Assembly (NCBI RefSeq): GCF_006381105.1
Contig: NZ_VDET01000037.1
Span: 1 to 64,000, forward strand
Length of the DNA: 64,000 nt
Source: Flavicella sediminum
GTDB taxonomy: Bacteria > Bacteroidota > Bacteroidia > Flavobacteriales > Flavobacteriaceae
Direction of reading: 5' to 3'
A model generated the notes under the pieces. The model saw nothing but the letters and a program-made list of their open reading frames with translations, was not told the origin of the DNA and did not search any database. The translations under genes were made by a program, and so were the position numbers. Shown one piece after another: positions 1 to 64,000 of this stretch. Position 1 is the first letter of the stretch. Each line of letters opens with the position of its first letter.

Positions 1-1
1 A

Positions 2-1396
2 ATTACTTCTGCAGATGTAGACAATGGTTCTTTAGACGCTTGCGGTATTGCTAGTATTACTTTAAATATTACAACATTTAACTGTGATAATGTAGGTGAA
101 AATATAGTTACTTTAACCGTGACAGATATTAACGGAAATATAGCCTCGGCGGATGCAGTGGTAAGTGTAGAAGATGTTATAGCGCCGGTTGTACGAACAC
201 AGGATCTTAGTTTGGAATTAGATGTTAATGGAGAGGTTTCAATTTTGGCTAGTGAAATTGATAATGGTTCTTCCGACAGCTGTGGAATTGAAGGCTTATC
301 GGTTACTCCAAGTTCATTTACTTGTGCAAATGTAGGAACTAATACCGTAACATTAACTGTCGTTGACGTAAACGGAAATGTTCAAACAAAGGATGCCATT
401 GTGACTATCTCAGACAATATTGAACCTACGGTATTGGTGAATGATATTTCAGTTGTTTTAGAGGACGGAATAGCGACTATTACACCTGAAGATATCAATA
501 ATGATAGTTTTGATAATTGTGGAATATCTAGTTTGTCACTTGATATAACTAGTTTTGATTGTAGTTCAATAGGAGATAATACAGTTGTTTTTACCGTTGA
601 GGATTCAAATGGAAATTCAGTGTCTAGTGAGGCAAATGTAATTGTAATAGGTGAGATTCCTACAGTTGAAATTTCTAGTTTTACAACCGTAAATACGCAA
701 TCAGAAAATACAATTTATTTAGGTTATGGTCCTAGTGAAGTAACTTTAAGTCCTGTTGTAAGTGGAGGAACTGGTTTTGTGTATGATTGGAAATCGTCTA
801 CAGGTGAAGTTGTAGAAAATATAGAAAATCCTACAATTAGACCAATTGAAAGTACTACTTATACGGTAACCGTTACAAATTCAAATGGTTGTTCAGCTAC
901 GGCTTCCTTAGATGTTTGTGTTAAGGATGTAAGAAGTTTTGATAGTAAAGGTAGGTTTAAAGGAAAAGTATTAGTTTGTCATCATGCCGGACCGAATGGA
1001 AAACAATTTGTGATTAGTATTAGTAAAAATGCTGTTGCTAGTCACCTAAATAATCATGGAGATAGCTTAGGTAATTGCGATTCTCAATGTGTGGGTACTG
1101 ATGCTAGTTCTTCAATGCTGAGCAAAGCTCATCATGATGAAGAGGAAGCTATGAAGCCTACTGTTTCAATAGTGCCCAATCCGACAAATAATAAAGCAAT
1201 TGTAAGGTTAAATACCGCTACTGCTGGTGAAATTCAGATTTATGAAATTTCTGGTAAAATGCTTTTTAATGAATACGCTACAGATTTAAGTTCTGGAGTT
1301 GAATTTAAGATTGCTCGACTGAAAGGCGGTAATTATTTAGTGAAGATTATTACTGAAAACGGAGTGTATACTTCTGTAATTGTCAAAACAAAATAA
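2..1396 (+). CDS. Secreted repeat protein with T9SS C-terminal tail (5' end outside window)
   Basis: This is a partial gene: the frame is open from base 2, so the first ATG at 119 is internal. It encodes Ig-like/HYR-type repeats of about 77 residues. Three are visible (roughly bases 2-190, 191-430 and 431-655), each with a DNGS...CGI...C...VTLTV.D.NGN pattern and two conserved cysteines. A PKD/Ig-like domain follows (about 656-915), then a Cys/His module around 970-1090 (CHHAGPNGKQ...AVASHLNNHGDSLGNC) that I have seen in other Bacteroidota surface proteins. The last 75 or so residues (PNPTNN...GEIQIYEISGK...KGGNYLVKI) match a type A T9SS sorting domain, so the protein should be exported by type IX secretion. 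Adhesin-like function is inferred only. Confidence 0.85.
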   Translation: MTSADVDNGSLDACGIASITLNITTFNCDNVGENIVTLTVTDINGNIASADAVVSVEDVIAPVVRTQDLSLELDVNGEVSILASEIDNGSSDSCGIEGLSVTPSSFTCANVGTNTVTLTVVDVNGNVQTKDAIVTISDNIEPTVLVNDISVVLEDGIATITPEDINNDSFDNCGISSLSLDITSFDCSSIGDNTVVFTVEDSNGNSVSSEANVIVIGEIPTVEISSFTTVNTQSENTIYLGYGPSEVTLSPVVSGGTGFVYDWKSSTGEVVENIENPTIRPIESTTYTVTVTNSNGCSATASLDVCVKDVRSFDSKGRFKGKVLVCHHAGPNGKQFVISISKNAVASHLNNHGDSLGNCDSQCVGTDASSSMLSKAHHDEEEAMKPTVSIVPNPTNNKAIVRLNTATAGEIQIYEISGKMLFNEYATDLSSGVEFKIARLKGGNYLVKIITENGVYTSVIVKTK

Positions 1397-1416
1397 AGAT
1401 TAATTAAGATGAATTG

Positions 1417-1450
1417 AAAAGGCTAAAGTGTTCTCACTTTAGCCTTTTTT
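1417..1450 (+). terminator. Rho-independent terminator of the secreted repeat protein gene
   Basis: A 14-bp perfect stem (AAAAGGCTAAAGTG / CACTTTAGCCTTTT) with a 4-nt loop, followed by T residues, lies 21 bp after the stop codon. It is symmetric enough to act from both sides, although the convergent gene ends about 85 bp away. Confidence 0.85.
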
Positions 1451-1535
1451 ATTGTAAAACCTCAATAAAACAGAAACCGTAAATACACAAACTGTCTGAG
1501 TTCTTTTTTCGAGAATAGTTATTTACAAGTAGCTA

Positions 1536-2300
1536 TTAAAATCCTTCAAAAACACCCAAGCCAAATAAGGCAAAATCATATTTTACAGGATCCTTAGGGT
1601 CTAATTTTCTTAAAGTAGTATCTAATTCTAAAAGCGCTTTTCCGTCGTTTTGTTTTCTTTTTAAAATTTTTAACTTTCGAGCTACGTTGCCAGAGTGCAC
1701 GTCTAAGGGACAGGAAAGTAGGGCTGGGGAAATACTTTTCCATAAGCCAAAATCAACACCAAGATTGTCTTGTCTTACCATCCAACGCAAGTACATATTG
1801 ATTCTTTTGGCTGCAGAACCTTTTAAAGGATCGGAGACATGTTTTGTGGTTCTTTGTTGGTGGGGAATTTCAAAAAATAGTTTTTTGAATTCGTGAATGG
1901 CAGGTTGTAAAGATGTGTCTGATTTGTGTTTGGCGAATACAGCTTCTAAGCCCTGGTGTTGGGTATAGATGTTTTTTAAAGATTGGATAAAAAACTTAAA
2001 ATCTTCTAAATTAAAGGTCCGATGAACAAAATGTTCAAAATTGTCCAAATCGGTATCGGTATGGCTCATCACAAAATCATAAGGAGAGTTACCTAAGAAC
2101 TCCATCATTTTATGACTGTTTTTGATAATCATAGGTCTTTTTCCCCAAGCAATAGTTGCTGCCAAAAAACCTGCAATTTCAATATCTTCTTTGCACGTAT
2201 ATAAATGCGGAATTTGAACAGGGTCTGAGTCAATAAACTCTAAGGTATTGTATTGAATAACCTTGGCGTCTAAAAATTCTTTTAATTCAGATTTGTTCAT
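1536..2300 (-). CDS. TIGR02757 family protein (DUF2400)
   Basis: The 254-residue product matches my memory of the conserved Bacteroidota/Spirochaetes family TIGR02757. The family has a full-length helical fold and motifs such as DPVQIPH near the N-terminus, AATIAWGKR, and CPLDVHSGNVARKL with DPVKYDFALFGLG at the C-terminus. The CPLD.H..R.A pattern and overall layout recall HhH-GPD/DNA-glycosylase-like proteins, but the function is not established. It stands alone on the minus strand, downstream of miaE with a 137-bp gap, and faces the terminator of the secreted repeat protein gene. The ATG start is the natural one, with no upstream in-frame alternative seen. Confidence 0.8.
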   Translation of the reverse strand: MNKSELKEFLDAKVIQYNTLEFIDSDPVQIPHLYTCKEDIEIAGFLAATIAWGKRPMIIKNSHKMMEFLGNSPYDFVMSHTDTDLDNFEHFVHRTFNLEDFKFFIQSLKNIYTQHQGLEAVFAKHKSDTSLQPAIHEFKKLFFEIPHQQRTTKHVSDPLKGSAAKRINMYLRWMVRQDNLGVDFGLWKSISPALLSCPLDVHSGNVARKLKILKRKQNDGKALLELDTTLRKLDPKDPVKYDFALFGLGVFEGF

Positions 2301-2373
2301 TTATAAAGTTGTATAACACTATTAGAAGAATAAGTCAGCAAAAGTTTTAGACGGATCCTTTTTAAGTTTTTCC

Positions 2374-2390
2374 GGCTGAACCTGTCGAAG
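2374..2390. repeat. Dispersed intergenic repeat, copy 1 (GGCTGAACCTGTCGAAG)
   Basis: This 17-mer recurs at 8033-8049 with one mismatch (GGCTGAGCCTGTCGAAG). Both copies sit between genes and are GC-rich in an AT-rich background. Similar short sequences are common intergenic repeats in flavobacterial genomes. No function is assigned. Confidence 0.6.
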
Positions 2391-2410
2391 CCCAATTAAA
2401 TTTTTATTTT

Positions 2411-2438
2411 ACCAATTACCAATTACCAATTACCAATT
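2411..2438. repeat. Short tandem repeat (ACCAATT)x4
   Basis: Four perfect tandem copies of the heptamer ACCAATT end exactly at the stop codon of miaE on the opposite strand. Copy number may vary by slippage. Because the unit is 7 nt and ends at the stop codon, loss or gain could alter only the extreme C-terminus of MiaE. Confidence 0.8.
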
Positions 2439-3031
2439 TACCCATGAATAGATTCCGTATTGGCTAATTTTTTCATAATCTCTGCTTCGTACACCAACAA
2501 GTCGTCCCAAAGTTTGTCAACTTCTTCACGAACACCAAAATCTCTTGCAAAAGTCAAAAATAAAATATAGTGATTGGCTTCAGAAACCATTAGGTCGTGG
2601 TAAAATTTAGACAATTCAGGATCTGCTAAATTTTCAGAAAGTAAACGAAAACGCTCACAGCTTCTGGCTTCAATTAGGGCAGAGTATAACAAACGGTGGA
2701 TAAGATTGCTTAATTTACTTCCGCCTTTAGGGAAAAATTTAATCAGTTCTACCACATATTTATCACTTCGGTTAGGACCTAAAGGAATACCTCTTGCAAT
2801 TAATTTGTCATGTACCATTTTAAAATGGCTCATTTCTTCCTTCACCATGGCCACCATAGCGGTAACAAGTTCGGTACGTTCAGGAAAGCTTAGGATAAAT
2901 GAAATAGCTGTAGAGGCCGCTTTTTGTTCGCAATAAGCATGGTCAATTAAAATTTCTTCAATGTTTTTTTCTGCAATATTTACCCATCTTGGGTCGGTAG
3001 GTAATTTCAATCCTAGCATTACTGAATCCAT
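2438..3031 (-). CDS. miaE: tRNA-(ms2io6A)-hydroxylase MiaE
   Basis: The 197-residue protein is a ferritin-like diiron monooxygenase that hydroxylates the isopentenyl group of ms2i6A37 in tRNA. Diiron ligands are visible as E..H pairs along the four-helix bundle: EEMSHFKMVH in the first half, EARSCERF in the middle and SEANHYILF near residue 150. The length is typical for the family. The start is the ATG at 3031 (MDSVMLGL); the second Met four codons on is an alternative. It lies 19 bp downstream of the SulP gene on the same strand and is probably the last gene of a usp-sulP-miaE operon. Confidence 0.9.
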   Translation of the reverse strand: MDSVMLGLKLPTDPRWVNIAEKNIEEILIDHAYCEQKAASTAISFILSFPERTELVTAMVAMVKEEMSHFKMVHDKLIARGIPLGPNRSDKYVVELIKFFPKGGSKLSNLIHRLLYSALIEARSCERFRLLSENLADPELSKFYHDLMVSEANHYILFLTFARDFGVREEVDKLWDDLLVYEAEIMKKLANTESIHG

Positions 3032-3050
3032 AGTACTTGTATTTTAGTTT

Positions 3051-5270
3051 CTATTTAATAGAATTATTTTTCTCTATAATTTTTAACAATCGGGTAGCAA
3101 AATCTCCCATTGCTTTTATTTCTTTTACACTGGCCAAACGTTCTTTATGCAATATTAATAAGCCATTCGGACCCGATTTTATGTGGTAATAGGTGTTGCT
3201 TTCAAAAAATAAAACCAGTTCATCGGTAAAGAATTTTTCAATTTCTTTTTTATTATTTCCATATAAGAAAAACCGTTTTGAAAAGTCGGGATGCCCTTCA
3301 ATATCAAGATCATCATAACCCGCTAAATGATAAATATACTCAAACATTCCTTCCCTATCTAAGGTGAATTGTGGGGGCGGACTGTCCAATTGAATATGGA
3401 TCATGGTGCTCCTAATGACTTGCTTGGCAATAAATTCTCCTTCTGTATAAATAACATCGAACAGGGTGCACTTGTCGTTTTTTAAAACATTTTTTATTTT
3501 GTCGATGTTTTTTGTTTCAAAATAACTGAATTCTTTTAAAAATTCAAATGGCTTTTTACGAATTGGTCGGTAGGTCCAATGGAAATCTTTGGCAATTGCT
3601 TTTAGTGATTTTTGTCTTTTGGTTAAATTTCTAGAAGCAATACGTTTTGTGGCACTAATTCTTCGAAGAGCAAAGGGATGTCCGGTATGTGCACCATGTA
3701 AATCCAAACCGATAACTTCAAAATGGCCTCCCTTAGAATTGAAAGATTGAATATAGTTATTTAAATTTTCCATGACTGTATGATCGACAAAAGAACAGCG
3801 AGAAAAATCGACAATAACATCTTGGTTTTCGGGAATTTGATCTAGTTTCGATTTTAATTTTGAATAATTTAAAAAGCTACAAAAATTGACGACACTTACA
3901 TAGTAGTTTTGTTTTTCATCCGCTTCTTTAAACATCAAAACATTTGGTTTTAATACATTTCTTGTAAAGAAGAAAATACTTTTCTTTAAAACGATATGAA
4001 TGACAAAAGTGATGGCAATTCCGCAAATAATTCCGGTAATTAAATTGGTGAAAATAGTCACCAATAAAGTGGTTAAAAAGATCAATAATTGCTCTTTTCC
4101 AATTTTGAAAATTTTGGCAATATTTTTCGGAGCGGCAAGTTTATAGCCTGTAAATACTAAAATAGCAGCCAATGCAGGAAGCGGAATCATCCGCAATTGG
4201 TTTTGGAACAATAAAACAAAAATCAATAGAAAACCAGCATGGAAAAAATTAGAAGACCTGTTGGTGGCTCCGTTGTTTACATTTACAGAACTTCTGGCAA
4301 TTACAGTAACCACATTCAATCCACCTAAAAAACCACTAATCATGGTGGCAAACCCTAGGGCTTTTAAATCTTGATTGATATTTGATCTTCGACGTAGCGG
4401 ATCTAGTTTGTCTACCGCTTTAACGCTTAATAAAGATTCAATACTGGAAACTAAAGTTATCGCAATAACCACATTGACGAAATCCATATCAAAAATTTTA
4501 CGGAAATCTGGAAAGGCTAAATTTGAAAGCACATTTTCTGGAATGCTAATTAATAAAGCTTTATCAATAGGGTAGTCGTACGGAGAAATAAAGTTGAAGT
4601 AATAACTCATTCCCACGGTTAAAACCACAATCCACATTGGCGCAGGAATTAGTTGAAAAATACGATTTCTTATTTTTGGATAATAAATCATGATCAGCAA
4701 ACTCACAATACCAACTTCACCAGCGGTAAAGGTTGATTTGTTTGAATTGGTAAAAAAGTTGAGCAGTGTATCCGGAATTTTTAACAGTAAATCTACCGTG
4801 TTTCCTTGTATGGATGCATAGCCAAGCATGACGTGAAATTGCTTGGCAAAAATTCCAATTCCGATAGCTGCCAGCATTCCTTGAATGGCTGAGGAAGGAA
4901 AAAAATCGCTAAGGATTCCCATTCTTAAAAAACCAAGTACAAGCATAAACCCACCAGAAATAACAATGGCGGCAAGGGTGTATAAAAAACCTTGATGAAT
5001 ATCTCCTAAGGCCAAAGTGGTAATGGCACTAAGCAGTACAACGACCAATCCGTTACCTGGCCCTGTAATGGTTACATTTGAACCACCAAGTATGGCTACC
5101 ATAACACCACTTACCACGGCAGAAATGATCCCTGCAATTGGTGGCGCTTCAGAGGCAATGGCCAAACCTAAACCTAGTGGCAAGGCTATTAAAGAAACGA
5201 CAAACCCAGAAAATATATTCTTAGGCAAGTCTTCCATAAATGTTTTTATTGCTGTTTGTTTTTTTACCAT
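3051..5270 (-). CDS. SulP family anion transporter with STAS domain and extra C-terminal domain
   Basis: The 739-residue inner-membrane protein has a SulP core (about residues 15-430, rich in hydrophobic helices, with motifs such as SLIALPLGLGLAIAS and GFLGGLNVVTVIARSSVN). A STAS domain follows around 455-560 (VIVDFSRCSFVDHTVMENL). SulP proteins carry sulfate, bicarbonate or other anions, and the substrate here cannot be read from sequence. After STAS there is a further soluble region of about 180 residues (560-739) that I do not recognise, making the protein longer than typical SulP transporters. It starts 3 bp after the stop codon of a two-domain universal stress protein, so the pair is almost certainly cotranscribed. 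Bicarbonate transport is one possibility. Confidence 0.88.
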   Translation of the reverse strand: MVKKQTAIKTFMEDLPKNIFSGFVVSLIALPLGLGLAIASEAPPIAGIISAVVSGVMVAILGGSNVTITGPGNGLVVVLLSAITTLALGDIHQGFLYTLAAIVISGGFMLVLGFLRMGILSDFFPSSAIQGMLAAIGIGIFAKQFHVMLGYASIQGNTVDLLLKIPDTLLNFFTNSNKSTFTAGEVGIVSLLIMIYYPKIRNRIFQLIPAPMWIVVLTVGMSYYFNFISPYDYPIDKALLISIPENVLSNLAFPDFRKIFDMDFVNVVIAITLVSSIESLLSVKAVDKLDPLRRRSNINQDLKALGFATMISGFLGGLNVVTVIARSSVNVNNGATNRSSNFFHAGFLLIFVLLFQNQLRMIPLPALAAILVFTGYKLAAPKNIAKIFKIGKEQLLIFLTTLLVTIFTNLITGIICGIAITFVIHIVLKKSIFFFTRNVLKPNVLMFKEADEKQNYYVSVVNFCSFLNYSKLKSKLDQIPENQDVIVDFSRCSFVDHTVMENLNNYIQSFNSKGGHFEVIGLDLHGAHTGHPFALRRISATKRIASRNLTKRQKSLKAIAKDFHWTYRPIRKKPFEFLKEFSYFETKNIDKIKNVLKNDKCTLFDVIYTEGEFIAKQVIRSTMIHIQLDSPPPQFTLDREGMFEYIYHLAGYDDLDIEGHPDFSKRFFLYGNNKKEIEKFFTDELVLFFESNTYYHIKSGPNGLLILHKERLASVKEIKAMGDFATRLLKIIEKNNSIK

Positions 5271-5273
5271 CTA

Positions 5274-6116
5274 TTATTTTACAATTAATACGTCTGTAGG
5301 AAGTTCTGATAGAATGTATTCAATATCATGCGGGAAAATACGGTCTAATAAATTTGTTTTGTTAGGAGCGTTCATAATTAACAAATCGGCTCTTACAACA
5401 CGTGCATAATGGCCAATAGAATAACCTCTTTTTCCAAAAATACTTTGTGTTTTTATAGAAATCCCTTCTTTTTTATCTTCATCAATACAATTTAAAAGAT
5501 CTTTTACACGGATATCTTCTCTATTGCTAATTCGTTCTTTGGCAATTGTTGCTCTACGTAAAGAAGTGTCGTCATTAATCTTGACATCAATTTCGCTTTG
5601 CATAATTTCTTCTACAATAGTAATTCTTTTACAACCTATAGCTTGGGCTACGTAAAAAGAAGTGTCAATAGTTTCTGCCGTTTTGGGGTCTTTCAATCCG
5701 TTTACAACAATATGGTTACAGGGAACACGAACAATAGAGTGTTTGATCAATAACAAAACCGAACAAGGAGCATTTCTTGTTAATTTTCTAGCAATAGATC
5801 CTATATAATATTTGTAGATGTTTTCTTTTTGAAGCGCTCCCAAAATAAGTAAGTCAACATTTTCTTTTTGACAAACATCTAAAATAACATCAACTGGACT
5901 ACCTGTTTGAAATAATACTTTTACCTCATTTTTGGTTGTAGGACCTTCCTTTAAAATACCTTGTATTTTTTCTTCTTTTTTTTGAGTTCTAGCACCTACA
6001 TGAACACAAACCAATTGTGCATTAAACATATTTGAAAGTCGTATACCTTCATAAATATTTTGCTTTAGGTTTGGTGAAAAAGCAATACCGATTAAAATTT
6101 TATTGAATTGATGCAA
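5274..6116 (-). CDS. Universal stress protein, tandem UspA domains
   Basis: The 280-residue cytoplasmic protein has two Usp folds. The first (about 1-145) opens with KILIGIAFSPN and contains VDLLILGA and the nucleotide-loop-like GSIARKLTRNAPCSVLLL. The second half ends in RADLLIMNAP...TDVLIVK and is more diverged. The only plausible start is TTG at 6116, since an in-frame stop lies a few codons upstream and the next Met is near residue 30. It sits immediately upstream of the SulP transporter (3-bp gap), a pairing that suggests the Usp protein tunes transporter activity, but this is inference. Confidence 0.85.
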   Translation of the reverse strand: MHQFNKILIGIAFSPNLKQNIYEGIRLSNMFNAQLVCVHVGARTQKKEEKIQGILKEGPTTKNEVKVLFQTGSPVDVILDVCQKENVDLLILGALQKENIYKYYIGSIARKLTRNAPCSVLLLIKHSIVRVPCNHIVVNGLKDPKTAETIDTSFYVAQAIGCKRITIVEEIMQSEIDVKINDDTSLRRATIAKERISNREDIRVKDLLNCIDEDKKEGISIKTQSIFGKRGYSIGHYARVVRADLLIMNAPNKTNLLDRIFPHDIEYILSELPTDVLIVK

Positions 6117-6176
6117 GCGATTACAAATTTGTTAAGTGAGCAAGATATTAAAAATTGTGTTTTGAAAAAGGAGGCG

Positions 6177-6815
6177 TTATAAATCCAATCCGAAAACATT
6201 TTTAAGTAATTCTATATGTGGGTTTAATTCTTTGAGTTTGTCATATTTTTCTTGAGGGGTGTAAACAAACTTTTTCACCTCAGTTTCTACAACTTCAATA
6301 TCCAAATCGACACTAAAGTTATTTAAGTTTTCTCTGATGTATTTTAAAAGTTTGGGTTTTAACCTTCCCAATTGCTCGGCCATTAAATTATTTGGCAAAG
6401 CGTATTTTATAGTTAAGCCTGCTAAAACCGGTTTAGAGGCTCTTAAAATAGAAGCCAAACTTTTGTCTCCTTGTCTTATTAAAAGTTCAGCATAGGCATT
6501 CCAAAGTTCATGAAATCTGCTTTCTGCGAATGGATCTTTTGGTAAGGTATTTCTATCAATTTCTGATTCGTCTATTACAGCAACAGCTTCTACTTTTTGA
6601 GTTAAACTTTTTAAAGACAAAGCTGAAGCTCGTCTTCTAGAAGTCCGTAAAGGAGCATGTACTTTTTTTACTTCAGGTTCCGGTGTTTTTTGTGCAACGG
6701 GTTCAACTGTAGTAACAGGTTTTACTGGGGTTGATATTTTTTTTGCAACAACGTCAAGTTGTTCTTTTACAATGGCGCCTCTAAAAAATGAAGTGGGAAT
6801 TATGTAGTTGCTACT
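6177..6815 (-). CDS. dnaX: DnaX tau-specific C-terminal part, read in the -1 frame
   Basis: After the A11 tract of dnaX the -1 frame is open for 212 codons to the stop at 6177. It begins SSNYIIPTSFFRGAIVKEQL, passes through a Pro/Val/Thr/Lys-rich linker, and ends in a folded domain (from the internal ATG at 6620, 147 residues: FHELWNAYAELLIRQGDKSLASIL...) that resembles the C-terminal domain of flavobacterial DnaX proteins. It has no start of its own that would explain the linker. The likely product is the tau tail, joined to the upstream 357 residues by -1 slippage (about 569 residues in total). The alternative is a homopolymer sequencing error in an uninterrupted gene. Confidence 0.85.
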   Translation of the reverse strand, partial: SSNYIIPTSFFRGAIVKEQLDVVAKKISTPVKPVTTVEPVAQKTPEPEVKKVHAPLRTSRRRASALSLKSLTQKVEAVAVIDESEIDRNTLPKDPFAESRFHELWNAYAELLIRQGDKSLASILRASKPVLAGLTIKYALPNNLMAEQLGRLKPKLLKYIRENLNNFSVDLDIEVVETEVKKFVYTPQEKYDKLKELNPHIELLKNVFGLDL

Positions 6816-7885
6816 TTTTTTTTTTCTGCCTCGAAGGTGATAGATGCAATTTGCATAAGGGTCAATTCAACTAATAATCGCTGATTTTTACTGGTCTTAT
6901 ACTTGAGGTCACACTCATTTGCTTTTTCTATTGCTTGTAATAAAAACGGAAGTGGTGCTGCACTCGCTTGCGTTAAATATTGTTTTTTAGCATTGTCACC
7001 AACTTCTAAAAGAGGAATGGTTTCCGCGTCTTTGGAAACTAATAAATCACGAAAGTGAGAGGCCAATCCGTTGATAAAATGGTGTCCTTCAAATCCTTTG
7101 CTTAAAACGTGGTTGAATTCAATTAATACTTGAGGAATGTTATTTTTAAGAACCAAATCAGTTACTTTAAAATAAACATCATAATCTAAAACATTTAAAT
7201 TTTCAGTAACAGCTTCACGGGTTAAATTTTTTCCAGAGAAACTGATCACTCGGTCAAAAATAGACAAAGCATCACGCATGGCACCATCTGCCTTTTGAGC
7301 AATAATGTGTAAGGCGTCATCGTTGGCAGTGATTCCTTCTTGCTCAGCAATTTTCTTTAAATGATTTTTAGCATCAATAACACCAATTCTCTTAAAATCA
7401 AAAATTTGACAACGCGATAATATGGTTGGAATAATTTTATGTTTTTCCGTAGTTGCTAAAATAAAAATAGCATGTGCTGGTGGTTCTTCTAGCGTCTTTA
7501 AAAAAGCATTAAAGGCCGCTTGTGATAACATATGTACCTCATCAATGATATACACTTTGTATTTTCCTGTTTGTGGAGGAATTCGCACTTGTTCTGTAAG
7601 AGACCGAATATCATCCACAGAGTTGTTAGAAGCAGCATCCAATTCAAAAATATTAAAAGCAAAATCTTCATCAGCATGAAGTCCTTCTTCATCATTTATT
7701 TTTTTTGCAAGAATACGTGCACAACTCGTTTTTCCAACACCTCTAGGACCTGTAAATAGCAAAGCTTGCGCTAAGTGATTGTTTTTTATGGCATTCTCTA
7801 AAGTATTTGTAATGGCTTGTTGCCCCACAACATCCTCAAAAATTTGAGGGCGGTACTTTCTAGCTGATACGATAAATGGTTCCAT
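6800..7885 (-). CDS. dnaX: DNA polymerase III gamma/tau subunit DnaX, AAA+ ATPase part (gamma-length frame)
   Basis: The clamp-loader ATPase has Walker A GPRGVGKT (46-53), DExH-type motif IIDEVHML (113-120), sensor 1 and the SRC arginine-finger motif in TTEKHKIIPTILSRCQIF. The frame ends after EAEKKKVATT at residue 361, right after a run of 11 A residues on the coding strand. That length suits a gamma protein lacking the alpha- and DnaB-binding tau tail. The Cys4 zinc module that normally follows Walker A in DnaX is absent: the region KKINDEEGLHADEDFAFNIF holds no cysteine. Continuation in the -1 frame gives tau. Confidence 0.92.
   Translation of the reverse strand: MEPFIVSARKYRPQIFEDVVGQQAITNTLENAIKNNHLAQALLFTGPRGVGKTSCARILAKKINDEEGLHADEDFAFNIFELDAASNNSVDDIRSLTEQVRIPPQTGKYKVYIIDEVHMLSQAAFNAFLKTLEEPPAHAIFILATTEKHKIIPTILSRCQIFDFKRIGVIDAKNHLKKIAEQEGITANDDALHIIAQKADGAMRDALSIFDRVISFSGKNLTREAVTENLNVLDYDVYFKVTDLVLKNNIPQVLIEFNHVLSKGFEGHHFINGLASHFRDLLVSKDAETIPLLEVGDNAKKQYLTQASAAPLPFLLQAIEKANECDLKYKTSKNQRLLVELTLMQIASITFEAEKKKVATT
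6811..6826 (-). promoter_or_regulatory. dnaX: Putative -1 slippage site in dnaX (A11 followed by a small hairpin)
   Basis: On the coding strand GAG GCA GAA AAA AAA AAA GTA is an 11-A homopolymer (6825-6815) between the AAA+ domain and the tau linker. A 4-bp hairpin with a 3-nt loop (GUAG-CAA-CUAC) follows directly, then the zero-frame stop UAA. A GAGG sequence lies a few bases upstream. E. coli uses an A-rich heptamer for ribosomal frameshifting in dnaX, and Thermus uses an A9 run for transcriptional slippage. Either could work here. Confidence 0.65.
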
Positions 7886-8032
7886 GGATGCTTGAAAAAT
7901 TGAAAGACAAATGTAGGGATAACAAAAAGGAAATACAACAAAAATATGGATGTAAAATTGAAAGGGATTTTAAAGGAGGAATTCACTTTTCGACCGCTCA
8001 AGGTTCGGGAGGATTTTGTTTGATTATTCGGA

Positions 8033-8049
8033 GGCTGAGCCTGTCGAAG
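8033..8049. repeat. Dispersed intergenic repeat, copy 2 (GGCTGAGCCTGTCGAAG)
   Basis: This is the second copy of the 17-mer at 2374-2390, with one mismatch, in the 198-bp gap between the dnaX start and the end of the RluA-type gene. A TTCGAAG echo follows it directly. Confidence 0.6.
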
Positions 8050-8083
8050 TTTCGAAGTCACTATATTTTTTTTATATAAAAAA

Positions 8084-8950
8084 TTAAGAAAACAACCTAT
8101 TAAACTTCTTAGGTAAATCTGCCGACTGAAAAATAGTTTCTTTTGTAAAAGGGTGTGTGAATTCTAAGGAAAATGCATGTAAATACAAACCATTGCCAAA
8201 CAAGGTTTTTTCTGAAACGGCATATTCTTTATCTCCTAGAATTGGATTTCCTATAGAAGCTAAATGTATTCTTAGTTGGTGTTTTCTGCCAGTTTCCGGC
8301 TTTAGTTCTACCAAATTTAAAAAGTCAAAGCGTTCGGATACCAAGCTTTTTTTGACTTCAAATTTTGTTGATGAAATTTTAGTATCGATAGGAGTGTCAA
8401 TAATACCTTTACCTTCTTGCTTGTTTATGGTAACTGCGAAGTAGGTTTTTTGAATTTCTTTTTTTTCAAATAAATGATTCAAAGTAATAACGGCAGCTGT
8501 CGTTTTTCCGATCAATAAAATCCCACTGGTAGGATGGTCTAATCGGTGTATAGGTTCAGGGTGTAATAAGGCATCCTTTTGTAAGCTTGGTTTTAAATTG
8601 CTTCTTAGTGCATTTTCCAAGGTCCATTTTTTGTTTCCACTAACGGTAATTCCAGCAGGTTTGTTTATAAAAGCTAAATAATCATCTTCGTAAATAACAG
8701 TAAGGTCTAAATCAATGGTTGTTTTTGTAGATTGATCGTCCTTATAGAGTTCTAAAAGTTCACCACCCTGAATAAAATCGGCGGTTGTAGCTTGTTTTTT
8801 ATTCAGGTACACTAGTTTTTTTTTCAAGACTTTCTTTAAGGAACTTTTGGTTGTAATGCTCTCAAAAAATCCTAAAGGGTAATCTTGTAAACGTGTTTTT
8901 TTCTCTAATGGAGGTACGGTGTGACTTGCTATTTTTACAAATTTGCTCAT
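8084..8950 (-). CDS. RluA family pseudouridine synthase
   Basis: The 288-residue protein has a short N-terminal S4-like RNA-binding part (about 15-75) and the RluA catalytic domain. The catalytic motif HRLDHPTSG is at 135-143 with Asp138 as expected nucleophile. The INKPAGITV strand and the LKPETGRKHQLRIHLASIGNPILGD motif, typical of RluA/RluC/RluD enzymes, are also present. It should isomerise uridine in rRNA or tRNA; the target position cannot be assigned from sequence. It lies 21 bp downstream of rlmF on the same strand, so two RNA-modification genes are grouped. Confidence 0.9.
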   Translation of the reverse strand: MSKFVKIASHTVPPLEKKTRLQDYPLGFFESITTKSSLKKVLKKKLVYLNKKQATTADFIQGGELLELYKDDQSTKTTIDLDLTVIYEDDYLAFINKPAGITVSGNKKWTLENALRSNLKPSLQKDALLHPEPIHRLDHPTSGILLIGKTTAAVITLNHLFEKKEIQKTYFAVTINKQEGKGIIDTPIDTKISSTKFEVKKSLVSERFDFLNLVELKPETGRKHQLRIHLASIGNPILGDKEYAVSEKTLFGNGLYLHAFSLEFTHPFTKETIFQSADLPKKFNRLFS

Positions 8951-8971
8951 GCATAAATTGGATAAATTACT

Positions 8972-9841
8972 TTATTCCTGAAAACTCCAAACTAAAATTC
9001 GGCTAATTTTTTTTCCATGCGCCATTGGAATAACTTTTACGCTTTTTGCTTTTAATTTCTTCAAAGCTACTTTTAAAGGCCTAACATTTTCTTTTTTAGA
9101 AACAAGGCTGGTAAACCAGGTACATTGTTCTTTAAAATATTGACTTTCTCGAACCATGTTTTTTAGGAATAATAATTCTCCTCCATCGCACCAAAGCTCG
9201 TTGCTTTGTCCGCCAAAATTTAAAGGCTCAGGATTGTCTAAGTTTAAATTTTTATATTTTTTTAGATTTTCTTTATCTGCTGCCTCTTTAGAACTGTGGA
9301 AAGGCGGATTGCAAATACTAAAATCAAATTTGTCATCTTCTTGTATAAGACCTGTAAATATGTTTCTAGGACTTTTTTGATGTCTTAGTTGGATTTTTTC
9401 TTTTAAAGAAGGAGTGTGGTCTAAATTTGTTTTGGCAGAACTTAAAGATTTATCTGAGATGTCAGAAGCTATAAAGCTCCAACCGTAAATTTGAGTTCCT
9501 AAAATTGGATAAATGCAATTGGCACCTGTTCCAATATCCAAACCTTTTAAACCTTCTTTGTTTTCAAATAAATCGGCTATATGATGAATATAATCGGCTC
9601 TACTAGGAATGGCAGGACATAAAAAACCTTTCGGAATTCCCCATTTCGTAATATTATAATGTTGAATCAGTAAACTTTTATTCAATTCTTTAACGGCTCT
9701 TGGGTTCGAAAAATCGATGGTTTGGTCGTTCAACTGACTGCTAATAATAAAGGATTTTAAATCTGGATTCGATTTTAGCAAAAGATTGAAATCGTAACCA
9801 TCTTTATGTACATTATTTGGGTGAAATGAGTTTTCTGTCAT
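8972..9841 (-). CDS. rlmF: 23S rRNA (adenine(1618)-N6)-methyltransferase RlmF
   Basis: The 289-residue class I SAM-dependent methyltransferase has the glycine-rich motif LDIGTGANC at 101-109, an acidic motif II (ASDISD) near 125-130, and the N6-adenine motif NPPF at 178-181. The N-terminus (FHPNNVHKDGYDFNLL) is characteristic of RlmF/YbiN. The length is close to the E. coli enzyme. It is sandwiched between the RluA-type gene and the esterase gene (gap of 2 bp to the latter's stop), so these three minus-strand genes probably form one transcript. Confidence 0.92.
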   Translation of the reverse strand: MTENSFHPNNVHKDGYDFNLLLKSNPDLKSFIISSQLNDQTIDFSNPRAVKELNKSLLIQHYNITKWGIPKGFLCPAIPSRADYIHHIADLFENKEGLKGLDIGTGANCIYPILGTQIYGWSFIASDISDKSLSSAKTNLDHTPSLKEKIQLRHQKSPRNIFTGLIQEDDKFDFSICNPPFHSSKEAADKENLKKYKNLNLDNPEPLNFGGQSNELWCDGGELLFLKNMVRESQYFKEQCTWFTSLVSKKENVRPLKVALKKLKAKSVKVIPMAHGKKISRILVWSFQE

Positions 9842-9843
9842 GT

Positions 9844-10662
9844 TTATTTTTTTTCTTTAAAGAAATCGTTGAAAAATACGAATTGATATTTGATGGCATT
9901 GTTCCAGTACTTCCAGTCGTGTTTTCCAGGTCGTTCAGTATAGTCGTGCGGTATATTTCGTTCTAATAATTTTTTATGCAAACGCGCGTTGGCCTCGTAA
10001 AAGAAATCGCCAGTACCACATTCAAATATTAGTTTTAAGCTTTTCGGGTTTAGTAAATAAGCTAAATTAATGACAGTATTGTTTTCCCAATTATCTTTGT
10101 TTTCTGCATAGCTTCCTAATCGTTTTGCAATATCCCAGTTGTTAGGGAAAGGTCGAATATCTACACCACCACTCATGCTTCCTGCTGCTCCCCAAATATC
10201 TTGATGTTTGAAAGCTAAGTAAAAAGCACCATGGCCACCCATGCTTAAGCCAGCAATTGCTCTTCCTGATTTGTTTTTTATGGTTCTGTATTTGGCATCT
10301 ACAGCTTGCACAAGTTCTTTAGAAATATAGGTTTCATATTGCATTTTAGGATCTATGGGACTGTCAAAATACCAACTATTAAAACCACCATTAGGACAAA
10401 CAACTATAATATGGTATTGATCCGCCAAACGTTGCACATTTGAAGTTTTTTGCGACCAATCTTTATGGTTTCCAAAGGCACCGTGTAATAAATAAAGTAC
10501 AGGGTAATCAGCTGTTGAATTTTTATAACTATCAGGTGTGATAATAATATTTGGAATTTCTTTGGTCATAACTTTACTATGCACCAATAAACTATCGGTT
10601 TTGGCAGCCTTAGAGGTAAAAGAAAAAAGAAGAAGCAATAAAAATAAAAGGAACTGTTTCAT
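9844..10662 (-). CDS. Secreted esterase, PF00756 (esterase D / antigen 85-like)
   Basis: The 272-residue alpha/beta hydrolase has an N-terminal signal peptide (MKQFLLFLLLLLFSFTSKAA). Its catalytic triad is visible as Ser140 in GLSMGG, Asp219 in CGTGDFF and His248 in GKHDW. The oxyanion region LLHGAFGNHKDW is near 58-70. The family includes S-formylglutathione hydrolases, feruloyl and acetyl-xylan esterases; the signal peptide argues for an exported esterase acting on carbohydrate or other esters. The frame extends 16 codons upstream, but the ATG at 10662 puts the signal peptide at the N-terminus and is preferred. Confidence 0.88.
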   Translation of the reverse strand: MKQFLLFLLLLLFSFTSKAAKTDSLLVHSKVMTKEIPNIIITPDSYKNSTADYPVLYLLHGAFGNHKDWSQKTSNVQRLADQYHIIVVCPNGGFNSWYFDSPIDPKMQYETYISKELVQAVDAKYRTIKNKSGRAIAGLSMGGHGAFYLAFKHQDIWGAAGSMSGGVDIRPFPNNWDIAKRLGSYAENKDNWENNTVINLAYLLNPKSLKLIFECGTGDFFYEANARLHKKLLERNIPHDYTERPGKHDWKYWNNAIKYQFVFFNDFFKEKK

Positions 10663-10766
10663 GAGAAAATTAGAATGTTTTGGACAAAGATAAGCCGAAT
10701 ACTTAAGCAAACAATTTTTTGTAGACGTCTATCGTTTTATTAGTTTTGCTTTTCAAAATAATAGAT

Positions 10767-12407
10767 ATGATTTCTGTAGATGCAATTGCGGTAGAATTTA
10801 GTGGTGAAACCTTGTTCAAGGATGTTTCCTTTGTAATAAACGAAAATGATAAGATTGCCTTAATGGGTAAAAATGGAGCAGGTAAGTCTACCATGATGAA
10901 AATTATTGCGGGCATGCAAAAAGCGACAAGAGGAAATATTCGTTGTCCGAAAGAAGCCGTTATAGCTTATTTGCCACAGCATTTGTTAACAGATGATAGT
11001 TGTACTGTTTTTGAAGAAGCATCAAAAGCTTTTGCGCATGTTTTTGAAATGCGAGACGAAATGGATGCCTTAAATAAAGAATTGGAAACAAGAACAGATT
11101 ATGAGTCGGATGCTTATATGAAGATTATTGAAAAAGTTTCTGACTTGGGAGAGAAGTTTTACGCTTTGGAAGATGTGAATTATGACGCAGAGGTTGAAAA
11201 AGCCTTGCGAGGACTTGGTTTTTCTCGTGAAGATTTTACGCGACAAACTTCTGAGTTTAGTGGAGGTTGGCGTATGCGAATTGAATTGGTGAAAATATTG
11301 CTTCAAAAACCAGACTTAATCTTATTAGATGAGCCTACCAATCACGTAGATATTGAGTCGGTTATTTGGTTGGAAGATTTTTTATTGAACAAAGCCAAAG
11401 CAGTGGTTGTAATTTCGCATGACAGAGCCTTTATAGACAATGTTACCAATAGAACCATTGAAGTAACCATGGGTAGAATTTACGATTACAAAGCAAATTA
11501 TTCTCATTATTTGCAATTAAGAGAAGAAAGACGTTCGCATCAAATTAAGGCCTACCAAGAACAGCAAAAATTTATAGCCGATACCAAAGCGTTTATCGAT
11601 AAGTTTAAAGGAACATTTTCTAAAACCAATCAAGTTAAGGATCGAGAGCGGATGTTGGAAAAACTTCAAATCATTGAAGTAGATGAGGTAGACAATGCAG
11701 CGTTAAAATTAAAATTCCCACCAGCACCAAGGTCGGGCGATTATCCTGTAAGCGCAGAAGACTTGACAAAATCGTATGGAGATTTGGTGGTTTTTAAAGA
11801 AGCCAATATGTCAATTTCTAGAGGAGAAAAAGTTTCTTTTGTAGGAAGAAACGGTGAAGGAAAAAGTACCATGATCAAAGCGATTATGGGAGAAATAGAA
11901 TTTGAAGGAAAGTGTGAATTAGGCCACAATGCCAAAGTCGGTTATTTTGCCCAAAATCAAGCCGCTTTGTTAGATCCGGAGTTGACTATCTTTCAAACGG
12001 TAGATGAAGTTGCGGAAGGCGATATCCGAACGCAAATAAAAAATATTTTAGGTCGATTTATGTTTAGCGGCGATGATATCGATAAAAAAGTAAGTGTACT
12101 TTCTGGTGGAGAAAAAACACGTTTGGCCATGGTAAAATTATTACTAGAGCCTGTAAACGTTTTGATATTGGATGAGCCAACCAATCACTTAGATTTAAAA
12201 TCGAAGCAAGTATTGAAAGATGCCTTGTTGGCTTTTGAAGGGACTTTAATTTTGGTTTCTCACGATCGAGATTTTTTACAAGGACTTTCTGAAAAAGTAT
12301 TCGAATTTAAAAATAAAAGAGTCATTGAACATTTTGAAACAATTGACGCTTTTTTAATTCGTAACAGAATTGAAAATTTAAAAGAAATAGATTTAATGGC
12401 TAAATAA
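10767..12407 (+). CDS. ABC-F family ATP-binding cassette protein
   Basis: The 546-residue soluble protein has two ABC ATPase domains and no membrane segment. The first Walker A is GKNGAGKS (34-41) with signature FSGGWRMRIEL and Walker B LILLDEPTNHVD. The second set is GRNGEGKST, LSGGEKTRLAM and LILDEPTNHLD. A charged linker between them (about 235-310, rich in Arg/Lys/Glu) fits the ABC-F interdomain P-site tRNA-interaction motif. ABC-F proteins act on the ribosome in translation or antibiotic resistance; which subtype is uncertain. The frame opens at 10746, but the ATG at 10767 (MISVDAIAVEF) starts right at the fold and is preferred. Confidence 0.9.
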   Translation: MISVDAIAVEFSGETLFKDVSFVINENDKIALMGKNGAGKSTMMKIIAGMQKATRGNIRCPKEAVIAYLPQHLLTDDSCTVFEEASKAFAHVFEMRDEMDALNKELETRTDYESDAYMKIIEKVSDLGEKFYALEDVNYDAEVEKALRGLGFSREDFTRQTSEFSGGWRMRIELVKILLQKPDLILLDEPTNHVDIESVIWLEDFLLNKAKAVVVISHDRAFIDNVTNRTIEVTMGRIYDYKANYSHYLQLREERRSHQIKAYQEQQKFIADTKAFIDKFKGTFSKTNQVKDRERMLEKLQIIEVDEVDNAALKLKFPPAPRSGDYPVSAEDLTKSYGDLVVFKEANMSISRGEKVSFVGRNGEGKSTMIKAIMGEIEFEGKCELGHNAKVGYFAQNQAALLDPELTIFQTVDEVAEGDIRTQIKNILGRFMFSGDDIDKKVSVLSGGEKTRLAMVKLLLEPVNVLILDEPTNHLDLKSKQVLKDALLAFEGTLILVSHDRDFLQGLSEKVFEFKNKRVIEHFETIDAFLIRNRIENLKEIDLMAK

Positions 12408-12434
12408 ATCACTTTATATGAAAGAATAGTCTGA

Positions 12435-12474
12435 AATAAAAAAGACGCGTGTTGTATGCGCCTTTTTTTTGTTT
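12435..12474 (+). terminator. Probable terminator after the ABC-F gene
   Basis: The sequence AAAAAGACGC...GCGCCTTTTT forms an imperfect hairpin (one mismatch) followed by a T run, about 30 bp after the ABC-F stop codon. Confidence 0.6.
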
Positions 12475-12566
12475 TCACTTTAAAAGAAAACAAAAAATAC
12501 TTTTTTAGAGAAAGGAGAATTATCCATAAAAACGATTGTACTTTTACAGCCTATATAATTTTTAGT

Positions 12567-13814
12567 ATGAAAGCAGAGATCATTACTATTGGCGATGAAA
12601 TACTCATTGGTCAAATTGTAGATACCAATTCGCAATGGATGGGTGTTGAATTGAATAAAATAGGGATTCATGTTTATCAAATAACATCCATACAAGACGA
12701 TAAGCAGCATATTTTAAAAGCGTTAAAAGAAGCTAGTGAAAATGCAGATATAGTAATTGTAACTGGAGGTTTAGGCCCTACAAAAGATGATATTACCAAA
12801 CACACCTTTGCCACTTTTTTTGAAGATACTTTGGTGTTGAATGAAGCAGTGGTGGATCATATAAAAGAAATGTTTTCAAGTAGAGGAATTCCTTTTTCTG
12901 AATTGAACAGAGATCAAGGTTTGGTGCCTTCAAAATGCACGGTTTTACACAATGCCTTAGGAACTGCACCGGGTATGTGGTTAGAAGAAAATAATACGGT
13001 GTATGTTAGTTTACCGGGTGTGCCTTTTGAAATGAAAGGTTTGATGACGACTAGTGTATTGCCAAAATTACAAGAAAAATTTACGCTTCCTTTTATTCAG
13101 CATAAAACCATAATGACCTATGGAATGGGGGAGAGTTCTTTGGCGGAAACAATAGCTGAATGGGAAGATGCCTTGCCAGAACATATAAGTTTGGCATATT
13201 TGCCTTCTCCAGGAACGGTAAAATTGAGGTTGTCAGGAACAAGTTTTAACAAACAAGAATTGTTTGATGAAATAGGAAAACAAGTGCTAGCCTTACAAGA
13301 AATTATTGGCGATTTAATTATTGGTTTTGATACAGGAGAAACGATTCAAGCCATGATTGGAAAATTATTGACGGAAAAAGGGCAGACTTTGTCGGTAGCA
13401 GAAAGTTGTACAGGAGGCATGATTTCACAATTATTGACAGAAAATTCTGGAGCCTCTCAATTTTTTATAGGAAGTTTGGTTGCTTACCATGCACGGCTAA
13501 AAATAAAAGAATTAAATGTTTCTGAAGAAATCATAAAGAAATATTCGGTGGTAAGTGTGGAAGTAGCTGAAGCGATGGCGATTGGCGTTCAAAAGAAGAT
13601 GGGAACGGACTATGCAATTGCAACCACAGGAAATGCAGGGCCTACAGCCGATGAAACTGATAAAACAGTAGGTGTAGTATGTATTGCTATTGCCACGCCA
13701 GATGGCGTTTTTTCCGAAGAATTCAACTTTGGAAGACCTAGAGAAAAAGTAATTTTAAGAAGTTCTAATAAAGCCTTGGAGCTGTTGAGAAAAGAAATAT
13801 TAAAAAACTATTAA
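12567..13814 (+). CDS. cinA: CinA family nicotinamide-nucleotide amidase / competence-damage protein
   Basis: The 415-residue protein has an N-terminal MoaB/MogA-like domain (AEIITIGDEILIGQIVDTNSQ, TGGLGPTKDDITK, SLPGVPFEMKGLM). The C-terminal CinA domain (about 255-415) carries the active-site motif VAESCTGGMISQLL and TTGNAGPT, equivalent to the TG.AGP of PncC NMN amidases. Full-length two-domain CinA can deamidate NMN and hydrolyse ADP-ribose in pyridine nucleotide recycling. The frame opens at 12456 inside the terminator region, but the conserved N-terminus starts at the ATG at 12567. Confidence 0.9.
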   Translation: MKAEIITIGDEILIGQIVDTNSQWMGVELNKIGIHVYQITSIQDDKQHILKALKEASENADIVIVTGGLGPTKDDITKHTFATFFEDTLVLNEAVVDHIKEMFSSRGIPFSELNRDQGLVPSKCTVLHNALGTAPGMWLEENNTVYVSLPGVPFEMKGLMTTSVLPKLQEKFTLPFIQHKTIMTYGMGESSLAETIAEWEDALPEHISLAYLPSPGTVKLRLSGTSFNKQELFDEIGKQVLALQEIIGDLIIGFDTGETIQAMIGKLLTEKGQTLSVAESCTGGMISQLLTENSGASQFFIGSLVAYHARLKIKELNVSEEIIKKYSVVSVEVAEAMAIGVQKKMGTDYAIATTGNAGPTADETDKTVGVVCIAIATPDGVFSEEFNFGRPREKVILRSSNKALELLRKEILKNY

Positions 13815-13820
13815 AAATAG

Positions 13821-13852
13821 TTTGGAGGTAACTAGAAATATTCGTTAATTTG
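13821..13852 (+). promoter_or_regulatory. Candidate promoter for rpmB-rpmG operon
   Basis: TTTG (13821-13824), a 20-bp spacer and TTAATTTG (13845-13852, one base from the Bacteroidota -7 consensus TAnnTTTG) lie 40 bp upstream of rpmB. It immediately follows the cinA stop. Confidence 0.5.
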
Positions 13853-13892
13853 CACCTCGTTAAGAAAATAATACTAAAAAATAGTTTTAAAG

Positions 13893-14129
13893 ATGTCAAG
13901 AGTTTGTGAACTTACAGGAAAAAAAGCAATGGTAGGAAACAATGTTTCTCATGCATTGAATAGAACAAAGAGAAAATTTGACGCTAATTTAATTACAAAG
14001 CGTTTTTATATTCCAGAAGAAGATAAATGGATCAAGTTGAAAGTTTCTACTTCAGCTTTAAAAAATATCAACAAAAAAGGAATCGCAGCAGTTCTTAAAG
14101 AAGCAAAAGCAAAAGGGTTTATTAAATAA
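13893..14129 (+). CDS. rpmB: 50S ribosomal protein L28
   Basis: The 78-residue basic protein has the L28 hallmarks: MSRVCELTGKKAMVGNNVSHALNRTKRKF at the N-terminus, then a region rich in Lys and aromatic residues (RFYIPEEDKWIKLKVSTSALK). It is the first gene of the Bacteroidota-typical cluster rpmB-rpmG-DUF4295-ftsY, with 29 bp to rpmG. Confidence 0.97.
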   Translation: MSRVCELTGKKAMVGNNVSHALNRTKRKFDANLITKRFYIPEEDKWIKLKVSTSALKNINKKGIAAVLKEAKAKGFIK

Positions 14130-14158
14130 GAACACTTTTCTTATAAAAATATATAGAG

Positions 14159-14341
14159 ATGGCAAAAAAAGGAAACAGAATCCAGGTAATTTTAGAATGT
14201 ACAGAGCATAAAGCTACTGGTCAAGCAGGTACTTCTAGATACATTACAACAAAGAATAAAAAGAATACTCCAGATAGAATGGAATTGAAAAAATTCAACC
14301 CTATCTTGAAGAAAATGACAGTTCATAAAGAAATTAAATAA
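14159..14341 (+). CDS. rpmG: 50S ribosomal protein L33
   Basis: The 60-residue protein starts [21 protein letters not shown] and contains [23 protein letters not shown], the conserved L33 core. Of the four zinc-binding cysteines found in C+ L33 proteins only one (ILECTEH) is present, so this is a zinc-independent (C-) type. It lies between L28 and the DUF4295 protein in one operon. Confidence 0.96.
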
Positions 14342-14349
14342 GATAAGAC

Positions 14350-14502
14350 ATGGCAAAGAAATCAGTAGCAACGTTACAGACAGGTTCAAAGAGATTGTCT
14401 AAGGCTATCAAAATGGTAAAGTCTCCTAAAACTGGAGCTTATATGTTTGTTGAAGCAATTATGGATCCTTCTAAAGTAAATGACTTTTTAAACAAAAAGT
14501 AA
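14350..14502 (+). CDS. DUF4295 family small basic protein
   Basis: This 50-residue ORF starts 8 bp after rpmG and reads MAKKSVATLQTGSKRLSKAI, then KMVKSPKTGAYMFVEAIMDP and SKVNDFLNKK. It is the small Lys-rich DUF4295 protein encoded next to L28 and L33 in Bacteroidota. Its function is unknown, but location and charge suggest a ribosome-associated role. The operon terminator follows within 25 bp. Confidence 0.9.
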   Translation: MAKKSVATLQTGSKRLSKAIKMVKSPKTGAYMFVEAIMDPSKVNDFLNKK

Positions 14503-14523
14503 TCTACTTATACTTATAATAGC

Positions 14524-14559
14524 AAAAGCTACTTTCATTTTATTGAGAGTAGCTTTTCT
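14524..14559 (+). terminator. Rho-independent terminator of the L28-L33-DUF4295 operon
   Basis: A perfect 10-bp stem AAAAGCTACT / AGTAGCTTTT with a 14-nt loop lies 22 bp after the DUF4295 stop. It separates this operon from ftsY. Confidence 0.85.
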
Positions 14560-14624
14560 TATTTGGTATAAATGCTTATTTTTGGCTTGATTGCTAAAAA
14601 AAGTAAACACCCTAATGTTAAATT

Positions 14625-15578
14625 ATGAGCTTTTTTAAAAAAATATTTTCGAAAGAAAAAAAGGAAACTTTAGACAAAGGTTTAGAGAAAACAAAAACTA
14701 GTTTTTTCTCAAAACTTACCAAGGCCGTTGCCGGGAAGTCTACGGTAGATGATGATGTATTAGATGAGTTGGAAGAAGTTTTGATTTCTTCAGACGTTGG
14801 TGTTGATACCACATTAAAAATAATTGATAGAATTGAGGCACGTGTTTCCAAAGATAAATATGTAGGAACTGATGCTTTGAATGGAATTTTAAGAGAAGAA
14901 ATTGCTGGATTGCTTTCGGAAACCAATTTGGGGAATGATTCTGAATTTACAATTCCAGAAAATAAAAAGCCTTATGTATTAATGGTAGTGGGTGTTAATG
15001 GCGTTGGTAAAACAACAACCATTGGTAAGCTGGCTGCACAATTTAAAAAACAAGGTTTGAGTGTAGTTTTAGGTGCTGCAGATACTTTTAGAGCCGCTGC
15101 CATAGATCAACTACAAGTATGGGCAGATAGAGTGGATGTACCTATTGTTCGTCAGGAAATGGGTTCAGATCCTGCTTCTGTTGCTTTTGATACGTTAAAA
15201 TCTGCAGTTGCACAAAATGCCGATGTCGTAATTATTGATACCGCAGGTCGTTTGCATAACAAAGTGAACTTGATGAATGAGCTGACAAAAATTAAACGAG
15301 TGATGCAAAAAGTTGTTTCAGACGCACCTCATGATGTATTATTAGTTTTGGATGGTTCTACGGGGCAAAATGCTTTTGAGCAGGCTAAGCAGTTTACATT
15401 GGCAACGGAGGTGACTTCATTAGCGGTGACTAAATTAGATGGAACAGCAAAAGGAGGAGTTGTGATTGGTATTTCTGATCAATTTCAAATTCCTGTAAAA
15501 TATATTGGTGTAGGTGAGGGAATTGATGACTTGCAAGTTTTTAACAAAGTAGAATTTGTAGATTCTTTCTTTAAATAA
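14625..15578 (+). CDS. ftsY: Signal recognition particle receptor FtsY
   Basis: The 317-residue SRP GTPase has an N domain (about 25-110) and a G domain with P-loop GVNGVGKT (123-130), DTFRAAAIDQL, DTAGRLHNK, and the G4 motif TKLDGTAKGG. The long acidic A domain of E. coli FtsY is missing; only about 25 charged residues precede the N domain, as is usual in Bacteroidota. It docks SRP-ribosome complexes at the inner membrane for co-translational insertion. A strong terminator follows the gene. Confidence 0.96.
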   Translation: MSFFKKIFSKEKKETLDKGLEKTKTSFFSKLTKAVAGKSTVDDDVLDELEEVLISSDVGVDTTLKIIDRIEARVSKDKYVGTDALNGILREEIAGLLSETNLGNDSEFTIPENKKPYVLMVVGVNGVGKTTTIGKLAAQFKKQGLSVVLGAADTFRAAAIDQLQVWADRVDVPIVRQEMGSDPASVAFDTLKSAVAQNADVVIIDTAGRLHNKVNLMNELTKIKRVMQKVVSDAPHDVLLVLDGSTGQNAFEQAKQFTLATEVTSLAVTKLDGTAKGGVVIGISDQFQIPVKYIGVGEGIDDLQVFNKVEFVDSFFK

Positions 15579-15623
15579 AAATGTAATTGTAGATTTATTC
15601 CTAAGTTCGTACAGAGATAAACG

Positions 15624-15668
15624 AAATAGCGTTCACTAAATTAAATTTTAGCGAGCGCTATTTTTTTT
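15624..15668 (+). terminator. Rho-independent terminator after ftsY
   Basis: The stem AATAGCG / CGCTATT, with an internal TAAA-rich palindromic loop, is followed by a run of eight or more T residues. The rest of the 260-bp ftsY-RND gap holds only AT-rich sequence with a possible TAATTTTG -7 box at 15727-15734. Confidence 0.8.
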
Positions 15669-15838
15669 GCATTCAGTTTAACATAAAATTTAACAGACAA
15701 AACAATTTTTTCTACAGGAAGCAAGTTAATTTTGCGAGTATTTTTTCATTCAAATCAGCTAGGCTCGATTTTTGTGTAGAAATTTAGCACCAATAAAATT
15801 GTTTAGAATTATTTTCCTTTGAAAAGTCAATTTACATT

Positions 15839-16990
15839 ATGAGACAAATTATAATTATCGTTGCTGCCCTTTGTATATTGGGTGGTTCATTTTTTGTTGC
15901 AAATCAATTTGCAAATAGTAAAAAACCTCCTAGAGAAAAAAAGGGGAAAGTAGTAAAAACTGTTTTTGTAGAAACGGTTAAAAACGATTCCATAGCCATT
16001 ACAATTTCCGAATCAGGAAACTTAGTGGCTAAAAATAAAATATCTCTGTATTCTGAAGTTCAAGGATTGGTGGAAAATGCTGCTTTTCATTTTAGAGTAG
16101 GGAATAGGTTTAAAAAAGGAGCCAATTTATTGACCATTGATAGTCAAGATTATCGTGCTTCATTAATAGCACAAAAAAGTACGTTTCAAAAACTCCTAGT
16201 CACTTTAATGCCCGACTTGCAAATGGATTATCCAGAGTCGCACGCAAAATGGAAAAAATATTTAGAAAATATTAAGCTTGATGGCGTATTACCTGAATTG
16301 CCAAAAGTAAGTCAAGAAAAAGAACGATTTTTTATGACAGGCAAAAACGTATACTCAAGTTATTATGCCTTAAAAAATTTAGAAATCAATTTAGAAAATT
16401 ATACAATCAAAGCTCCTTTTGATGGGGTGGTTACAGAAGCCGCTATTAACGCGGGTGCCCTAATTAGACCTGGTCAATTATTGGGTGAGTTTATTGATAC
16501 TTCTGTTTTTGAAGTACCACTTTCTGTAAATGCAAGTTATGCTACCATGTTGCAAAAAGGGAAAGAAGTTCAGCTGTCAGATTTAGACAATATCAAATCG
16601 TGGATTGGTAAAGTGAGCAGAATCAATGGTAAGATTGAAAAAGCTTCACAAACAATTGTTATTTATGTAGAAGTTAAAGGAAAAGATTTGCTCGAAGGTA
16701 TGTATGTACGAGCCAATATAGCCGTTAAAGATGCATTGGAAGCTTATGAAATTCCGAGAAAATTATTGGTAGAAAATAAAGCCGTTTATATTTTAGAAAA
16801 TTCAAAATTGAAATTATTGCCAATTCAGGCCATTCATTTTAATGAAAATACAGTGGTTGTAAAAGGATTGACTAGCGGTATGAGACTGATTTCAAAGCCG
16901 GTTCCAGGTGGGTTTGAAGGAATGACAGTGAAAGTTTACGGAGAAGATAAACCGATGGGGCAACAAGACAAAAATAAAGAAACAAAATAG
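15839..16990 (+). CDS. RND efflux periplasmic adaptor subunit (MFP)
   Basis: The 383-residue membrane fusion protein has an N-terminal membrane anchor or uncleaved signal (IIIIVAALCILGGSFFVANQF). A lipoyl/barrel-sandwich half-motif GNLVAKNKISLYSEVQGLVENA is near 60-80, and its return half NYTIKAPFDGVVTEAAINAGALIRPGQLLGEF is near 190-220. A beta-barrel and a membrane-proximal domain follow. The alpha-hairpin between the two halves is short. It should bridge the inner-membrane RND pump encoded next (2-bp gap) with the TolC-like protein encoded third. The substrate is unknown. Confidence 0.9.
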   Translation: MRQIIIIVAALCILGGSFFVANQFANSKKPPREKKGKVVKTVFVETVKNDSIAITISESGNLVAKNKISLYSEVQGLVENAAFHFRVGNRFKKGANLLTIDSQDYRASLIAQKSTFQKLLVTLMPDLQMDYPESHAKWKKYLENIKLDGVLPELPKVSQEKERFFMTGKNVYSSYYALKNLEINLENYTIKAPFDGVVTEAAINAGALIRPGQLLGEFIDTSVFEVPLSVNASYATMLQKGKEVQLSDLDNIKSWIGKVSRINGKIEKASQTIVIYVEVKGKDLLEGMYVRANIAVKDALEAYEIPRKLLVENKAVYILENSKLKLLPIQAIHFNENTVVVKGLTSGMRLISKPVPGGFEGMTVKVYGEDKPMGQQDKNKETK

Positions 16991-16992
16991 GT

Positions 16993-19900
16993 ATGAAAAA
17001 AACGATTGCTTATTTTATAAAATACCCTGTTGCGGTAAATATAATTATTTTGGCACTTATTGCTTTAGGGGTTTTGGGCTATGCCAATTTAAGTTCCTCC
17101 TTTTTTCCCTTAACGGAAAGTAGAAATATTTCGGTAAGTGTTACTTACCCCGGGGCTTCACCTCAAGAGATGGAAGAGGGGGTCGTGTTAAAAATTGAAG
17201 ACAACTTAAAAGGGTTGTTGGGTATAGAGCGTGTAACATCTGTGTCTAGAGAAAATTCTGCAACTATTTCTGTAGAAACTATTAAAGGTTATGATATCAA
17301 TATCGCTTTGGCAGATGTAAAGAATGCGGTCAATAAAGTTCCAAATTTCCCATCGGGAATGGAACCTCCTGTTATTTCTAAAAACGAAAAAATTCGAGAA
17401 ACCATTTCCTTTGTGGTGACAGGAAAAGATATCTCTTTAAAAGCCCTAAAAGATTTTGCGAGAAGTATTGAAAATGACATTCGTAAAATGGAAGGAATTT
17501 CTCAGATAGAATTATCTGGCTTTCCTGATGAAGAAATTGAAATTGCTGTTAGAGAAGACGATTTAAGAAAATTTGATTTAAGTTTTCAAGATGTTTCAAC
17601 AGCCGTTTCAAAAAATAATATTCTAACCTCCGGTGGTTCTGTAAAAACAGAAGCTGAGGAATATTTGATTAGAGCCAGAAACAGATCTTATTATGGTAAA
17701 GACATGTTGAATATGGTGCTAAGAGCCAATGAAAATGGACAAATTATTCGATTAAAAGATGTTGCTGAAGTTCGTGATGGTTGGAATGAATCTCCTAATA
17801 GAACCTATTTTAATGGAAATTTAGGGGTACGTGTTCAAGTAAGTAATACGAACAGTGAAGATTTATTATCTACCGCAAAAAAAATAAACGATTATGTAGT
17901 GGAATACAATGAACAACATGAAAATGTATTTATTGAAATTACGAGAGATTCTTCTATTACGTTAATCCAACGTACCGAATTGTTGTTTACCAATGCATGG
18001 CAAGGTATGTTGTTGGTATTGTTGTTTTTGTCGTTGTTTTTACGACCTAGACTGGCATTTTGGGTGGCCGCCGGATTGCCAATTGCATTTTTCGGAATGT
18101 TTATGTTGGCTGGGTATTTTAATGTAACCATTAACGTGCTTTCTTTGTTTGGAATGATCATCGTTATTGGAATTTTGGTAGATGATGGAATTGTGATTTC
18201 AGAAAATATTTACCACCATTATGAAAAAGGAAAAACACCTATTAGAGCCGCTATTGACGGAACTATGGAGGTTGTTGCGCCAATTATTTCTGCCATATTA
18301 ACAACTATTTTAGCCTTTTCTGTTTTCTTTTTCTTAGATGGGAATTTAGGGGAGTTTTTTAGTGAAGTGGCTACTGTTGTTGCTTTAACACTTGTGGTGT
18401 CTTTGGTAGAAGCTCTGATTATTTTACCGGCCCATGTAGCGCATTCTAGAGCTTTAGACAGAACTCAAAAATTGTATAAAATAAACAAGTATGCAGATCA
18501 GTTTATGGAATACATGCGTGATAAATTGTATGCGCCAGCTTTACTTTTTGTATTAAAAAATAAATTTTTCGGACTCATTATTCCAATTGCTTTATTTGTG
18601 ATTACCATTGGTGCATTTCAAGGTGGAGTTATTCGTGGGACCTTCTTTCCAAGAATTGCTAGTGATCGTGTTTCTATTGAATTGACCATGCCGCAAGGGA
18701 CCAATGAAAAAATTACAGATTCTATTATTACAATGATAGAAGACAATGTATGGTTGGTCAATGAAGAGTTTAAAGAAAAACAATCTGGCGGTAAAAGTAT
18801 TGTTGAAAATATCTCTAAAAAAATTGGATCAGGAACGGCAAATGCTTCTTTAAGGGTGAATTTATTGCCTGGTGAAGAAAGAGATTTTGAGTCTAATATT
18901 ATCAGTAATGCCATTCGAGAAAAAGTAGGAACTGTTTATGGGGTTGAATCTTTGTCCTTTGGTTCAGGAGGAAATTTTGGAGGAAGTCCAGTTTCTGTGG
19001 CTTTGTTAAGTAATAATATAGCTGAGCTGAAAGCGGCCAAAGAAGAATTGAAAGCCATATTATTGAAAAATCCGGAATTAAAAGATATTACCGATAATGA
19101 TCCGCAAGGAATTAAAGAGATAAAAATTAAATTAAACGACAAAGCCTATTTCTTAGGTCTTACGCTAAGCGATGTGATGTTTCAGGTAAGAAGTGGTTTC
19201 TTTGGAAATCAGATTCAGCGTTTTCAACGTGGGCAAGATGAAATAAAAGTTTGGGTTCGTTATACCAGAGAAGAAAGATCGTCTATTAAAAACTTGGATG
19301 ATATGCGCGTGAATACGCCATCGGGTAAAAAAGTTCCTTTTTCAGAAATTGCTACCTATGAAATTGAAAGAGGAGAAATTTCGATCAATCATTTAGAAGG
19401 ACAGCGTGAAATTTTGATTGAGGCAGATATGAAAAATTCGAAGGCCAGTGCAACGGATATTTTAACAGATATTCAAACCCGTATTTTTCCAGATTTACAG
19501 GCAAAATATCCTTCTATTTCTGCTTTGTACGAAGGGCAAAATAGAGAAGCATCTAAAGTACTGGGTTCTTTGCCGATTGTGGGAAGTATCATTTTGATGT
19601 TGATTTACATTGTTATTGTATTTACGTTTAGATCTTTCGGTCAGCCTTTATTGCTATTGCTCATGGTTCCTTTTAGTTTAATTGGTGTGGGTTGGGGACA
19701 TTGGTTCCACGGTTTTTCAGTTAATATTTTATCTATGTTAGGAATCATTGCCCTCATTGGTATTATGGTGAATGATGGATTGGTATTGATTAGTAAATTT
19801 AATAGTTATTTAAAGGAAGGAATGCTTTTCGAAGAAGCTTTATTTCAAGCAGGGAAGTCGAGATTTAGAGCTATTTTCCTAACCACTATAACAACGGTTG

Positions 19901-20151
19901 CTGGTTTAACACCTCTTATTTTTGAAACGAGTAGACAAGCACAATTTTTAATTCCAATGGCTATATCTATTGCTTATGGAATTGTAATAGCTACTTTTTT
20001 AACCTTATTGACTTTACCTATTTTATTGTCGATGGCCAACTATGTAAAAGTGGGTGTGCAATGGTTGTGGGTAGGTGAACAGCCAACTCGAGAAGAGGTA
20101 GAAAGAGCCATTAAAGAATTGGCAAGTGAAAATGAAGACTTGGAACATTAG
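16993..20151 (+). CDS. RND family efflux permease (AcrB/HAE type)
   Basis: The 1052-residue inner-membrane transporter has the RND layout of two repeats, each with one TM helix, a large periplasmic loop and a cluster of five TM helices. Visible landmarks are the N-terminal FIKYPVAVNIIILALIALG and TYPGASPQEMEEGVVLKIE, the TM4 segment GMIIVIGILVDDGIVISENIYHHYEKG with its paired Asp residues for proton relay, and the second-half equivalent LGIIALIGIMVNDGLVLISKFN. It forms a tripartite pump with the genes on either side. Drug, dye, lipid or metabolite export are all possible. Confidence 0.93.
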   Translation: MKKTIAYFIKYPVAVNIIILALIALGVLGYANLSSSFFPLTESRNISVSVTYPGASPQEMEEGVVLKIEDNLKGLLGIERVTSVSRENSATISVETIKGYDINIALADVKNAVNKVPNFPSGMEPPVISKNEKIRETISFVVTGKDISLKALKDFARSIENDIRKMEGISQIELSGFPDEEIEIAVREDDLRKFDLSFQDVSTAVSKNNILTSGGSVKTEAEEYLIRARNRSYYGKDMLNMVLRANENGQIIRLKDVAEVRDGWNESPNRTYFNGNLGVRVQVSNTNSEDLLSTAKKINDYVVEYNEQHENVFIEITRDSSITLIQRTELLFTNAWQGMLLVLLFLSLFLRPRLAFWVAAGLPIAFFGMFMLAGYFNVTINVLSLFGMIIVIGILVDDGIVISENIYHHYEKGKTPIRAAIDGTMEVVAPIISAILTTILAFSVFFFLDGNLGEFFSEVATVVALTLVVSLVEALIILPAHVAHSRALDRTQKLYKINKYADQFMEYMRDKLYAPALLFVLKNKFFGLIIPIALFVITIGAFQGGVIRGTFFPRIASDRVSIELTMPQGTNEKITDSIITMIEDNVWLVNEEFKEKQSGGKSIVENISKKIGSGTANASLRVNLLPGEERDFESNIISNAIREKVGTVYGVESLSFGSGGNFGGSPVSVALLSNNIAELKAAKEELKAILLKNPELKDITDNDPQGIKEIKIKLNDKAYFLGLTLSDVMFQVRSGFFGNQIQRFQRGQDEIKVWVRYTREERSSIKNLDDMRVNTPSGKKVPFSEIATYEIERGEISINHLEGQREILIEADMKNSKASATDILTDIQTRIFPDLQAKYPSISALYEGQNREASKVLGSLPIVGSIILMLIYIVIVFTFRSFGQPLLLLLMVPFSLIGVGWGHWFHGFSVNILSMLGIIALIGIMVNDGLVLISKFNSYLKEGMLFEEALFQAGKSRFRAIFLTTITTVAGLTPLIFETSRQAQFLIPMAISIAYGIVIATFLTLLTLPILLSMANYVKVGVQWLWVGEQPTREEVERAIKELASENEDLEH

Positions 20152-20163
20152 AAGAAATAAAAG

Positions 20164-21489
20164 ATGAAAAATATAAAAAGAAATCTATTTATTGCAGGAG
20201 TACTCTTATGTGTTTTGCAGGCAGAGTCACAAGAAATATTGTCAAAAGAAAAAGCAATTGAAATTGCTTTGGAAAACAATTTTGATGTTTTGATGATTCA
20301 AAAAAACTTGGAAGCTGCTAAAAATAACACCAGTGTTTTAAATGGAGGTTATTTACCAACGCTTTCAACAACAGCTTCTGCAAGGCATTTTATTAGTACG
20401 GGTAAAGCGGAAACACAAGATGGTAAGGTAAATACGGTAGAAGATGCTCAGTCGGATAAGTACAGTGCTTCCATTGGATTGGGCTATAATAATTTCAATA
20501 TTTATGGGCAGATTTACAGCCTGAAAAAAGTGAGAGAGCAGTACAATCTTACAGAATTACAAGTAAAGTCGGTGATGGAAAACACCATTCAAACTTTATT
20601 TTCAGCCTATTATGAAGTGGCTAGATTAACAGAAGATCTGCAAATAAAAGAAGAAAACTTAGAAGCCTCTAAAGAACGCTTAAAACGTGTTGAGGTAAAT
20701 TTTGATTACGGACAAAGCTCTAAGTTGGCAGTGTTAAACGCAAAAGTAGATTTAAAAAATGATGAAGTTGCTTTTTTAGAAAGTGAGCGAACTTTAGACA
20801 ATGCGAAAAGAGATTTGAATATTGTTTTGGGTAGAGCAATCACAACACCAGTGAATGTACGTTCAGAGGTAGATTATATTTTTGGATTGAATAAAGAGGA
20901 GTTGTTGGAGAAATCAAAACAAAATAACACAGCTTTATTACAAGAAAAAAAGAACTTAGAATTAAGTCAGTACGATGTTAAAATAAACCGATCAGGTTGG
21001 ATGCCTAATGTAAGTTTAACGAGCTCTTATGCCTGGAACAGAAACATCAATGATGCAACTTCATTTCAAGTATACAATCAGGGGAGAGGTATAAATTATG
21101 GTGTTGGTTTAAGTTGGAATATTTTTGACGGAGGTGTTTCTATAAACAATACCAGAAACGCAAAAATAGCTTTGGATGTTCAGGAAATTGAAATTGCTAA
21201 ATTAGGAACAAGCTTAGAAAAGGATGTTAGAAATGCTTGGAAAGTCTATGAAAATTTATTGGCAGTTCTAGAGTTGCAAAAAATGGGCGTAGAGGTAAAT
21301 ACGTTAAATTTTCAACAATCTGAAGAAATGTATAAATTGGGACAAATTTCATCTGTAGATTTTCGTCAAGCACAAATAAATTTAATGAATGCCAAACTTC
21401 AACTGAATACCACAAAGTTTGATACAAAGAATTCAGAATTGGCCTTATTACGTTTGGCAGGTGAACTTTTAGAAAATGATAAATTCTAA
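20164..21489 (+). CDS. TolC family outer-membrane efflux protein
   Basis: The 441-residue product has a signal peptide (about residues 1-22, ending LQAESQ) and two TolC-like helical repeats with long amphipathic coiled-coil stretches, as in LSKEKAIEIALENNFDVLMIQKNLEAA at the start. The beta-barrel parts are visible in YSASIGLGYNNFNIYG and WMPNVSLTSSYAW. It lies 12 bp after the RND permease and completes the tripartite pump. Confidence 0.92.
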   Translation: MKNIKRNLFIAGVLLCVLQAESQEILSKEKAIEIALENNFDVLMIQKNLEAAKNNTSVLNGGYLPTLSTTASARHFISTGKAETQDGKVNTVEDAQSDKYSASIGLGYNNFNIYGQIYSLKKVREQYNLTELQVKSVMENTIQTLFSAYYEVARLTEDLQIKEENLEASKERLKRVEVNFDYGQSSKLAVLNAKVDLKNDEVAFLESERTLDNAKRDLNIVLGRAITTPVNVRSEVDYIFGLNKEELLEKSKQNNTALLQEKKNLELSQYDVKINRSGWMPNVSLTSSYAWNRNINDATSFQVYNQGRGINYGVGLSWNIFDGGVSINNTRNAKIALDVQEIEIAKLGTSLEKDVRNAWKVYENLLAVLELQKMGVEVNTLNFQQSEEMYKLGQISSVDFRQAQINLMNAKLQLNTTKFDTKNSELALLRLAGELLENDKF

Positions 21490-21498
21490 TTTTTTCAG

Positions 21499-21669
21499 AT
21501 GGCCAAAAAAGGAAAAGAAAAAAACACAAAAAACAAAGCCAAGCATACCAAGCTGATGACGAGAAAGTTGAATAAATTGCGTGATGAAAAAATTCAACAC
21601 CAACTTCGTTTGAAAGAACTGGTAAAAAAACACCAGGAGCAAAAAGAAAATAACACAACAAATTCTTAA
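21499..21669 (+). CDS. Small highly basic hypothetical protein (56 aa)
   Basis: An ATG 9 bp after the TolC gene opens a 56-codon frame encoding a very Lys-rich, probably helical peptide (begins MAKKGKEKNTKNKAKHTKLM, ends QEQKENNTTNS). It stops 2 bp before the YchJ gene, so the tight spacing on both sides supports real translation in one operon. I do not recognise the family. The composition suggests nucleic-acid binding, which is inference. Confidence 0.6.
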   Translation: MAKKGKEKNTKNKAKHTKLMTRKLNKLRDEKIQHQLRLKELVKKHQEQKENNTTNS

Positions 21670-21671
21670 AA

Positions 21672-22064
21672 ATGGAAGAAGAAATTTGCCCTTGCGGAAC
21701 TGGTAAAGCCTACAAAATATGTTGTGGAGCTATTCATAAAGGAAAAGTAAAAGCGCAAACAGCAGAAGAGTTAATGCGATCGAGATACAGTGCTTTTACA
21801 AAAGCAGATGGCGATTATTTAATGCGGAGCTACCACTCAAGCACAAAACCTTTAAGTGAAAAAAAAGAAATAGTCCGTTGGGCAAAATCAGTGACTTGGT
21901 TGTCTTTGCTAATTGTGGCTAAAACTAAAGGTACTGTTAACGATACAGAAGGTACGGTTGAATTTAAAGCCTCATTTTTAGAAAATGGGGAAGTCAAAGT
22001 AATTTATGAAAATTCTTATTTTTCGAAAGAAAAAGGGCATTGGGTTTATGAACGAGAAAATTAA
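21672..22064 (+). CDS. YchJ family protein with SEC-C zinc motif
   Basis: The 130-residue protein has the SEC-C metal-binding motif at its N-terminus (CPCGTGKAYKICC, residues 6-18) and the YchJ/NTF2-like middle domain with TAEELMRSRYSAFTKADGDYLMRSYH. This is the usual YchJ pattern, but E. coli YchJ also has a C-terminal SEC-C motif that is absent here. The function is unknown; a metal-dependent role in protein quality control is often suggested for SEC-C proteins. Confidence 0.88.
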   Translation: MEEEICPCGTGKAYKICCGAIHKGKVKAQTAEELMRSRYSAFTKADGDYLMRSYHSSTKPLSEKKEIVRWAKSVTWLSLLIVAKTKGTVNDTEGTVEFKASFLENGEVKVIYENSYFSKEKGHWVYEREN

Positions 22065-22119
22065 ATAAAATTCTTAAAAATAATCGATTAGAACCAAGCG
22101 AAATTTTTTAAAATAAACT

Positions 22120-22127
22120 TATCTTTG
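22120..22127 (+). promoter_or_regulatory. Candidate -7 promoter element of the cold-shock-domain gene
   Basis: TATCTTTG matches the Bacteroidota -7 consensus TAnnTTTG exactly and lies 66 bp upstream of the ATG, leaving a longish 5' UTR. No good TTG -33 element is seen at the right distance. Confidence 0.5.
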
Positions 22128-22193
22128 CAAAAGATTAGAAAATCCATGTGTTCACTTTGAACAGATCATATAATATTAACCGAATACTTTACA

Positions 22194-22643
22194 ATGGCAA
22201 AATCAGAACAGACCTTCAATAAAAAAGAAAAAGAAAAGAAACGTTTGAAAAAACGTGAATTAAAAATGAAGAAGAAGGAGGAGCGTAAAGCAAATTCTAA
22301 AGGAGGAAGTTTTGAAGATATGATTGCTTATGTAGATGAATACGGAAATTTAACAGATACTCCGCCGGATCCAGCAAACAAAGTTCAGGTAGATGCTGAA
22401 AGTATTGAAATTGGTATTCCTAAAAGAATTGAAGAAGAATACGATCCAGTACACAAAGGGACTGTTGCTTTTTTTAACGATTCAAAAGGATTTGGATTTA
22501 TCAATGATTCAAACTCTCAAGAGAAATATTTTGTACATGCAAATGGATTGTTAGAGCTAATTAAAGAAAATGATAAAGTCCAATTTGAACTTGAAAGAGG
22601 AATGAAAGGAATGAATGCTGTAAAGGTTAAGAAAATAAAATAA
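22194..22643 (+). CDS. Cold-shock-domain protein with basic N-terminal extension
   Basis: In this 149-residue protein the first 35 residues are almost entirely Lys/Glu/Arg (KKEKEKKRLKKRELKMKKKE), followed by a linker and a C-terminal cold shock domain from about residue 86. The CSD has KGTVAFFNDSKGFGFI (RNP1) and KYFVHANGL (RNP2). It should bind single-stranded RNA or DNA as an RNA chaperone. Such extended CSD proteins are familiar in Flavobacteriia. The long 5' leader would allow cold regulation, but I see no defined thermosensor. Confidence 0.9.
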   Translation: MAKSEQTFNKKEKEKKRLKKRELKMKKKEERKANSKGGSFEDMIAYVDEYGNLTDTPPDPANKVQVDAESIEIGIPKRIEEEYDPVHKGTVAFFNDSKGFGFINDSNSQEKYFVHANGLLELIKENDKVQFELERGMKGMNAVKVKKIK

Positions 22644-22660
22644 TCGTTTTGCGATCAAAG

Positions 22661-22690
22661 AAACCGTCTGTTGAATCAGACGGTTTTTTT
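22661..22690 (+). terminator. Rho-independent terminator after the cold-shock-domain gene
   Basis: Perfect stem AAACCGTCTG / CAGACGGTTT with a 6-nt loop, followed by T7, 18 bp after the stop codon. Confidence 0.9.
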
Positions 22691-22724
22691 ATGCCTTTTT
22701 AGGAAATATTTTAAAGTTTGTTCC

Positions 22725-22757
22725 TTGAAATGATTCCACTTTTATTTTGTAATTTTG
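22725..22757 (+). promoter_or_regulatory. Candidate promoter of pyrD
   Basis: TAATTTTG (22750-22757) matches the TAnnTTTG -7 element and lies 28 bp upstream of the pyrD ATG. TTG at 22725-22727 is 22 bp further upstream, slightly far for a -33 element. Confidence 0.45.
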
Positions 22758-22785
22758 CAGTGTTTTAAAACAAAGATTTTTATAG

Positions 22786-23817
22786 ATGTATAAATCAATA
22801 ATTCGCCCAATACTTTTTCAATTCGATCCAGAAAAGGTTCATTATTTTACTTTTTCGTTGATCAAAAATTTTTCTAAAATACCAGGAGTTTCTTCCTTAA
22901 TTAGAAGTCTATTTCAAGTAGAAGATCCTAAATTAGAAAGAGAACTTTTTGGTTTGAAATTTAAGAATCCAGTCGGACTTGCCGCTGGTTTTGATAAGAA
23001 TGCCGTTTTGTACAATGAACTGGCTGACTTTGGATTTGGGTTTATTGAAATAGGAACCGTTACACCGAAAGGGCAAGAAGGAAATCCTAAAAAAAGAATT
23101 TTTCGTTTAAAAGACGACCAAGGCTTGATCAACAGAATGGGCTTTAATAATGCCGGTGTTGAAGCTGCTATTGAAAATTTAAAATCGAACCAAAGAAAAG
23201 TTTTAATAGGAGGTAATATTGGTAAAAACACCGACATTCCTACAGAGCAATATACCCAAGATTATTGCGATACTTTTAAAGCATTGCATGCCTATGTAGA
23301 TTATTTTGTACTGAATGTAAGTTGTCCGAATGTGGGGAGCCATGCCAAATTGCAAGACAAAGATTATTTGTTGGAATTGATTGGATCGGTGCAAAAATTA
23401 AATAAGGCTGCAACTTCTCAAAAACCCATTTTATTAAAAATTGCTCCGGATTTAAATAAGCAGCAATTGGATGAAATTGTAGACCTAGTAGCGGAAACGA
23501 AAATTGATGGAGTGATAGCATCAAATACTTCTGTAAATAGAGAAGGATTAAAAGCTACGGAAGCCGCTTTAGAAGCAATTGGAAATGGTGGTTTAAGTGG
23601 AAAACCGATCAAAGATCGAAGTACGGCAACCATTAAATATTTAGCGGACAAGTCAAATAAATCATTTCCTATAATTGGTGTAGGTGGAATCCATACCGCA
23701 GAAGATGCTTTAGAAAAAATAGATGCAGGAGCCGATTTGGTTCAAATTTATACAGGTTTTATTTACGAGGGACCTGGATTGATAAAAAAAATAAACAAAG
23801 CCTTATTAGCTAGATAA
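22786..23817 (+). CDS. pyrD: Quinone-dependent dihydroorotate dehydrogenase (class 2)
   Basis: The 343-residue enzyme of pyrimidine biosynthesis oxidises dihydroorotate to orotate with FMN. The class 2 N-terminal helical extension ([23 protein letters not shown]) mediates membrane/quinone contact. The barrel carries [24 protein letters not shown], the active-site segment NVSCPNVGS with the class 2 catalytic Ser region, and the phosphate-binding [36 protein letters not shown]. It is followed by a small ORF whose 3' part reappears, degraded, upstream of HMG-CoA lyase. Confidence 0.96.
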
Positions 23818-23822
23818 TTATT

Positions 23823-23978
23823 ATGATTACTTTTATTGAAAAGATTTGCTTAACAGGATGGTTAAGATTCTTTATTTTGTGGTTTACCGTTTTATGTATT
23901 GCCTTATTAAGTTTCAGAATTCAAATAAATGATGGAACAATTTCTCATAAAGAAAACTGTATATTCGATTATATATAA
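23823..23978 (+). CDS. Small hypothetical membrane peptide (51 aa), intact copy of a duplicated segment
   Basis: An ATG 5 bp after pyrD opens a 51-codon frame with one hydrophobic segment (FFILWFTVLCIALLSF, about residues 16-31) and a short polar tail ending CIFDYI. The second half (23868-23970) aligns without gaps to 33422-33524, where the frame is interrupted by a stop. Whether the peptide is made is uncertain; the sequence may instead be the ancestral promoter region of the HMG-CoA lyase gene. Confidence 0.4.
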   Translation: MITFIEKICLTGWLRFFILWFTVLCIALLSFRIQINDGTISHKENCIFDYI

Positions 23979-24029
23979 AGTATCGATGCTCTTTAAATAG
24001 CAAATAAAGAAGAGTTAATAAAACAGACA

Positions 24030-24065
24030 AAAAAAAAGTCACTTATTTCTAAGTGATTTTTCCCT
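24030..24065. terminator. Bidirectional terminator between pyrD side and AraC gene
   Basis: An A-run, stem TCACTT / AAGTGA with a 6-nt loop and a T-run form a hairpin usable on both strands. It sits between the end of the small ORF and the convergent stop of the AraC-type gene. Confidence 0.7.
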
Positions 24066-24097
24066 TTTAAATAGGAAATACAATAACCTAAATGGTA

Positions 24098-25081
24098 TCA
24101 TATTTCTTTTTTTAACTGACTGGGTAAATAGCCCAATTTCTTTTTAAAAGCCACTGTAAAATGTTGTGGGTTTTTATAGCCAACTTCATAAGAAGCTTGA
24201 GAAATTGTATAATTTTCCTTTTGAATTAATTCCTTAGCTTTTTCAATCCGTAAAGCCGTAATGTATTTAAAAACGGTGGATCCGTAAAGTTGCTTGAATG
24301 ATTTTTTTAATTTCGAAGTATTCATTCCAGCTAATAAAGACAATTCCGAAATCGTTAATTCTTTTTGTAGGTTTTGTTTGATGTGTTTTTCGACACTTTT
24401 TAAACAATTTTTTTCAGCTAAACTAAGTCCAGATTCTTCTTTTTTACTACCAAAGTTGGTTAAGCATACCAAAAATAATTCTGTAATTTTTGCCTCTAAA
24501 AATGCTTTTTTCATGACTTCAGTAAAGTGACAATTCACAATTTCTTTTAGGATGGCGTTGATCTGTTCATTGAGTAAAATTCCATCCTTAAAAAAGACAC
24601 AAGGGCACTTCTTTAGTTTTGAATTTTTTAAATCTTGTGAGGTTCCTGTAAAACAATAGCCCATTATATTTTGTAAAAAGGGCTCACTAAAATAAATTTC
24701 TAAAGAGTTTCTATGTGTTTCCTTGTAGGTATAGGTTCTTTTAGATTCAGGTAGGTAAAATAAATTATAAGTTCCTTTTTCTACTCTGAACGTGTTTTTT
24801 TGCGTGTCGTTAAGATTACAGAACACGGTACCTTCAATTTCAAAATGCAATTTAAACAAAGGCGTGTCATTCGAAACTACAAACTCTAAATTGCCTTTGT
24901 TTTTTAGATTTTGAATAAAAACATATACTTTATTCAATTCAATATCTTGAAGTGTTCCTTCTAAACGGTCGGTTTTTAGGTTCCATTCATTTTCTTTTAT
25001 AGCAACACTATAAAAATCTTTTTCGAAAATTTTCACCAATTCTCCTTGCTCTAAATGCACACTTTGTAAACAAATTTCCAT
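24098..25081 (-). CDS. AraC family transcriptional regulator
   Basis: The 327-residue protein has an N-terminal ligand/cupin-like region without a recognisable signal and a C-terminal pair of helix-turn-helix motifs (about 230-327). The latter include LTISELSLLAGMNTSKLKKSFKQLYG and ISQASYEVGYKNPQHFTVAFKKKLGYLPSQLK, typical of AraC/XylS. It is divergent from the TonB receptor gene with 105 bp between them. This arrangement is common for regulators sensing an imported ferric siderophore (PchR-like). A TTGCGTTA direct repeat at 21-bp spacing in the gap is a likely binding site. Confidence 0.9.
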   Translation of the reverse strand: MEICLQSVHLEQGELVKIFEKDFYSVAIKENEWNLKTDRLEGTLQDIELNKVYVFIQNLKNKGNLEFVVSNDTPLFKLHFEIEGTVFCNLNDTQKNTFRVEKGTYNLFYLPESKRTYTYKETHRNSLEIYFSEPFLQNIMGYCFTGTSQDLKNSKLKKCPCVFFKDGILLNEQINAILKEIVNCHFTEVMKKAFLEAKITELFLVCLTNFGSKKEESGLSLAEKNCLKSVEKHIKQNLQKELTISELSLLAGMNTSKLKKSFKQLYGSTVFKYITALRIEKAKELIQKENYTISQASYEVGYKNPQHFTVAFKKKLGYLPSQLKKEI

Positions 25082-25090
25082 TAATTCCTT

Positions 25091-25119
25091 TTGCGTTATA
25101 ATAAGTTCTTATTGCGTTA
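25091..25119. promoter_or_regulatory. Candidate AraC operator: TTGCGTTA direct repeat
   Basis: TTGCGTTA occurs at 25091-25098 and again at 25112-25119, exactly 21 bp (two helical turns) apart in the same orientation. It lies between the AraC start and the TonB receptor promoter. AraC-family regulators typically bind such direct repeats. Confidence 0.55.
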
Positions 25120-25141
25120 ATTTCTCATTTAGCTAATGCCG

Positions 25142-25149
25142 TAGATTTG
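25142..25149 (+). promoter_or_regulatory. Candidate -7 element of the TonB receptor operon
   Basis: TAGATTTG fits TAnnTTTG and lies 37 bp upstream of the TonB receptor ATG. No good TTG -33 element is present, which fits an activator-dependent promoter with the AraC repeat just upstream. Confidence 0.5.
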
Positions 25150-25159
25150 CAAAAGTATA

Positions 25160-25183
25160 TTATTTTTATTTAATCTAAATAAG
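25160..25183 (-). promoter_or_regulatory. Iron-box-like element, site 1 (TTATTT-N11-AAATAA)
   Basis: Read on the minus strand the 24 bases start CTTATTTAGATTAAAT and end AAATAA. The element lies between the -7 box and the ATG of the first TonB receptor, a repressor position. It shares its core with 34419-34442, 34490-34513 and 41014-41037. Confidence 0.55.
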
Positions 25184-25186
25184 ACA

Positions 25187-27601
25187 ATGAGAAAAGATTT
25201 ACTTTTATTACTATTTGTTAGCATGGCTTCTTTTGCACAAAAAAGCGAATACAAAGTACTTGGTAAAGTAGTAAGTGGAAGCGGAGAGCCTTTATTTGGT
25301 GCTACGGTTTTGGTAGATGACAATTTGTATGCTGCTGTTGTAAATGAAAATGGCGACTATAGTATTGAGAATATTCCCACAGGAAAACATATCATAGAGG
25401 CTTCTTATATGGGTTTTTCTACAGGGCAGAAAGAAATTTATTTAGAGAGTAAGAATAAAAAGCAACACATTCACGTAAATTTTTCTTTAAGTGAAAATTC
25501 AGAAGCTTTAGAAATTGTACATGTTCATGGAGAATCAAAAAAAACAAGAATAGAAAAAAAGGGTTTTGCGGTTGCGATTATTGAAACCAAAGAAGCTAGC
25601 CAACGAAATGTTCAAACCAATGAGTTGTTAAAAACCAGTGTTGGTGTCAATATTCGCCAAAATGGAGGGTTGGGTTCTGATGTAAAATATAGTTTAAATG
25701 GCTTGTCAGGAAGTGCTGTTCGAATTTTTATTGATGGAATTCCGATTTCGGTTTATGGCTCTTCATTTAGCTTAAATAGCATTCCTCCGTCCATGATAAA
25801 AAGAATTGAGGTGTACAAAGGTGTTGTTCCAGGACATTTGGCAGACGATGCTTTGGGAGGGGCTATCAATATTGTGCTTCATAAAGGAACAAAATCAAAT
25901 TTAAATGCGGCCATTTCTTACGGGTCTTTTAATACTTTTCAAACAAGTTTGAATGGTTTGTATCGTGCTGAAAAATCAGGATTTACGGTAAAAGCATCTG
26001 GCTTTTATAATTATTCAGATAACGATTATAAAGTTTCGGGAAAAAGTGTGGTGGTTACGGGTTTGGGAGGTGTGCAAACTCCAATTACTGCCAAAAGATT
26101 TAATGATGCTTATGAATCTACTGGTGGAATGTTTCAAATGGGTTTTACCAATGTAAATTGGGCCGATCAGTTTTTTATTGGAATAACAGGATCTGATGAT
26201 TATAAAGAAATTCAGCATGGTGCCTTTATGACGGTTACTCCATATAAAGACAGATTTATGGAATCGGATGCCATGCTTGGAAATTTAACCTACCAAAAGA
26301 AAAATTTATTCACAAAAGGATTGGATGTCAATTTACATGGTTTGTACGGAAAACGAAATCGTGTTGTAAGCGATACAAATGCTTGGGCATATAGTTGGAA
26401 CGGACAAAAAGCGATTGATTATAAAGGAGATGAATTTGAATACTCTTGGGGATCGCAGCAAGAAAAATTAGAATTCGGACCCGTTGTAAATCATATCAAC
26501 CGATATGTTGCCTCTATAAGAACAGGAGTTTCTTATCGAATCAATCACCATCATAAATTTTTACTAAACCATGTGTATAGCGGTGTTGATAGAAAAGATC
26601 GTGATGCTTTTGCTTCAAGTTTTGAAAATACATTTGTGGGGACAAGAGATTTGTATAAAAATATATTTTCTGCTACTTATGAGTTACAGGCAATGCGTGG
26701 AAAATTAAAAGCCAATGTTTTTGGAAAATATTACCAACAAAAAACTGTAAATATAGACCCTTATATAAATGAGGAGACGAATAAAATAGAAGAGGAAGTT
26801 ATAAAGGCACACACTAAAAACAATGGATATGGTTTTGCATTTTCATTTGCCTTACTACGTACTATTACACTTTTAACTTCTGCAGAAAAAGCCATACGCT
26901 TACCAAATGAAAGTGAAGTCTTTGGAGATGATGGAGACAATGTTGTGGCCAATCCAAGTATCAATCCTGAAAAGAGTGAAAATTTTAATTTAGGATTTAG
27001 GTTTGGAAATTTCAGTATAAAAAAACACGATTTTACCATTTCTACCAATCTTTTTACAAGAAATATAAAAGATAGAATTGGACTTCCTATTGATAGAAAT
27101 CCAGATGAAGTATTGCTTTTGTATGAAAACCAAGGTAGTGGTACTTCTAAAGGGATAGAAGCACAATTGGATTATAGATTCCATAATAATTTTGGATTCA
27201 ATTTTAATGTTTCTCATTTCAGTTTAAAGATTAAAAATAATGGGGTAGAAATAGATGTACCCAACACTCCTTTTTTTACCATGAATGGAAATTTACGATA
27301 TAGCGTAAACAACTTTATTCAAAAAAAGGCGAGATTAAATTTATTCTACACCCTGTATTTTACAGACGAATTTTCATACATACCCCCACAAGGAAACAAT
27401 ACAATAGGAAATGAATTTTTTAATGTCCCTGTTCAATTGGCACAAGATTTTGGCTTCAGTTATACTTTCCCTAAAAAAGATTTTGTACTAAGCTTCGACA
27501 TCAAAAACATATTTGACAAACCCTTATACGACAATTTAAGAGTGCAAAAACCTGGAAGGGCTTTTTACTTAAAACTTAACTATTCAATAAATAAATTTTA
27601 A
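25187..27601 (+). CDS. TonB-dependent outer-membrane receptor, siderophore type (XusA-like)
   Basis: The 804-residue protein has a signal peptide (MRKDLLLLLFVSMASFAQ). A CarboxypepD_reg-like beta-sandwich follows (about 20-105, KVLGKVVSGSGEPLFGATVLVDD). The plug domain spans about 115-235 (RNVQTNELLKTSVGVNIRQNGG, PPSMIKRIEVYKGVVPGHLADDALGGAINIVLHKG), and a 22-strand barrel ends in FYLKLNYSINKF with terminal Phe. It should import a ferric siderophore or haem using TonB energy. The neighbours, a DUF4374 lipoprotein and a PepSY reductase, support xenosiderophore use. An iron-box-like element overlaps its 5' leader. Confidence 0.92.
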   Translation: MRKDLLLLLFVSMASFAQKSEYKVLGKVVSGSGEPLFGATVLVDDNLYAAVVNENGDYSIENIPTGKHIIEASYMGFSTGQKEIYLESKNKKQHIHVNFSLSENSEALEIVHVHGESKKTRIEKKGFAVAIIETKEASQRNVQTNELLKTSVGVNIRQNGGLGSDVKYSLNGLSGSAVRIFIDGIPISVYGSSFSLNSIPPSMIKRIEVYKGVVPGHLADDALGGAINIVLHKGTKSNLNAAISYGSFNTFQTSLNGLYRAEKSGFTVKASGFYNYSDNDYKVSGKSVVVTGLGGVQTPITAKRFNDAYESTGGMFQMGFTNVNWADQFFIGITGSDDYKEIQHGAFMTVTPYKDRFMESDAMLGNLTYQKKNLFTKGLDVNLHGLYGKRNRVVSDTNAWAYSWNGQKAIDYKGDEFEYSWGSQQEKLEFGPVVNHINRYVASIRTGVSYRINHHHKFLLNHVYSGVDRKDRDAFASSFENTFVGTRDLYKNIFSATYELQAMRGKLKANVFGKYYQQKTVNIDPYINEETNKIEEEVIKAHTKNNGYGFAFSFALLRTITLLTSAEKAIRLPNESEVFGDDGDNVVANPSINPEKSENFNLGFRFGNFSIKKHDFTISTNLFTRNIKDRIGLPIDRNPDEVLLLYENQGSGTSKGIEAQLDYRFHNNFGFNFNVSHFSLKIKNNGVEIDVPNTPFFTMNGNLRYSVNNFIQKKARLNLFYTLYFTDEFSYIPPQGNNTIGNEFFNVPVQLAQDFGFSYTFPKKDFVLSFDIKNIFDKPLYDNLRVQKPGRAFYLKLNYSINKF

Positions 27602-27613
27602 ATATAAATACAA

Positions 27614-28972
27614 ATGAAACAACAATTTTTAAACCTAAGAACATTTGCTTTTGCAATGAGTTCAATACTACTTATTAGTAGCTGTACAGACGATTCTAGT
27701 CCATTAATAGAAGAAGAAAAAGGAAATGAAAGCAGATGGATTACCATTGCTGCTGCACAAATGGGAACCAATCCTGGAGACGGTAATGGAGGCACCTTAA
27801 TTTATGCAGTTAGTAGTGAAGATGCGAAAGATCCAAGTAAATCGATAGCGCCTTTTGACAACGGATTTATAGTGCCTTCTAATAGAACAGCGAGGTTGCA
27901 ATCTTCTGAAGATGGAAATACAATATTTAATATTAGTTACGCCGGAGATACAGGAGGTAACTATTCTAAATATACTGTTGAAGGTGGACAAGTTTTTGCT
28001 CCGACGGGTAGTGAGGTAAGTATTGCGCCTTATGTAGGAAGTGCACCAAGATGGATCAAATTATTTGACGGAGACCAAACAGGAGCTGCGGTTTACGTGT
28101 CTACAGAACATCAAATTGATGACAATGGAACGCCAGATGATGTTACTGATGACACATACACTCGTACAGAAGCAACGATTGGAGTGGTTACTTTAGACCT
28201 AGAAAATTCTTTGATAAAAAATTTCCAAGAGCACATTGTTCCTTTAAGTGCAGAAGAAGAAGCAAAGGGCTATTATTTTTCTAGAATTGATATGCCGACT
28301 TTAAATGCTGCTGGAGATAAATTATATATTGGTGGTCGTTTAAGTAAACGTGACCCTGCAACTGCTGAAAGCGATAGCAATTATGAAATTTTAGGTTCTA
28401 AGACGATTGTGTTGGATTATCCTTCTTTGTTAAATCCAACAGTAATTACATCTACCGTAGGACATGGAAATACAAATGGTTACCGTAGTATCAATGCTTT
28501 TGAATACAATGGGAGTGTATATCAAGCCAATCAAAGTGATCCTGAAGGATCTCATATTTTAAAAATTGATGCAAACAATCAATATGACAATTCTTACGAT
28601 TTTAATTTAGACGATGCTTTGGGAGTTACTGGTGCTTATGTGCTTGCATGGAGACCCGCTGCAAACGGAAAAGCGGTATTGGCGTATCGTCATGAAGGTT
28701 CTGAAGAAGGGGTAGCCGGTGCACAAGGATTTTTTGCACTAGTAGATTTAAATGCTAAAACGGCCGTAAAAATTGATGCAATTCCTTATGAAGCTGATTT
28801 TTACTTATTCCAATACCAAGGTTTTGCGGTTGATGGAAATGAAATTTACCTAACGCAAGCCCCTGTAGGTAAAAATGGAAATATGTATGTGGTTGATACG
28901 GAAACAGGTGTTGTAACCAAAGGTGCTGAATTGGTAAATACAACTGGAAGTCACTTTATAGGTGCATTTTAA
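27614..28972 (+). CDS. DUF4374 lipoprotein, putative siderophore-binding (XusB-like)
   Basis: The 452-residue lipoprotein has lipobox LLISSC with Cys24, followed by acidic residues (TDDSSPLIEEEKGNE), a pattern seen in surface-exposed Bacteroidota lipoproteins. The body is beta-rich with repeated blade-like stretches (WIKLFDGDQTGAAVYVS, GDKLYIGGRLSKRD, GNMYVVDTETG), consistent with a beta-propeller. From memory, this family includes XusB of Bacteroides thetaiotaomicron, which binds ferric catecholate siderophores beside its TonB receptor. It follows the receptor by 12 bp, the same order as xusAB. Confidence 0.82.
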   Translation: MKQQFLNLRTFAFAMSSILLISSCTDDSSPLIEEEKGNESRWITIAAAQMGTNPGDGNGGTLIYAVSSEDAKDPSKSIAPFDNGFIVPSNRTARLQSSEDGNTIFNISYAGDTGGNYSKYTVEGGQVFAPTGSEVSIAPYVGSAPRWIKLFDGDQTGAAVYVSTEHQIDDNGTPDDVTDDTYTRTEATIGVVTLDLENSLIKNFQEHIVPLSAEEEAKGYYFSRIDMPTLNAAGDKLYIGGRLSKRDPATAESDSNYEILGSKTIVLDYPSLLNPTVITSTVGHGNTNGYRSINAFEYNGSVYQANQSDPEGSHILKIDANNQYDNSYDFNLDDALGVTGAYVLAWRPAANGKAVLAYRHEGSEEGVAGAQGFFALVDLNAKTAVKIDAIPYEADFYLFQYQGFAVDGNEIYLTQAPVGKNGNMYVVDTETGVVTKGAELVNTTGSHFIGAF

Positions 28973-28992
28973 TTTAGAAGAAATAACAATTC

Positions 28993-29026
28993 AAAATCCC
29001 TTTTTAATTTTAAAAAGGGATTTTAT
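28993..29026 (+). terminator. Terminator or attenuator between DUF4374 and ankyrin genes
   Basis: A perfect 14-bp stem AAAATCCCTTTTTA / TAAAAAGGGATTTT with a 4-nt loop lies 20 bp after the DUF4374 stop. With only four terminal T residues, readthrough into the ankyrin gene 20 bp later is plausible. Confidence 0.7.
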
Positions 29027-29046
29027 AAGAATGAAATCTCAAACGT

Positions 29047-30549
29047 ATGAAAACAAAGATTCTAATTTTTTTACTGCTTTTACCACTTGCTATTTTTGCA
29101 CAAAGAGGTCAGAAAAGTGACAATGCTTTTCACAACAGATCTTTTTGGCAAACCAAACCAACTGTGGAAACAGTAAAACAAAAAATAAAAGAAGGACACG
29201 ATGCCGTTACGCCAAACAAAGCAGCTTTTGACGCTATTTGTTATGCTATTATGGCAAAAGCACCGGTAAAAACGATTGAGTATTTATTGTCGTTGCCAGG
29301 GAACAACATAAACAAACCAACCCACGATGGAAGAAGTTATTTAATGTGGGCCGGAAGTGCAGGTGATATTGCCGTTATGAAATTGTTATTGAAAAAAGGT
29401 GCAGACACCAAAGTTGTAGGAAGTCATGGTTTTACGTGGTTTACCTTTACCGTAAATGCAGGTCATGAAAATACAGCTATTTACGACTTAATGATAGCAA
29501 ATGGCGTTGATGTAAAAGAAACAAATAGAGCAGGGGCTAATGCCATATTGTTAATGGCCGGACATTCAAAAGACGGGAAAATTATTTCTTATTTTGAAAA
29601 GAAAGGGTTGGATGTGAAAGCAGAAGACAACAAAGGAAATAACCTATTGTTTTATGCGGCACAACGTGGCAATATTGCCTTAATCAAAAAATACATCCAA
29701 AAAGGATTTAACTATAAAAAAATCAATTCAGAAGGTGAAAACTTAGTGCTTTTTGCGAGTCACGGTGCTAGGGGGTATAGCAACTCGTTAACAGTATATG
29801 AGTATTTAGCAACCTTAGGGTTGGACTTTACTTCGAGTAATAAAAACGAACAAAATGCATTACATTTTTTGGCAAGTAATGCCAAAGAAATTGCTGTAGT
29901 AGATTTTTTTATAGCAAAAGGAATTGCTATTCATCAAAAAGACAAGGAAGGAAATACCCCGTTTTTAAACGCTGCTCGTGGTCATAACCAAGTAATTTTG
30001 AAAAAATTAATGACTTCGGTTAGCAATATCAACCAGAAAAATAAAGAAGGTTTTTCGGCAATTACCTTTGCAACACAACGTATCAATGGTCAATTGTTTT
30101 CTTTTTTAGAAGCAAAAGGAGCCGACTTAAACGTGGTGGATGCTGACGGGAATAATTTGTACTACCATTTATTTACTTCTTATAGCAGAAGAACAAAAGC
30201 TGATTTTGAATTGCTTGTAAGGGCTTTGGAAAAAGCGAAAGTTCCATTTGAAAAAGCTTCAAAAAATACAAGTCCTTTGCATATTGCTGTAGAAAAAGGA
30301 GATGAAAAACTGATTTTAAAAGCTTTGGAATTAGGAGCGGAAATCAATAAAAAAAACACGGAAGGTTTAACTCCCTTGCATTTAGCGGCTATGAAAGCAA
30401 ATAATGTGAGTCTGTTAAAAATGCTTTTAAGCAAAGGAGCCGATAAAAACATGTTGACAGATTTTGAAGAAAGTGCGTATGATTTGGCAATAGAAAATGA
30501 ATTGTTGAAAAAGCAGAAACTCGATATAAAATTTTTAAAACAATCTTAA
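29047..30549 (+). CDS. Exported ankyrin repeat protein
   Basis: The 500-residue protein has a signal peptide (about 1-19, ILIFLLLLPLAIFAQ) and many ankyrin repeats, recognisable by units like DGRSYLMWAGSAGDIAVMKLLLKKGAD, EGNTPFLNAARGHNQVILKKL and EGLTPLHLAAMKANNVSLLKMLLSKGADKN. About ten or eleven repeats fill residues 55-490. It should be a periplasmic protein-protein interaction scaffold. It sits inside an iron-acquisition operon, 10 bp before the DUF2271 gene. Related ankyrin proteins elsewhere protect periplasmic catalases or reductases, so interaction with the PepSY reductase is a reasonable guess. Confidence 0.9.
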   Translation: MKTKILIFLLLLPLAIFAQRGQKSDNAFHNRSFWQTKPTVETVKQKIKEGHDAVTPNKAAFDAICYAIMAKAPVKTIEYLLSLPGNNINKPTHDGRSYLMWAGSAGDIAVMKLLLKKGADTKVVGSHGFTWFTFTVNAGHENTAIYDLMIANGVDVKETNRAGANAILLMAGHSKDGKIISYFEKKGLDVKAEDNKGNNLLFYAAQRGNIALIKKYIQKGFNYKKINSEGENLVLFASHGARGYSNSLTVYEYLATLGLDFTSSNKNEQNALHFLASNAKEIAVVDFFIAKGIAIHQKDKEGNTPFLNAARGHNQVILKKLMTSVSNINQKNKEGFSAITFATQRINGQLFSFLEAKGADLNVVDADGNNLYYHLFTSYSRRTKADFELLVRALEKAKVPFEKASKNTSPLHIAVEKGDEKLILKALELGAEINKKNTEGLTPLHLAAMKANNVSLLKMLLSKGADKNMLTDFEESAYDLAIENELLKKQKLDIKFLKQS

Positions 30550-30559
30550 AACAAATTTC

Positions 30560-31054
30560 ATGAAAATATATGTAGCAATTATTTTAGCAGTTGGGTTTTT
30601 AAGCTTGTCTGCTTTTAAAGTAAATACGAATGATGAACCTACACAAAAATTCAAGTGCATGGTTCAGTTAAAAAATTACGAAGGAGAAGGAGCTTATGTT
30701 GTGGTCTCTGTCATAGATAAAAATGACAACTATGTAAAAACCTTACAAATTTTAGGAGATGATAAAAAATGGTATCCAGATTTAACCAAATGGTGGTCGT
30801 TTTTTGAAAATGAAAAAGGAGCAGAAACGGATGCTATTTCAGGAGCAACCATTGCTGGAGGAGAGCGTTCTGTTTTTGTGCTTTCCATTCCTAAAAGCGA
30901 TTTAAACAAAGGGAACAAACTTCGGTTTGAAACTGCTGTTGAACATCAGAAATATCATATAAAAGATTTGGAAGTGGTTTTGGATACAGAAACACTAAAA
31001 AGTAAATACGAAGGAACGGGCTATATCCGTTATGTAAGAATGATACCAAACTAG
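30560..31054 (+). CDS. DUF2271 domain protein, exported
   Basis: The 164-residue protein has a signal peptide (about 1-20, IYVAIILAVGFLSLSAFK) and a DUF2271 domain. That domain is recognisable by GEGAYVVVSVIDKNDNYVKTLQILGDDKKWYPDLTKWW and the DAISGATIAGG motif, which resembles the flavinylation-type [DS]GATGxT context. It lacks a recognised catalytic centre. DUF2271 genes are habitually next to PepSY-type reductases, as here (7-bp gap), so an electron-transfer or assembly role for the reductase is inferred. Confidence 0.82.
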   Translation: MKIYVAIILAVGFLSLSAFKVNTNDEPTQKFKCMVQLKNYEGEGAYVVVSVIDKNDNYVKTLQILGDDKKWYPDLTKWWSFFENEKGAETDAISGATIAGGERSVFVLSIPKSDLNKGNKLRFETAVEHQKYHIKDLEVVLDTETLKSKYEGTGYIRYVRMIPN

Positions 31055-31061
31055 CGTACAG

Positions 31062-33257
31062 ATGCTCAAAAAATTATGGAGATATAGTCATTTAACACTG
31101 ACTGTATCTTCTTCTTTATTTTTATTATTAGCTGCTATTACAGGAGCTTTTTTGGCTTTTAAACCCATTCAAGAAAAACTACAACCTTTTAAAATAAATG
31201 CTGTTGAAGAAATTGCTGTGTCTCAATTAATAGAAACACTACAGGCAAAATATGATGAAGTTTTAGAGCTTGAGGTGGATAAAAACTATTTTGTAAAAGC
31301 AAGTGTTTTTAGTATGGACAAGGAGTTGAATGCTCCGTTTTTTATGGATCCTATTACTGGAACTAAAATTGGAGACATTCCAAAAGCCAATCCTTTTTTT
31401 GAGTTTTTAACCGACTTTCATCGTTCTTTATTTTTAAAAACTCCAGGAAGAATATTTGTAGGAATTACTTCTTTTTTACTTTGTTTAATTGCTATTACAG
31501 GTTTGTTGTTGGCCATAAAAAGGCAAGGTGGTTTTGTAAAACTGTTTTCTAACATCATCAAGGATAAATCGGTTCAATACAACCATGTAGCTTTGGGGCG
31601 AATTTTATTGATTCCCATTTTTATTATTGCGCTTTCAGGAACGTATTTATCTATGGATCGATTTTCTTTATTACCTGCGGAAGCGAGAGTAATTAGACAT
31701 AATGAAATGAAAAGTGAAACAATTCCCTTTGCCGATTTTGAGATTTTTAAAAATACTACTTTAAAGGAGGTCACAAAAATTGAGTTTCCGTTTTCTACAG
31801 ATGCCGAAGATTATTTTACCTTGATTTTAAAGGATAGAGAACTCCAAGTTCACCAAAAAACAGGTGCTATTGTAAAAGAAACTGTTTTTCCATTTGTGCA
31901 GCTTTTATCGGTGCTGAGTTTTAATTTGCACACAGGGGCAGGAAGTGTTCTTTGGTCGTTGGTTCTATTTATAAGCTCGTTGGGTATTTTATATTTTATG
32001 TATTCGGGTACGGTTATTTCTATTCAGCGTTTGCGTGGTAATACCAAAAATAAATGGAAAGCCCATGAAGCGAATTTGGTTATTTTAACAGGTTCGGAAA
32101 ATGGAAGTACCAAAAGCTTGGGTAAAATTTTGTACAAAGCCTTATTAAAGGAGAATAAAAAAGTTTTTTTGGATGATTTAAATAATTATCAAAGCTATAA
32201 AAACATGGAGCAGCTGCTTATTTTAACAGCTACTTACGGAGATGGTGAACCACCAAGCAATGCAAACTTGTTTTTAAAAAAGTTAGAAGAAATTTCAATT
32301 GAAAAGACGTTTGAATGTCATGTTTTAGGATTTGGGTCTTTTTCATATCCAGACTTTTGTGCCTTTGGAAAGGAAGTATACCAAAAAGTAGTCGCACATG
32401 AAAAAATACAGGTTCCACAAAAAGAAGCCTTGTTAATTCACAATCAAAATTACAAGCAGTTTAAAGATTGGGCTACGAATTGGGGAAAATCATTAGAAAT
32501 AAGTTTGTCCTTACCTGCGGAATTGACTTCAAAAAAAAACAAAGAAATTCTTTTTAAAATAAAGGCGAAGCAAAGTGTAAAAGATGCTTTTGATGAAACC
32601 TTTACATTGACCTTAACTTCTGAAAAAAAACAACATTTTTTACCGGGTGATTTGTTAAGTATTATTCCTCCAAACGAAAATATTGAACGTTTGTATTCCA
32701 TTGGAAAAACAGCAGAAGGTGATTTGTTATTAAGTATAAAAAAACACGAGCTAGGAATTTGTTCTAATTATTTAAATGAATTAAAAGTTGGAGAAGAGTT
32801 TGAAGGGACCATTCAGCAAAACAAAGCCTTTCATTTGCCTAAAAAACCAAAGAATGTAGCTTTAATTGCCAATGGAACAGGTATTGCCCCGTTTTTAGGA
32901 ATGATGCATGAAAAAACAAATACAAAATGTACTTTGTATTGGGGGACAAGAACTTTTGTTTCTTTGGAATTGTATAAAAACAGCATTATAAAAGCACATC
33001 AAAAAGGAAATTTGCAAAGTTATAATTTTGCCTTTTCTAAGGAAAAAAGTGATTTTAGCTATGTACAAGATTTTATTCAAAGAGATGAAAAAGACCTGGT
33101 AGCCCAATTGAAGGAAGGAGATTGTTTAATGCTATGCGGTTCTATTGCCATGAGAGATACCGTTTTTAAGCAATTAGATGAAATTTGTTTGAAGTATGAT
33201 TTGGAAACTTTGGAGTTTTATAAAAATAAAGGGCAAATTTTAACAGATTGTTATTAG
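31062..33257 (+). CDS. PepSY-TM / flavodoxin / ferredoxin-NADP reductase fusion, putative ferric-siderophore reductase
   Basis: The 731-residue inner-membrane protein has three parts. First is a PepSY-TM region (about 1-325) with four hydrophobic helices and conserved histidines in DFHRSLF, YNHVALG and NLHTGAG that could ligate haem. Second is a flavodoxin-like FMN domain (about 340-475, ILTGSENGSTKSLGKILYKAL, LTATYGDGEPPSNA). Third is a flavoprotein reductase domain (about 495-731) with RLYSIGKT for FAD, NGTGIAPFLGMM and CGSIAMRDTV for NADPH. The architecture matches sulfite reductase flavoprotein-like/XusC-type proteins, so it may reduce ferric siderophores in the periplasm using cytosolic NADPH. 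Confidence 0.88.
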   Translation: MLKKLWRYSHLTLTVSSSLFLLLAAITGAFLAFKPIQEKLQPFKINAVEEIAVSQLIETLQAKYDEVLELEVDKNYFVKASVFSMDKELNAPFFMDPITGTKIGDIPKANPFFEFLTDFHRSLFLKTPGRIFVGITSFLLCLIAITGLLLAIKRQGGFVKLFSNIIKDKSVQYNHVALGRILLIPIFIIALSGTYLSMDRFSLLPAEARVIRHNEMKSETIPFADFEIFKNTTLKEVTKIEFPFSTDAEDYFTLILKDRELQVHQKTGAIVKETVFPFVQLLSVLSFNLHTGAGSVLWSLVLFISSLGILYFMYSGTVISIQRLRGNTKNKWKAHEANLVILTGSENGSTKSLGKILYKALLKENKKVFLDDLNNYQSYKNMEQLLILTATYGDGEPPSNANLFLKKLEEISIEKTFECHVLGFGSFSYPDFCAFGKEVYQKVVAHEKIQVPQKEALLIHNQNYKQFKDWATNWGKSLEISLSLPAELTSKKNKEILFKIKAKQSVKDAFDETFTLTLTSEKKQHFLPGDLLSIIPPNENIERLYSIGKTAEGDLLLSIKKHELGICSNYLNELKVGEEFEGTIQQNKAFHLPKKPKNVALIANGTGIAPFLGMMHEKTNTKCTLYWGTRTFVSLELYKNSIIKAHQKGNLQSYNFAFSKEKSDFSYVQDFIQRDEKDLVAQLKEGDCLMLCGSIAMRDTVFKQLDEICLKYDLETLEFYKNKGQILTDCY

Positions 33258-33421
33258 AAAAAATATGCTGTTGCAGTTGCGTAGAAAGTGAAGTAGCACT
33301 AATTTTATTTGCGACACAGACATTCTTTTTATTTGAATGTATGCCAAACTTTTTTCGTAGTTTCGCTCGACTTTAAAAGAATGAGTTTTGGGAAAATTGC
33401 TTCTTGAAAATAGAGTTTATT

Positions 33422-33524
33422 TTTTTTATTCTCTGGATCAAGGTTTTAGAAATAGCCAATTAAAGTTTCAGAATTCAAGCAAAGGCTAGCACAATTTCAC
33501 AAAAAGAAATCTGTATATTTGATT
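33422..33524 (+). pseudogene. Decayed second copy of the small ORF/leader found after pyrD
   Basis: These 103 bases align without gaps to 23868-23970 (identity about 75-80%). The translated relation is clear: FFILWIKVLEIAN-stop-SFRIQ here against FFILWFTVLCIALLSFRIQ there, and TISQKEICIFD against TISHKENCIFD. An in-frame TAA breaks this copy. The rest of the 270-bp gap from 33258 holds a weak CATTC/GAATG hairpin and no gene. Confidence 0.6.
33514..33521 (+). promoter_or_regulatory. Candidate -7 element of HMG-CoA lyase gene (leaderless context)
   Basis: TATATTTG matches TAnnTTTG and ends only 6 bp before the ATG at 33528, so transcription would begin at or next to the start codon. The equivalent spot in the pyrD-side copy reads TATATTCG. 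Confidence 0.5.
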
Positions 33525-33527
33525 TAT

Positions 33528-34382
33528 ATGCAATCAAAAGTAAAAATTATTGAATGTCCTAGAGATGCCATGCAAGGCATTAAGGATTTTATTCCAACAG
33601 AAATAAAAGCAAGGTATATCAATGCTTTGTTGGGTGTTGGGTTTGATACTATTGATTTTGGTAGTTTTGTCTCTCCAAAGGCAATTCCGCAAATGCAGGA
33701 CACGGCAAAAGTGCTTTCTCTTTTAAATTTATCAGAAACAAACAGCAAATTGTTGGCAATAGTTGCCAACACCAGAGGAGCAACAGATGCGGCCTCTTTT
33801 GAAGAAATTAATTATTTGGGTTTTCCGTTTTCTATTTCAGAAAATTTTCAAATGCGAAATACCCACAAAACAATTGAAGAATCTGTGGTTGTTTTGGATG
33901 AAATATTGAATGTGGCTTTAAAAAGCAACAAAGAAGTGGTAACCTATTTATCTATGGGTTTTGGAAATCCTTATGGAAATCCTTGGAATGTTGATATTGT
34001 AGCCAACTGGACAGAACGTTTGTCCAAAATGGGTGTTAATATTTTATCGCTTTCCGATACCGTGGGAACAGCAACTCCAGAAATAATTAGCTATTTATTT
34101 TCCAATTTAATTCCTCAGTATCCAAAAATTGAGTTTGGTGCACATTTGCATACAACCTATGCCACATGTATGGAAAAAATTGATGCGGCTTTTATAGCAG
34201 GTTGTCAGCGTTTTGATGGAGCTATTAAGGGCTTTGGTGGTTGTCCTATGGCGAAGGATGAATTGACAGGAAATATGCCAACCGAAAAATTACTTTCCTA
34301 TTTTACTTCTAAATCTGTATCTACTGGCACAAAACCTATGAGTTTTGAAAGTGCCTATAATGCTTCTCTTCAGGTATTTTAG
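33528..34382 (+). CDS. Hydroxymethylglutaryl-CoA lyase
   Basis: The 284-residue TIM-barrel enzyme cleaves HMG-CoA to acetoacetate and acetyl-CoA in leucine and ketone-body catabolism. It has ECPRDAMQ near the N-terminus (catalytic Arg/Asp), DFGSFVSPKAIPQM, the divalent-metal motif HLHTTYA (HxH), and FGGCPMAKDELTGNMPTEKLL with the catalytic Cys loop. The frame extends to a TTG at 33519, but the ATG at 33528 matches the family N-terminus. Its promoter region contains the decayed duplicate of the sequence after pyrD. Confidence 0.93.
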   Translation: MQSKVKIIECPRDAMQGIKDFIPTEIKARYINALLGVGFDTIDFGSFVSPKAIPQMQDTAKVLSLLNLSETNSKLLAIVANTRGATDAASFEEINYLGFPFSISENFQMRNTHKTIEESVVVLDEILNVALKSNKEVVTYLSMGFGNPYGNPWNVDIVANWTERLSKMGVNILSLSDTVGTATPEIISYLFSNLIPQYPKIEFGAHLHTTYATCMEKIDAAFIAGCQRFDGAIKGFGGCPMAKDELTGNMPTEKLLSYFTSKSVSTGTKPMSFESAYNASLQVF

Positions 34383-34418
34383 TCTTTTTTTTACTGCTTC
34401 TAAAAATAATTTAACTCT

Positions 34419-34442
34419 TTATTTGAAATTAATCTAAATAAG
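34419..34442 (-). promoter_or_regulatory. Iron-box-like element, site 2 (TTATTT-N11-AAATAA)
   Basis: On the minus strand it reads CTTATTTAGATTAATT followed by TCAAATAA, with perfect TTATTT/AAATAA ends 11 bp apart. It lies just upstream of the -33 element (34443) of the DUF4856-imelysin operon. Confidence 0.55.
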
Positions 34443-34473
34443 TTTTGTGATTTAAGAATCATGTGTATCTTTG
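34443..34473 (+). promoter_or_regulatory. Promoter of the DUF4856-imelysin operon
   Basis: TTTTG (34443-34447), an 18-bp spacer and TATCTTTG (34466-34473) give a near-ideal Bacteroidota promoter, 44 bp upstream of the ATG. It is flanked by two iron-box-like elements. Confidence 0.75.
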
Positions 34474-34489
34474 CAGCAGAAAAATAAAA

Positions 34490-34513
34490 TTATCTTTAAA
34501 CAATCTAAATAAG
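34490..34513 (-). promoter_or_regulatory. Iron-box-like element, site 3 (TTATTT-N11-AGATAA)
   Basis: On the minus strand it reads CTTATTTAGATTGTTT followed by AAAGATAA, one mismatch from the consensus right half. It lies between the -7 box and the ATG at 34518, in the 5' leader. Confidence 0.5.
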
Positions 34514-34517
34514 AATT

Positions 34518-35750
34518 ATGAAAAGTATTAATTTCACAACTGGAGTTATCGTTGCAATTTCAAGTATGTTTGTAGCCTGTGATAACGGAGAAGATCTTCA
34601 GGATATAATTAATAAAGTAGAGGATATTGAAACAGGTTTTACAGTTCCTTCAACGTATAACTTTACAAGAGGTGGAAATACAACAGTAAGTTTTAGTGGA
34701 CAAACAACACGTTTGTCAATGGCTAAAGAAGTACTTAATTATTTAGCGGTTGACTCAGGTAAATCTGCACAAGAAATTGAGGCGGCTTTTGCGCATACTA
34801 CAGGTGCGAATGATTTTACAGATACAGATTTAAATGCTTCTGATAAAAGTGTAAAAAGTAAAGTAGCAGCATCGGACGATTTGTTTGGTGAGGATGCCGT
34901 AACAAAAGGAGCAATTCAAGCTGATTTTTCAGAATATATTTCAAATCAAGTTAGTGAAGTTGTACCTAATAAAGATGTGGAAGCAACTGCTGGAACAGCG
35001 GGATATATTGGTTCAAAACCTAGATATGTAAATGGAAAAGGAATTGAATACAACCAAGTATTTAACAAAGGAATGATTGGAGCTTTGGTTATGGACCAAG
35101 TTTTAAATAACTATTTAGGAAATATACGTGTATCAAATGAAGATTATATTTCTAAAAATAATGCAGAGACTTTAGAGGAAGGAAAAAATTACACAAAATA
35201 TGAGCACCATTTTGATGAAGCTTATGGATATGTTTATGGTGATGCTACTGTAGATTCTGAAAGCCCAATTGATAGAGCAGGGGATAAATTTTTATTCAGC
35301 TATATCACGCAGGTAAATGCAGATACAGATTTTGAAGGAATTCAAAATCAAATTTTTAAAGCATTTGTATTAGGTAGAGCGGCAGTTGTTGCTAATGAAT
35401 ATGAAGTGTTAAACAAAGCAATTGACGTATTGCAGTACCAAATATCTAAAGTAGTAGCAGTTAGAGCGGTTCACTATTTCCAAGCAGGTAAAGTTTCTTT
35501 GGCTGCAGATGATTATGAATCAGCATTCCATGCATTGTCTGAAGGTTACGGGTTTTTATACAGCTTACAGTTTTCAAGAAATCCTGTTACAGACGCTCCT
35601 TATTTTACTTTTGAAGAAGTAACTACTTTGTTAGATAAATTGGAAGCAGGTAACGGTTTTTGGGATTTAAAAGATGGAACTGTTTTAGATGAGGTTTCGA
35701 ATGCTATTTCTGCAAAATTTGACTTTACAACTGCACAAGCGGCTAATTAA
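34518..35750 (+). CDS. DUF4856 lipoprotein
   Basis: The 410-residue product has a lipoprotein signal (about 1-21, lipobox SMFVAC). The mature part starts with acidic residues and has the DUF4856 pattern VPSTYNFTRGGNTTVSFSGQTTRLSMAKEVLNYL, GKGIEYNQVFNKGMIGALVMDQVLNNYLGN and HHFDEAYGYVYGDATVDSE. The function is unproven, but in Bacteroidota these genes sit with imelysin proteins and TonB receptors, and the fold may be imelysin-like. A surface or periplasmic iron-related role is inferred from that context and from the two iron-box-like elements at its promoter. Confidence 0.88.
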   Translation: MKSINFTTGVIVAISSMFVACDNGEDLQDIINKVEDIETGFTVPSTYNFTRGGNTTVSFSGQTTRLSMAKEVLNYLAVDSGKSAQEIEAAFAHTTGANDFTDTDLNASDKSVKSKVAASDDLFGEDAVTKGAIQADFSEYISNQVSEVVPNKDVEATAGTAGYIGSKPRYVNGKGIEYNQVFNKGMIGALVMDQVLNNYLGNIRVSNEDYISKNNAETLEEGKNYTKYEHHFDEAYGYVYGDATVDSESPIDRAGDKFLFSYITQVNADTDFEGIQNQIFKAFVLGRAAVVANEYEVLNKAIDVLQYQISKVVAVRAVHYFQAGKVSLAADDYESAFHALSEGYGFLYSLQFSRNPVTDAPYFTFEEVTTLLDKLEAGNGFWDLKDGTVLDEVSNAISAKFDFTTAQAAN

Positions 35751-35775
35751 TTATCTTAAATTTAAAGTATAAAAT

Positions 35776-35812
35776 AAAGTGTTTGAAGATGCTTAATTCT
35801 TCAAACACTTTG
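35776..35812 (+). terminator. Hairpin between DUF4856 and imelysin genes
   Basis: A perfect 14-bp stem AAAGTGTTTGAAGA / TCTTCAAACACTTT with an 8-nt loop. It lacks a long T tract, so it may be a partial terminator or an mRNA-stabilising hairpin. Confidence 0.6.
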
Positions 35813-35848
35813 TCTAAATTTGCAATCCCTACTAAAAGCGTCTAAATC

Positions 35849-36949
35849 ATGAAAAAAATAGGTCTTTTTTTAATTATTGTTACAGTTCTTGTTTCTTGCG
35901 GAACAGAGGGGACGAGTAGCTGTACAAATGATTCTTTTGATAGGAAAGCCATGTTAGAAAACTGGGCAAATAATATTATTATTCCTTCATTTGAAAATTA
36001 TGATGCATTGGTTAGTACCTTAAAAACCGATGTAACTACTTTTTCAACAACGCCAAATCAAAATAATTTAGCGCAAGCAAGAAGTTCTTGGTTGTTAGCT
36101 TATAAGGCTTGGCAACAAGTTGCAATGTTTCAAATAGGAGAGGCTGAAGTAATTCGATTAAAAGAATATTCAAATTCTTATCCTGTTGATGCTGTAGGAG
36201 TGGAAAGTAATATTTCTTCAGAAGTATACGATTTAGCATTGTCTACTCAAATTAATAGACAAGGATTTCCTGCCTTAGATTATTTGTTAAATGGCTTAAA
36301 AGATACGGATGCTGAAATCATCACAACTTTTAGTGCAACTTCTTATAAAAACTATGCAAACGCTGTTGTAGATCGATTGAAACTTATGTCTACAGCTGTT
36401 GTTACAGATTGGAAAACAAACTATGCTGCTATTTTTATAGCCAACGATTGTTCTTCTTCAACTTCTTCAGTAGATAAATTGGTAAACGATTTTATTTTCA
36501 ATTTTGAAAAAAACATAAGAGTGTCTAAAATTGGAAATCCGATTGGTTTTTTTACCAATACTCCAATTCCTGAAGCTGTAGAAGCTTTTTATAAAAAAGA
36601 TGTTTCTAAAGAATTATTCCTTACTGCTGTGAATACTTCTAAAGATTTTTTTAACGGAAAACATTTCAATTCAAATACAGAAGGGAAAAGTTTAAAATCG
36701 TACCTAATAGAATTACAAGTTGAAGCTGGTGGTAAAAATTTAAGTGACTATATTGTAGAAAAGTTTGACAAAGTTTTGACATCTGCAAATGCTTTAGATG
36801 CCAATTTTTATGCACAAATAATAAGTGATAGAGCTGTATTTATAGCTTTGAGAGAGAATGATTTACATCCTTTGTTAGAGGTTATGAAAACCAATATGTT
36901 ATCGGCTCTTGATATCAAAGCAGACTATAATGATTCTGATGGTGATTAG
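35849..36949 (+). CDS. Imelysin family lipoprotein
   Basis: The 366-residue lipoprotein (lipobox TVLVSC, Cys17) has the imelysin all-helical fold. Visible signatures are NNLAQARSSWLLAYKAWQQVAMFQIG near the first half, and the second signature INRQGFPALDYLLNG at about 140-155, where many family members have GxHxxE/GxxAIEFLL. Imelysins (IrpA, ICMP-like) are iron-regulated and proposed to bind iron or siderophores outside the membrane. It lies between the DUF4856 gene and the second TonB receptor. Confidence 0.9.
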   Translation: MKKIGLFLIIVTVLVSCGTEGTSSCTNDSFDRKAMLENWANNIIIPSFENYDALVSTLKTDVTTFSTTPNQNNLAQARSSWLLAYKAWQQVAMFQIGEAEVIRLKEYSNSYPVDAVGVESNISSEVYDLALSTQINRQGFPALDYLLNGLKDTDAEIITTFSATSYKNYANAVVDRLKLMSTAVVTDWKTNYAAIFIANDCSSSTSSVDKLVNDFIFNFEKNIRVSKIGNPIGFFTNTPIPEAVEAFYKKDVSKELFLTAVNTSKDFFNGKHFNSNTEGKSLKSYLIELQVEAGGKNLSDYIVEKFDKVLTSANALDANFYAQIISDRAVFIALRENDLHPLLEVMKTNMLSALDIKADYNDSDGD

Positions 36950-36981
36950 ATTTATAAAAAAAATAATAAAATAGATATAAG

Positions 36982-37014
36982 GTTCAGGATAATTCATTAT
37001 TCTGGACTTTTTTT
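36982..37014 (+). terminator. Rho-independent terminator/attenuator between imelysin and TonB receptor genes
   Basis: An 11-bp stem GTTCAGGATAA / TTATTCTGGAC (two G-U pairs), a 4-nt TTCA loop and T7, 24 bp before the TonB receptor ATG. No separate promoter is seen between it and that ATG, so it may attenuate rather than end transcription. Confidence 0.75.
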
Positions 37015-37037
37015 GATGTTTACAATACGTAACAACA

Positions 37038-39488
37038 ATGAGCTTAAAGCAAATCCTACTGTTCACATTAATTTTAGTTCCTGCACTTATTTTTTCTCAG
37101 GAAAAGTTAACTGTTAAACTGACTATAAATTCTGAAGAAAATTTGACGGGCATTTCAAATGCACAAGTGTACTTAAAATCAGGAAAAGATTTAGGAAGTA
37201 CGGATGAAAATGGAATGTTGTTTTTTGAAGCGGAAGAAGGGAAAAATTATCAAATAGTCGTTTTTTCTTTTGAATATAAAATTTTTCAAACGTCAATAAT
37301 TCCTACTAAAAACTCTAATAAGTACAGCTTTGAATTGGCTCATTTAGGGGAGAATTTAGATGAAGTCCATGTCTCAGGCAATAAAAGGAAGTTCTTTAAC
37401 CTAGTTCGTTTAAAAAATGTAGAAGGAACGGCCATTTATGCAGGAAAGAAAACAGAGGTTGTTTTGGTTGATCAAATTGTGGGTAATTTGGCCTCAAATA
37501 ATGCGCGTCAAGTAATGGCGCAAGTAGTGGGCTTAAATATTTTTGACGCTGGAGATGGAGGTTTACAACTAAGTATTGGAGGAAGAGGTTTGGATCCTAA
37601 TAGAACATCTAATTTTAATACACGTCAAAACGATTATGATATTAGTGCAGATGTTTTGGGCTACCCAGAAAGTTATTATACACCTCCTGCGGAAGCACTT
37701 TCAGAAATACAAGTAATTCGTGGTGCAGCTTCTTTGCAATATGGAACACAATTTGGTGGTTTGATTAATTTTAAATTAAAAGAACCTGTAAAGGATAAAG
37801 AAATCGAAGTTATTTCAAGACAAAATATTGGGTCTTATGGATTGTTTACCAGTTTCAATAGTATTTCAGGAACGGTAGATAAAAAGTTCAGCTACTATGC
37901 CTATTACAATTACAAAAAAGGAGATGGGTATAGAGCCAATTCTAATTTTGATTCAAAAAACTTGTTTGCTCAAATTGGTTACCAGTTTTCTGAAAAAACA
38001 AAATTAGTTTTTGAAACCACCTATTTAGATTATTTAGCCAAACAATCTGGTGGACTTTCAGACAAGCAATTTTTAGAAAATCCACGACAAAGCAATAGAA
38101 CAAGAAATTGGTTTGCTGTAAATTGGCAATTAATGGCGTTGAAATTCACACATAAATTTTCAGAACAAACAGATTTTAGCTTCAATTTATTTTCATTAAA
38201 TGCGAATAGAAAAGCTTTAGGTTTTAGAACCAATCCCAATTTTGACAATCCAAATGCACTTACAGATATTGATGAAATGGATAGCAATGGTGATTTTTTG
38301 CACGAAAGAGATTTGCTAGTTGGGCAATTTAGAAATTGGGGTATTGAATCTCGTTTGCTAACACGTTACCATGTTGGTGAAAAAGATGCTGTATTTTTAA
38401 TAGGAGCAAAGCTTTACAAAGCCAATAATTCATCAGAACAAGGCTCAGGAAGTAAAGGCGTAGATGCTGATTTTTCTTTTTATAAAGAAACCTATCCAGA
38501 TTATTCTAGCCAATCTTCTTTTAAATATCCAAACTTTAACGTAGCCATTTTTGGCGAGAACATATTTAACCTTTCAGATTCCTTTTCTTTAACACCAGGT
38601 TTTCGTTTTGAATACATTAAAACAATATCAGAAGGAGCGTATTTAAATGCAAATACAGGAAATTTTGTCGATGATAACAATCGCTTCAATCGAAATATTT
38701 TATTATTGGGTTTAGGTGCTAGTTATAAACCAGATAATTACTTTGAGGCTTATGCCAACATTTCACAAAATTATAGATCGGTTACTTTTAGTGATATTCG
38801 TGTTACAAGTCCTTCTTTTTCTGTGGCAGATGATATAACCGATGAAAAAGGATTTACTTCTGATATTGGAGTAAGAGGGAAAATAGGAACATCATTTTCT
38901 TATGATAGTAGTGTTTTTGGCTTGTTATATGATGGAAAAATTGGAACTAATTTTGAAGATAGAATAGGTTGGATTAGAGACAATATTGGTACAGCAGTTG
39001 TGTATGGTTTTGAAACCCTATTGGACTGGAATATAAAAGACACATTTTGGGAAAATAGCAATTATAAGTTGAACACTTTTGTTAATATAGCTTTTACTGA
39101 TTCAGAATATACCAAGTCGAAATTTAATGGAGTTGAAGGCAAAAAAGTTGAATTTATTCCTTTTGTGAATTTAAAAACAGGAATTGGTTTTGGCTATAAA
39201 AACTTTTTGGGTAGTCTTCAGTACAGCTACCTTTCTCAACAATATACCGATGTAACGAATGCAGAATATGACCCTCACAATAATTCTTCTGTTAAAGGGG
39301 CAATACCCGCCTATGATATTTTAGATTTTTCTGTTTCTTATGTGTATAAAAATATTAAATTAGAAACCGGAATAAATAATGTACTGAATAAAAGTTATTT
39401 TACCAGAAGAGCAACGGGTTATCCAGGACCTGGTATTATCACTTCCGATCCGGCTACTTATTATTTAACTGTACAATTTAAAATTTAA
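37038..39488 (+). CDS. TonB-dependent receptor, FecA-like
   Basis: The 816-residue outer-membrane protein has a signal peptide (about 1-20, LFTLILVPALIFSQ), a short carboxypeptidase-regulatory-like domain (25-105), and a plug domain starting near LVDQIVGNLASNNARQVMAQVVGLNIFDAGDGGLQLSIGGRGLDPNRTSNFNTRQ. A barrel follows, ending in YYLTVQFKI. The plug pattern RGLDPNRTSNFNTRQNGYDI-like resembles FecA-type iron(III)-dicitrate receptors. It follows the DUF4856 and imelysin genes and precedes a haem-binding domain gene by 5 bp, so it belongs to an iron-uptake operon. Confidence 0.92.
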   Translation: MSLKQILLFTLILVPALIFSQEKLTVKLTINSEENLTGISNAQVYLKSGKDLGSTDENGMLFFEAEEGKNYQIVVFSFEYKIFQTSIIPTKNSNKYSFELAHLGENLDEVHVSGNKRKFFNLVRLKNVEGTAIYAGKKTEVVLVDQIVGNLASNNARQVMAQVVGLNIFDAGDGGLQLSIGGRGLDPNRTSNFNTRQNDYDISADVLGYPESYYTPPAEALSEIQVIRGAASLQYGTQFGGLINFKLKEPVKDKEIEVISRQNIGSYGLFTSFNSISGTVDKKFSYYAYYNYKKGDGYRANSNFDSKNLFAQIGYQFSEKTKLVFETTYLDYLAKQSGGLSDKQFLENPRQSNRTRNWFAVNWQLMALKFTHKFSEQTDFSFNLFSLNANRKALGFRTNPNFDNPNALTDIDEMDSNGDFLHERDLLVGQFRNWGIESRLLTRYHVGEKDAVFLIGAKLYKANNSSEQGSGSKGVDADFSFYKETYPDYSSQSSFKYPNFNVAIFGENIFNLSDSFSLTPGFRFEYIKTISEGAYLNANTGNFVDDNNRFNRNILLLGLGASYKPDNYFEAYANISQNYRSVTFSDIRVTSPSFSVADDITDEKGFTSDIGVRGKIGTSFSYDSSVFGLLYDGKIGTNFEDRIGWIRDNIGTAVVYGFETLLDWNIKDTFWENSNYKLNTFVNIAFTDSEYTKSKFNGVEGKKVEFIPFVNLKTGIGFGYKNFLGSLQYSYLSQQYTDVTNAEYDPHNNSSVKGAIPAYDILDFSVSYVYKNIKLETGINNVLNKSYFTRRATGYPGPGIITSDPATYYLTVQFKI

Positions 39489-39493
39489 TAATT

Positions 39494-39934
39494 ATGAAAT
39501 CGAAAATGAAAAAAATAGGTGTTGTTTTAATAATAGCACTTGTTGTAATGCAATTTATTAGACCGGACAGAACTTATGTGGCCGTTGATACTCAAACAGA
39601 CTTTTTATCTGTTACACAGGCACCAGAAAATATAGCGGCAATTGTTAAAAAGAACTGTTACGATTGTCATTCAGACCAAACAGCATATCCTTGGTATACG
39701 AATGTAGCCCCTCTTTCATTTTGGATCAATCATCATATTGAAGAAGGGAAGGAACATTTAAATTTTTCTAATTGGACAAAATATCCTGCAAAAAAAGCAG
39801 CGCATAAATTGGAAGAATTTTTTGAAGAAGTAGAAGAAGGAAAAATGCCTTTAGAATCGTACACCTATTTGCATGGAAGTTTATCGGAAACAGATAAAAG
39901 TACATTGTTAACCTGGGTACAATCTATTCGCTAA
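39494..39934 (+). CDS. Haem-binding domain protein (monohaem c-type motif)
   Basis: The 146-residue protein has an N-terminal membrane anchor (about 6-23, IGVVLIIALVVMQFI) and one CxxCH motif, CYDCHSDQTAYPWYTNVAPLSFW. That matches the PF14376 haem-binding domain of Bacteroidota. It lies 5 bp after the TonB receptor, so it is the last gene of the operon, and it converges with the sterol-desaturase gene, which ends 7 bp away. It could pass electrons during periplasmic iron release; that is inference. Confidence 0.88.
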   Translation: MKSKMKKIGVVLIIALVVMQFIRPDRTYVAVDTQTDFLSVTQAPENIAAIVKKNCYDCHSDQTAYPWYTNVAPLSFWINHHIEEGKEHLNFSNWTKYPAKKAAHKLEEFFEEVEEGKMPLESYTYLHGSLSETDKSTLLTWVQSIR

Positions 39935-39941
39935 ATTACTT

Positions 39942-40889
39942 TTAGCTTTTACGAATTCCTAGTAGATTTTTAAAGGGATTTAATAAATTTTGTAAGAAAG
40001 AAGTATATTTTGGATTTTCGGATTTTCCGAGTCCAAAATGTACTTTTTTTATTTGCTCAGATCTGACCAACGTTCCGAACAACCAATCCCAAATTGCTAA
40101 TTTAGAGCCTAAGTTCTTGTCGTAATGAGCCGGGTTATCGCTGTGATGTACTTGATGCTGCAAAGGGCTGATAAATAAATATTCTAAAAAATTATAAAAT
40201 CTTAAGCGCACATGTGAGTGGCGTAAATTGGCACCCCAACTATTAAATATTAGAGTGAAAACGGTAACACCTGCAAAAGTCCATTTGCTAATTTGTGCAC
40301 CAGATAGATAGTCAAAAACACCTGTTGTAATTCCAAAAACAAAAATACTTCCCAAATTATTTAAAATTAATTCTAATGGATGAATTCTGTATTGGGTAAA
40401 AGGATTCATAGTCGTTGCCGAGTGATGTACTTTATGAAATTCCCATAAAATCGGTATTTTATGCATCGCTAAATGAAGGATATAGGTCATAAAATCGCCA
40501 AAAATAGTTAAGGCAATGGTATAGCTAATCATTGTAGTGGTAAACGATAATTGTACCGCTTCGTAACCAAATAAATGATTCAAGTATTCATTGGTCTCAA
40601 AAGAAAGTTTTAAGCCATAAATAAATAAGGGAGCAATTAATAGAACTTTTATAGTGCTGTTAAATAGAATGAAATAATAATCGACAAAAGCGGACTTACC
40701 GATCCATACTTTTTTGTGAAGTACATAGTTTAGAAAGGATTTTCTTTTTTCTTTTCTGAAAACATAATACACCAAAATTAATGAAGAAAGCATGTAAACA
40801 AAATATGTCCTTTTAGAAGCAGTCGTAAGAAATTGTAAAAGCACGTCAGAACATTTAAGTAGGAAATCTTGAATATTTAATAAAATCAT
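39942..40889 (-). CDS. Sterol desaturase / fatty acid hydroxylase family protein
   Basis: The 315-residue integral membrane protein has several hydrophobic helices and the histidine box of the fatty-acid-hydroxylase superfamily: HLAMH, HKVHHS and HQVHHSDNPAHYD, which should hold a diiron centre. The family hydroxylates or desaturates lipids and sterols; the substrate here is unknown. It is a single minus-strand gene between the iron operon and ferritin, with its start 221 bp from ferritin on the opposite strand. Confidence 0.88.
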   Translation of the reverse strand: MILLNIQDFLLKCSDVLLQFLTTASKRTYFVYMLSSLILVYYVFRKEKRKSFLNYVLHKKVWIGKSAFVDYYFILFNSTIKVLLIAPLFIYGLKLSFETNEYLNHLFGYEAVQLSFTTTMISYTIALTIFGDFMTYILHLAMHKIPILWEFHKVHHSATTMNPFTQYRIHPLELILNNLGSIFVFGITTGVFDYLSGAQISKWTFAGVTVFTLIFNSWGANLRHSHVRLRFYNFLEYLFISPLQHQVHHSDNPAHYDKNLGSKLAIWDWLFGTLVRSEQIKKVHFGLGKSENPKYTSFLQNLLNPFKNLLGIRKS

Positions 40890-41013
40890 ACACCGTGTTT
40901 TACGAGGGTAAAGTTACTCAATATCCAATTATGGAAACGTATTTTATTAGAAAACTAGATGTTTTAGTTCATTTTCGTGTTGATGATTTTAGCCTTTCTT
41001 AAAAAACAGGACA

Positions 41014-41037
41014 CTTATTTAGAACTAATCAAAATAA
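41014..41037 (+). promoter_or_regulatory. Iron-box-like element, site 4 (TTATTT-N11-AAATAA) at ferritin
   Basis: The element reads CTTATTTAGAACTAAT followed by CAAAATAA, with perfect ends 11 bp apart. It ends 4 bp before the ferritin -7 box, so it covers the -33 region. Confidence 0.55.
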
Positions 41038-41041
41038 TGAT

Positions 41042-41049
41042 TATATTTG
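41042..41049 (+). promoter_or_regulatory. -7 element of ferritin promoter
   Basis: TATATTTG matches the TAnnTTTG consensus. No TTG is seen at -33, where the iron-box-like element sits, so the promoter may depend on a regulator. The 5' leader would be about 55 nt. Confidence 0.6.
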
Positions 41050-41110
41050 CACAAGTTTATAAATGACGTGAAATTATTCTATAAAGAATAGCTAAAAAAT
41101 TGAAAAATAG

Positions 41111-41611
41111 ATGAATACAGTTATTGAAGGTTTATTAAATGATCAAATAAAATACGAAGCAAAAGCTTCTATGCAATACTTAGCGATGGCTTCTTGGGCA
41201 GATGCAAGTGGCTATAACGGAGTGGCTACTTTTTTTTACAACCAGTCAGAAGAAGAGCGTTTGCATATGACCAAATTAGTGAAGTTTGTTAATGAACGTG
41301 GCGGTCAAGTAATTATTTCAGAGTTAGAAAAACCAAAAGCTGTTTTTGAATCTTTAAATGAATTGTTTGAAACTTTTTTAAGCAGCGAGATTTTTGTTAC
41401 CGAACAAATTAACAAAGTAATTTTTGAATGTTTGCAAAACAAAGATTACAACGTTCATAATTTTATGCAGTGGTATGTTACCGAACAATTAGAAGAAGAG
41501 GCTTTGGCAAGAACACTTTTAGATAAATTAACAATTATTGGTGGCGATAAATCTGGGCAATATTTATTTGACAGAGATATAAATACCATAGCAGCAAAAA
41601 ATACACTGTAA
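41111..41611 (+). CDS. Ferritin (FtnA-like)
   Basis: The 166-residue non-haem ferritin has all six ferroxidase-centre residues of E. coli FtnA, offset by one: E16, E49, H52, E93, Q126 and E129. It forms a 24-mer cage that oxidises and stores iron in the cytoplasm. The gene follows two iron-uptake clusters and has an iron-box-like element over its promoter. Its stop codon overlaps the ATG of a small Cys/Lys-rich ORF (TAATG), so the two should be translated together. Confidence 0.96.
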   Translation: MNTVIEGLLNDQIKYEAKASMQYLAMASWADASGYNGVATFFYNQSEEERLHMTKLVKFVNERGGQVIISELEKPKAVFESLNELFETFLSSEIFVTEQINKVIFECLQNKDYNVHNFMQWYVTEQLEEEALARTLLDKLTIIGGDKSGQYLFDRDINTIAAKNTL

Positions 41612-41751
41612 TGAGCTTTTTGATTATTAGTAGTCCATCTATACCTATACAAACAGCTTGCAACTTAAGTTGTGGTACTAAGAAAAAGAAATGTTGTAAA
41701 AAGTATAAAAAGAAGGGGAAAGTTAATTGTAAAAGTTGCCCGAAGATATAA
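41611..41751 (+). CDS. Cys/Lys-rich micro-protein translationally coupled to ferritin (46 aa)
   Basis: The ATG overlaps the ferritin stop codon by one base (TAATG). The 46-residue product has a short hydrophobic N-terminus (MSFLIISSPSIPI) and a tail with six cysteines (17, 21, 28, 29, 40, 43), including CGTKKKKCCKKYKKKGK and a CKSC pair, and about a dozen lysines. It ends just before a strong terminator, so it is inside the ferritin transcript. I do not recognise a named family. Metal (iron, zinc or copper) binding or an Fe-S site is suggested by the cysteine pattern. Confidence 0.7.
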   Translation: MSFLIISSPSIPIQTACNLSCGTKKKKCCKKYKKKGKVNCKSCPKI

Positions 41752-41756
41752 TTTAT

Positions 41757-41794
41757 AAAATCCTGTAATAATTTATTAATTACAGGATTTTTTT
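41757..41794 (+). terminator. Rho-independent terminator of the ferritin operon
   Basis: A long stem AAAATCCTGTAAT / AATTACAGGATTTT with an 8-nt loop and a T run, right after the micro-protein stop. The next about 100 bp up to the MerR promoter hold no gene. Confidence 0.9.
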
Positions 41795-41899
41795 AGTTTT
41801 ATGAGCAAGCTAAGCCTTTTTCTAAAGTCCTTATCTCAAAAAAAAATGAACTTATTTACAGGAAAAAGAGAGGATTTATGAGTTGTTAAAAAAAAAAGC

Positions 41900-41912
41900 T
41901 ACTTTTGTTTAG
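41900..41912 (+). promoter_or_regulatory. Candidate promoter and possible self-operator of the MerR-B12 gene
   Basis: TACTTTTG (41900-41907) matches TAnnTTTG. It overlaps CTTTTGTTTAG (41902-41912), 9 of 11 matches to the TTTTTGTTTAA repeat at the crtI promoter, which suggests autoregulation. Confidence 0.45.
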
Positions 41913-41928
41913 ATAATCCTATGTTTAG

Positions 41929-42819
41929 ATGAACACTATTAAAAATACTTTTACCATTTACGACCTTGAAATATTAAGCGGAATTAAAGCGCATACCATA
42001 CGAATTTGGGAAAAGCGATACGCCGTATTTAATCCAGATCGTATCAATAGAAATGTTCGTATTTATAGCCTGTTAGATTTACAAAAAATGCTAAACCTTA
42101 GTCTTTTGTACAATCATGGGATAAAAATTTCAAAATTAACAGATTTGTCTGATCGTGAATTGGCAGACAAAGCAAAAGAAGTTGCCTTAGAAGGAATAGC
42201 CAATAATTATCAAATAAATGCACTTATTGTTAGCATGTATACCTTTGATGTAGCTGTTTTTCAAGATGTATATTTAGAAGAAATAAAAAATAATTCTTTC
42301 GAAACTATTTTTATTTCAATTTACTTACCCCTTTTAAAGCATATTGGCGTTTTGTGGCAAACAGAATCTATTAAGCCTGCGCATGAACATTTTATTTCAA
42401 ATTTAATTTACAAAAAAATTAGTTTGCATATCTCCAAGTTGCCAAGGATAGAAGACACAACAAAAACAGTACATGTTTTATTTTTACCTGAAGGAGAAGG
42501 ACATGAAATTGGTTTGTACTTCCTAAATTATTATTTGTTAAGTAAGGGGCAACGCACTATTTACTTAGGACAAAGTATTCCTTTTGAAGATTTGTTTTTT
42601 ATCAATTCTCAATTTCAAAATATTCAATGGGTAAGCTCATTTGTAATTGACTTGGTTCCGAAAGCGAAAAAGCAATTTGTGATTAATGCCGCAAAATTAT
42701 TAGAGAATACCAAAAATAATTTTTGGATTATTGGAAGTATTTGGGACGATTTTGAAAAGAAAAACCTACCTAAAAATATTAGTTTTTACAATGGTTTTAA
42801 GGAACTTATAAAATTATAA
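41929..42819 (+). CDS. MerR family regulator with B12-binding domain (CarH/LitR-like)
   Basis: The 296-residue protein has an N-terminal MerR winged helix (about 8-75, TFTIYDLEILSGIKAHTIRIWEKRY). Next comes a helical cap with the CarH signature W-x9-EH (W143, E153, H154), then a cobalamin-binding Rossmann domain with E-x-H-x-x-G (E190-G195, His192). Those residues hold adenosylcobalamin in the light-sensing repressor CarH, where His in both segments ligates cobalt. It lies immediately upstream of, and on the same strand as, the carotenoid operon. Light-controlled repression of crt genes is the natural hypothesis; B12-independent variants exist, but the motif is intact here. Confidence 0.88.
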   Translation: MNTIKNTFTIYDLEILSGIKAHTIRIWEKRYAVFNPDRINRNVRIYSLLDLQKMLNLSLLYNHGIKISKLTDLSDRELADKAKEVALEGIANNYQINALIVSMYTFDVAVFQDVYLEEIKNNSFETIFISIYLPLLKHIGVLWQTESIKPAHEHFISNLIYKKISLHISKLPRIEDTTKTVHVLFLPEGEGHEIGLYFLNYYLLSKGQRTIYLGQSIPFEDLFFINSQFQNIQWVSSFVIDLVPKAKKQFVINAAKLLENTKNNFWIIGSIWDDFEKKNLPKNISFYNGFKELIKL

Positions 42820-42834
42820 TTTTTTTTAGATTGT

Positions 42835-42866
42835 TTTTTGTTTAATAAAATTGTATTTTTGTTTAA
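42835..42866 (+). promoter_or_regulatory. crtI promoter with 11-bp direct repeat TTTTTGTTTAA
   Basis: TTTTTGTTTAA occurs at 42835-42845 and 42856-42866, 21 bp (two helical turns) apart. The second copy overlaps the -7 box TATTTTTG (42854-42861), which ends 6 bp before the crtI ATG. MerR-B12 binding there would block transcription. Confidence 0.55.
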
Positions 42867-42867
42867 C

Positions 42868-44334
42868 ATGAAGAAAACAATAAAAATATTAGGATCCGGA
42901 TTTTCGTCTTTATCAGCTGCTTGTTATTTAGCCAAAGAAGGACATGACGTGAGCGTTTATGAGAAAAACGCAACTATAGGTGGTAGGGCACAGCAGTACA
43001 AAAGAGAAGGTTTTATTTTTGATATGGGGCCAACATGGTATTGGATGCCTGATGTTTTTGAACGCTTTTTTGCAGATTTTGATAAAAAACCGTCAGATTA
43101 TTATCAGTTGGAGAAATTAAATCCAGCCTACAAAGTCTATTATGATGTCAATGATTTTATTGCCATTTCTTCCAACTTAGATGAAATTTATGCTTTGTTT
43201 GAAAAAGAAGAAACTGGAAGTTCCGTGGCTTTGAAAGAGTTTTTAAGCAAAGCAGAAAGTAATTACAATGTGGCTGTCAAAGATTTGGTGTACCGCCCAG
43301 GTGTGTCTCCTTTAGAATTAATCAGCCCAAAAACTGTGACAAAACTAAATCAATTGTTTTTTGATATTCGCAGACAGATCAAAAATAAATTTTCCAATCC
43401 ACGACTCATTAAAATACTTGAATTCCCTGTACTTTTTTTAGGGGCAAAACCTGGCAATACACCTGCGATGTACAATTTTATGAATTGGGCAGATTTTGGA
43501 TTAGGTACCTGGCATCCAAAAGGAGGTATGTTTGAAGTGGCCAATGGTATGGCTACTTTAGCGAAAGAATTGGGAGTGAAATTTGTACTGAATTCTCCTG
43601 TAGATAAAATTTCAGTAAATGAAAAAGGAGCTGCTATTGGCATTACTGTTCACAACAAACTGATTCCTGCAGACATTGTCTTAAGCGGTGCCGATTATCA
43701 TCATACAGAGAAATTATTGGACTTTAAATTACGCCAGTACTCTGAAAAATATTGGGAAAAGAAAACTTTTGCCCCCTCTTCTCTATTATTTTATGTAGCT
43801 TTCGATAAAAAGTTAATCAATGTTGCGCATCATACGTTGTTTTTCGACAAAGAATTTGACTCACATGCGGAATATATTTACGATACGCCTGCTTGGCCAA
43901 AAGATCCTTTATTTTATGCTAGTTTTCCTAGTATGTCTGATGATACTTTTGCTCCACAAGGAAAGGAGGCTGCAACTTTTTTAATTCCAATTGCGGCCGG
44001 ACTAGATGATACGCAAGCACATAGAGATGCTTATTTGAAAATAATTTTAGAAAGATTAGAAAATTTAACCAAGCAAAAATTGACAGATGACATACTTTTT
44101 GTGAAATCCTATTGTGTTAAAGATTTTATAGAGGATTATAATTCGTATAAAGGAAATGCTTACGGTTTGGCGAATACCTTAACACAGACGGCTTTTTTAA
44201 GACCTAAAATTAAAAGTAAAAAAGTAGGCAATTTATATTTTACAGGACAATTAACAGTACCAGGACCAGGAGTTCCACCAGCTCTGATTTCTGGAAAAGT
44301 GGCCGCAGAATTAATTTTAAAACAGCTAAACTAA
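42868..44334 (+). CDS. crtI: Phytoene desaturase
   Basis: The 488-residue FAD-dependent desaturase converts phytoene to lycopene. The dinucleotide fold is at the N-terminus (IKILGSGFSSLSAACYLAKEGHDVSVYEKNATIGGRAQQY), with DMGPTWYWMPDVFERFF next. The CrtI C-terminal signature is near residue 460 (NLYFTGQLTVPGPGVPPALISGKVAAELI). The frame opens at 42838, but the ATG at 42868 starts the FAD motif directly and follows the promoter, so it is preferred. Its stop overlaps the crtB start (TAATG). Confidence 0.95.
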   Translation: MKKTIKILGSGFSSLSAACYLAKEGHDVSVYEKNATIGGRAQQYKREGFIFDMGPTWYWMPDVFERFFADFDKKPSDYYQLEKLNPAYKVYYDVNDFIAISSNLDEIYALFEKEETGSSVALKEFLSKAESNYNVAVKDLVYRPGVSPLELISPKTVTKLNQLFFDIRRQIKNKFSNPRLIKILEFPVLFLGAKPGNTPAMYNFMNWADFGLGTWHPKGGMFEVANGMATLAKELGVKFVLNSPVDKISVNEKGAAIGITVHNKLIPADIVLSGADYHHTEKLLDFKLRQYSEKYWEKKTFAPSSLLFYVAFDKKLINVAHHTLFFDKEFDSHAEYIYDTPAWPKDPLFYASFPSMSDDTFAPQGKEAATFLIPIAAGLDDTQAHRDAYLKIILERLENLTKQKLTDDILFVKSYCVKDFIEDYNSYKGNAYGLANTLTQTAFLRPKIKSKKVGNLYFTGQLTVPGPGVPPALISGKVAAELILKQLN

Positions 44335-45173
44335 TGAAAGCACTCTATGATGAGATCTCTTTTCAGAGTTCAAAATTAATCACCAAAAGTTACAGTACTT
44401 CATTTTCTATAGCCGTTCGTTTATTGGCGCCTAGTATCCGACAAGCCATTTATAATATTTATGGTTTTGTGAGGTTGGCCGATGAAATTGTGGATAGTTT
44501 TGAAGGTTATCCAAAAGAAATATTACTAGATCGTTTTGAAGAAGAATATTTTTTATCCTTAGAAACTAAAATTAGTACAAATCCTGTAACCAATGCTTTT
44601 TTACAAACGGTAATGGAATACAATATCGATCAAGAATTGGTAAAAGCTTTTTTAAAGAGTATGCGTGCCGATTTGACCAAGCAGGTGTATCAAAGTGAGG
44701 AAGAGGTAGCCGAGTATATTTATGGCTCTGCGGATGTGGTTGGTTTGATGTGTTTGAAAGTTTTTGTGAAAGGTGATGAAGATGCTTATCAAAAATTGAA
44801 AGAACCTGCTATGAAATTAGGGTCAGCTTTTCAAAAAGTAAATTTTTTACGCGATATGAAAGAAGATTTTGAAGAATTAAGTCGTACCTATTTTCCGGAT
44901 ATAAATCCGAAAACCTTGAGCAACGAAGATAAAAACAGAATTATTTCTGAAATTAATAAAGAGTTCGAAGAAGCTTATATGGGAATTAAAAAATTACCTA
45001 AAGAGGCTAAATTAGGTGTATTTGTAGCCTATCGCTATTATTTAAGGTTGTTGAAGAAAATTGAAAAAACACCTGCAAAAGTACTTTCAGAAAAGCGTGT
45101 TCGAATTTCGAATCTCTTAAAAACCTATCTGTTATTTCGCTCTTATGTCAAATTTCAATTAAAATATGTGTAG
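44334..45173 (+). CDS. crtB: Phytoene synthase
   Basis: The 279-residue squalene/phytoene-synthase-family enzyme condenses two GGPP molecules. The two Asp-rich motifs are RLADEIVDSF (DEIVD at 50-54) and NFLRDMKEDFEELSRTYFP. It is one base overlapping with crtI upstream and overlaps the next, unknown gene by 8 bp, so all are translationally coupled. No GGPP synthase gene is in the window. Confidence 0.95.
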   Translation: MKALYDEISFQSSKLITKSYSTSFSIAVRLLAPSIRQAIYNIYGFVRLADEIVDSFEGYPKEILLDRFEEEYFLSLETKISTNPVTNAFLQTVMEYNIDQELVKAFLKSMRADLTKQVYQSEEEVAEYIYGSADVVGLMCLKVFVKGDEDAYQKLKEPAMKLGSAFQKVNFLRDMKEDFEELSRTYFPDINPKTLSNEDKNRIISEINKEFEEAYMGIKKLPKEAKLGVFVAYRYYLRLLKKIEKTPAKVLSEKRVRISNLLKTYLLFRSYVKFQLKYV

Positions 45174-45609
45174 TTTTTATGTGATTTTATTTGTGAGTTT
45201 GTTTGGGCATTTGGAAACGAATCTGCCGGAGTTGGTAAACGAATTCCATCAATTAAATTCTGAAAAAACAGAAGAAATATTTATTCAGAAATATGAAAAT
45301 TTTGAAGATCCCTCTATTTTGGCCTATGTGTATGCCTTAAAAATGAAACAAGCTAGTTACACGTTAAATCCGTATACAAAATTGAAAATTTTTAATAACT
45401 CAAAAAAAGCTTTAAATAAGTTGATTACTGAAAATACAACAAATATACATTTGCGATATATCCGATTGATGTTACAGGAAAAAACACCTAAAATTTTAGG
45501 TTTCAACAATTTTATTACTTCGGATAAAGCTTTTTTATTAAAAAAAATGAAGATAAAAGACGAAACCGATTACTTAGATAAGTACATTTATAAAAATACT
45601 TCGTTATGA
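45166..45609 (+). CDS. Unknown protein embedded in the carotenoid operon (147 aa)
   Basis: The 147-residue protein has an N-terminal hydrophobic stretch (FYVILFVSLFG) that could be a signal peptide, then a helical body with TPR-like spacing (FIQKYENFEDPSILAYVYALKMKQAS, LKIFNNSKKALNKLITENTTNIHLRYIRLMLQEKTP). It overlaps crtB by 8 bp and crtZ by 4 bp. I do not recognise a family. Its strict coupling with crt genes implies a role linked to carotenoid synthesis or placement, but no activity can be inferred. Confidence 0.8.
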   Translation: MCSFYVILFVSLFGHLETNLPELVNEFHQLNSEKTEEIFIQKYENFEDPSILAYVYALKMKQASYTLNPYTKLKIFNNSKKALNKLITENTTNIHLRYIRLMLQEKTPKILGFNNFITSDKAFLLKKMKIKDETDYLDKYIYKNTSL

Positions 45610-46055
45610 TGATTATGACTTACATTTTTATTACACTCCTTACCTATATCCTTATGGAAGTGGCTACTTGGTTAACGCATAAATATGTGATGCATGGTTT
45701 TTTGTGGGCGCTACATGCCGATCACCATCAACCTAAATATGCGGGCGTTTTTGAAAAAAATGATGCCTTTTTTGTGATTGGTGCAATTCCCAGTATTACC
45801 TTGTTTTATTATGGGGTTCATCCTGAATTTAATTATAAATTTTTTATTGGCCTTGGCGTTTTATTTTATGGAATTACCTATTTTTTAATTCATGACGTTT
45901 TAATTCATCAACGGTTCAAATGGTTCAAACACACAAAAAATAAATACTTATTAGGTTTGCGTAAAGCACATAAAATTCATCATAAACATTTAGGAAAAGA
46001 ACATGGGGAGTGTTTTGGAATGCTAAATGTTCCAAAGAAATATTTTAATAGATAG
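45606..46055 (+). CDS. crtZ: Beta-carotene hydroxylase CrtZ
   Basis: The 149-residue integral membrane diiron hydroxylase converts beta-carotene to zeaxanthin through cryptoxanthin. The histidine boxes are visible: HKYVMHGFLWALHADHHQPK, HDVLIHQRFKW and KAHKIHHKHLGKEHGE, all conserved in CrtZ. It overlaps the unknown gene upstream by 4 bp and is 3 bp before the lycopene cyclase gene. Confidence 0.94.
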   Translation: MMIMTYIFITLLTYILMEVATWLTHKYVMHGFLWALHADHHQPKYAGVFEKNDAFFVIGAIPSITLFYYGVHPEFNYKFFIGLGVLFYGITYFLIHDVLIHQRFKWFKHTKNKYLLGLRKAHKIHHKHLGKEHGECFGMLNVPKKYFNR

Positions 46056-46058
46056 ACA

Positions 46059-46763
46059 ATGATGCAACCGCTCTATTTATATGTGCTAATAGGATCATTT
46101 AGCATTCCATTTTTATTCACTTTTTTCTGTATAGATTTTATTAAGAAGTGGAAGAATTTCTGTATTTCAACCTTGTGCATAGCATCCTTCTTTCTTATTT
46201 GGGATGCCATTTTTACAAATTTTGAAATTTGGGGTTTTACCCATTCCTATTGTGCGGGTTGGTATTTTCTTAAAATGCCTATAGAAGAGTGGCTCTTTTT
46301 TTTAGTCATCCCTTTTTGTAGCTTGTTTACACATTTTGCTTTTTTTTACGCTTTTCCAAAGCTTGTACTTAATAAAAAAGCAACAATTCTTATTACAGGT
46401 ATACTTGTTTGTGCAGCTGTGCTGTTGCTGATTTTTAATTATGATAAATGGTATACTTTGGTCAATTATGTTTGTTTTATTTTGGTGTTGATTTTTGGAT
46501 TGTTTCGTTTGCAATTATTGCAACAATTCTACATTTCGTTTCTAATCATATTGATTCCCTTTTTTTTAGTGAATGGAATACTTACCGGAATGCTAACAGA
46601 AATTCCGGTAGTGTGGTATGACAATACAGAAAATTTAGGAAGGCGAATAGTGACCATTCCTGTGGAAGATATAGGCTATGCTTTTTCCATGTTATTTGGT
46701 AATCTATTAATTTTTGATCTATTAAATAGAAGAGAAGAAAACAGAATTAGTAAAACTACTTAA
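46059..46763 (+). CDS. crtY: Lycopene cyclase, CrtYcd type
   Basis: The 234-residue membrane protein with six to seven hydrophobic helices is built like the fused heterodimeric CrtYc-CrtYd cyclases of Bacteroidota and archaea. The half-domain signatures PIEEWLFFLVIPFCSLFTHFAFF and PVEDIGYAFSMLFGNLLIFDLL are both present. It forms the beta rings of beta-carotene. It differs from the FAD-binding CrtY of proteobacteria. It lies between crtZ and the SRPBCC gene. Confidence 0.93.
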   Translation: MMQPLYLYVLIGSFSIPFLFTFFCIDFIKKWKNFCISTLCIASFFLIWDAIFTNFEIWGFTHSYCAGWYFLKMPIEEWLFFLVIPFCSLFTHFAFFYAFPKLVLNKKATILITGILVCAAVLLLIFNYDKWYTLVNYVCFILVLIFGLFRLQLLQQFYISFLIILIPFFLVNGILTGMLTEIPVVWYDNTENLGRRIVTIPVEDIGYAFSMLFGNLLIFDLLNRREENRISKTT

Positions 46764-46774
46764 AACAAAATTAA

Positions 46775-47263
46775 ATGTCAGTAAACATAATTTCTCATTC
46801 CAATATCTATACTTTGTCGGCGCAACAAGTCTTGCCAATTTCTATTTCAGAAGCCTGGAAGTATTTCAGTTCTCCAGAAAATTTAAAAGAACTAACGCCG
46901 CCAGAAATGCAAATGAATGTCACTTCTGGAAAACCAGAAAAAGCCTATGCCGGACAAATTATCACTTATAATTTAGCCGTAGCAAAAGGAATTCGAATCA
47001 ATTGGGTAACAGAAATTACACAAGTCCTACAAGAAAAAATGTTTATTGACGAACAACGTTTCGGTCCCTATAAAATGTGGCATCATGAGCATACATTTGA
47101 AAAAATTGACGAACACAGTTGTTTAATGAAAGATAAAATTTCATACAAATTACCACTGGGGTTTTTAGGGAAAATTGCACATGTTTTATTTGTAAAGAAT
47201 CAATTAAAAGGAATTTTTAATTTCAGAGAACAAAAAGTAAATGAAGTTTTTGGGAAGTTGTAA
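46775..47263 (+). CDS. SRPBCC family protein
   Basis: The 162-residue START/Bet v1-like protein has YTLSAQQVLPISISEAWKYFSSPENLKELTPPEMQMNVTSGKP, and HHEHTFEKIDEHSCLMKDKISYKLPLGFLGKIAHVLFVKNQLKGIFNFRE at the end. Such SRPBCC proteins bind hydrophobic ligands in a central cavity, and members next to crt genes are common. It could carry carotenoid or be annotated as a cell-division inhibitor; neither is proven. It is the last gene of the crt operon. Confidence 0.82.
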   Translation: MSVNIISHSNIYTLSAQQVLPISISEAWKYFSSPENLKELTPPEMQMNVTSGKPEKAYAGQIITYNLAVAKGIRINWVTEITQVLQEKMFIDEQRFGPYKMWHHEHTFEKIDEHSCLMKDKISYKLPLGFLGKIAHVLFVKNQLKGIFNFREQKVNEVFGKL

Positions 47264-47294
47264 AAAGAATACAATTCCCAAGTAAATATTGAAT

Positions 47295-47660
47295 TTATTC
47301 AAAAAGAAAATCTATGTCTATGCTTCCATCCAAAGCATCAAATTCTTCAATTTCTATTTTTTCAAAAAAGTGCACTATTAAATTTCTTTTGACCAATTCC
47401 GTATAATATTCATCTAAAAGTGAGACTTTGCATTCGTGGTGCTCAATTCCATTTGGTAAAAAAGTAAACCGATCAATAGAAGTAAGGGTACAAACAGCAG
47501 TGTCAGTTGTTTTTAACTCTTTGATATGAAATAACATCATATTTGTTTTGTTGTACTCTTTAATTGTCATTAGTTTTCCATTATCCATATCATGTTGGTG
47601 GTCATGTTTATGCTCATGGTCATGATGATGCTGGTCGTGGCTATGTTTGTGTTTACTCAA
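47295..47660 (-). CDS. Histidine-rich hypothetical protein
   Basis: The 121-residue protein begins with about 24 residues rich in His, Asp and Lys (KHKHSHDQHHHDHEHKHDHQ), a typical metal-binding tract, followed by a folded domain of about 95 residues with beta-rich pattern (CTLTSIDRFTFLPNGIEHHECKVSLL). The start is TTG at 47660, overlapping the end of the upstream gene by 8 bp; starting at the internal Met 25 would remove the tract. Zn/Ni storage or sensing is plausible. It follows the 95-residue gene in the same operon. Confidence 0.75.
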   Translation of the reverse strand: MSKHKHSHDQHHHDHEHKHDHQHDMDNGKLMTIKEYNKTNMMLFHIKELKTTDTAVCTLTSIDRFTFLPNGIEHHECKVSLLDEYYTELVKRNLIVHFFEKIEIEEFDALDGSIDIDFLFE

Positions 47661-47940
47661 AATATCTATTTATTTCTGATTCTGAAAGATTGTAATCGGT
47701 TACTTTATGGTGTTCTAAGATTTCTGCAATGGCATCCGTTTTAAACTTTAAAATGGCTTTGTTAAGATCTTTACCTTCTAAAAATTGTTTAAAACAAGTG
47801 TTGTTGTCGTTTTCTATTACCTCATTGGCAATATGCATGCTTTGTCTAAACAATACGACCAAACGAAATTTTTTCGTCTTGCTTTTTTTGTCATATCCAA
47901 AACCAAGGATGTAATTATTTCTAAATTCTGTTACTGTCAT
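47653..47940 (-). CDS. Hypothetical protein (95 aa)
   Basis: The 95-residue protein is of mixed charge, beginning MTVTEFRNNYILGFGYDKKSKTKKFRL and ending SESEINRYFE. It overlaps the His-rich gene by 8 bp, so the two are coupled and probably work together. No family is recognised. It is not clearly membrane-bound or exported. Confidence 0.72.
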   Translation of the reverse strand: MTVTEFRNNYILGFGYDKKSKTKKFRLVVLFRQSMHIANEVIENDNNTCFKQFLEGKDLNKAILKFKTDAIAEILEHHKVTDYNLSESEINRYFE

Positions 47941-47996
47941 GTATATTATATCTAAATAACCAATGTAATTTTTATTGGTGTCTGTTTTGTTTTTAA

Positions 47997-49148
47997 TTAA
48001 GAACTGATTGAAATAAGGTTTTCCAATAGTTCAACACAAGCATCTAATTCTGTTTGTTCAATAAATTCATTTGCCCTATGTGCTTGGTCTATAGATCCTG
48101 GTCCGCAAATAATACTTTCAATTCCTGCGGCAGCAAACTGTCCTGCTTCTGCGGCATAAGGAACAGTTCCAAGATTTGTATTTGGATTTATCTTTTTTAA
48201 CAATTGAACTATTTCTTGATTTTCTTTGGTGTCTAATGGAGGAACAGGAGCATGCTGTTCTACCGTTTTAATTTTAAAATCAGGATAAATACTTTTTAAT
48301 TCCTCTTCTCTTTGTCTACAATGAGTTTCAAATGCTTCAAAAATTTCGTGTAAATTATCCTTCGGTATAATTCTAGCGTCCCATGAAAACGTTGCTTTGT
48401 CGGCAATGACATTTGCGGCAATTCCACCCTGAACAACTCCTGTATGCAAAGAAGTGTGCGGTGGTGTAAAGCGTGTGTCAATACTTCCTGAGGCAACCAA
48501 GGCCTTCATTTTATCTTCCAACCATAAAATAAGTCGTGCACTTTCATGTACAGCGCTGACTTCTTTTAAAATTCCACTGCTATGTCCAGCAGAACCATTA
48601 ACATAAGTGTCGTATAAACAAATTCCTTTATGTCCAATAATTGGTTGCATTAAAGAAGGTTCTCCTATAATGGCAAATTTCGGTTTTTCGGAATAGTGAT
48701 TTTGTAGGTGGGTAATAAGTTCTGGTGCAGCTAAACAGCCTATTTCTTCATCGTAAGAAAAAGCAAAATAAATAGGCGTTTTTAAGTCTGTTTTTACCAT
48801 TTCAGGTAGAATAGCCAAACAACAAGCCAAATAACCTTTCATATCACAAGACCCTCTTCCGTATAATTTTCCATCACCTTTGTCGCTTAGCTCAAACGGA
48901 TTTGTATCCCAGTTCTGTCCTATTACAGGAACCACATCGGTATGACCAGAAAGAATAACGCCCCCATCAACGGCAGGGCCAATTCTACAGTGCAAAGATG
49001 CTTTGGTATTTTCCACATTCGGAACCAGTACCGTTTCTATGCCAAAGGATTCAATATAATCTTTGATCCAATGAATGATTGTTGTATTACTTTCTCCTCC
49101 TAAAACAGGAAATGAAACTAATTTTGATAATAGTTGAGCGGCCGTCAT
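47997..49148 (-). CDS. argE: Acetylornithine deacetylase
   Basis: The 383-residue M20 metallopeptidase-family enzyme has the dinuclear metal motif SGHTDVVPV, YGRGSCDMKGYLAC, FSYDEEIGC with the catalytic Glu, and the later VGEPS-type strand (IGEPSLMQP). It deacetylates N-acetylornithine in arginine synthesis. The frame runs upstream into the helicase gene (to 49250), but the true start is the ATG at 49148, just after the helicase stop (49153, 4-bp gap), so the two are in one transcript. Confidence 0.9.
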   Translation of the reverse strand: MTAAQLLSKLVSFPVLGGESNTTIIHWIKDYIESFGIETVLVPNVENTKASLHCRIGPAVDGGVILSGHTDVVPVIGQNWDTNPFELSDKGDGKLYGRGSCDMKGYLACCLAILPEMVKTDLKTPIYFAFSYDEEIGCLAAPELITHLQNHYSEKPKFAIIGEPSLMQPIIGHKGICLYDTYVNGSAGHSSGILKEVSAVHESARLILWLEDKMKALVASGSIDTRFTPPHTSLHTGVVQGGIAANVIADKATFSWDARIIPKDNLHEIFEAFETHCRQREEELKSIYPDFKIKTVEQHAPVPPLDTKENQEIVQLLKKINPNTNLGTVPYAAEAGQFAAAGIESIICGPGSIDQAHRANEFIEQTELDACVELLENLISISS

Positions 49149-49152
49149 AAGT

Positions 49153-50469
49153 TTAGTTTGCGATTTCAATTTTGGCGTTTTTCTTTTTAATTTTTTTATT
49201 GCGGGCTTCTTTAAGCAAGCGATTGCTTTTGTTTCTTTTGATGGCAACATAAACAGCGTAATCTTTTACTTCAATAAGTCCCAAGTCTTCCTTGTTCATA
49301 AAATCGAATTGCAGACAAAATCCAACTACATCCATTTTATTCACCTTGTCTTTTTTCCCTTTGCCAATATAAACAGTAACCCATTCAGGCTCCGTAATTG
49401 TCTTCTGATTGGCTAATGTTAAGATAACCGGTTCTGTTTTTACATATTCGGGTAAATAATCCTCTTCCGTTCTTAATAAAATACTGACTCCAGAAGCTTT
49501 CATTCTAGCGGTTCGTCCATTTCTATGGGTAAACGTTTTCTCAGTTGTTGGCAATTGATAATGTACCACATAATCCAAATCGGGTATGTCAATTCCTCTG
49601 GCAGCTATATCCGTTGCAATTAAAAATTGTGCACTTCCATTTCTGAATTTCAACAATTCTAATTCTCGTTGAGGTTGTTCTAAACCACCATGAAATATTG
49701 CGTAGTCAACTTTATGATCGTCCAAATAGTCACAAATTCTGTCGCAAGCTTCTCTATGATTGCAAAAAACTATGGTATTTGTATTTGGTTCAAATGTTTT
49801 GAAAAGACTTAAAAGTCCTTCAGCCTTTTCGTCATTTGCCGTAACAACTTGCTGTAACTCTAAATTGTTTTCTTCCGTTGAAGAAAAATCTAATGTATGA
49901 ATTTCTTTTATTTCTAAAAATTCAGGTATGTCAATAGAGTTTGTGGCAGAAACTAAAAGGTGTCCTTTTATATTTGGAATATTATGAACTATTTTTTCCA
50001 TTTGCGTAACAAATCCAAATTCTAAGGATTTGTCAAACTCATCAAAAACCAAATGAGAAATAGCTGAGGTGTCAAAAGTTTCTCGTCTCATATGATCTTC
50101 AATTCTACCAGGGGTGCCGACAAGAATAGTAGGGGGGGATGAGAAATTTTTACGTTCAACAGAAAAAGGATGACCACCATAACAGGCATTTATTTTAAAA
50201 GGAAGTTTCATTGCTTTTAAAACATTTTCTATTTGTAAAACCAACTCTCTAGTAGGAGCTAGGATTAGTATTTGAACTCCTGTTTTTTCTTTAATTTTAG
50301 AAAGCATGGTTAAAACATAAGCTACGGTCTTTCCACTTCCTGTAGGAGAAAGTAATAGTAAGTTTTTATTGGATTTACTGGCATCTAAAGAAGCTTGTTG
50401 CATTTCATTAAATTCTGAAAAGCCTAAGTTTTTTAGAAGTTCACTCTGATTTATTTTAAAATTATCCAT
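49153..50469 (-). CDS. DbpA-like RNA helicase with DEFD in motif II
   Basis: The 438-residue DEAD-box-type helicase has a Q motif region (FSEFNEMQQASLDA), Walker A SPTGSGKT, motif III SATNSIDI and motif VI HRNGRTARM. Motif II reads DEFD (LVFDEFDKSLEFGF) instead of DEAD. The C-terminal region (about 355-438, YIGKGKKDKVNKMDVVGFC...YAVYVAIKR) resembles the RNA-binding domain of DbpA, which binds 23S rRNA. The start is the ATG at 50469 rather than the longer 50487 frame. argE follows. Confidence 0.88.
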   Translation of the reverse strand: MDNFKINQSELLKNLGFSEFNEMQQASLDASKSNKNLLLLSPTGSGKTVAYVLTMLSKIKEKTGVQILILAPTRELVLQIENVLKAMKLPFKINACYGGHPFSVERKNFSSPPTILVGTPGRIEDHMRRETFDTSAISHLVFDEFDKSLEFGFVTQMEKIVHNIPNIKGHLLVSATNSIDIPEFLEIKEIHTLDFSSTEENNLELQQVVTANDEKAEGLLSLFKTFEPNTNTIVFCNHREACDRICDYLDDHKVDYAIFHGGLEQPQRELELLKFRNGSAQFLIATDIAARGIDIPDLDYVVHYQLPTTEKTFTHRNGRTARMKASGVSILLRTEEDYLPEYVKTEPVILTLANQKTITEPEWVTVYIGKGKKDKVNKMDVVGFCLQFDFMNKEDLGLIEVKDYAVYVAIKRNKSNRLLKEARNKKIKKKNAKIEIAN

Positions 50470-50529
50470 GGTACAAATGTAATTCAACTATCTTTAGCGT
50501 TCTAAAAATGTATATACAAATATCAGGAA

Positions 50530-50766
50530 ATGGACGCACAACCAAACAATCCTATTCATGGAAAAAGAATAGAAGATATATTGAAAGAATTAGTAGCCTA
50601 TTATGGTTGGGAACATTTGGGGCATAAGGTTAAAATAGGGTGTTTTAGAAACAATCCAACCATTGGTTCAAGTTTAACGTTTTTAAGACGAACCAATTGG
50701 GCAAAGAGTAAAGTAGAGGCATTGTATATTGAAATGCATAGAAAAATAGAGCAGTCAAAGAAGTAG
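50530..50766 (+). CDS. VF530 family DNA-binding protein
   Basis: The 78-residue protein has the VF530/DUF2132 pattern (NPIHGKRIEDILKELVAYYGWEHLGHKVKIGCFRNNPTIGSSLTFLRRTNWAKSKVEALY). The family structure suggests DNA binding, but its function is unknown. It is a single plus-strand gene divergent from the helicase, with a bidirectional terminator downstream. Confidence 0.9.
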   Translation: MDAQPNNPIHGKRIEDILKELVAYYGWEHLGHKVKIGCFRNNPTIGSSLTFLRRTNWAKSKVEALYIEMHRKIEQSKK

Positions 50767-50880
50767 ATTTCTCTCTTTGATTGAAATGACAAACATTAAC
50801 GCTAATTATACTACTTATCAAGTTATGGGAACGGTGATATCCCTACCAGGAGTAAGTTTACCAAAAAAAAACATGGGTAC

Positions 50881-50927
50881 AAAAAAAAGGCTGTATGAAA
50901 ATTAATTTTCAGACAGCCTTTTTTTGT
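50881..50927. terminator. Bidirectional terminator downstream of the VF530 gene
   Basis: An A-run, AAGGCTGT stem paired with ACAGCCTT around a palindromic AAAATTAATTTT core, then a T-run. It serves the plus-strand VF530 gene and the minus-strand TIM-barrel gene coming from the other side. The other 240 bases between these genes contain the inverted repeat below and no gene. Confidence 0.8.
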
Positions 50928-50968
50928 TAGTGCCTCTTAATGAATGGCTAAAATTAAAATAATGTCAG

Positions 50969-51027
50969 GTCGAGCGGAGTCCACACCCTGTTTAATTTTA
51001 ATTGTATAAGTTCTCGACTCCGCTCGA
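50969..51027. repeat. Inverted repeat TCGAGCGGAGTC / GACTCCGCTCGA
   Basis: A 13-mer GTCGAGCGGAGTC at 50969-50981 has its 12-bp reverse complement at 51016-51027, 34 bp apart. It is GC-rich in an AT-rich gap. Similar sequences are dispersed repeats in flavobacterial genomes, so it could be a mobile or structural element. Function unknown. Confidence 0.65.
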
Positions 51028-51071
51028 GGAGGCATTTAATAGCGTAAAAGAATTCTGTTATATTAAAGTTG

Positions 51072-52124
51072 CTAAAGACCTAAAATTTTCTTTAATTGTT
51101 CTTTGTCTATATCCGCTCCAGCAAAATCATCAAAAGTTTTTCCTGTAGATTCTATAATATGTTTTTGAATAAAAGGAGCTCCTTCTCTTGCTCCTTGTTC
51201 AGGCGATTTTAAGCAGCATTCCCATTCCATTACAGCCCATAAATCACATTCGTATTTGGTCAATTTAGAAAAAATACTTTTGAAATCTACTTGGCCATCA
51301 CCTAAAGATCTAAATCTACCCGCTCTGTCTTTCCAGTTTTGATATCCTCCATAAACCCCTGTTTTACCAGATGGGTTAAATTCAGCATCTTTTACATGGA
51401 ACATTTTGATGAATTCATGGTAGTAATCAATGTATTTTAAATAATCTAATTGCTGTAGTACAAAATGACTTGGGTCGTATAAAATATTTACTCGATTGTG
51501 TTTTCCTGTAGCTTCTAAAAAACGTTCAAAAGTAATTCCGTCATGTAAGTCTTCACCTGGATGAATTTCATAACAAACATCCACACCTTTTTCATCAAAG
51601 TGATTTAAAATTGGCAACCATCTTTTGGCTAATTCTTCAAATCCCATTTCAACTAAGCCATCTGGTGCTTGTGGCCATGGATACATGGTATGCCATAAAA
51701 GTGAACCAGAAAATGTTGCATGTGCTTTAATTCCTAAATGCTCACTTGCAGTTCCAGAATTTTTTAATTGTTGCACGGCCCATTCTGTTCTTTTCTTTGG
51801 ATTATTTTTACAATGATCTGGCGCAAAATTGTCAAACATTAAATCGTAAGCCGGGTTTACAGCCACTAATTGTCCTTGTAAATGCGAAGCCAATTCTGTG
51901 ATTTCTAAGCCATGTGAATTGACCAAGCCTTTTAATTCGTCACAGTAGGTTTTGCTTTCCGCAGCGGTATCTACATCGATCAATCTTGTGTCCCAAGTAG
52001 GAATTTGAATTCCTTTGTAGCCTAAGCCAGCAGCCCATTTACACATACCATCAAGGGTATTGAAGGGAGCTTCATCTCCGGCGAACTGTGCTAAAAACAC
52101 AGCAGGTCCTTTAATAGTACTCAT
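51072..52124 (-). CDS. Sugar phosphate isomerase/epimerase family protein (TIM barrel)
   Basis: The 350-residue xylose-isomerase-like TIM barrel has probable metal ligands visible in CYEIHPGEDLHDG, ILYDPSHFVLQQLDYL, FHVKDAEF and VMEWEC. It lacks a signal peptide, so it is cytosolic. It lies downstream of a Gfo/Idh/MocA gene and an MFS gene in one minus-strand operon, which suggests processing of an oxidised or epimerised sugar. Confidence 0.88.
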   Translation of the reverse strand: MSTIKGPAVFLAQFAGDEAPFNTLDGMCKWAAGLGYKGIQIPTWDTRLIDVDTAAESKTYCDELKGLVNSHGLEITELASHLQGQLVAVNPAYDLMFDNFAPDHCKNNPKKRTEWAVQQLKNSGTASEHLGIKAHATFSGSLLWHTMYPWPQAPDGLVEMGFEELAKRWLPILNHFDEKGVDVCYEIHPGEDLHDGITFERFLEATGKHNRVNILYDPSHFVLQQLDYLKYIDYYHEFIKMFHVKDAEFNPSGKTGVYGGYQNWKDRAGRFRSLGDGQVDFKSIFSKLTKYECDLWAVMEWECCLKSPEQGAREGAPFIQKHIIESTGKTFDDFAGADIDKEQLKKILGL

Positions 52125-52160
52125 AATTATGGTTATTTTTTAGTAAGTTGGTATTATTTT

Positions 52161-53306
52161 CTAAGCTAATTTTGTCCAGCTAGCATTTTTGTTATTACTT
52201 TCAACGGCAGCGTAAATAAATTGCATACCTCTAATTCCGTCTTCTATCGTTGGATAATCAGGTGTGTCTATTGTTTCTCCATTGTTAATAGCTAGTAAAT
52301 GATTGGCGAAGTTTTTATAAATAGTTGCAAAAGCTTCTAAATAGCCTTCAGGATGTCCGGCAGGGATTCTTGAAACTTCTAAGGCTTCTGGATACAAGCC
52401 ATTTCCATTAGGAGTATAGATCTTAACAGGTTCATCTAACCAGCGTGTAATTAATTGATTTGGATTTTCTTGATGCCATTCCAAACTTCCTTTTTCGCCA
52501 TAAACTTTGATGGCTAAATTGTTTTCTTCTCCTACAGCAATTTGTGAAATAGATAAAGTTCCTTTGGCTCCATTATTCATACGAATCAATACGTTTCCAT
52601 CATCATCTAAAACTCTTCCTTCACCAAAAACACCTAAATCAGCGGCCAATTCTTCAATATGCAAACCGGTAATGTATTCTGTTAAATTTTCAGCGTGGGT
52701 ACCAATATCACCTAAGGCTCCACCAATTCCCGATTTTTTAGGATCCACTCTCCAGGCGGCTTGTTTTTGATCTGTTTTTTCAATAGAAGTCGCTAACCAC
52801 CCTTGTAAATATTGGACTTGTATTTTTCTTATTTTTCCTAAGTCTCCATGGGCAACCATTGCTTTGGCTTGTTTTACCATTGGATTTCCTGTATAGTTAT
52901 GTGTCAATGCAAAGGTTTTGCCAGAAGCATCAATTACTTTTTTCAATGCTAAGGCTTCTTCTAAAGAAAGCGTAACGGGTTTGTCGCAAATTACGTTAAA
53001 GCCATTCTCTAAAGCCATTTTAGCAGGAGGGAAGTGCATGTGATTTGGAGTTACAATGGCAACAAAATCCATGCGTACATCTTCAGGAAGTTCTTTTTCC
53101 TTAAGAATCATTTCTTCATAATTGGCATAGCAACGATCTTCAGCTAAAAATAAATTTTTTCCAGAATTAATCGATTTTTCAGCGGTACTACTAAAAGCAC
53201 CACAAACCAATTCGATCATTCCATCTATAGAAGCCGCTTTTCTATGTACATCACCAATAAATGAACCGGTTCCACCACCGATCATTCCCATTCTTAATTT
53301 TCTCAT
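52161..53306 (-). CDS. Gfo/Idh/MocA family oxidoreductase
   Basis: The 381-residue NAD(P)-dependent sugar oxidoreductase has the N-terminal Rossmann motif MGMIGGGTGSFIGDVH, the CDKPV loop (VICDKPVTLSLEEA), and the catalytic GALGDIGTHAENL segment (Asp and His) in the C-terminal domain. No signal peptide is present. It sits between a TIM-barrel gene and an MFS transporter gene (10-bp gap), so it oxidises or reduces the imported sugar derivative. Confidence 0.9.
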   Translation of the reverse strand: MRKLRMGMIGGGTGSFIGDVHRKAASIDGMIELVCGAFSSTAEKSINSGKNLFLAEDRCYANYEEMILKEKELPEDVRMDFVAIVTPNHMHFPPAKMALENGFNVICDKPVTLSLEEALALKKVIDASGKTFALTHNYTGNPMVKQAKAMVAHGDLGKIRKIQVQYLQGWLATSIEKTDQKQAAWRVDPKKSGIGGALGDIGTHAENLTEYITGLHIEELAADLGVFGEGRVLDDDGNVLIRMNNGAKGTLSISQIAVGEENNLAIKVYGEKGSLEWHQENPNQLITRWLDEPVKIYTPNGNGLYPEALEVSRIPAGHPEGYLEAFATIYKNFANHLLAINNGETIDTPDYPTIEDGIRGMQFIYAAVESNNKNASWTKLA

Positions 53307-53316
53307 TCTCTACGTA

Positions 53317-54486
53317 TTAATTTTTTACTTCTTTTCTTTTTTTCATGTACATACTCAATCCTAAAAAACAAACTATTAGAATTGCCGGTAATATAGACAT
53401 GGTTCTTAAGGCTTCAGTAGCATTTGCATTGTCCATTAAATGCCCCATAATAGGCAATACAATAGAAACAGATAACATTCCTGCTCCTCCCATAATAGAC
53501 ATTCCTAAGGCACCGGTTTCTGGTAAATATTCAGCAACAAAACCAATCATAGTTGGCCAGAAAAAAGTAACACCAACAGCAAAAACAGCTGCTGCAACAA
53601 AGGTCATTCCTCCACTAGTTATGGTTAATAACCAAAGTCCTGCTAAAGTAAAAATAGCTGAATACAAAAGCATTCCTGCAGGTTTTAGCCTATGTACTAC
53701 TTGTCCTGCCGACAATCTACCCAAAGCCATAATTCCATTAATAAAAGCCAAAACTAACAAAGGTGCGGCTACGGATGTTTTTAATAAAGATTCTATTCTT
53801 TGTGTAGTTCCTAGTTCTGATGCTGCTGTTAAAAACATACAAAAAACCATAAATAAGAACAAAGGTTTTCCTAGGCTGGCAAACATTTTACTTGTGCTAA
53901 TTCCCAATTGGACTCTTTCTGTAACGGGGAATTTTTGTCCGTAAAACAAAACTCCATAAATAATTACAGGAACAAATAGGGTAGCAACCATAGCTTGCCA
54001 AGGTAATCCCATAACATCCATGATTAAATAACCTACTAAGGATCCAATTACAATTCCTCCAGGGAACCACACATGAAAACGATTCAACATTTTGGTTTTG
54101 TTATCGGTATACATAGAAGCAACCATCGGATTTAGAGCGGCTTCCACCATTCCGTTTCCAATACCTACAAATAAGGTAGCAATAAATAAGGAAGTCATGG
54201 TATCAGCCATTAAGGTCAATACAATACCAATGGCATGTGTAATAAAGGCTATCCAAGTAATTTTTTTTATTCCCAACGAATCTACCAACGGGCCACCAAT
54301 AATCATGGCCAAAGTGAATCCCCAAAAAGCAGGTGTAAATGCATACCCAATTTGTTCTAGTGTCAATCCGGCTCCATCGGGTCCGAATACGGTTTCCAAT
54401 CTAGCACGAATAGCAAAGGTCATAGCTGTCGTAATTAATGCAAGACAGCTTGCAAGAAATAATCTGTTTTTGTTGATAGTTTCCAT
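53317..54486 (-). CDS. MFS transporter, sugar type
   Basis: The 389-residue protein has 12 hydrophobic helices. Motif-like loops between TM2 and TM3 (GGPLVDSLGIKKI) and the FucP-like features GNGMVEAALNPMVASMY and RFHVWFPGGIVIGSLVG suggest a sugar:H+ symporter of the fucose/glucose type. It is the first of the co-transcribed sugar genes after the TAT-secreted protein gene (30-bp gap). Confidence 0.88.
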   Translation of the reverse strand: METINKNRLFLASCLALITTAMTFAIRARLETVFGPDGAGLTLEQIGYAFTPAFWGFTLAMIIGGPLVDSLGIKKITWIAFITHAIGIVLTLMADTMTSLFIATLFVGIGNGMVEAALNPMVASMYTDNKTKMLNRFHVWFPGGIVIGSLVGYLIMDVMGLPWQAMVATLFVPVIIYGVLFYGQKFPVTERVQLGISTSKMFASLGKPLFLFMVFCMFLTAASELGTTQRIESLLKTSVAAPLLVLAFINGIMALGRLSAGQVVHRLKPAGMLLYSAIFTLAGLWLLTITSGGMTFVAAAVFAVGVTFFWPTMIGFVAEYLPETGALGMSIMGGAGMLSVSIVLPIMGHLMDNANATEALRTMSILPAILIVCFLGLSMYMKKRKEVKN

Positions 54487-54516
54487 TTTTTTTAGATTTA
54501 GTTTAAGGTTTAGTTT

Positions 54517-55440
54517 TTATGAAATTTGATTTCCTACTTTTATAAGTAGGTCACGGGTTAATTCAATTCCTTTGTATTCAGAAACATTGGCACCTTCGTA
54601 TTCAATACCTACAAAACCAGTATAGCCAACTTCTTTTACCATTTTCATTACTTTTAAATAATCGGTTTCAATTTCGTTACCTAAGCTGTCAAAATTTCTT
54701 GACTTGGCACTTACGGCTTTTGCAAAAGGCAGCAATTCTTTCATTCCTACATAGCGGTCATAATCTTCCATGCAGTTTTTTGCGATGTCTTTTTTGATGC
54801 AAAAATTCCCGAAATCGGGCAAAGTACCACAATTGGAATTTTGTATTTGAGAAAATACGCCATGCATCCAAGCTCCATTGGAAGAAAATCCTCCATGGTT
54901 TTCTACCAAAACATTGATCTTTGCCTGTTTGGCATAATCTGATAATTTCGTTAAGGAATCTATAGCTGCTTTTGTAGCTTCAGTTTTGTCAATACCTCCT
55001 GCTAAATTTACACGAATGGCATGACAGCCTAAGTGATGTGCCGCATCTACCCACTTGTAGTGGTTTTCAATTGCTTTTAATCTTTCTGATGTTTCATGAT
55101 GCGCCATAGAACCTTCTCGGTCTATCATAATAAGTACATTGTCAACACCTTCTGATTTTGCTCTCGAATTCATTTCATTTAAGTAAGAAATGTCTTTTGC
55201 TTTTTTAAAGAAAAAACCATTGACATATTCCACACCTTCACAACCAAATTTTCGAGCTGTGGCCGCAAAATCCAAATGATCCATTTCTTTTTTCTTAAGC
55301 ATTCGGTGCAAGGACCATTCAGCTAATGAGATTTTAAAAAATAATTCTTTTTCCTTTGGAGAACAAGCAGCGGTTAATCCTAAGATAGATAAGGCTGTTC
55401 CTGTTTGAGCAGTTTTGACAATAAAATCTCTTCGATTCAT
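54517..55440 (-). CDS. TIM-barrel epimerase-like protein with TAT-type signal
   Basis: The 307-residue protein has a twin-arginine signal (NRRDFIVKTAQTGTALSILGLTAAC) with a lipobox-like AAC, so it may be a periplasmic lipoprotein. The mature part is a sugar phosphate isomerase/epimerase-like TIM barrel (VLVENHGGFSSNGAWMH, LPDFGNFCI, FVGIEYEG). The frame extends to 55458, but the ATG at 55440 (MNRRDF) places the RR motif correctly. It is the first gene of the minus-strand sugar operon and is divergent from the ebo region. Confidence 0.88.
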   Translation of the reverse strand: MNRRDFIVKTAQTGTALSILGLTAACSPKEKELFFKISLAEWSLHRMLKKKEMDHLDFAATARKFGCEGVEYVNGFFFKKAKDISYLNEMNSRAKSEGVDNVLIMIDREGSMAHHETSERLKAIENHYKWVDAAHHLGCHAIRVNLAGGIDKTEATKAAIDSLTKLSDYAKQAKINVLVENHGGFSSNGAWMHGVFSQIQNSNCGTLPDFGNFCIKKDIAKNCMEDYDRYVGMKELLPFAKAVSAKSRNFDSLGNEIETDYLKVMKMVKEVGYTGFVGIEYEGANVSEYKGIELTRDLLIKVGNQIS

Positions 55441-55544
55441 AGATTGGGTTTTACACAAATTTAGAAAATGGTTTTTCCTTTCCTGTTTATATTTAGTCAG
55501 TGAAAGAATTTGAACATTTGTATGCGCTAAAAAAATTAATTTTA

Positions 55545-55558
55545 TTGTAATATTACAA
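55545..55558. promoter_or_regulatory. 14-bp perfect palindrome upstream of the TMEM220-ebo operon
   Basis: TTGTAATATTACAA is a perfect palindrome 26 bp before the ATG at 55585, in the 144-bp gap between two divergent operons. It is a good candidate operator, although AT-rich palindromes also arise by chance. Confidence 0.45.
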
Positions 55559-55584
55559 AATATAGTTTTTTAAAATAAGTACAC

Positions 55585-55974
55585 ATGGCATATGTAGAAA
55601 GAGAGAACAAAACAAGAAGAATAACGAACCTCATTTTAGGAGCATTGTTTGCCCTTTTTGCTTTGGTTCAATTAAATGATCCGGATCCTATTCAATGGGT
55701 GTTGTTATATGGAGTGGTTGCGGTAATTTCGTTTGTAGCAAATTATACAACAATTCCAAAGTTGTTGATTTGGATATTATTTATTGCGTATTTAATTTAT
55801 GCAGGAACCTATCTTTCTTATTTTTTAGATTGGTTGGATATTGATAAGAAAACTGAACTTTTTGGAAAAATGGTTTATGAAAAACCTTACCTAGAAGGAA
55901 CTCGTGAATTTTTAGGTTTATTGATTGCCGCGGCAGGGTTGTTGTACCAACTAAAAGAAAAAACAAAAAGGTAA
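55585..55974 (+). CDS. Transmembrane 220 family protein
   Basis: The 129-residue membrane protein has four hydrophobic helices (LILGALFALFALVQL, WVLLYGVVAVISFVANY, LLIWILFIAYLIYAGTYL, FLGLLIAAAGLLYQ) and the NDPDPIQWV motif of the TMEM220 family. Function unknown. It precedes eboA by 24 bp and may belong to the same transcript. Confidence 0.88.
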   Translation: MAYVERENKTRRITNLILGALFALFALVQLNDPDPIQWVLLYGVVAVISFVANYTTIPKLLIWILFIAYLIYAGTYLSYFLDWLDIDKKTELFGKMVYEKPYLEGTREFLGLLIAAAGLLYQLKEKTKR

Positions 55975-55998
55975 TTACTTATTTTATAGTATAGTTTT

Positions 55999-56799
55999 AT
56001 GATTACAAAAGTGGAGCAGCAGAATTTTATAGAGATTGCTAAAACGAAATTATCGGATATAGAGAGCAATTGGCTGCAACAAAAAGGAACTAGTGTATCT
56101 GCTCAAGAGTTTGAAAAAAAATTCCCGATAGTTTTTAGTTTGGTAGCTCGTTTTATAAAGAAAGAGGAAGTAGTTTGGTTAGAACAGGAGTTATTAACGC
56201 TAGAAACTATATATCCTGGTTTTTCTAAAGGAGTTTGGACAAAACAAGATTTAGCTAGGGTAGTTTTAATGCTGACATTAAATACCGATACTAACAAAGC
56301 TCGTATTTCTTCACTTTTTGAAACTGCCGAAGTGTTTGAACTAATAGCCTTATACAAAGGATTGTATTTGTTGGAAAATGCTAGCGAATTTAAAGCGCAT
56401 TTTGAGGAAGGAATTCGAACCAATATGATGAATGTTTTTGAAGCTCTTTCGGCAGGAAATCCTTTTGCTAAAAAGTACTTGTCAGAAGCTGGTTGGAACC
56501 AATTGATTTTAAAAACATTATTTGTCGAACAGAAATTATACAAGGTTGAAGGAATTGATGCAGGAAAGAATGAAAACCTAGCCAATATGTTGCAAGATTT
56601 TGTCAAAGAACGATGGGCAGCAGGTAGAAGTGTTTCTCCGGAAATGTGGAGAATGCTCTATGGTTTTTTAAGAGAAGACGTAAAAACATTAATTGGCAAA
56701 AGAAATTTTGAAGGGAAAGAAAAAAAAACAATTGATTGTGTATTGACACAAAATGAGCAATTGAATACGAGTGAATTTTGGAATGCAATAGGAAAATAA
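55999..56799 (+). CDS. eboA: EboA domain protein
   Basis: The 266-residue cytoplasmic helical protein is recognised by its position at the head of the ebo cluster and by its EboA-like pattern (VFSLVARFIKKEEVVWLEQELLTLETIYPGFSKGVWTKQDLARVVLML, NMMNVFEALSAGNPFAKKYLSEAGWNQLILKTLF). The ebo genes are known to be required for translocation of small-molecule precursors to the periplasm in cyanobacterial scytonemin synthesis. The role of EboA itself is unknown. It is 14 bp before the TatD-like gene. Confidence 0.88.
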   Translation: MITKVEQQNFIEIAKTKLSDIESNWLQQKGTSVSAQEFEKKFPIVFSLVARFIKKEEVVWLEQELLTLETIYPGFSKGVWTKQDLARVVLMLTLNTDTNKARISSLFETAEVFELIALYKGLYLLENASEFKAHFEEGIRTNMMNVFEALSAGNPFAKKYLSEAGWNQLILKTLFVEQKLYKVEGIDAGKNENLANMLQDFVKERWAAGRSVSPEMWRMLYGFLREDVKTLIGKRNFEGKEKKTIDCVLTQNEQLNTSEFWNAIGK

Positions 56800-56813
56800 A
56801 ATAAATAGAAAAA

Positions 56814-57713
56814 ATGAAGTATATAGATCCGCATATTCATATGGTTTCAAGAACCACAGATGATTATGAAGCAATGCAAGCAGCAGGAATTGTTGCTGTT
56901 ATAGAACCTGCATTTTGGTTAGGGCAACCTCGTACAAATGTAGGGTCTTTCAAAGATTATTTTAGTACGCTTGTAGGTTGGGAGCGTTTTAGAGCTTCAC
57001 AATTCGGAATCAAACATTATTGCACCATGGGATTGAACTCAAAGGAGGCGAATAATGAAGCGATGGCAGAACAAGTAATGGAATTGTTACCACAGTTTAT
57101 AGCCAAAGAAGGCGTTGTTGCCATTGGAGAAATTGGTTATGACGACCAAACAGCATTAGAAGATAAATATTTTAGAATTCAATTAGAAATGGCAAAGGAA
57201 TACGATTTGCCTGTTTTAGTACACACACCACATAGAGATAAAAAACAAGGTACTTTACGAAGTATGGATGTGGTAAAAGAACACGGAATTCCACCACATT
57301 TGGTGTTGATAGACCACAACAATGAAGAAACGGCTAAGGCTGTTTTGGATCAGGGATTTTGGGCTGGTTTTACCATCTATCCAAAAACTAAAATGAGTAA
57401 AAAACGTATGGTTGCTGTTGCACAGCAATATGGTTCGGCAAAAGTTATTGTTGATAGTTCAGCAGATTGGGGAGTTAGTGATCCTTTATCGGTTCCTAAA
57501 ACAGCTGCTTTGATGTTGGAAAACGGGGTGTCTAAAGCGGATGTTGAAAAAATATGTTATCAAAATGCCTTGTCTTTTTACGGGCAAAGCGGACAATTTA
57601 ACGAGGCTGATTGGAACCAAGAACTGACAGTTGATCAAGCCGATTTACATTTAGGAAACAGTGTGTTAAGAGGTCAGCAAGCTGAAAAATTAAGTTTTAA
57701 GAAAGAAAATTAG
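56814..57713 (+). CDS. eboB: TatD-family hydrolase of the ebo cluster (EboB)
   Basis: The 299-residue TIM-barrel metal hydrolase has the N-terminal HxH motif (DPHIHMVSR, His7 and His9), VVAIGEIGYDDQ with the metal-binding Glu, PVLVHTPHRDK with a further His, and DSSADWGVSDP with the catalytic Asp. It resembles TatD nucleases, but the cluster context suggests a hydrolase for a small metabolite. Its stop shares one base with the GTG start of the prenyltransferase gene. Confidence 0.88.
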   Translation: MKYIDPHIHMVSRTTDDYEAMQAAGIVAVIEPAFWLGQPRTNVGSFKDYFSTLVGWERFRASQFGIKHYCTMGLNSKEANNEAMAEQVMELLPQFIAKEGVVAIGEIGYDDQTALEDKYFRIQLEMAKEYDLPVLVHTPHRDKKQGTLRSMDVVKEHGIPPHLVLIDHNNEETAKAVLDQGFWAGFTIYPKTKMSKKRMVAVAQQYGSAKVIVDSSADWGVSDPLSVPKTAALMLENGVSKADVEKICYQNALSFYGQSGQFNEADWNQELTVDQADLHLGNSVLRGQQAEKLSFKKEN

Positions 57714-58618
57714 TGAGTACTTATAAAGTGAGGTGGTTTGCCAAATTGCAATTAATGCGTCCTGCAAATATAGTTACTTCGGTGGCTGATATTATTGCAG
57801 GTATTGCTATTGCAGGTTTTTTAAATCAAGATGTTTTTAACAATGATCAATGGTTTTCAATCTTATTGTTAATCATTTCTACGTGCGGATTGTATGGTGG
57901 TGGTATTGTTTTTAATGATGTTTTTGATTTTGAACAAGATAAAATTAATCGACCAGAAAGAGTAATTCCAAGCGGTCGGTTGACTTTAAGGCAAGCAAAA
58001 ATATTGGGAATGCAACTGTTTTCAGTAGGTGTTTTTGCAGCGTTTTTAGTTTCAATTCTTTCTGGAATTTTGTCTATAGTCGTTATGCTATTGGCACTGT
58101 TGTATGATAAATACAGTAAGCATCATAAATTATTGGGGCCTATAAATATGGGCATGTGTCGAGGAGGGAATCTTATTTTAGGTATGAGTATTTCTTCGGA
58201 ACTTTCAATGAATTACTGGCTTATAGGTGTTTTACCTGTGTTATTTATTTCAGCAATTACGCTCACTGCTCAAAAAGAAGTCAAAGGAAAAAATAAACTG
58301 GCCATTGCATTTGCCATTGTTTTGGATCTTTGTGTGGTTGCGGGTTTTTTAGTCATGCACCATTATTTTAATTTATCACTCATCAATGCCATCGGTTTTC
58401 TTATCTTGTGGTTTGGAATGAATTTCTATGCCAAGCTAAAAGCAATATTTTCTAATAAACCTGAAAATATTATGAAAGCAGTAAAAATGGGAATACTGTC
58501 TTTAATTCCACTAAATGCCACCTATGTTGCCGGATTTTCTTCGGTTAAATTTGCGGTGTTACTTTTGTTGCTTTTGCCAATTTCAATGTTTTTGGCGAAA
58601 AAATTTCCTGTTACTTAG
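57713..58618 (+). CDS. eboC: UbiA-like prenyltransferase EboC
   Basis: The 301-residue integral membrane protein has about eight helices. The first Asp-rich motif NDVFDFEQDKINRPERVIPSG (NDxxDxxxD) matches UbiA enzymes; the second, DKYSKHHKLLGPINMGMCRG, is weaker. It starts with GTG at 57713, overlapping the eboB stop; no better ATG is close to the conserved N-terminus. It probably prenylates an intermediate, making the product membrane-soluble. Confidence 0.9.
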   Translation: MSTYKVRWFAKLQLMRPANIVTSVADIIAGIAIAGFLNQDVFNNDQWFSILLLIISTCGLYGGGIVFNDVFDFEQDKINRPERVIPSGRLTLRQAKILGMQLFSVGVFAAFLVSILSGILSIVVMLLALLYDKYSKHHKLLGPINMGMCRGGNLILGMSISSELSMNYWLIGVLPVLFISAITLTAQKEVKGKNKLAIAFAIVLDLCVVAGFLVMHHYFNLSLINAIGFLILWFGMNFYAKLKAIFSNKPENIMKAVKMGILSLIPLNATYVAGFSSVKFAVLLLLLLPISMFLAKKFPVT

Positions 58619-58641
58619 AATTTTATAAGTGAATTATATTT

Positions 58642-59787
58642 ATGCAAATAGTTAAAAAAATACAACAACAAGTCCAAGTGACTGTTGAGTTTGAACTGCT
58701 TTTTACAAAGCACTTGTTTCATTGTGAAAATGAAGTTTTAAAGCAGGTGCTTCAAGCAGAGTCTGGGCAGCAAGCAAAGGCTATTGTAATTGTAGATAAA
58801 GGAGTAAGTGCTGCCGATAAAAATTTAATAGAAGCGATCAAAAATTATTTTTTCACTCATAAAAACACGCTACAACTTTGTGGAGAGGTGTTGGAAGTGC
58901 TTGGCGGAGAAGCCGTTAAAAATAATAAGGATGCCGTTGACGCGGTGTTAGATTTGGTAAATATACATGGAATTGATAGACACTCTTATGTCATTGCTAT
59001 TGGAGGTGGTGCTGTATTAGATGCAATCGGATTTGCTGCTTCAATTGCTCACAGAGGTGTTCGATTGGTGCGTGTTCCAACCACAGTGCTGTCACAAAAC
59101 GATTCTGGTATTGGTGTCAAAAATGGAATTAATTATTTTGGAAAGAAAAATTTTATGGGAAGCTTTTCTGCTCCCTATGCTGTTATAAATGATGCTGCTT
59201 TTTTAGAAACTCTACATATTCGCGATTGGCGATCTGGTATTTCTGAAGCTATAAAAGTAGCATTGATAAATGACTATTCTTTTTTTGAATGGATTGAAGA
59301 AAATGCCTTGTTGTTAAATAGGCGGAATGCATCGGCAATGGACGAATTGATTTTTCGTTGTGCAAAGATGCATATGGATCATATTCGATGTTCGGGTGAT
59401 GCTTTTGAGCAAGGTTCTTCAAGACCTTTAGATTTTGGACATTGGGCAGCTCATAAGTTAGAGCAGCTATCTAATTTTGAAGTCAAGCATGGAGAAGCTG
59501 TGGCCATCGGGATTGCTTTGGATAGCACCTATTCTTATTTAAAAGGATTTATTAATGTAAAGGATTTACATAGAGTTTTAGATTGTATTTTAAATTTAGG
59601 TTTTTTAATTACCTATCCAAATTTCGATAAGGAGGTTTTAAAAGGTTTAGAGGAGTTTCGTGAACATCTTGGAGGTAGGTTGACAATTATGTTGTTGGCA
59701 GGTTTAGGAAATGGTTTTGAGGTGAATGAGATGGATGAAACTTTGGTTTTAGAAGCCATTCAGTATATGTCGAATTATAAAAAATAA
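58642..59787 (+). CDS. eboD: 3-dehydroquinate synthase-like cyclase EboD
   Basis: The 381-residue protein of the sugar-phosphate cyclase superfamily has the NAD-binding GGGAVLDAIG (121-130), VPTTVLSQNDSGIGVKNGINYFGKKN, and likely zinc ligands E202, H267 and H283. It could be a DHQ synthase, an EEVS/DDGS-like sedoheptulose-7-phosphate cyclase or an EboD-specific enzyme. Its location inside an ebo cluster, not an aro operon, supports a specialised product. The next 251 bp hold a terminator-like hairpin and a possible promoter. Confidence 0.9.
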   Translation: MQIVKKIQQQVQVTVEFELLFTKHLFHCENEVLKQVLQAESGQQAKAIVIVDKGVSAADKNLIEAIKNYFFTHKNTLQLCGEVLEVLGGEAVKNNKDAVDAVLDLVNIHGIDRHSYVIAIGGGAVLDAIGFAASIAHRGVRLVRVPTTVLSQNDSGIGVKNGINYFGKKNFMGSFSAPYAVINDAAFLETLHIRDWRSGISEAIKVALINDYSFFEWIEENALLLNRRNASAMDELIFRCAKMHMDHIRCSGDAFEQGSSRPLDFGHWAAHKLEQLSNFEVKHGEAVAIGIALDSTYSYLKGFINVKDLHRVLDCILNLGFLITYPNFDKEVLKGLEEFREHLGGRLTIMLLAGLGNGFEVNEMDETLVLEAIQYMSNYKK

Positions 59788-59937
59788 CGGAAGTTCTAGA
59801 GTTTAGGTCGAGCATTATTGAGCAATAAAAGATTTTATTTTCAAGATAGAAACGTAGTTTTTGAGACCTCATTTTTTAGCAACTTTTTAATAAATGATAA
59901 GAAATTATAAGCAAAAGAGAATCCTTATGTTAATTCT

Positions 59938-59970
59938 GATCTAACAGGTTTTTAAAAGCTGTTAGGTCTT
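59938..59970 (+). terminator. Terminator-like hairpin between eboD and eboE
   Basis: Stem GATCTAACAG / CTGTTAGGTC (one G-U pair) with an 11-nt loop, then TTTT. It lies 150 bp after eboD and 70 bp before eboE; the rest of the 251-bp gap has no gene. A TATTTGT sequence near 60014-60020 may be part of a separate eboE promoter. Confidence 0.6.
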
Positions 59971-60038
59971 TTATGAGCGTAAAATAGATTCTGTTGAATT
60001 GTTGGTAATTAAGTATTTGTCAAGAAAAAAAATAAATT

Positions 60039-61253
60039 ATGTTTTTAGAAGGAAATGCACATCTAACATATTGCACTAATATTCATCCCGGAGAATCTTG
60101 GGAGGAAGTGTTTGATAGTTTGAAAAAATATACCGTAGAAATAAAGGAACAATTGCAAGGAGATAAGCCTTTTGGTATCGGATTGCGATTGTCTCGGAGA
60201 AGTGCTGCTACTTTATTACGAAAAAATAGATTGGAAGATTTTAAGCAATGGTTGCACGATCATAATTTGTATGTGTTTACCATGAATGGTTTTCCTTATG
60301 GCGATTTTCATGATGCTGTAATTAAAGACAAGGTTCATTTGCCAGATTGGACAAGTGTTGAGCGAGTGTCATATACACAAGATTTATTTAAAATTCTCTC
60401 GTTTTTGTTGCCTGACGCTATGGAAGGTGGGATTTCTACATCGCCTTTGTCCTATAGATTATGGTTTAAAAATAAGGAAGAAGAAATAGAAAATGTGAAA
60501 AAAAAATGTACCTCTTCTTTAATGAAAATTGTGGTGCAGTTATTTGAAATAGAAAAGGAAACGGGGAAACATTTACATCTAGATTTGGAACCAGAGCCCG
60601 ATGGATTTTTGGAAAATACTGAAGACATAATTCGATTTTTTGAGGATTATTTGTTCCATGAAGGCGTAGAGGAGTTGATGGATCCTTTGAAATGTTCTAA
60701 AGCAAAAGCAAAAGCGTATATTTTACGATATATTCAAGTGTGTTACGATGTTTGTCATTTTTCTTTGGCTTACGAAAGTACCAAGTATACCGTTGATGAA
60801 TTGAATCGATATGGAATTAAAATTGGTAAAATTCAAATTAGTGCAGCTTTAAAATGTGTGTATACATCTGAAGAAGTATTGAAAGAACAGCAAGCTTGTT
60901 TGCTCCAGTTTGATGAACCTAATTATTTACATCAAGCTATTCTAAAACGAGAATCAGGAGAATTAAGTCATTATTCAGATTTGTCAGAAGGAGTAGAAGC
61001 AATGGAAGATTATGATTTTAAGGAAATAAGAACCCATTTTCATGTACCCGTATTTATTGAAGATTATCAAGTGTTACAGTCTACACAAGATGCCATAATT
61101 GAAGCGTTGACGTTTTGGAAGGAAAATAAATATAGCAATCATTTAGAAGTGGAAACCTATACTTGGACTATTTTACCAAAAGAGTTACAGACTGATTTAA
61201 CAAGTTCTGTGGTTAGAGAATTGGATTGGGTGCTTCAACAAATAAATGCTTAG
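60039..61253 (+). CDS. eboE: Metabolite traffic protein EboE
   Basis: The 404-residue xylose-isomerase-like TIM-barrel protein shows conserved features from the ebo family: HLTYCTNIHPGESWEEVFDSLKKY at the N-terminus, GIGLRLSRRSAATLL, FTMNGFPYGDFH, LDLEPEPDGFLENTEDIIRFFEDYL, and QVCYDVCHFSLAYE for metal binding. EboE is implicated in metabolite movement to the periplasm; its catalytic activity is not proven. It is 12 bp before the eboF ATG. Confidence 0.93.
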   Translation: MFLEGNAHLTYCTNIHPGESWEEVFDSLKKYTVEIKEQLQGDKPFGIGLRLSRRSAATLLRKNRLEDFKQWLHDHNLYVFTMNGFPYGDFHDAVIKDKVHLPDWTSVERVSYTQDLFKILSFLLPDAMEGGISTSPLSYRLWFKNKEEEIENVKKKCTSSLMKIVVQLFEIEKETGKHLHLDLEPEPDGFLENTEDIIRFFEDYLFHEGVEELMDPLKCSKAKAKAYILRYIQVCYDVCHFSLAYESTKYTVDELNRYGIKIGKIQISAALKCVYTSEEVLKEQQACLLQFDEPNYLHQAILKRESGELSHYSDLSEGVEAMEDYDFKEIRTHFHVPVFIEDYQVLQSTQDAIIEALTFWKENKYSNHLEVETYTWTILPKELQTDLTSSVVRELDWVLQQINA

Positions 61254-61265
61254 GTATTGAAGAAT

Positions 61266-62633
61266 ATGAAACAAACAGTAGTAATCAATGTGGTTGGACT
61301 TTCGAGTTCGTTGTTGAAAGATAAAAGTCTTTTTGTGACTAAGTGGATCGCTAAAAATCAACTATCCAAAATAAAACCGATGTTGCCAGCGGTTACCTGT
61401 TCGGTTCAGTCCACCTATTTAACAGGAAAATGGCCATCGGAACATGGAATTGTTTCTAATGGTTGGTATTTTCGTGAGGAAGATGAAGTCAAATTATGGC
61501 GGCAGTCGAATAATTTGGTACAGGCTCCAAAAATTTGGGACATCGCTAAAAAAAAGAATTCAGAATTTACCTGTTCTAATATGTTTTGGTGGTACAATAT
61601 GTACTCAAATGCCGATTTCAATGTAACACCTAGGCCGCAATACAGAGCAGATGGACAGAAGAAACCTGATTGTTATTCAAAGCCTGCCGATTTACGAGAT
61701 CGACTTCAAGAGCAATTGGGGACATTTCCTTTGTTTAATTTTTGGGGACCAAACACAAGTATAAAATCTACAAAATGGATTGCAGAAGCTTCTATGTTAG
61801 TGCATACTTGGCATGAACCTACCTTGCAATTGATTTATTTACCTCATTTAGATTATGTACTTCAGAAAACAACAAATAAAAAAAGCATTGACAAAGATGT
61901 AAAAGAATTGGATAAGGTTTTCCAAGAGTTGATTGAGTTTTACGAGTCAAAAGGAGTAACACCAATAGTGCTTTCTGAATATGGAATCAATCCTGTAAAA
62001 GAGCCTTTCCATATCAATAGATTGCTTAGAGAAAAAGGGTTTTTAAACATCAGAATAGAAAATGGACTGGAGGTGCTTGACTATGGTGAGTGCACAGCAT
62101 TTGCTATGGCGGATCATCAAATAGCACATGTTTATATACAGGATAAAACTCGGATTTCTGAAGTAAAACAACTTTTAAAGGGCTGCCCTCATATAGATTT
62201 AGTTTTAGATGCTGAAGGAAAAAAAGCACATCATTTAAACCATGAACGTTCTGGAGATTTAGTAGTACTAGCAAAGCCTGATTTTTGGTTTACCTATTAT
62301 TATTGGTTGAATGATGCTGTAGCTCCTGATTTTGCAAGGATGGTAGATATTCATAAAAAACCAGGCTACGATCCTGTAGAATTATTTACAGATCCGAAGA
62401 AAAAAATGATGATGGCTCGAATTGCATTGAAATTGATCAAAAAGAAATTAGGCTTTCGAACTTTATTAAATATAATTCCCTTAGATGCTACTTTGGTGCA
62501 AGGCTCTCACGGAACCATAAATTCAGGCAGTGAGTACCATCCTATTCTGGTACAAAAAACAGGGAATAAAGTGAAGGAAGTCTTTGAACCGATTGCTATT
62601 TGTGATCTAATACTGGATACAATTTTTAAATAA
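61266..62633 (+). CDS. eboF: Alkaline-phosphatase-superfamily nucleotide pyrophosphatase-like protein EboF
   Basis: The 455-residue protein of the type I phosphodiesterase/nucleotide pyrophosphatase family has MLPAVTCSVQSTYLTGKWPSEHGIVSNGWYFRE at about 42-75 with the Thr nucleophile, the metal-binding SEYGINPV, and HLNHERSGDLVVLAKPDFWFTYYYW with HGTINSG near the C-terminus. No signal peptide is seen. The frame opens at TTG 61257, but the ATG at 61266 is preferred. It is the last ebo gene and converges with an AraC gene. Confidence 0.9.
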   Translation: MKQTVVINVVGLSSSLLKDKSLFVTKWIAKNQLSKIKPMLPAVTCSVQSTYLTGKWPSEHGIVSNGWYFREEDEVKLWRQSNNLVQAPKIWDIAKKKNSEFTCSNMFWWYNMYSNADFNVTPRPQYRADGQKKPDCYSKPADLRDRLQEQLGTFPLFNFWGPNTSIKSTKWIAEASMLVHTWHEPTLQLIYLPHLDYVLQKTTNKKSIDKDVKELDKVFQELIEFYESKGVTPIVLSEYGINPVKEPFHINRLLREKGFLNIRIENGLEVLDYGECTAFAMADHQIAHVYIQDKTRISEVKQLLKGCPHIDLVLDAEGKKAHHLNHERSGDLVVLAKPDFWFTYYYWLNDAVAPDFARMVDIHKKPGYDPVELFTDPKKKMMMARIALKLIKKKLGFRTLLNIIPLDATLVQGSHGTINSGSEYHPILVQKTGNKVKEVFEPIAICDLILDTIFK

Positions 62634-62642
62634 GGAGTTAAG

Positions 62643-63722
62643 CTAAGAGTTTACCAAACATTTTATTCGGTATTCATTCGGAGCACATTTTTCGTATTTT
62701 TTAAAAACTGTAGAATAGTATTGACTTGTAGCAAAACCACAAGTGTATGCAATTTCCGCAATGGTGTAATCAGGATGTTTTAACAAGGCGATCTTAGAAG
62801 CTTCTAGACGTTTTAAAGTCAGGTATTTCATGGGGGTTAAATTGGTCAATTGTTTGCAATGATGTGTAAAACGGGTCATGCCTACGCCAGCAGATTTTGC
62901 CATTTTTTCAATAGTCCAATTATCAGAGATTGATTTTTCTAATTCATTTAAAAACAAGCGAACACTTCTAGAACTGTCTGTTAAAGTTTCGTTTAACTCA
63001 ATATCTTTTGTATCTAAAAGGTCTAGCAAGAGTATCAATAAATAATTGACAAGGAGTCTAATTCTTGAAGCATTGCTGCCATTTTCATCCTCATTAATCG
63101 CTTTGTTTATTCTTGCAAAACAATTGCGTACTCGTTGGTCTGTTTTCCAAATAGACTTTTCATTGTGTCTTAAAATAGTGGTCAACCTGTCTAAATCTTG
63201 ATTGGTTAAGGTGATCCATTCAGGCCAAACCCATTCTTGGTGGGGTCTTCTGACACCCAAATCGATAATAACCCAATAAAATTTCCCCATGCCAACATAG
63301 GGATTTCCAACTTTGTGCGCTTCCCAAGGTCGTGTAACGGTAAGATGATCAGGTGTTAATATAGTTTCGTTTCCTTCCTGTGCATAAGGCATGGTACCAG
63401 ATTCTAAAAAATGAAATTCGATACCCTCATTGCGATGCCAGTCCAAACCCCAATCTTGTGGCTCATTGGCGTCCCAATAACCAATACTATTTAATCCAAG
63501 TGTATTGTCATCCAACCTATCTCCAGGATAAGTATGTCTGGCAAGTGCTTTGAACTTTATTTTTTTTCTTTCAAAAGCATCAATAAGTGGAACACAGGTA
63601 TCTGCATGATAAACGATACCATCGGCTTCATAAGGCTGTATTTTCTGTTTATTTTTTATCACTGAAGTAATTTGAACAAGTTCGCCTTGCAAATTAATTA
63701 ATTTGGTTGAGATATTTTGCAT
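62643..63722 (-). CDS. AraC family transcriptional regulator with cupin domain
   Basis: The 359-residue regulator has an N-terminal AraC-binding/cupin region (IEFHFLESGTMPYAQEGNETILTPDHLTVTRPWEAH) and a C-terminal double helix-turn-helix (about 265-355, WTIEKMAKSAGVGMTRFTHHCKQLTNLTPMKYLTLKRLEASK, YTIAEIAYTCGFATSQYYSTVFKKYEKCAPNEYR). The frame begins with TTG at 63731, but the ATG at 63722 is preferred. It is divergent from a GMC oxidoreductase gene and probably senses a sugar to control it. Confidence 0.9.
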   Translation of the reverse strand: MQNISTKLINLQGELVQITSVIKNKQKIQPYEADGIVYHADTCVPLIDAFERKKIKFKALARHTYPGDRLDDNTLGLNSIGYWDANEPQDWGLDWHRNEGIEFHFLESGTMPYAQEGNETILTPDHLTVTRPWEAHKVGNPYVGMGKFYWVIIDLGVRRPHQEWVWPEWITLTNQDLDRLTTILRHNEKSIWKTDQRVRNCFARINKAINEDENGSNASRIRLLVNYLLILLLDLLDTKDIELNETLTDSSRSVRLFLNELEKSISDNWTIEKMAKSAGVGMTRFTHHCKQLTNLTPMKYLTLKRLEASKIALLKHPDYTIAEIAYTCGFATSQYYSTVFKKYEKCAPNEYRIKCLVNS

Positions 63723-63770
63723 GGAAGTCAATTATTTAGAAAGTCTTTTAAGATTGTGCTAATTCATGTA

Positions 63771-63791
63771 ATTTAGATACCTAAACTAAAT
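63771..63791. promoter_or_regulatory. Inverted repeat ATTTAG-N9-CTAAAT between AraC and GMC genes
   Basis: ATTTAG at 63771-63776 and CTAAAT at 63786-63791 form a 6-bp inverted repeat with a 9-bp spacer in the 79-bp divergent region. It may be an operator. The half-site resembles the iron-box core but the spacing differs. Confidence 0.35.
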
Positions 63792-63801
63792 AAAACCAAT
63801 C

Positions 63802-64000
63802 ATGAACACCCATATAACAGCTAGTTACGATGCAATTGTAGTCGGTACAGGTATTTCTGGAGGTTGGGCAGCCAAGGAACTTTGTGAGAACGGACTGAAA
63901 ACTCTTGTTTTAGAAAGAGGAAGAGATGTAAAGCATATCCAAGATTATCCAACCATGCATCACGATCCTTGGGATTTTAAATTCCGTGGAAAAATGAAGG
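63802..64000 (+). CDS. GMC family oxidoreductase (3' end outside window)
   Basis: Only the first 66 codons are visible. The N-terminus has the FAD-binding motif DAIVVGTGISGGWAAKELCENGLKTLVLERG (GTGISGG), followed by VKHIQDYPTMHHDPWDF. This matches the GMC subunit of Bacteroidota sugar dehydrogenases, which oxidise a sugar hydroxyl to a keto group in the periplasm. Neighbours with Gfo/Idh/MocA, TIM-barrel and MFS genes suggest a 3-keto-sugar route. Confidence 0.85.
   Translation, partial: MNTHITASYDAIVVGTGISGGWAAKELCENGLKTLVLERGRDVKHIQDYPTMHHDPWDFKFRGKMK

Follow-up and report, generated by a model that had tools for sequence, protein, structure and literature searches.

A 46-aa open reading frame (ORF) that begins in the stop codon of a non-heme ferritin gene of Flavicella sediminum is a coding sequence under purifying selection, and it belongs to a family of small, basic proteins that recurs behind ferritin genes in many genomes. 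It was found in a stretch of 64,000 nucleotides, referred to below as the window. The best explanation for it, to which sequence and analogy lend an even chance, would be an iron-starvation-induced [2Fe-2S] mini-ferredoxin that reduces the ferritin core, as Bfd does for bacterioferritin.

The ferritin gene, the microprotein and its family

The ferritin gene (41111-41611, + strand; 166 aa) matched PF00210 in a Pfam scan (7.9e-35). Its top NCBIfam model was that of non-heme ferritin (NF007638), which it matched at 116.7 bits and thus under the threshold of 178; for the model of bacterioferritin, the score was 24.1 versus a cut-off of 125.55. The microprotein ORF (41611-41751, + strand) overlaps the ferritin stop codon by one base, the A that ends TAA and begins ATG (TAATG); its translation is MSFLIISSPSIPIQTACNLSCGTKKKKCCKKYKKKGKVNCKSCPKI (46 aa), with cysteines at positions 17, 21, 28, 29, 40, and 43 (C-x3-C-x6-CC-x10-C-x2-C). 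Approximately six bases after its stop codon, a probable intrinsic terminator was recognized by eye 3' of the gene pair (41757-41794, + strand), consisting of a hairpin with stem arms AAAATCCTGTAAT and ATTACAGGATTTT and a 9-nt loop, followed by a T-run; it was absent from the hairpin scan list, as the loop limit of that scan was 8. The position of the ORF, its overlap with the ferritin gene, the spacing of its six cysteines, and the distance from its stop codon to the terminator were all as the initial annotation had stated them. Ferritin and microprotein genes of the window look like one operon. For the window ORF, Pfam gave no match at E ≤ 1. The only other ferritin-family protein of this genome (L186, the second PF00210 place, contig C76) had a Dps-like look and adjoined a catalase-like frame (names by eye).

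The ORF represents more than chance, since its frame, its last four cysteines, and its position after ferritin recur in many genomes and pN/pS is low. Indeed, pN/pS amounted to 0.07-0.28 in eight pairs of close homologues (pooled, 0.15), which had synonymous differences at 53-93% of sites, and to 0.30-0.36 between the window sequence and three relatives. A lack of conservation of the frame, the cysteines, and the position in relatives was what the initial annotation had named as refuting it; this check was run and did not refute it, as all three turned out to be conserved, the cysteines as far as the last four are concerned and not Cys17 and Cys21. Counts of length, charge, and cysteines were made on those 41 non-redundant proteins from the 63 gene-bearing ferritin loci for which a start ATG could be assigned. 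An alignment of the window protein and 38 relatives drawn from these (A5; 39 rows) displayed invariant K27, C28, C29, K33, K37, C40, C43, and P44. The six-cysteine pattern put forward earlier is hence present in the window, and as a conserved signature it was discarded, as Cys17 and Cys21 are variable in this alignment. The conserved unit consists of the last four cysteines, namely CC-x10-C-x2-C followed by proline (C28-C29-x10-C40-x2-C43, codons 41692-41739, + strand, with Pro44 next), and the window protein contains the family core CC-[KE]-K-[YF]-K-K ... C-x2-C-P. The second and third cysteines of the core were separated by x10 in 72 of 87 cores, by x8 in 11, and by x9 in four. The N-terminal half drifts among the homologues, and the number of N-terminal cysteines was zero in three, one in one, two in 20, and three in 17 of the 41 homologues, which had a mean net charge of +10.6 at a mean length of 47.

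A tblastn search in 99 relatives gave matches in 37 genomes at E ≤ 1. Most of these first matches were due to chance, the motif (own pattern) being present in ten of the 29 loci from other genomes; in three of these ten (L002-L004) the microprotein gene was located behind a ferritin gene on the same strand, with a ferritin identity of 72-82%. When 397 genomes sampled from the same bacterial family were searched with a profile built from 11 sequences, 95 gave a match at E ≤ 0.01 and the other 302 gave none. The motif (own pattern) was then looked for in 90 of the 95 (all but G178, G254, G246, G250, and G206) and was present in 89, L118 being the exception. With a 26-column profile of the core, matches were obtained in 30 of 395 genomes sampled across the phylum, of which 26 belonged to the same family, three to other families of the class, and one, a weak match with an internal stop, to another class. 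The window genome itself had one microprotein match in each profile search. A profile scan of contigs resulted in 592 pattern matches, none of which was confirmed by tblastn, the query probably being too short. Annotation would likely miss members of the family or leave them as hypothetical proteins, because Pfam matches of the members scanned did not exceed chance level and none of their NCBIfam matches came close to its cut-off.

By eye, at least three subfamilies were distinguished. Subfamily A is the window type (37-57 aa). Subfamily B is longer, has a charged, lysine-rich N-terminal part, and ends in CPCFDLLKKVA or CPMFDLFKKTA; its open frames reach 88 aa, the start codons being provisional. 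The longer relatives have a stretch of mostly Lys, Asp, and Glu ahead of the core. Subfamily C carries a FYSxKSKDYLQLDGVV segment. In addition, two loci of another family of the same order (L008 and L009) contained a diverged x8 member with no ferritin gene in the flank covered and with a weak box of the type described below (four and three mismatches, respectively); the microprotein gene of L008 sits between genes taken to be gcvP-like and DnaJ-like. The family therefore also lives apart from ferritin.

Linkage to ferritin and the Fur-like box

In a set of loci chosen by ferritin and not by the microprotein (the best 80 of 129 found), a microprotein gene was present at most 420 nt downstream on the same strand in 63/80 loci and absent within that distance in 17/80. 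The earlier proposal that the microprotein acts with ferritin is thus supported by conserved adjacency, and the argument from strict coupling on which it was based fails in its general form. Ferritin can manage without the microprotein, or something else serves, since these 17 loci have no microprotein gene within 420 nt and 302 of the 397 genomes mentioned above gave no match. Genera with a ferritin-linked microprotein include Psychroserpens, Winogradskyella, Lacinutrix, Aquimarina, Maribacter, and Aurantibacter, and the ferritin nearest to that of the window was from Psychroserpens (85% identity over the best segment, 83% over 166 columns). Starting from the microprotein, a ferritin gene was located upstream on the same strand in 55 of 92 unique family ORFs, flanks of L001-L060 being approximately 1.5 kb, so that more distant ferritins fall outside; in 54 of the 55, the distance from the ferritin stop codon to the CC codons was under 400 nt. 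The phylum sample, a partly overlapping set in which seven of 29 loci (four of them ferritin-linked) were from genomes already counted, had ferritin upstream in 20 of the 29 motif-bearing loci.

The seven members of subfamily C had no adjacent ferritin gene; in all seven, ferritin was located 20-28 kb away, and the ferritins of these genomes were 42-45% identical to that of the window. In three of the seven (L082, L085, and L091; about 1956-2560), the microprotein gene was directly 3' of a small ferredoxin gene. The ferredoxin of L082 is of the adrenodoxin type (best PDB match, 4.5e-12), with nothing in Pfam at 0.01; those of L085 and L091 were recognized by eye. This small ferredoxin could be the electron donor of the family. 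In three further members (L095, L114, and L119), the microprotein gene adjoined a gene for a DUF3050 protein, which bears a weak haem-oxygenase-like resemblance; the neighbour in L095 matched PF11251 at 3.4e-101, and those in L114 and L119 were recognized by eye.

Upstream of the window ferritin gene, a Fur-like box (TTATTTAGAACTAATCAAAATAA; 41015-41037, + strand) starts 96 nt before the ATG and has one mismatch at the 17 fixed positions of the consensus TTATTTAGAnnnnnTnTAAATAA, which was read from the homologues. Just 3' of it, TATATTTG (41042-41049, + strand) resembles, by eye, the -7 element of Bacteroidota, the consensus of which is TAnnTTTG, and a similar layout of box and -7-like element was seen by eye ahead of the microprotein genes of many relatives. 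A Fur box has also been described for Riemerella anatipestifer, which we take to belong to the same order as the window organism. It reads ATTTAGAATTATTCTAAAT, as given in the available part of the source, with electrophoretic mobility shift assays (EMSA) on four promoters (PMC5609570).

The box was found ahead of 70 of 92 family members at ≤ 3 mismatches, and in 50 of the 63 loci the microprotein gene had its own Fur-like box, located between it and the ferritin gene. At ≤ 2 of 17 mismatches, it occurred within 130 nt 3' of the ferritin stop codon in 45/62 microprotein-bearing loci, 0/17 loci without microprotein, and 0/79 random stretches, and before ferritin in 1/79 loci (L255, at a contig end, could not be scored before ferritin, hence the denominators 62 and 79). 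Since a separate box is present between the genes in 50/63 loci, the usual order is ferritin, gap, Fur-like box, and microprotein, and the two genes are, as a rule, probably under separate control. Only ten of the 63 loci were directly coupled (CC codons ≤ 130 nt from the ferritin stop codon), and three had neither a box between the genes nor close coupling. Coupling to ferritin, claimed earlier, holds in the window and fails as a general rule, and strict translational coupling was discarded as the point of the arrangement. Placed on the ferritin tree, the coupled state requires a minimum of four changes, and six on the best tree; these were counted against the 17 gene-less rows, with gains and losses not separated. 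Omitting the 53 uncoupled rows cannot have made the number smaller.

In the window, no box lies between the two genes, the best place having seven mismatches, and the box before ferritin itself would put the storage protein under Fur-like control, which would be odd. Among the ten other coupled loci, three (L218, L243, and L247) had a box with zero to two mismatches at -168 to -255 before ferritin, six had none before ferritin, and one was unscorable. A box before ferritin is not specific to coupling, because ferritin is likewise preceded by a box with ≤ 2 mismatches in four uncoupled loci (L206, L207, L208, and L226). In subfamily C, the box was found in 0/7 members at ≤ 3 mismatches (best, 4-7).

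Over the whole genome, the box and its reversed control were equally frequent (24 matches each at ≤ 2 mismatches); it is therefore called Fur-like, and the case for it rests on its position. In the 64-kb window, 13 rows were found at ≤ 3 mismatches, palindromic sites being counted on both strands, compared with 3.6 expected, and none of 100 shuffles had as many. Further boxes of the window were located at 25160-25182, 34419-34441, 34490-34512, and 47937-47959. The first three stand ahead of genes of the iron-uptake type. One such row starts after the first box, at 25187, with a TonB receptor and includes a PepSY/flavodoxin-type reductase at 31062; the second and third precede a row of DUF4856, imelysin, TonB-receptor, and haem-binding genes (34518-39934); and the fourth overlaps the start of an ORF without assignment. 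The window is a neighbourhood of iron acquisition. A gene for a regulator with MerR and B12-binding domains (41929-42819), possibly of the light-responsive CarH/LitR type, is located between the ferritin pair and genes with crt-like names (42868-47263), which have the look of a carotenoid cluster.

The cysteine core and the FhuF cluster segment

The available part of the source gives CC-x10-C-x2-C as the [2Fe-2S] ligand pattern of the Escherichia coli siderophore reductase FhuF, a cluster motif that it terms 'unprecedented', and describes the transcription of FhuF as derepressed at low iron via Fur (PMC8068687). The tail of E. coli FhuF (RRTCCQRYRLPDVQQCGDCTLK) was compared with ten other FhuF tails. 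Basic residues ahead of CC are common to these tails and the microprotein core. Likewise, the third residue after CC is aromatic in all but one of the eleven tails and mostly so in the microprotein family, and the last cysteine is mostly followed by proline in both. Five of the eleven tails end in C-x3-C and one has x11 spacing. A proline that is invariant in 11/11 FhuF tails is, in contrast, absent from the microprotein.

When 18,950 NCBIfam models were compared with 48 cores, only TIGR03950 (43 cores), TIGR03951 (33), and PRK10647 FhuF (12) matched, all three being of the siderophore-iron reductase/FhuF type; the best E value was 0.0018 and all matches were far under the cut-off (for the window protein, 15.1 versus 137.9 bits). 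Of five fuller-length members, four matched TIGR03950 and nothing else, and one, from subfamily C, matched none. Pfam scans of members gave chance-level matches only, none of them to FhuF_C (PF11575). In hhalign comparisons, the core aligned with the six C-x2-C FhuF tails with a probability of 84 and a score of 22.2 (shuffles: mean 9.1, maximum 21.2) and with all eleven tails with a probability of 83 and a score of 21.7 (shuffles: mean 8.9, maximum 20.4); both times, the true core was above all 100 column shuffles in which the cysteines were kept in place. A hidden Markov model (HMM) of the FhuF tails scored single cores at a mean of 3.2 bits versus -1.6 bits for cysteine-fixed shuffles (standard deviation, 3.3), and 12/48 cores exceeded all 20 of their own shuffles. 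The FhuF likeness could be convergence, because this HMM separates single cores only weakly from the cysteine-fixed shuffles. The core and FhuF thus agree in ligand pattern and in local sequence style, common descent not being proven, and by the tests run the microprotein is not a member of FhuF_C or Bfd. A search of the PDB with the family profile gave no match at E ≤ 10, and AlphaFold2 (39 sequences) predicted a single helix (residues 22-34) with low confidence (mean pLDDT, 63.7).

Possible roles and comparison with known systems

In the favoured mechanism, the small basic protein would hold a predicted [2Fe-2S] cluster via CC-x10-C-x2-C, without an FhuF domain. At low iron, the microprotein would be made via the Fur-like operator and would reduce the ferric core held in the adjacent non-heme ferritin by passing electrons to it, whereupon stored iron could exit as Fe2+; the lysine-rich surface may dock on the ferritin shell, the surface of which is presumed to be acidic. 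The initial annotation had offered an Fe-S protein or iron-release partner among several roles, and this reading now leads, as a hypothesis, owing to the [2Fe-2S] ligand pattern that the core has in common with FhuF. It is further favoured by the ferritin linkage, the Fur-like box, the ferredoxin neighbours in subfamily C, and the finding of no stand-alone Bfd in the window genome and of no FhuF_C over the cut-off in 60 genomes. Against this explanation, Bfd acts via a heme group, which non-heme ferritin does not contain. As a wider proposal, to which we give somewhat less than even credence, a dedicated electron donor would unload non-heme ferritin in many Flavobacteriaceae, in the form of a starvation-induced, stand-alone [2Fe-2S] carrier of approximately 45-70 residues with the FhuF motif, i.e. 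a second solution with a ligand motif other than that of Bfd.

Alternatively, the microprotein may be a redox-inactive metal carrier, four thiolates of which bind Fe2+ or Zn2+ and shuttle the metal to or from ferritin, or it may act as a small buffer. A cysteine-rich, ferritin-linked protein with a Fur-like box and with varying extra N-terminal cysteines (two or three in 37/41 homologues) would suit this role, and C-x2-C-P is a common metal knuckle. It is nevertheless unlikely, as the vicinal CC, the x10 spacing, and C-x2-C together form the FhuF [2Fe-2S] pattern and the Pfam and NCBIfam matches included no zinc-ribbon or metallothionein model.

Bacillus subtilis possesses the tiny, basic, Fur-regulated proteins FbpA, FbpB, and FbpC, which are involved in iron sparing under iron starvation and act with an sRNA. 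That the microprotein is such a Fur-regulated, iron-sparing, small basic RNA-binding protein, perhaps with a metal-sensing knuckle, is improbable. Its net charge and short length, the Lys/Asp/Glu stretch of the longer relatives, and the Fur-like box agree with it, whereas ferritin linkage in two subfamilies and invariant cysteines in the FhuF pattern are left unexplained. The likeness consists of tininess, basicity, and iron-starvation regulation, the last being predicted here from the Fur-like box; we know of no ferritin linkage of FbpA/B/C.

A split siderophore-iron reductase, in which the peptide would be the cluster arm acting on imported ferric siderophores and ferritin merely the next iron stop, has an even smaller chance. 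FhuF_C (PF11575) was over the cut-off in 0/60 genomes, that of the window included, and no intact FhuF was found in them, although this model of 21 positions was over the cut-off in only 3/14 control genomes, so that a miss is weak proof of absence. This result, the FhuF motif, and the presence of the same box before TonB-receptor and imelysin genes of the window are in line with a split reductase, but by eye no recurring FhuF-like neighbour was recognized at 20 non-ferritin loci, and the recurrent partner is ferritin. Finally, a conserved RNA or regulatory leader instead of a protein, conceivable for a very short ORF by a hairpin and a regulatory box, can practically be dismissed, given the pooled pN/pS of 0.15, the synonymous differences in the eight pairs, and the recurrence of one protein core in differing sequence surroundings.

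To our knowledge, the mechanism of iron release from non-heme bacterial ferritins is unsettled, and no description of such a ferritin-linked microprotein was found in open PMC full text. The family provides a concrete and cheaply testable candidate for iron release, and the environmental bacteria concerned form a large group. Bfd is a Cys4 protein, and the mini-ferredoxin proposed here resembles it in being small, in its four conserved cysteines, in being encoded beside an iron-storage gene, and in the job proposed for it, ferric-core reduction. Regulation apart from the storage gene, as for Bfd, is suggested in most relatives by a separate Fur-like box, the pair of the window looking like an operon. 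A search for Fer2_BFD found no stand-alone Bfd in the window genome, the two places over the cut-off being parts of open frames with 841 and 1178 aa. As far as described in the available parts of the sources, the well-worked route of iron release is that of Bfd with heme bacterioferritin (PMC7760384, PMC7762939), in which the storage protein and its small [2Fe-2S] donor are adjacent and differently expressed (PMC7762939) and iron stays locked in BfrB without Bfd (PMC7760384). The partner of Bfd is a heme bacterioferritin, whereas the proposed partner of the microprotein is a non-heme ferritin, and Bfd has a recognized Fer2_BFD domain (PF04324), whereas the microprotein family had no Bfd match in Pfam scans. 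Compared with FhuF, the microprotein is a stand-alone, lysine-rich, 46-aa ORF without the whole FhuF reductase domain; if the proposed role is true, the FhuF cluster motif would work as a free-standing module of approximately 46 residues. The microprotein would work like Bfd, and it locally resembles FhuF_C.
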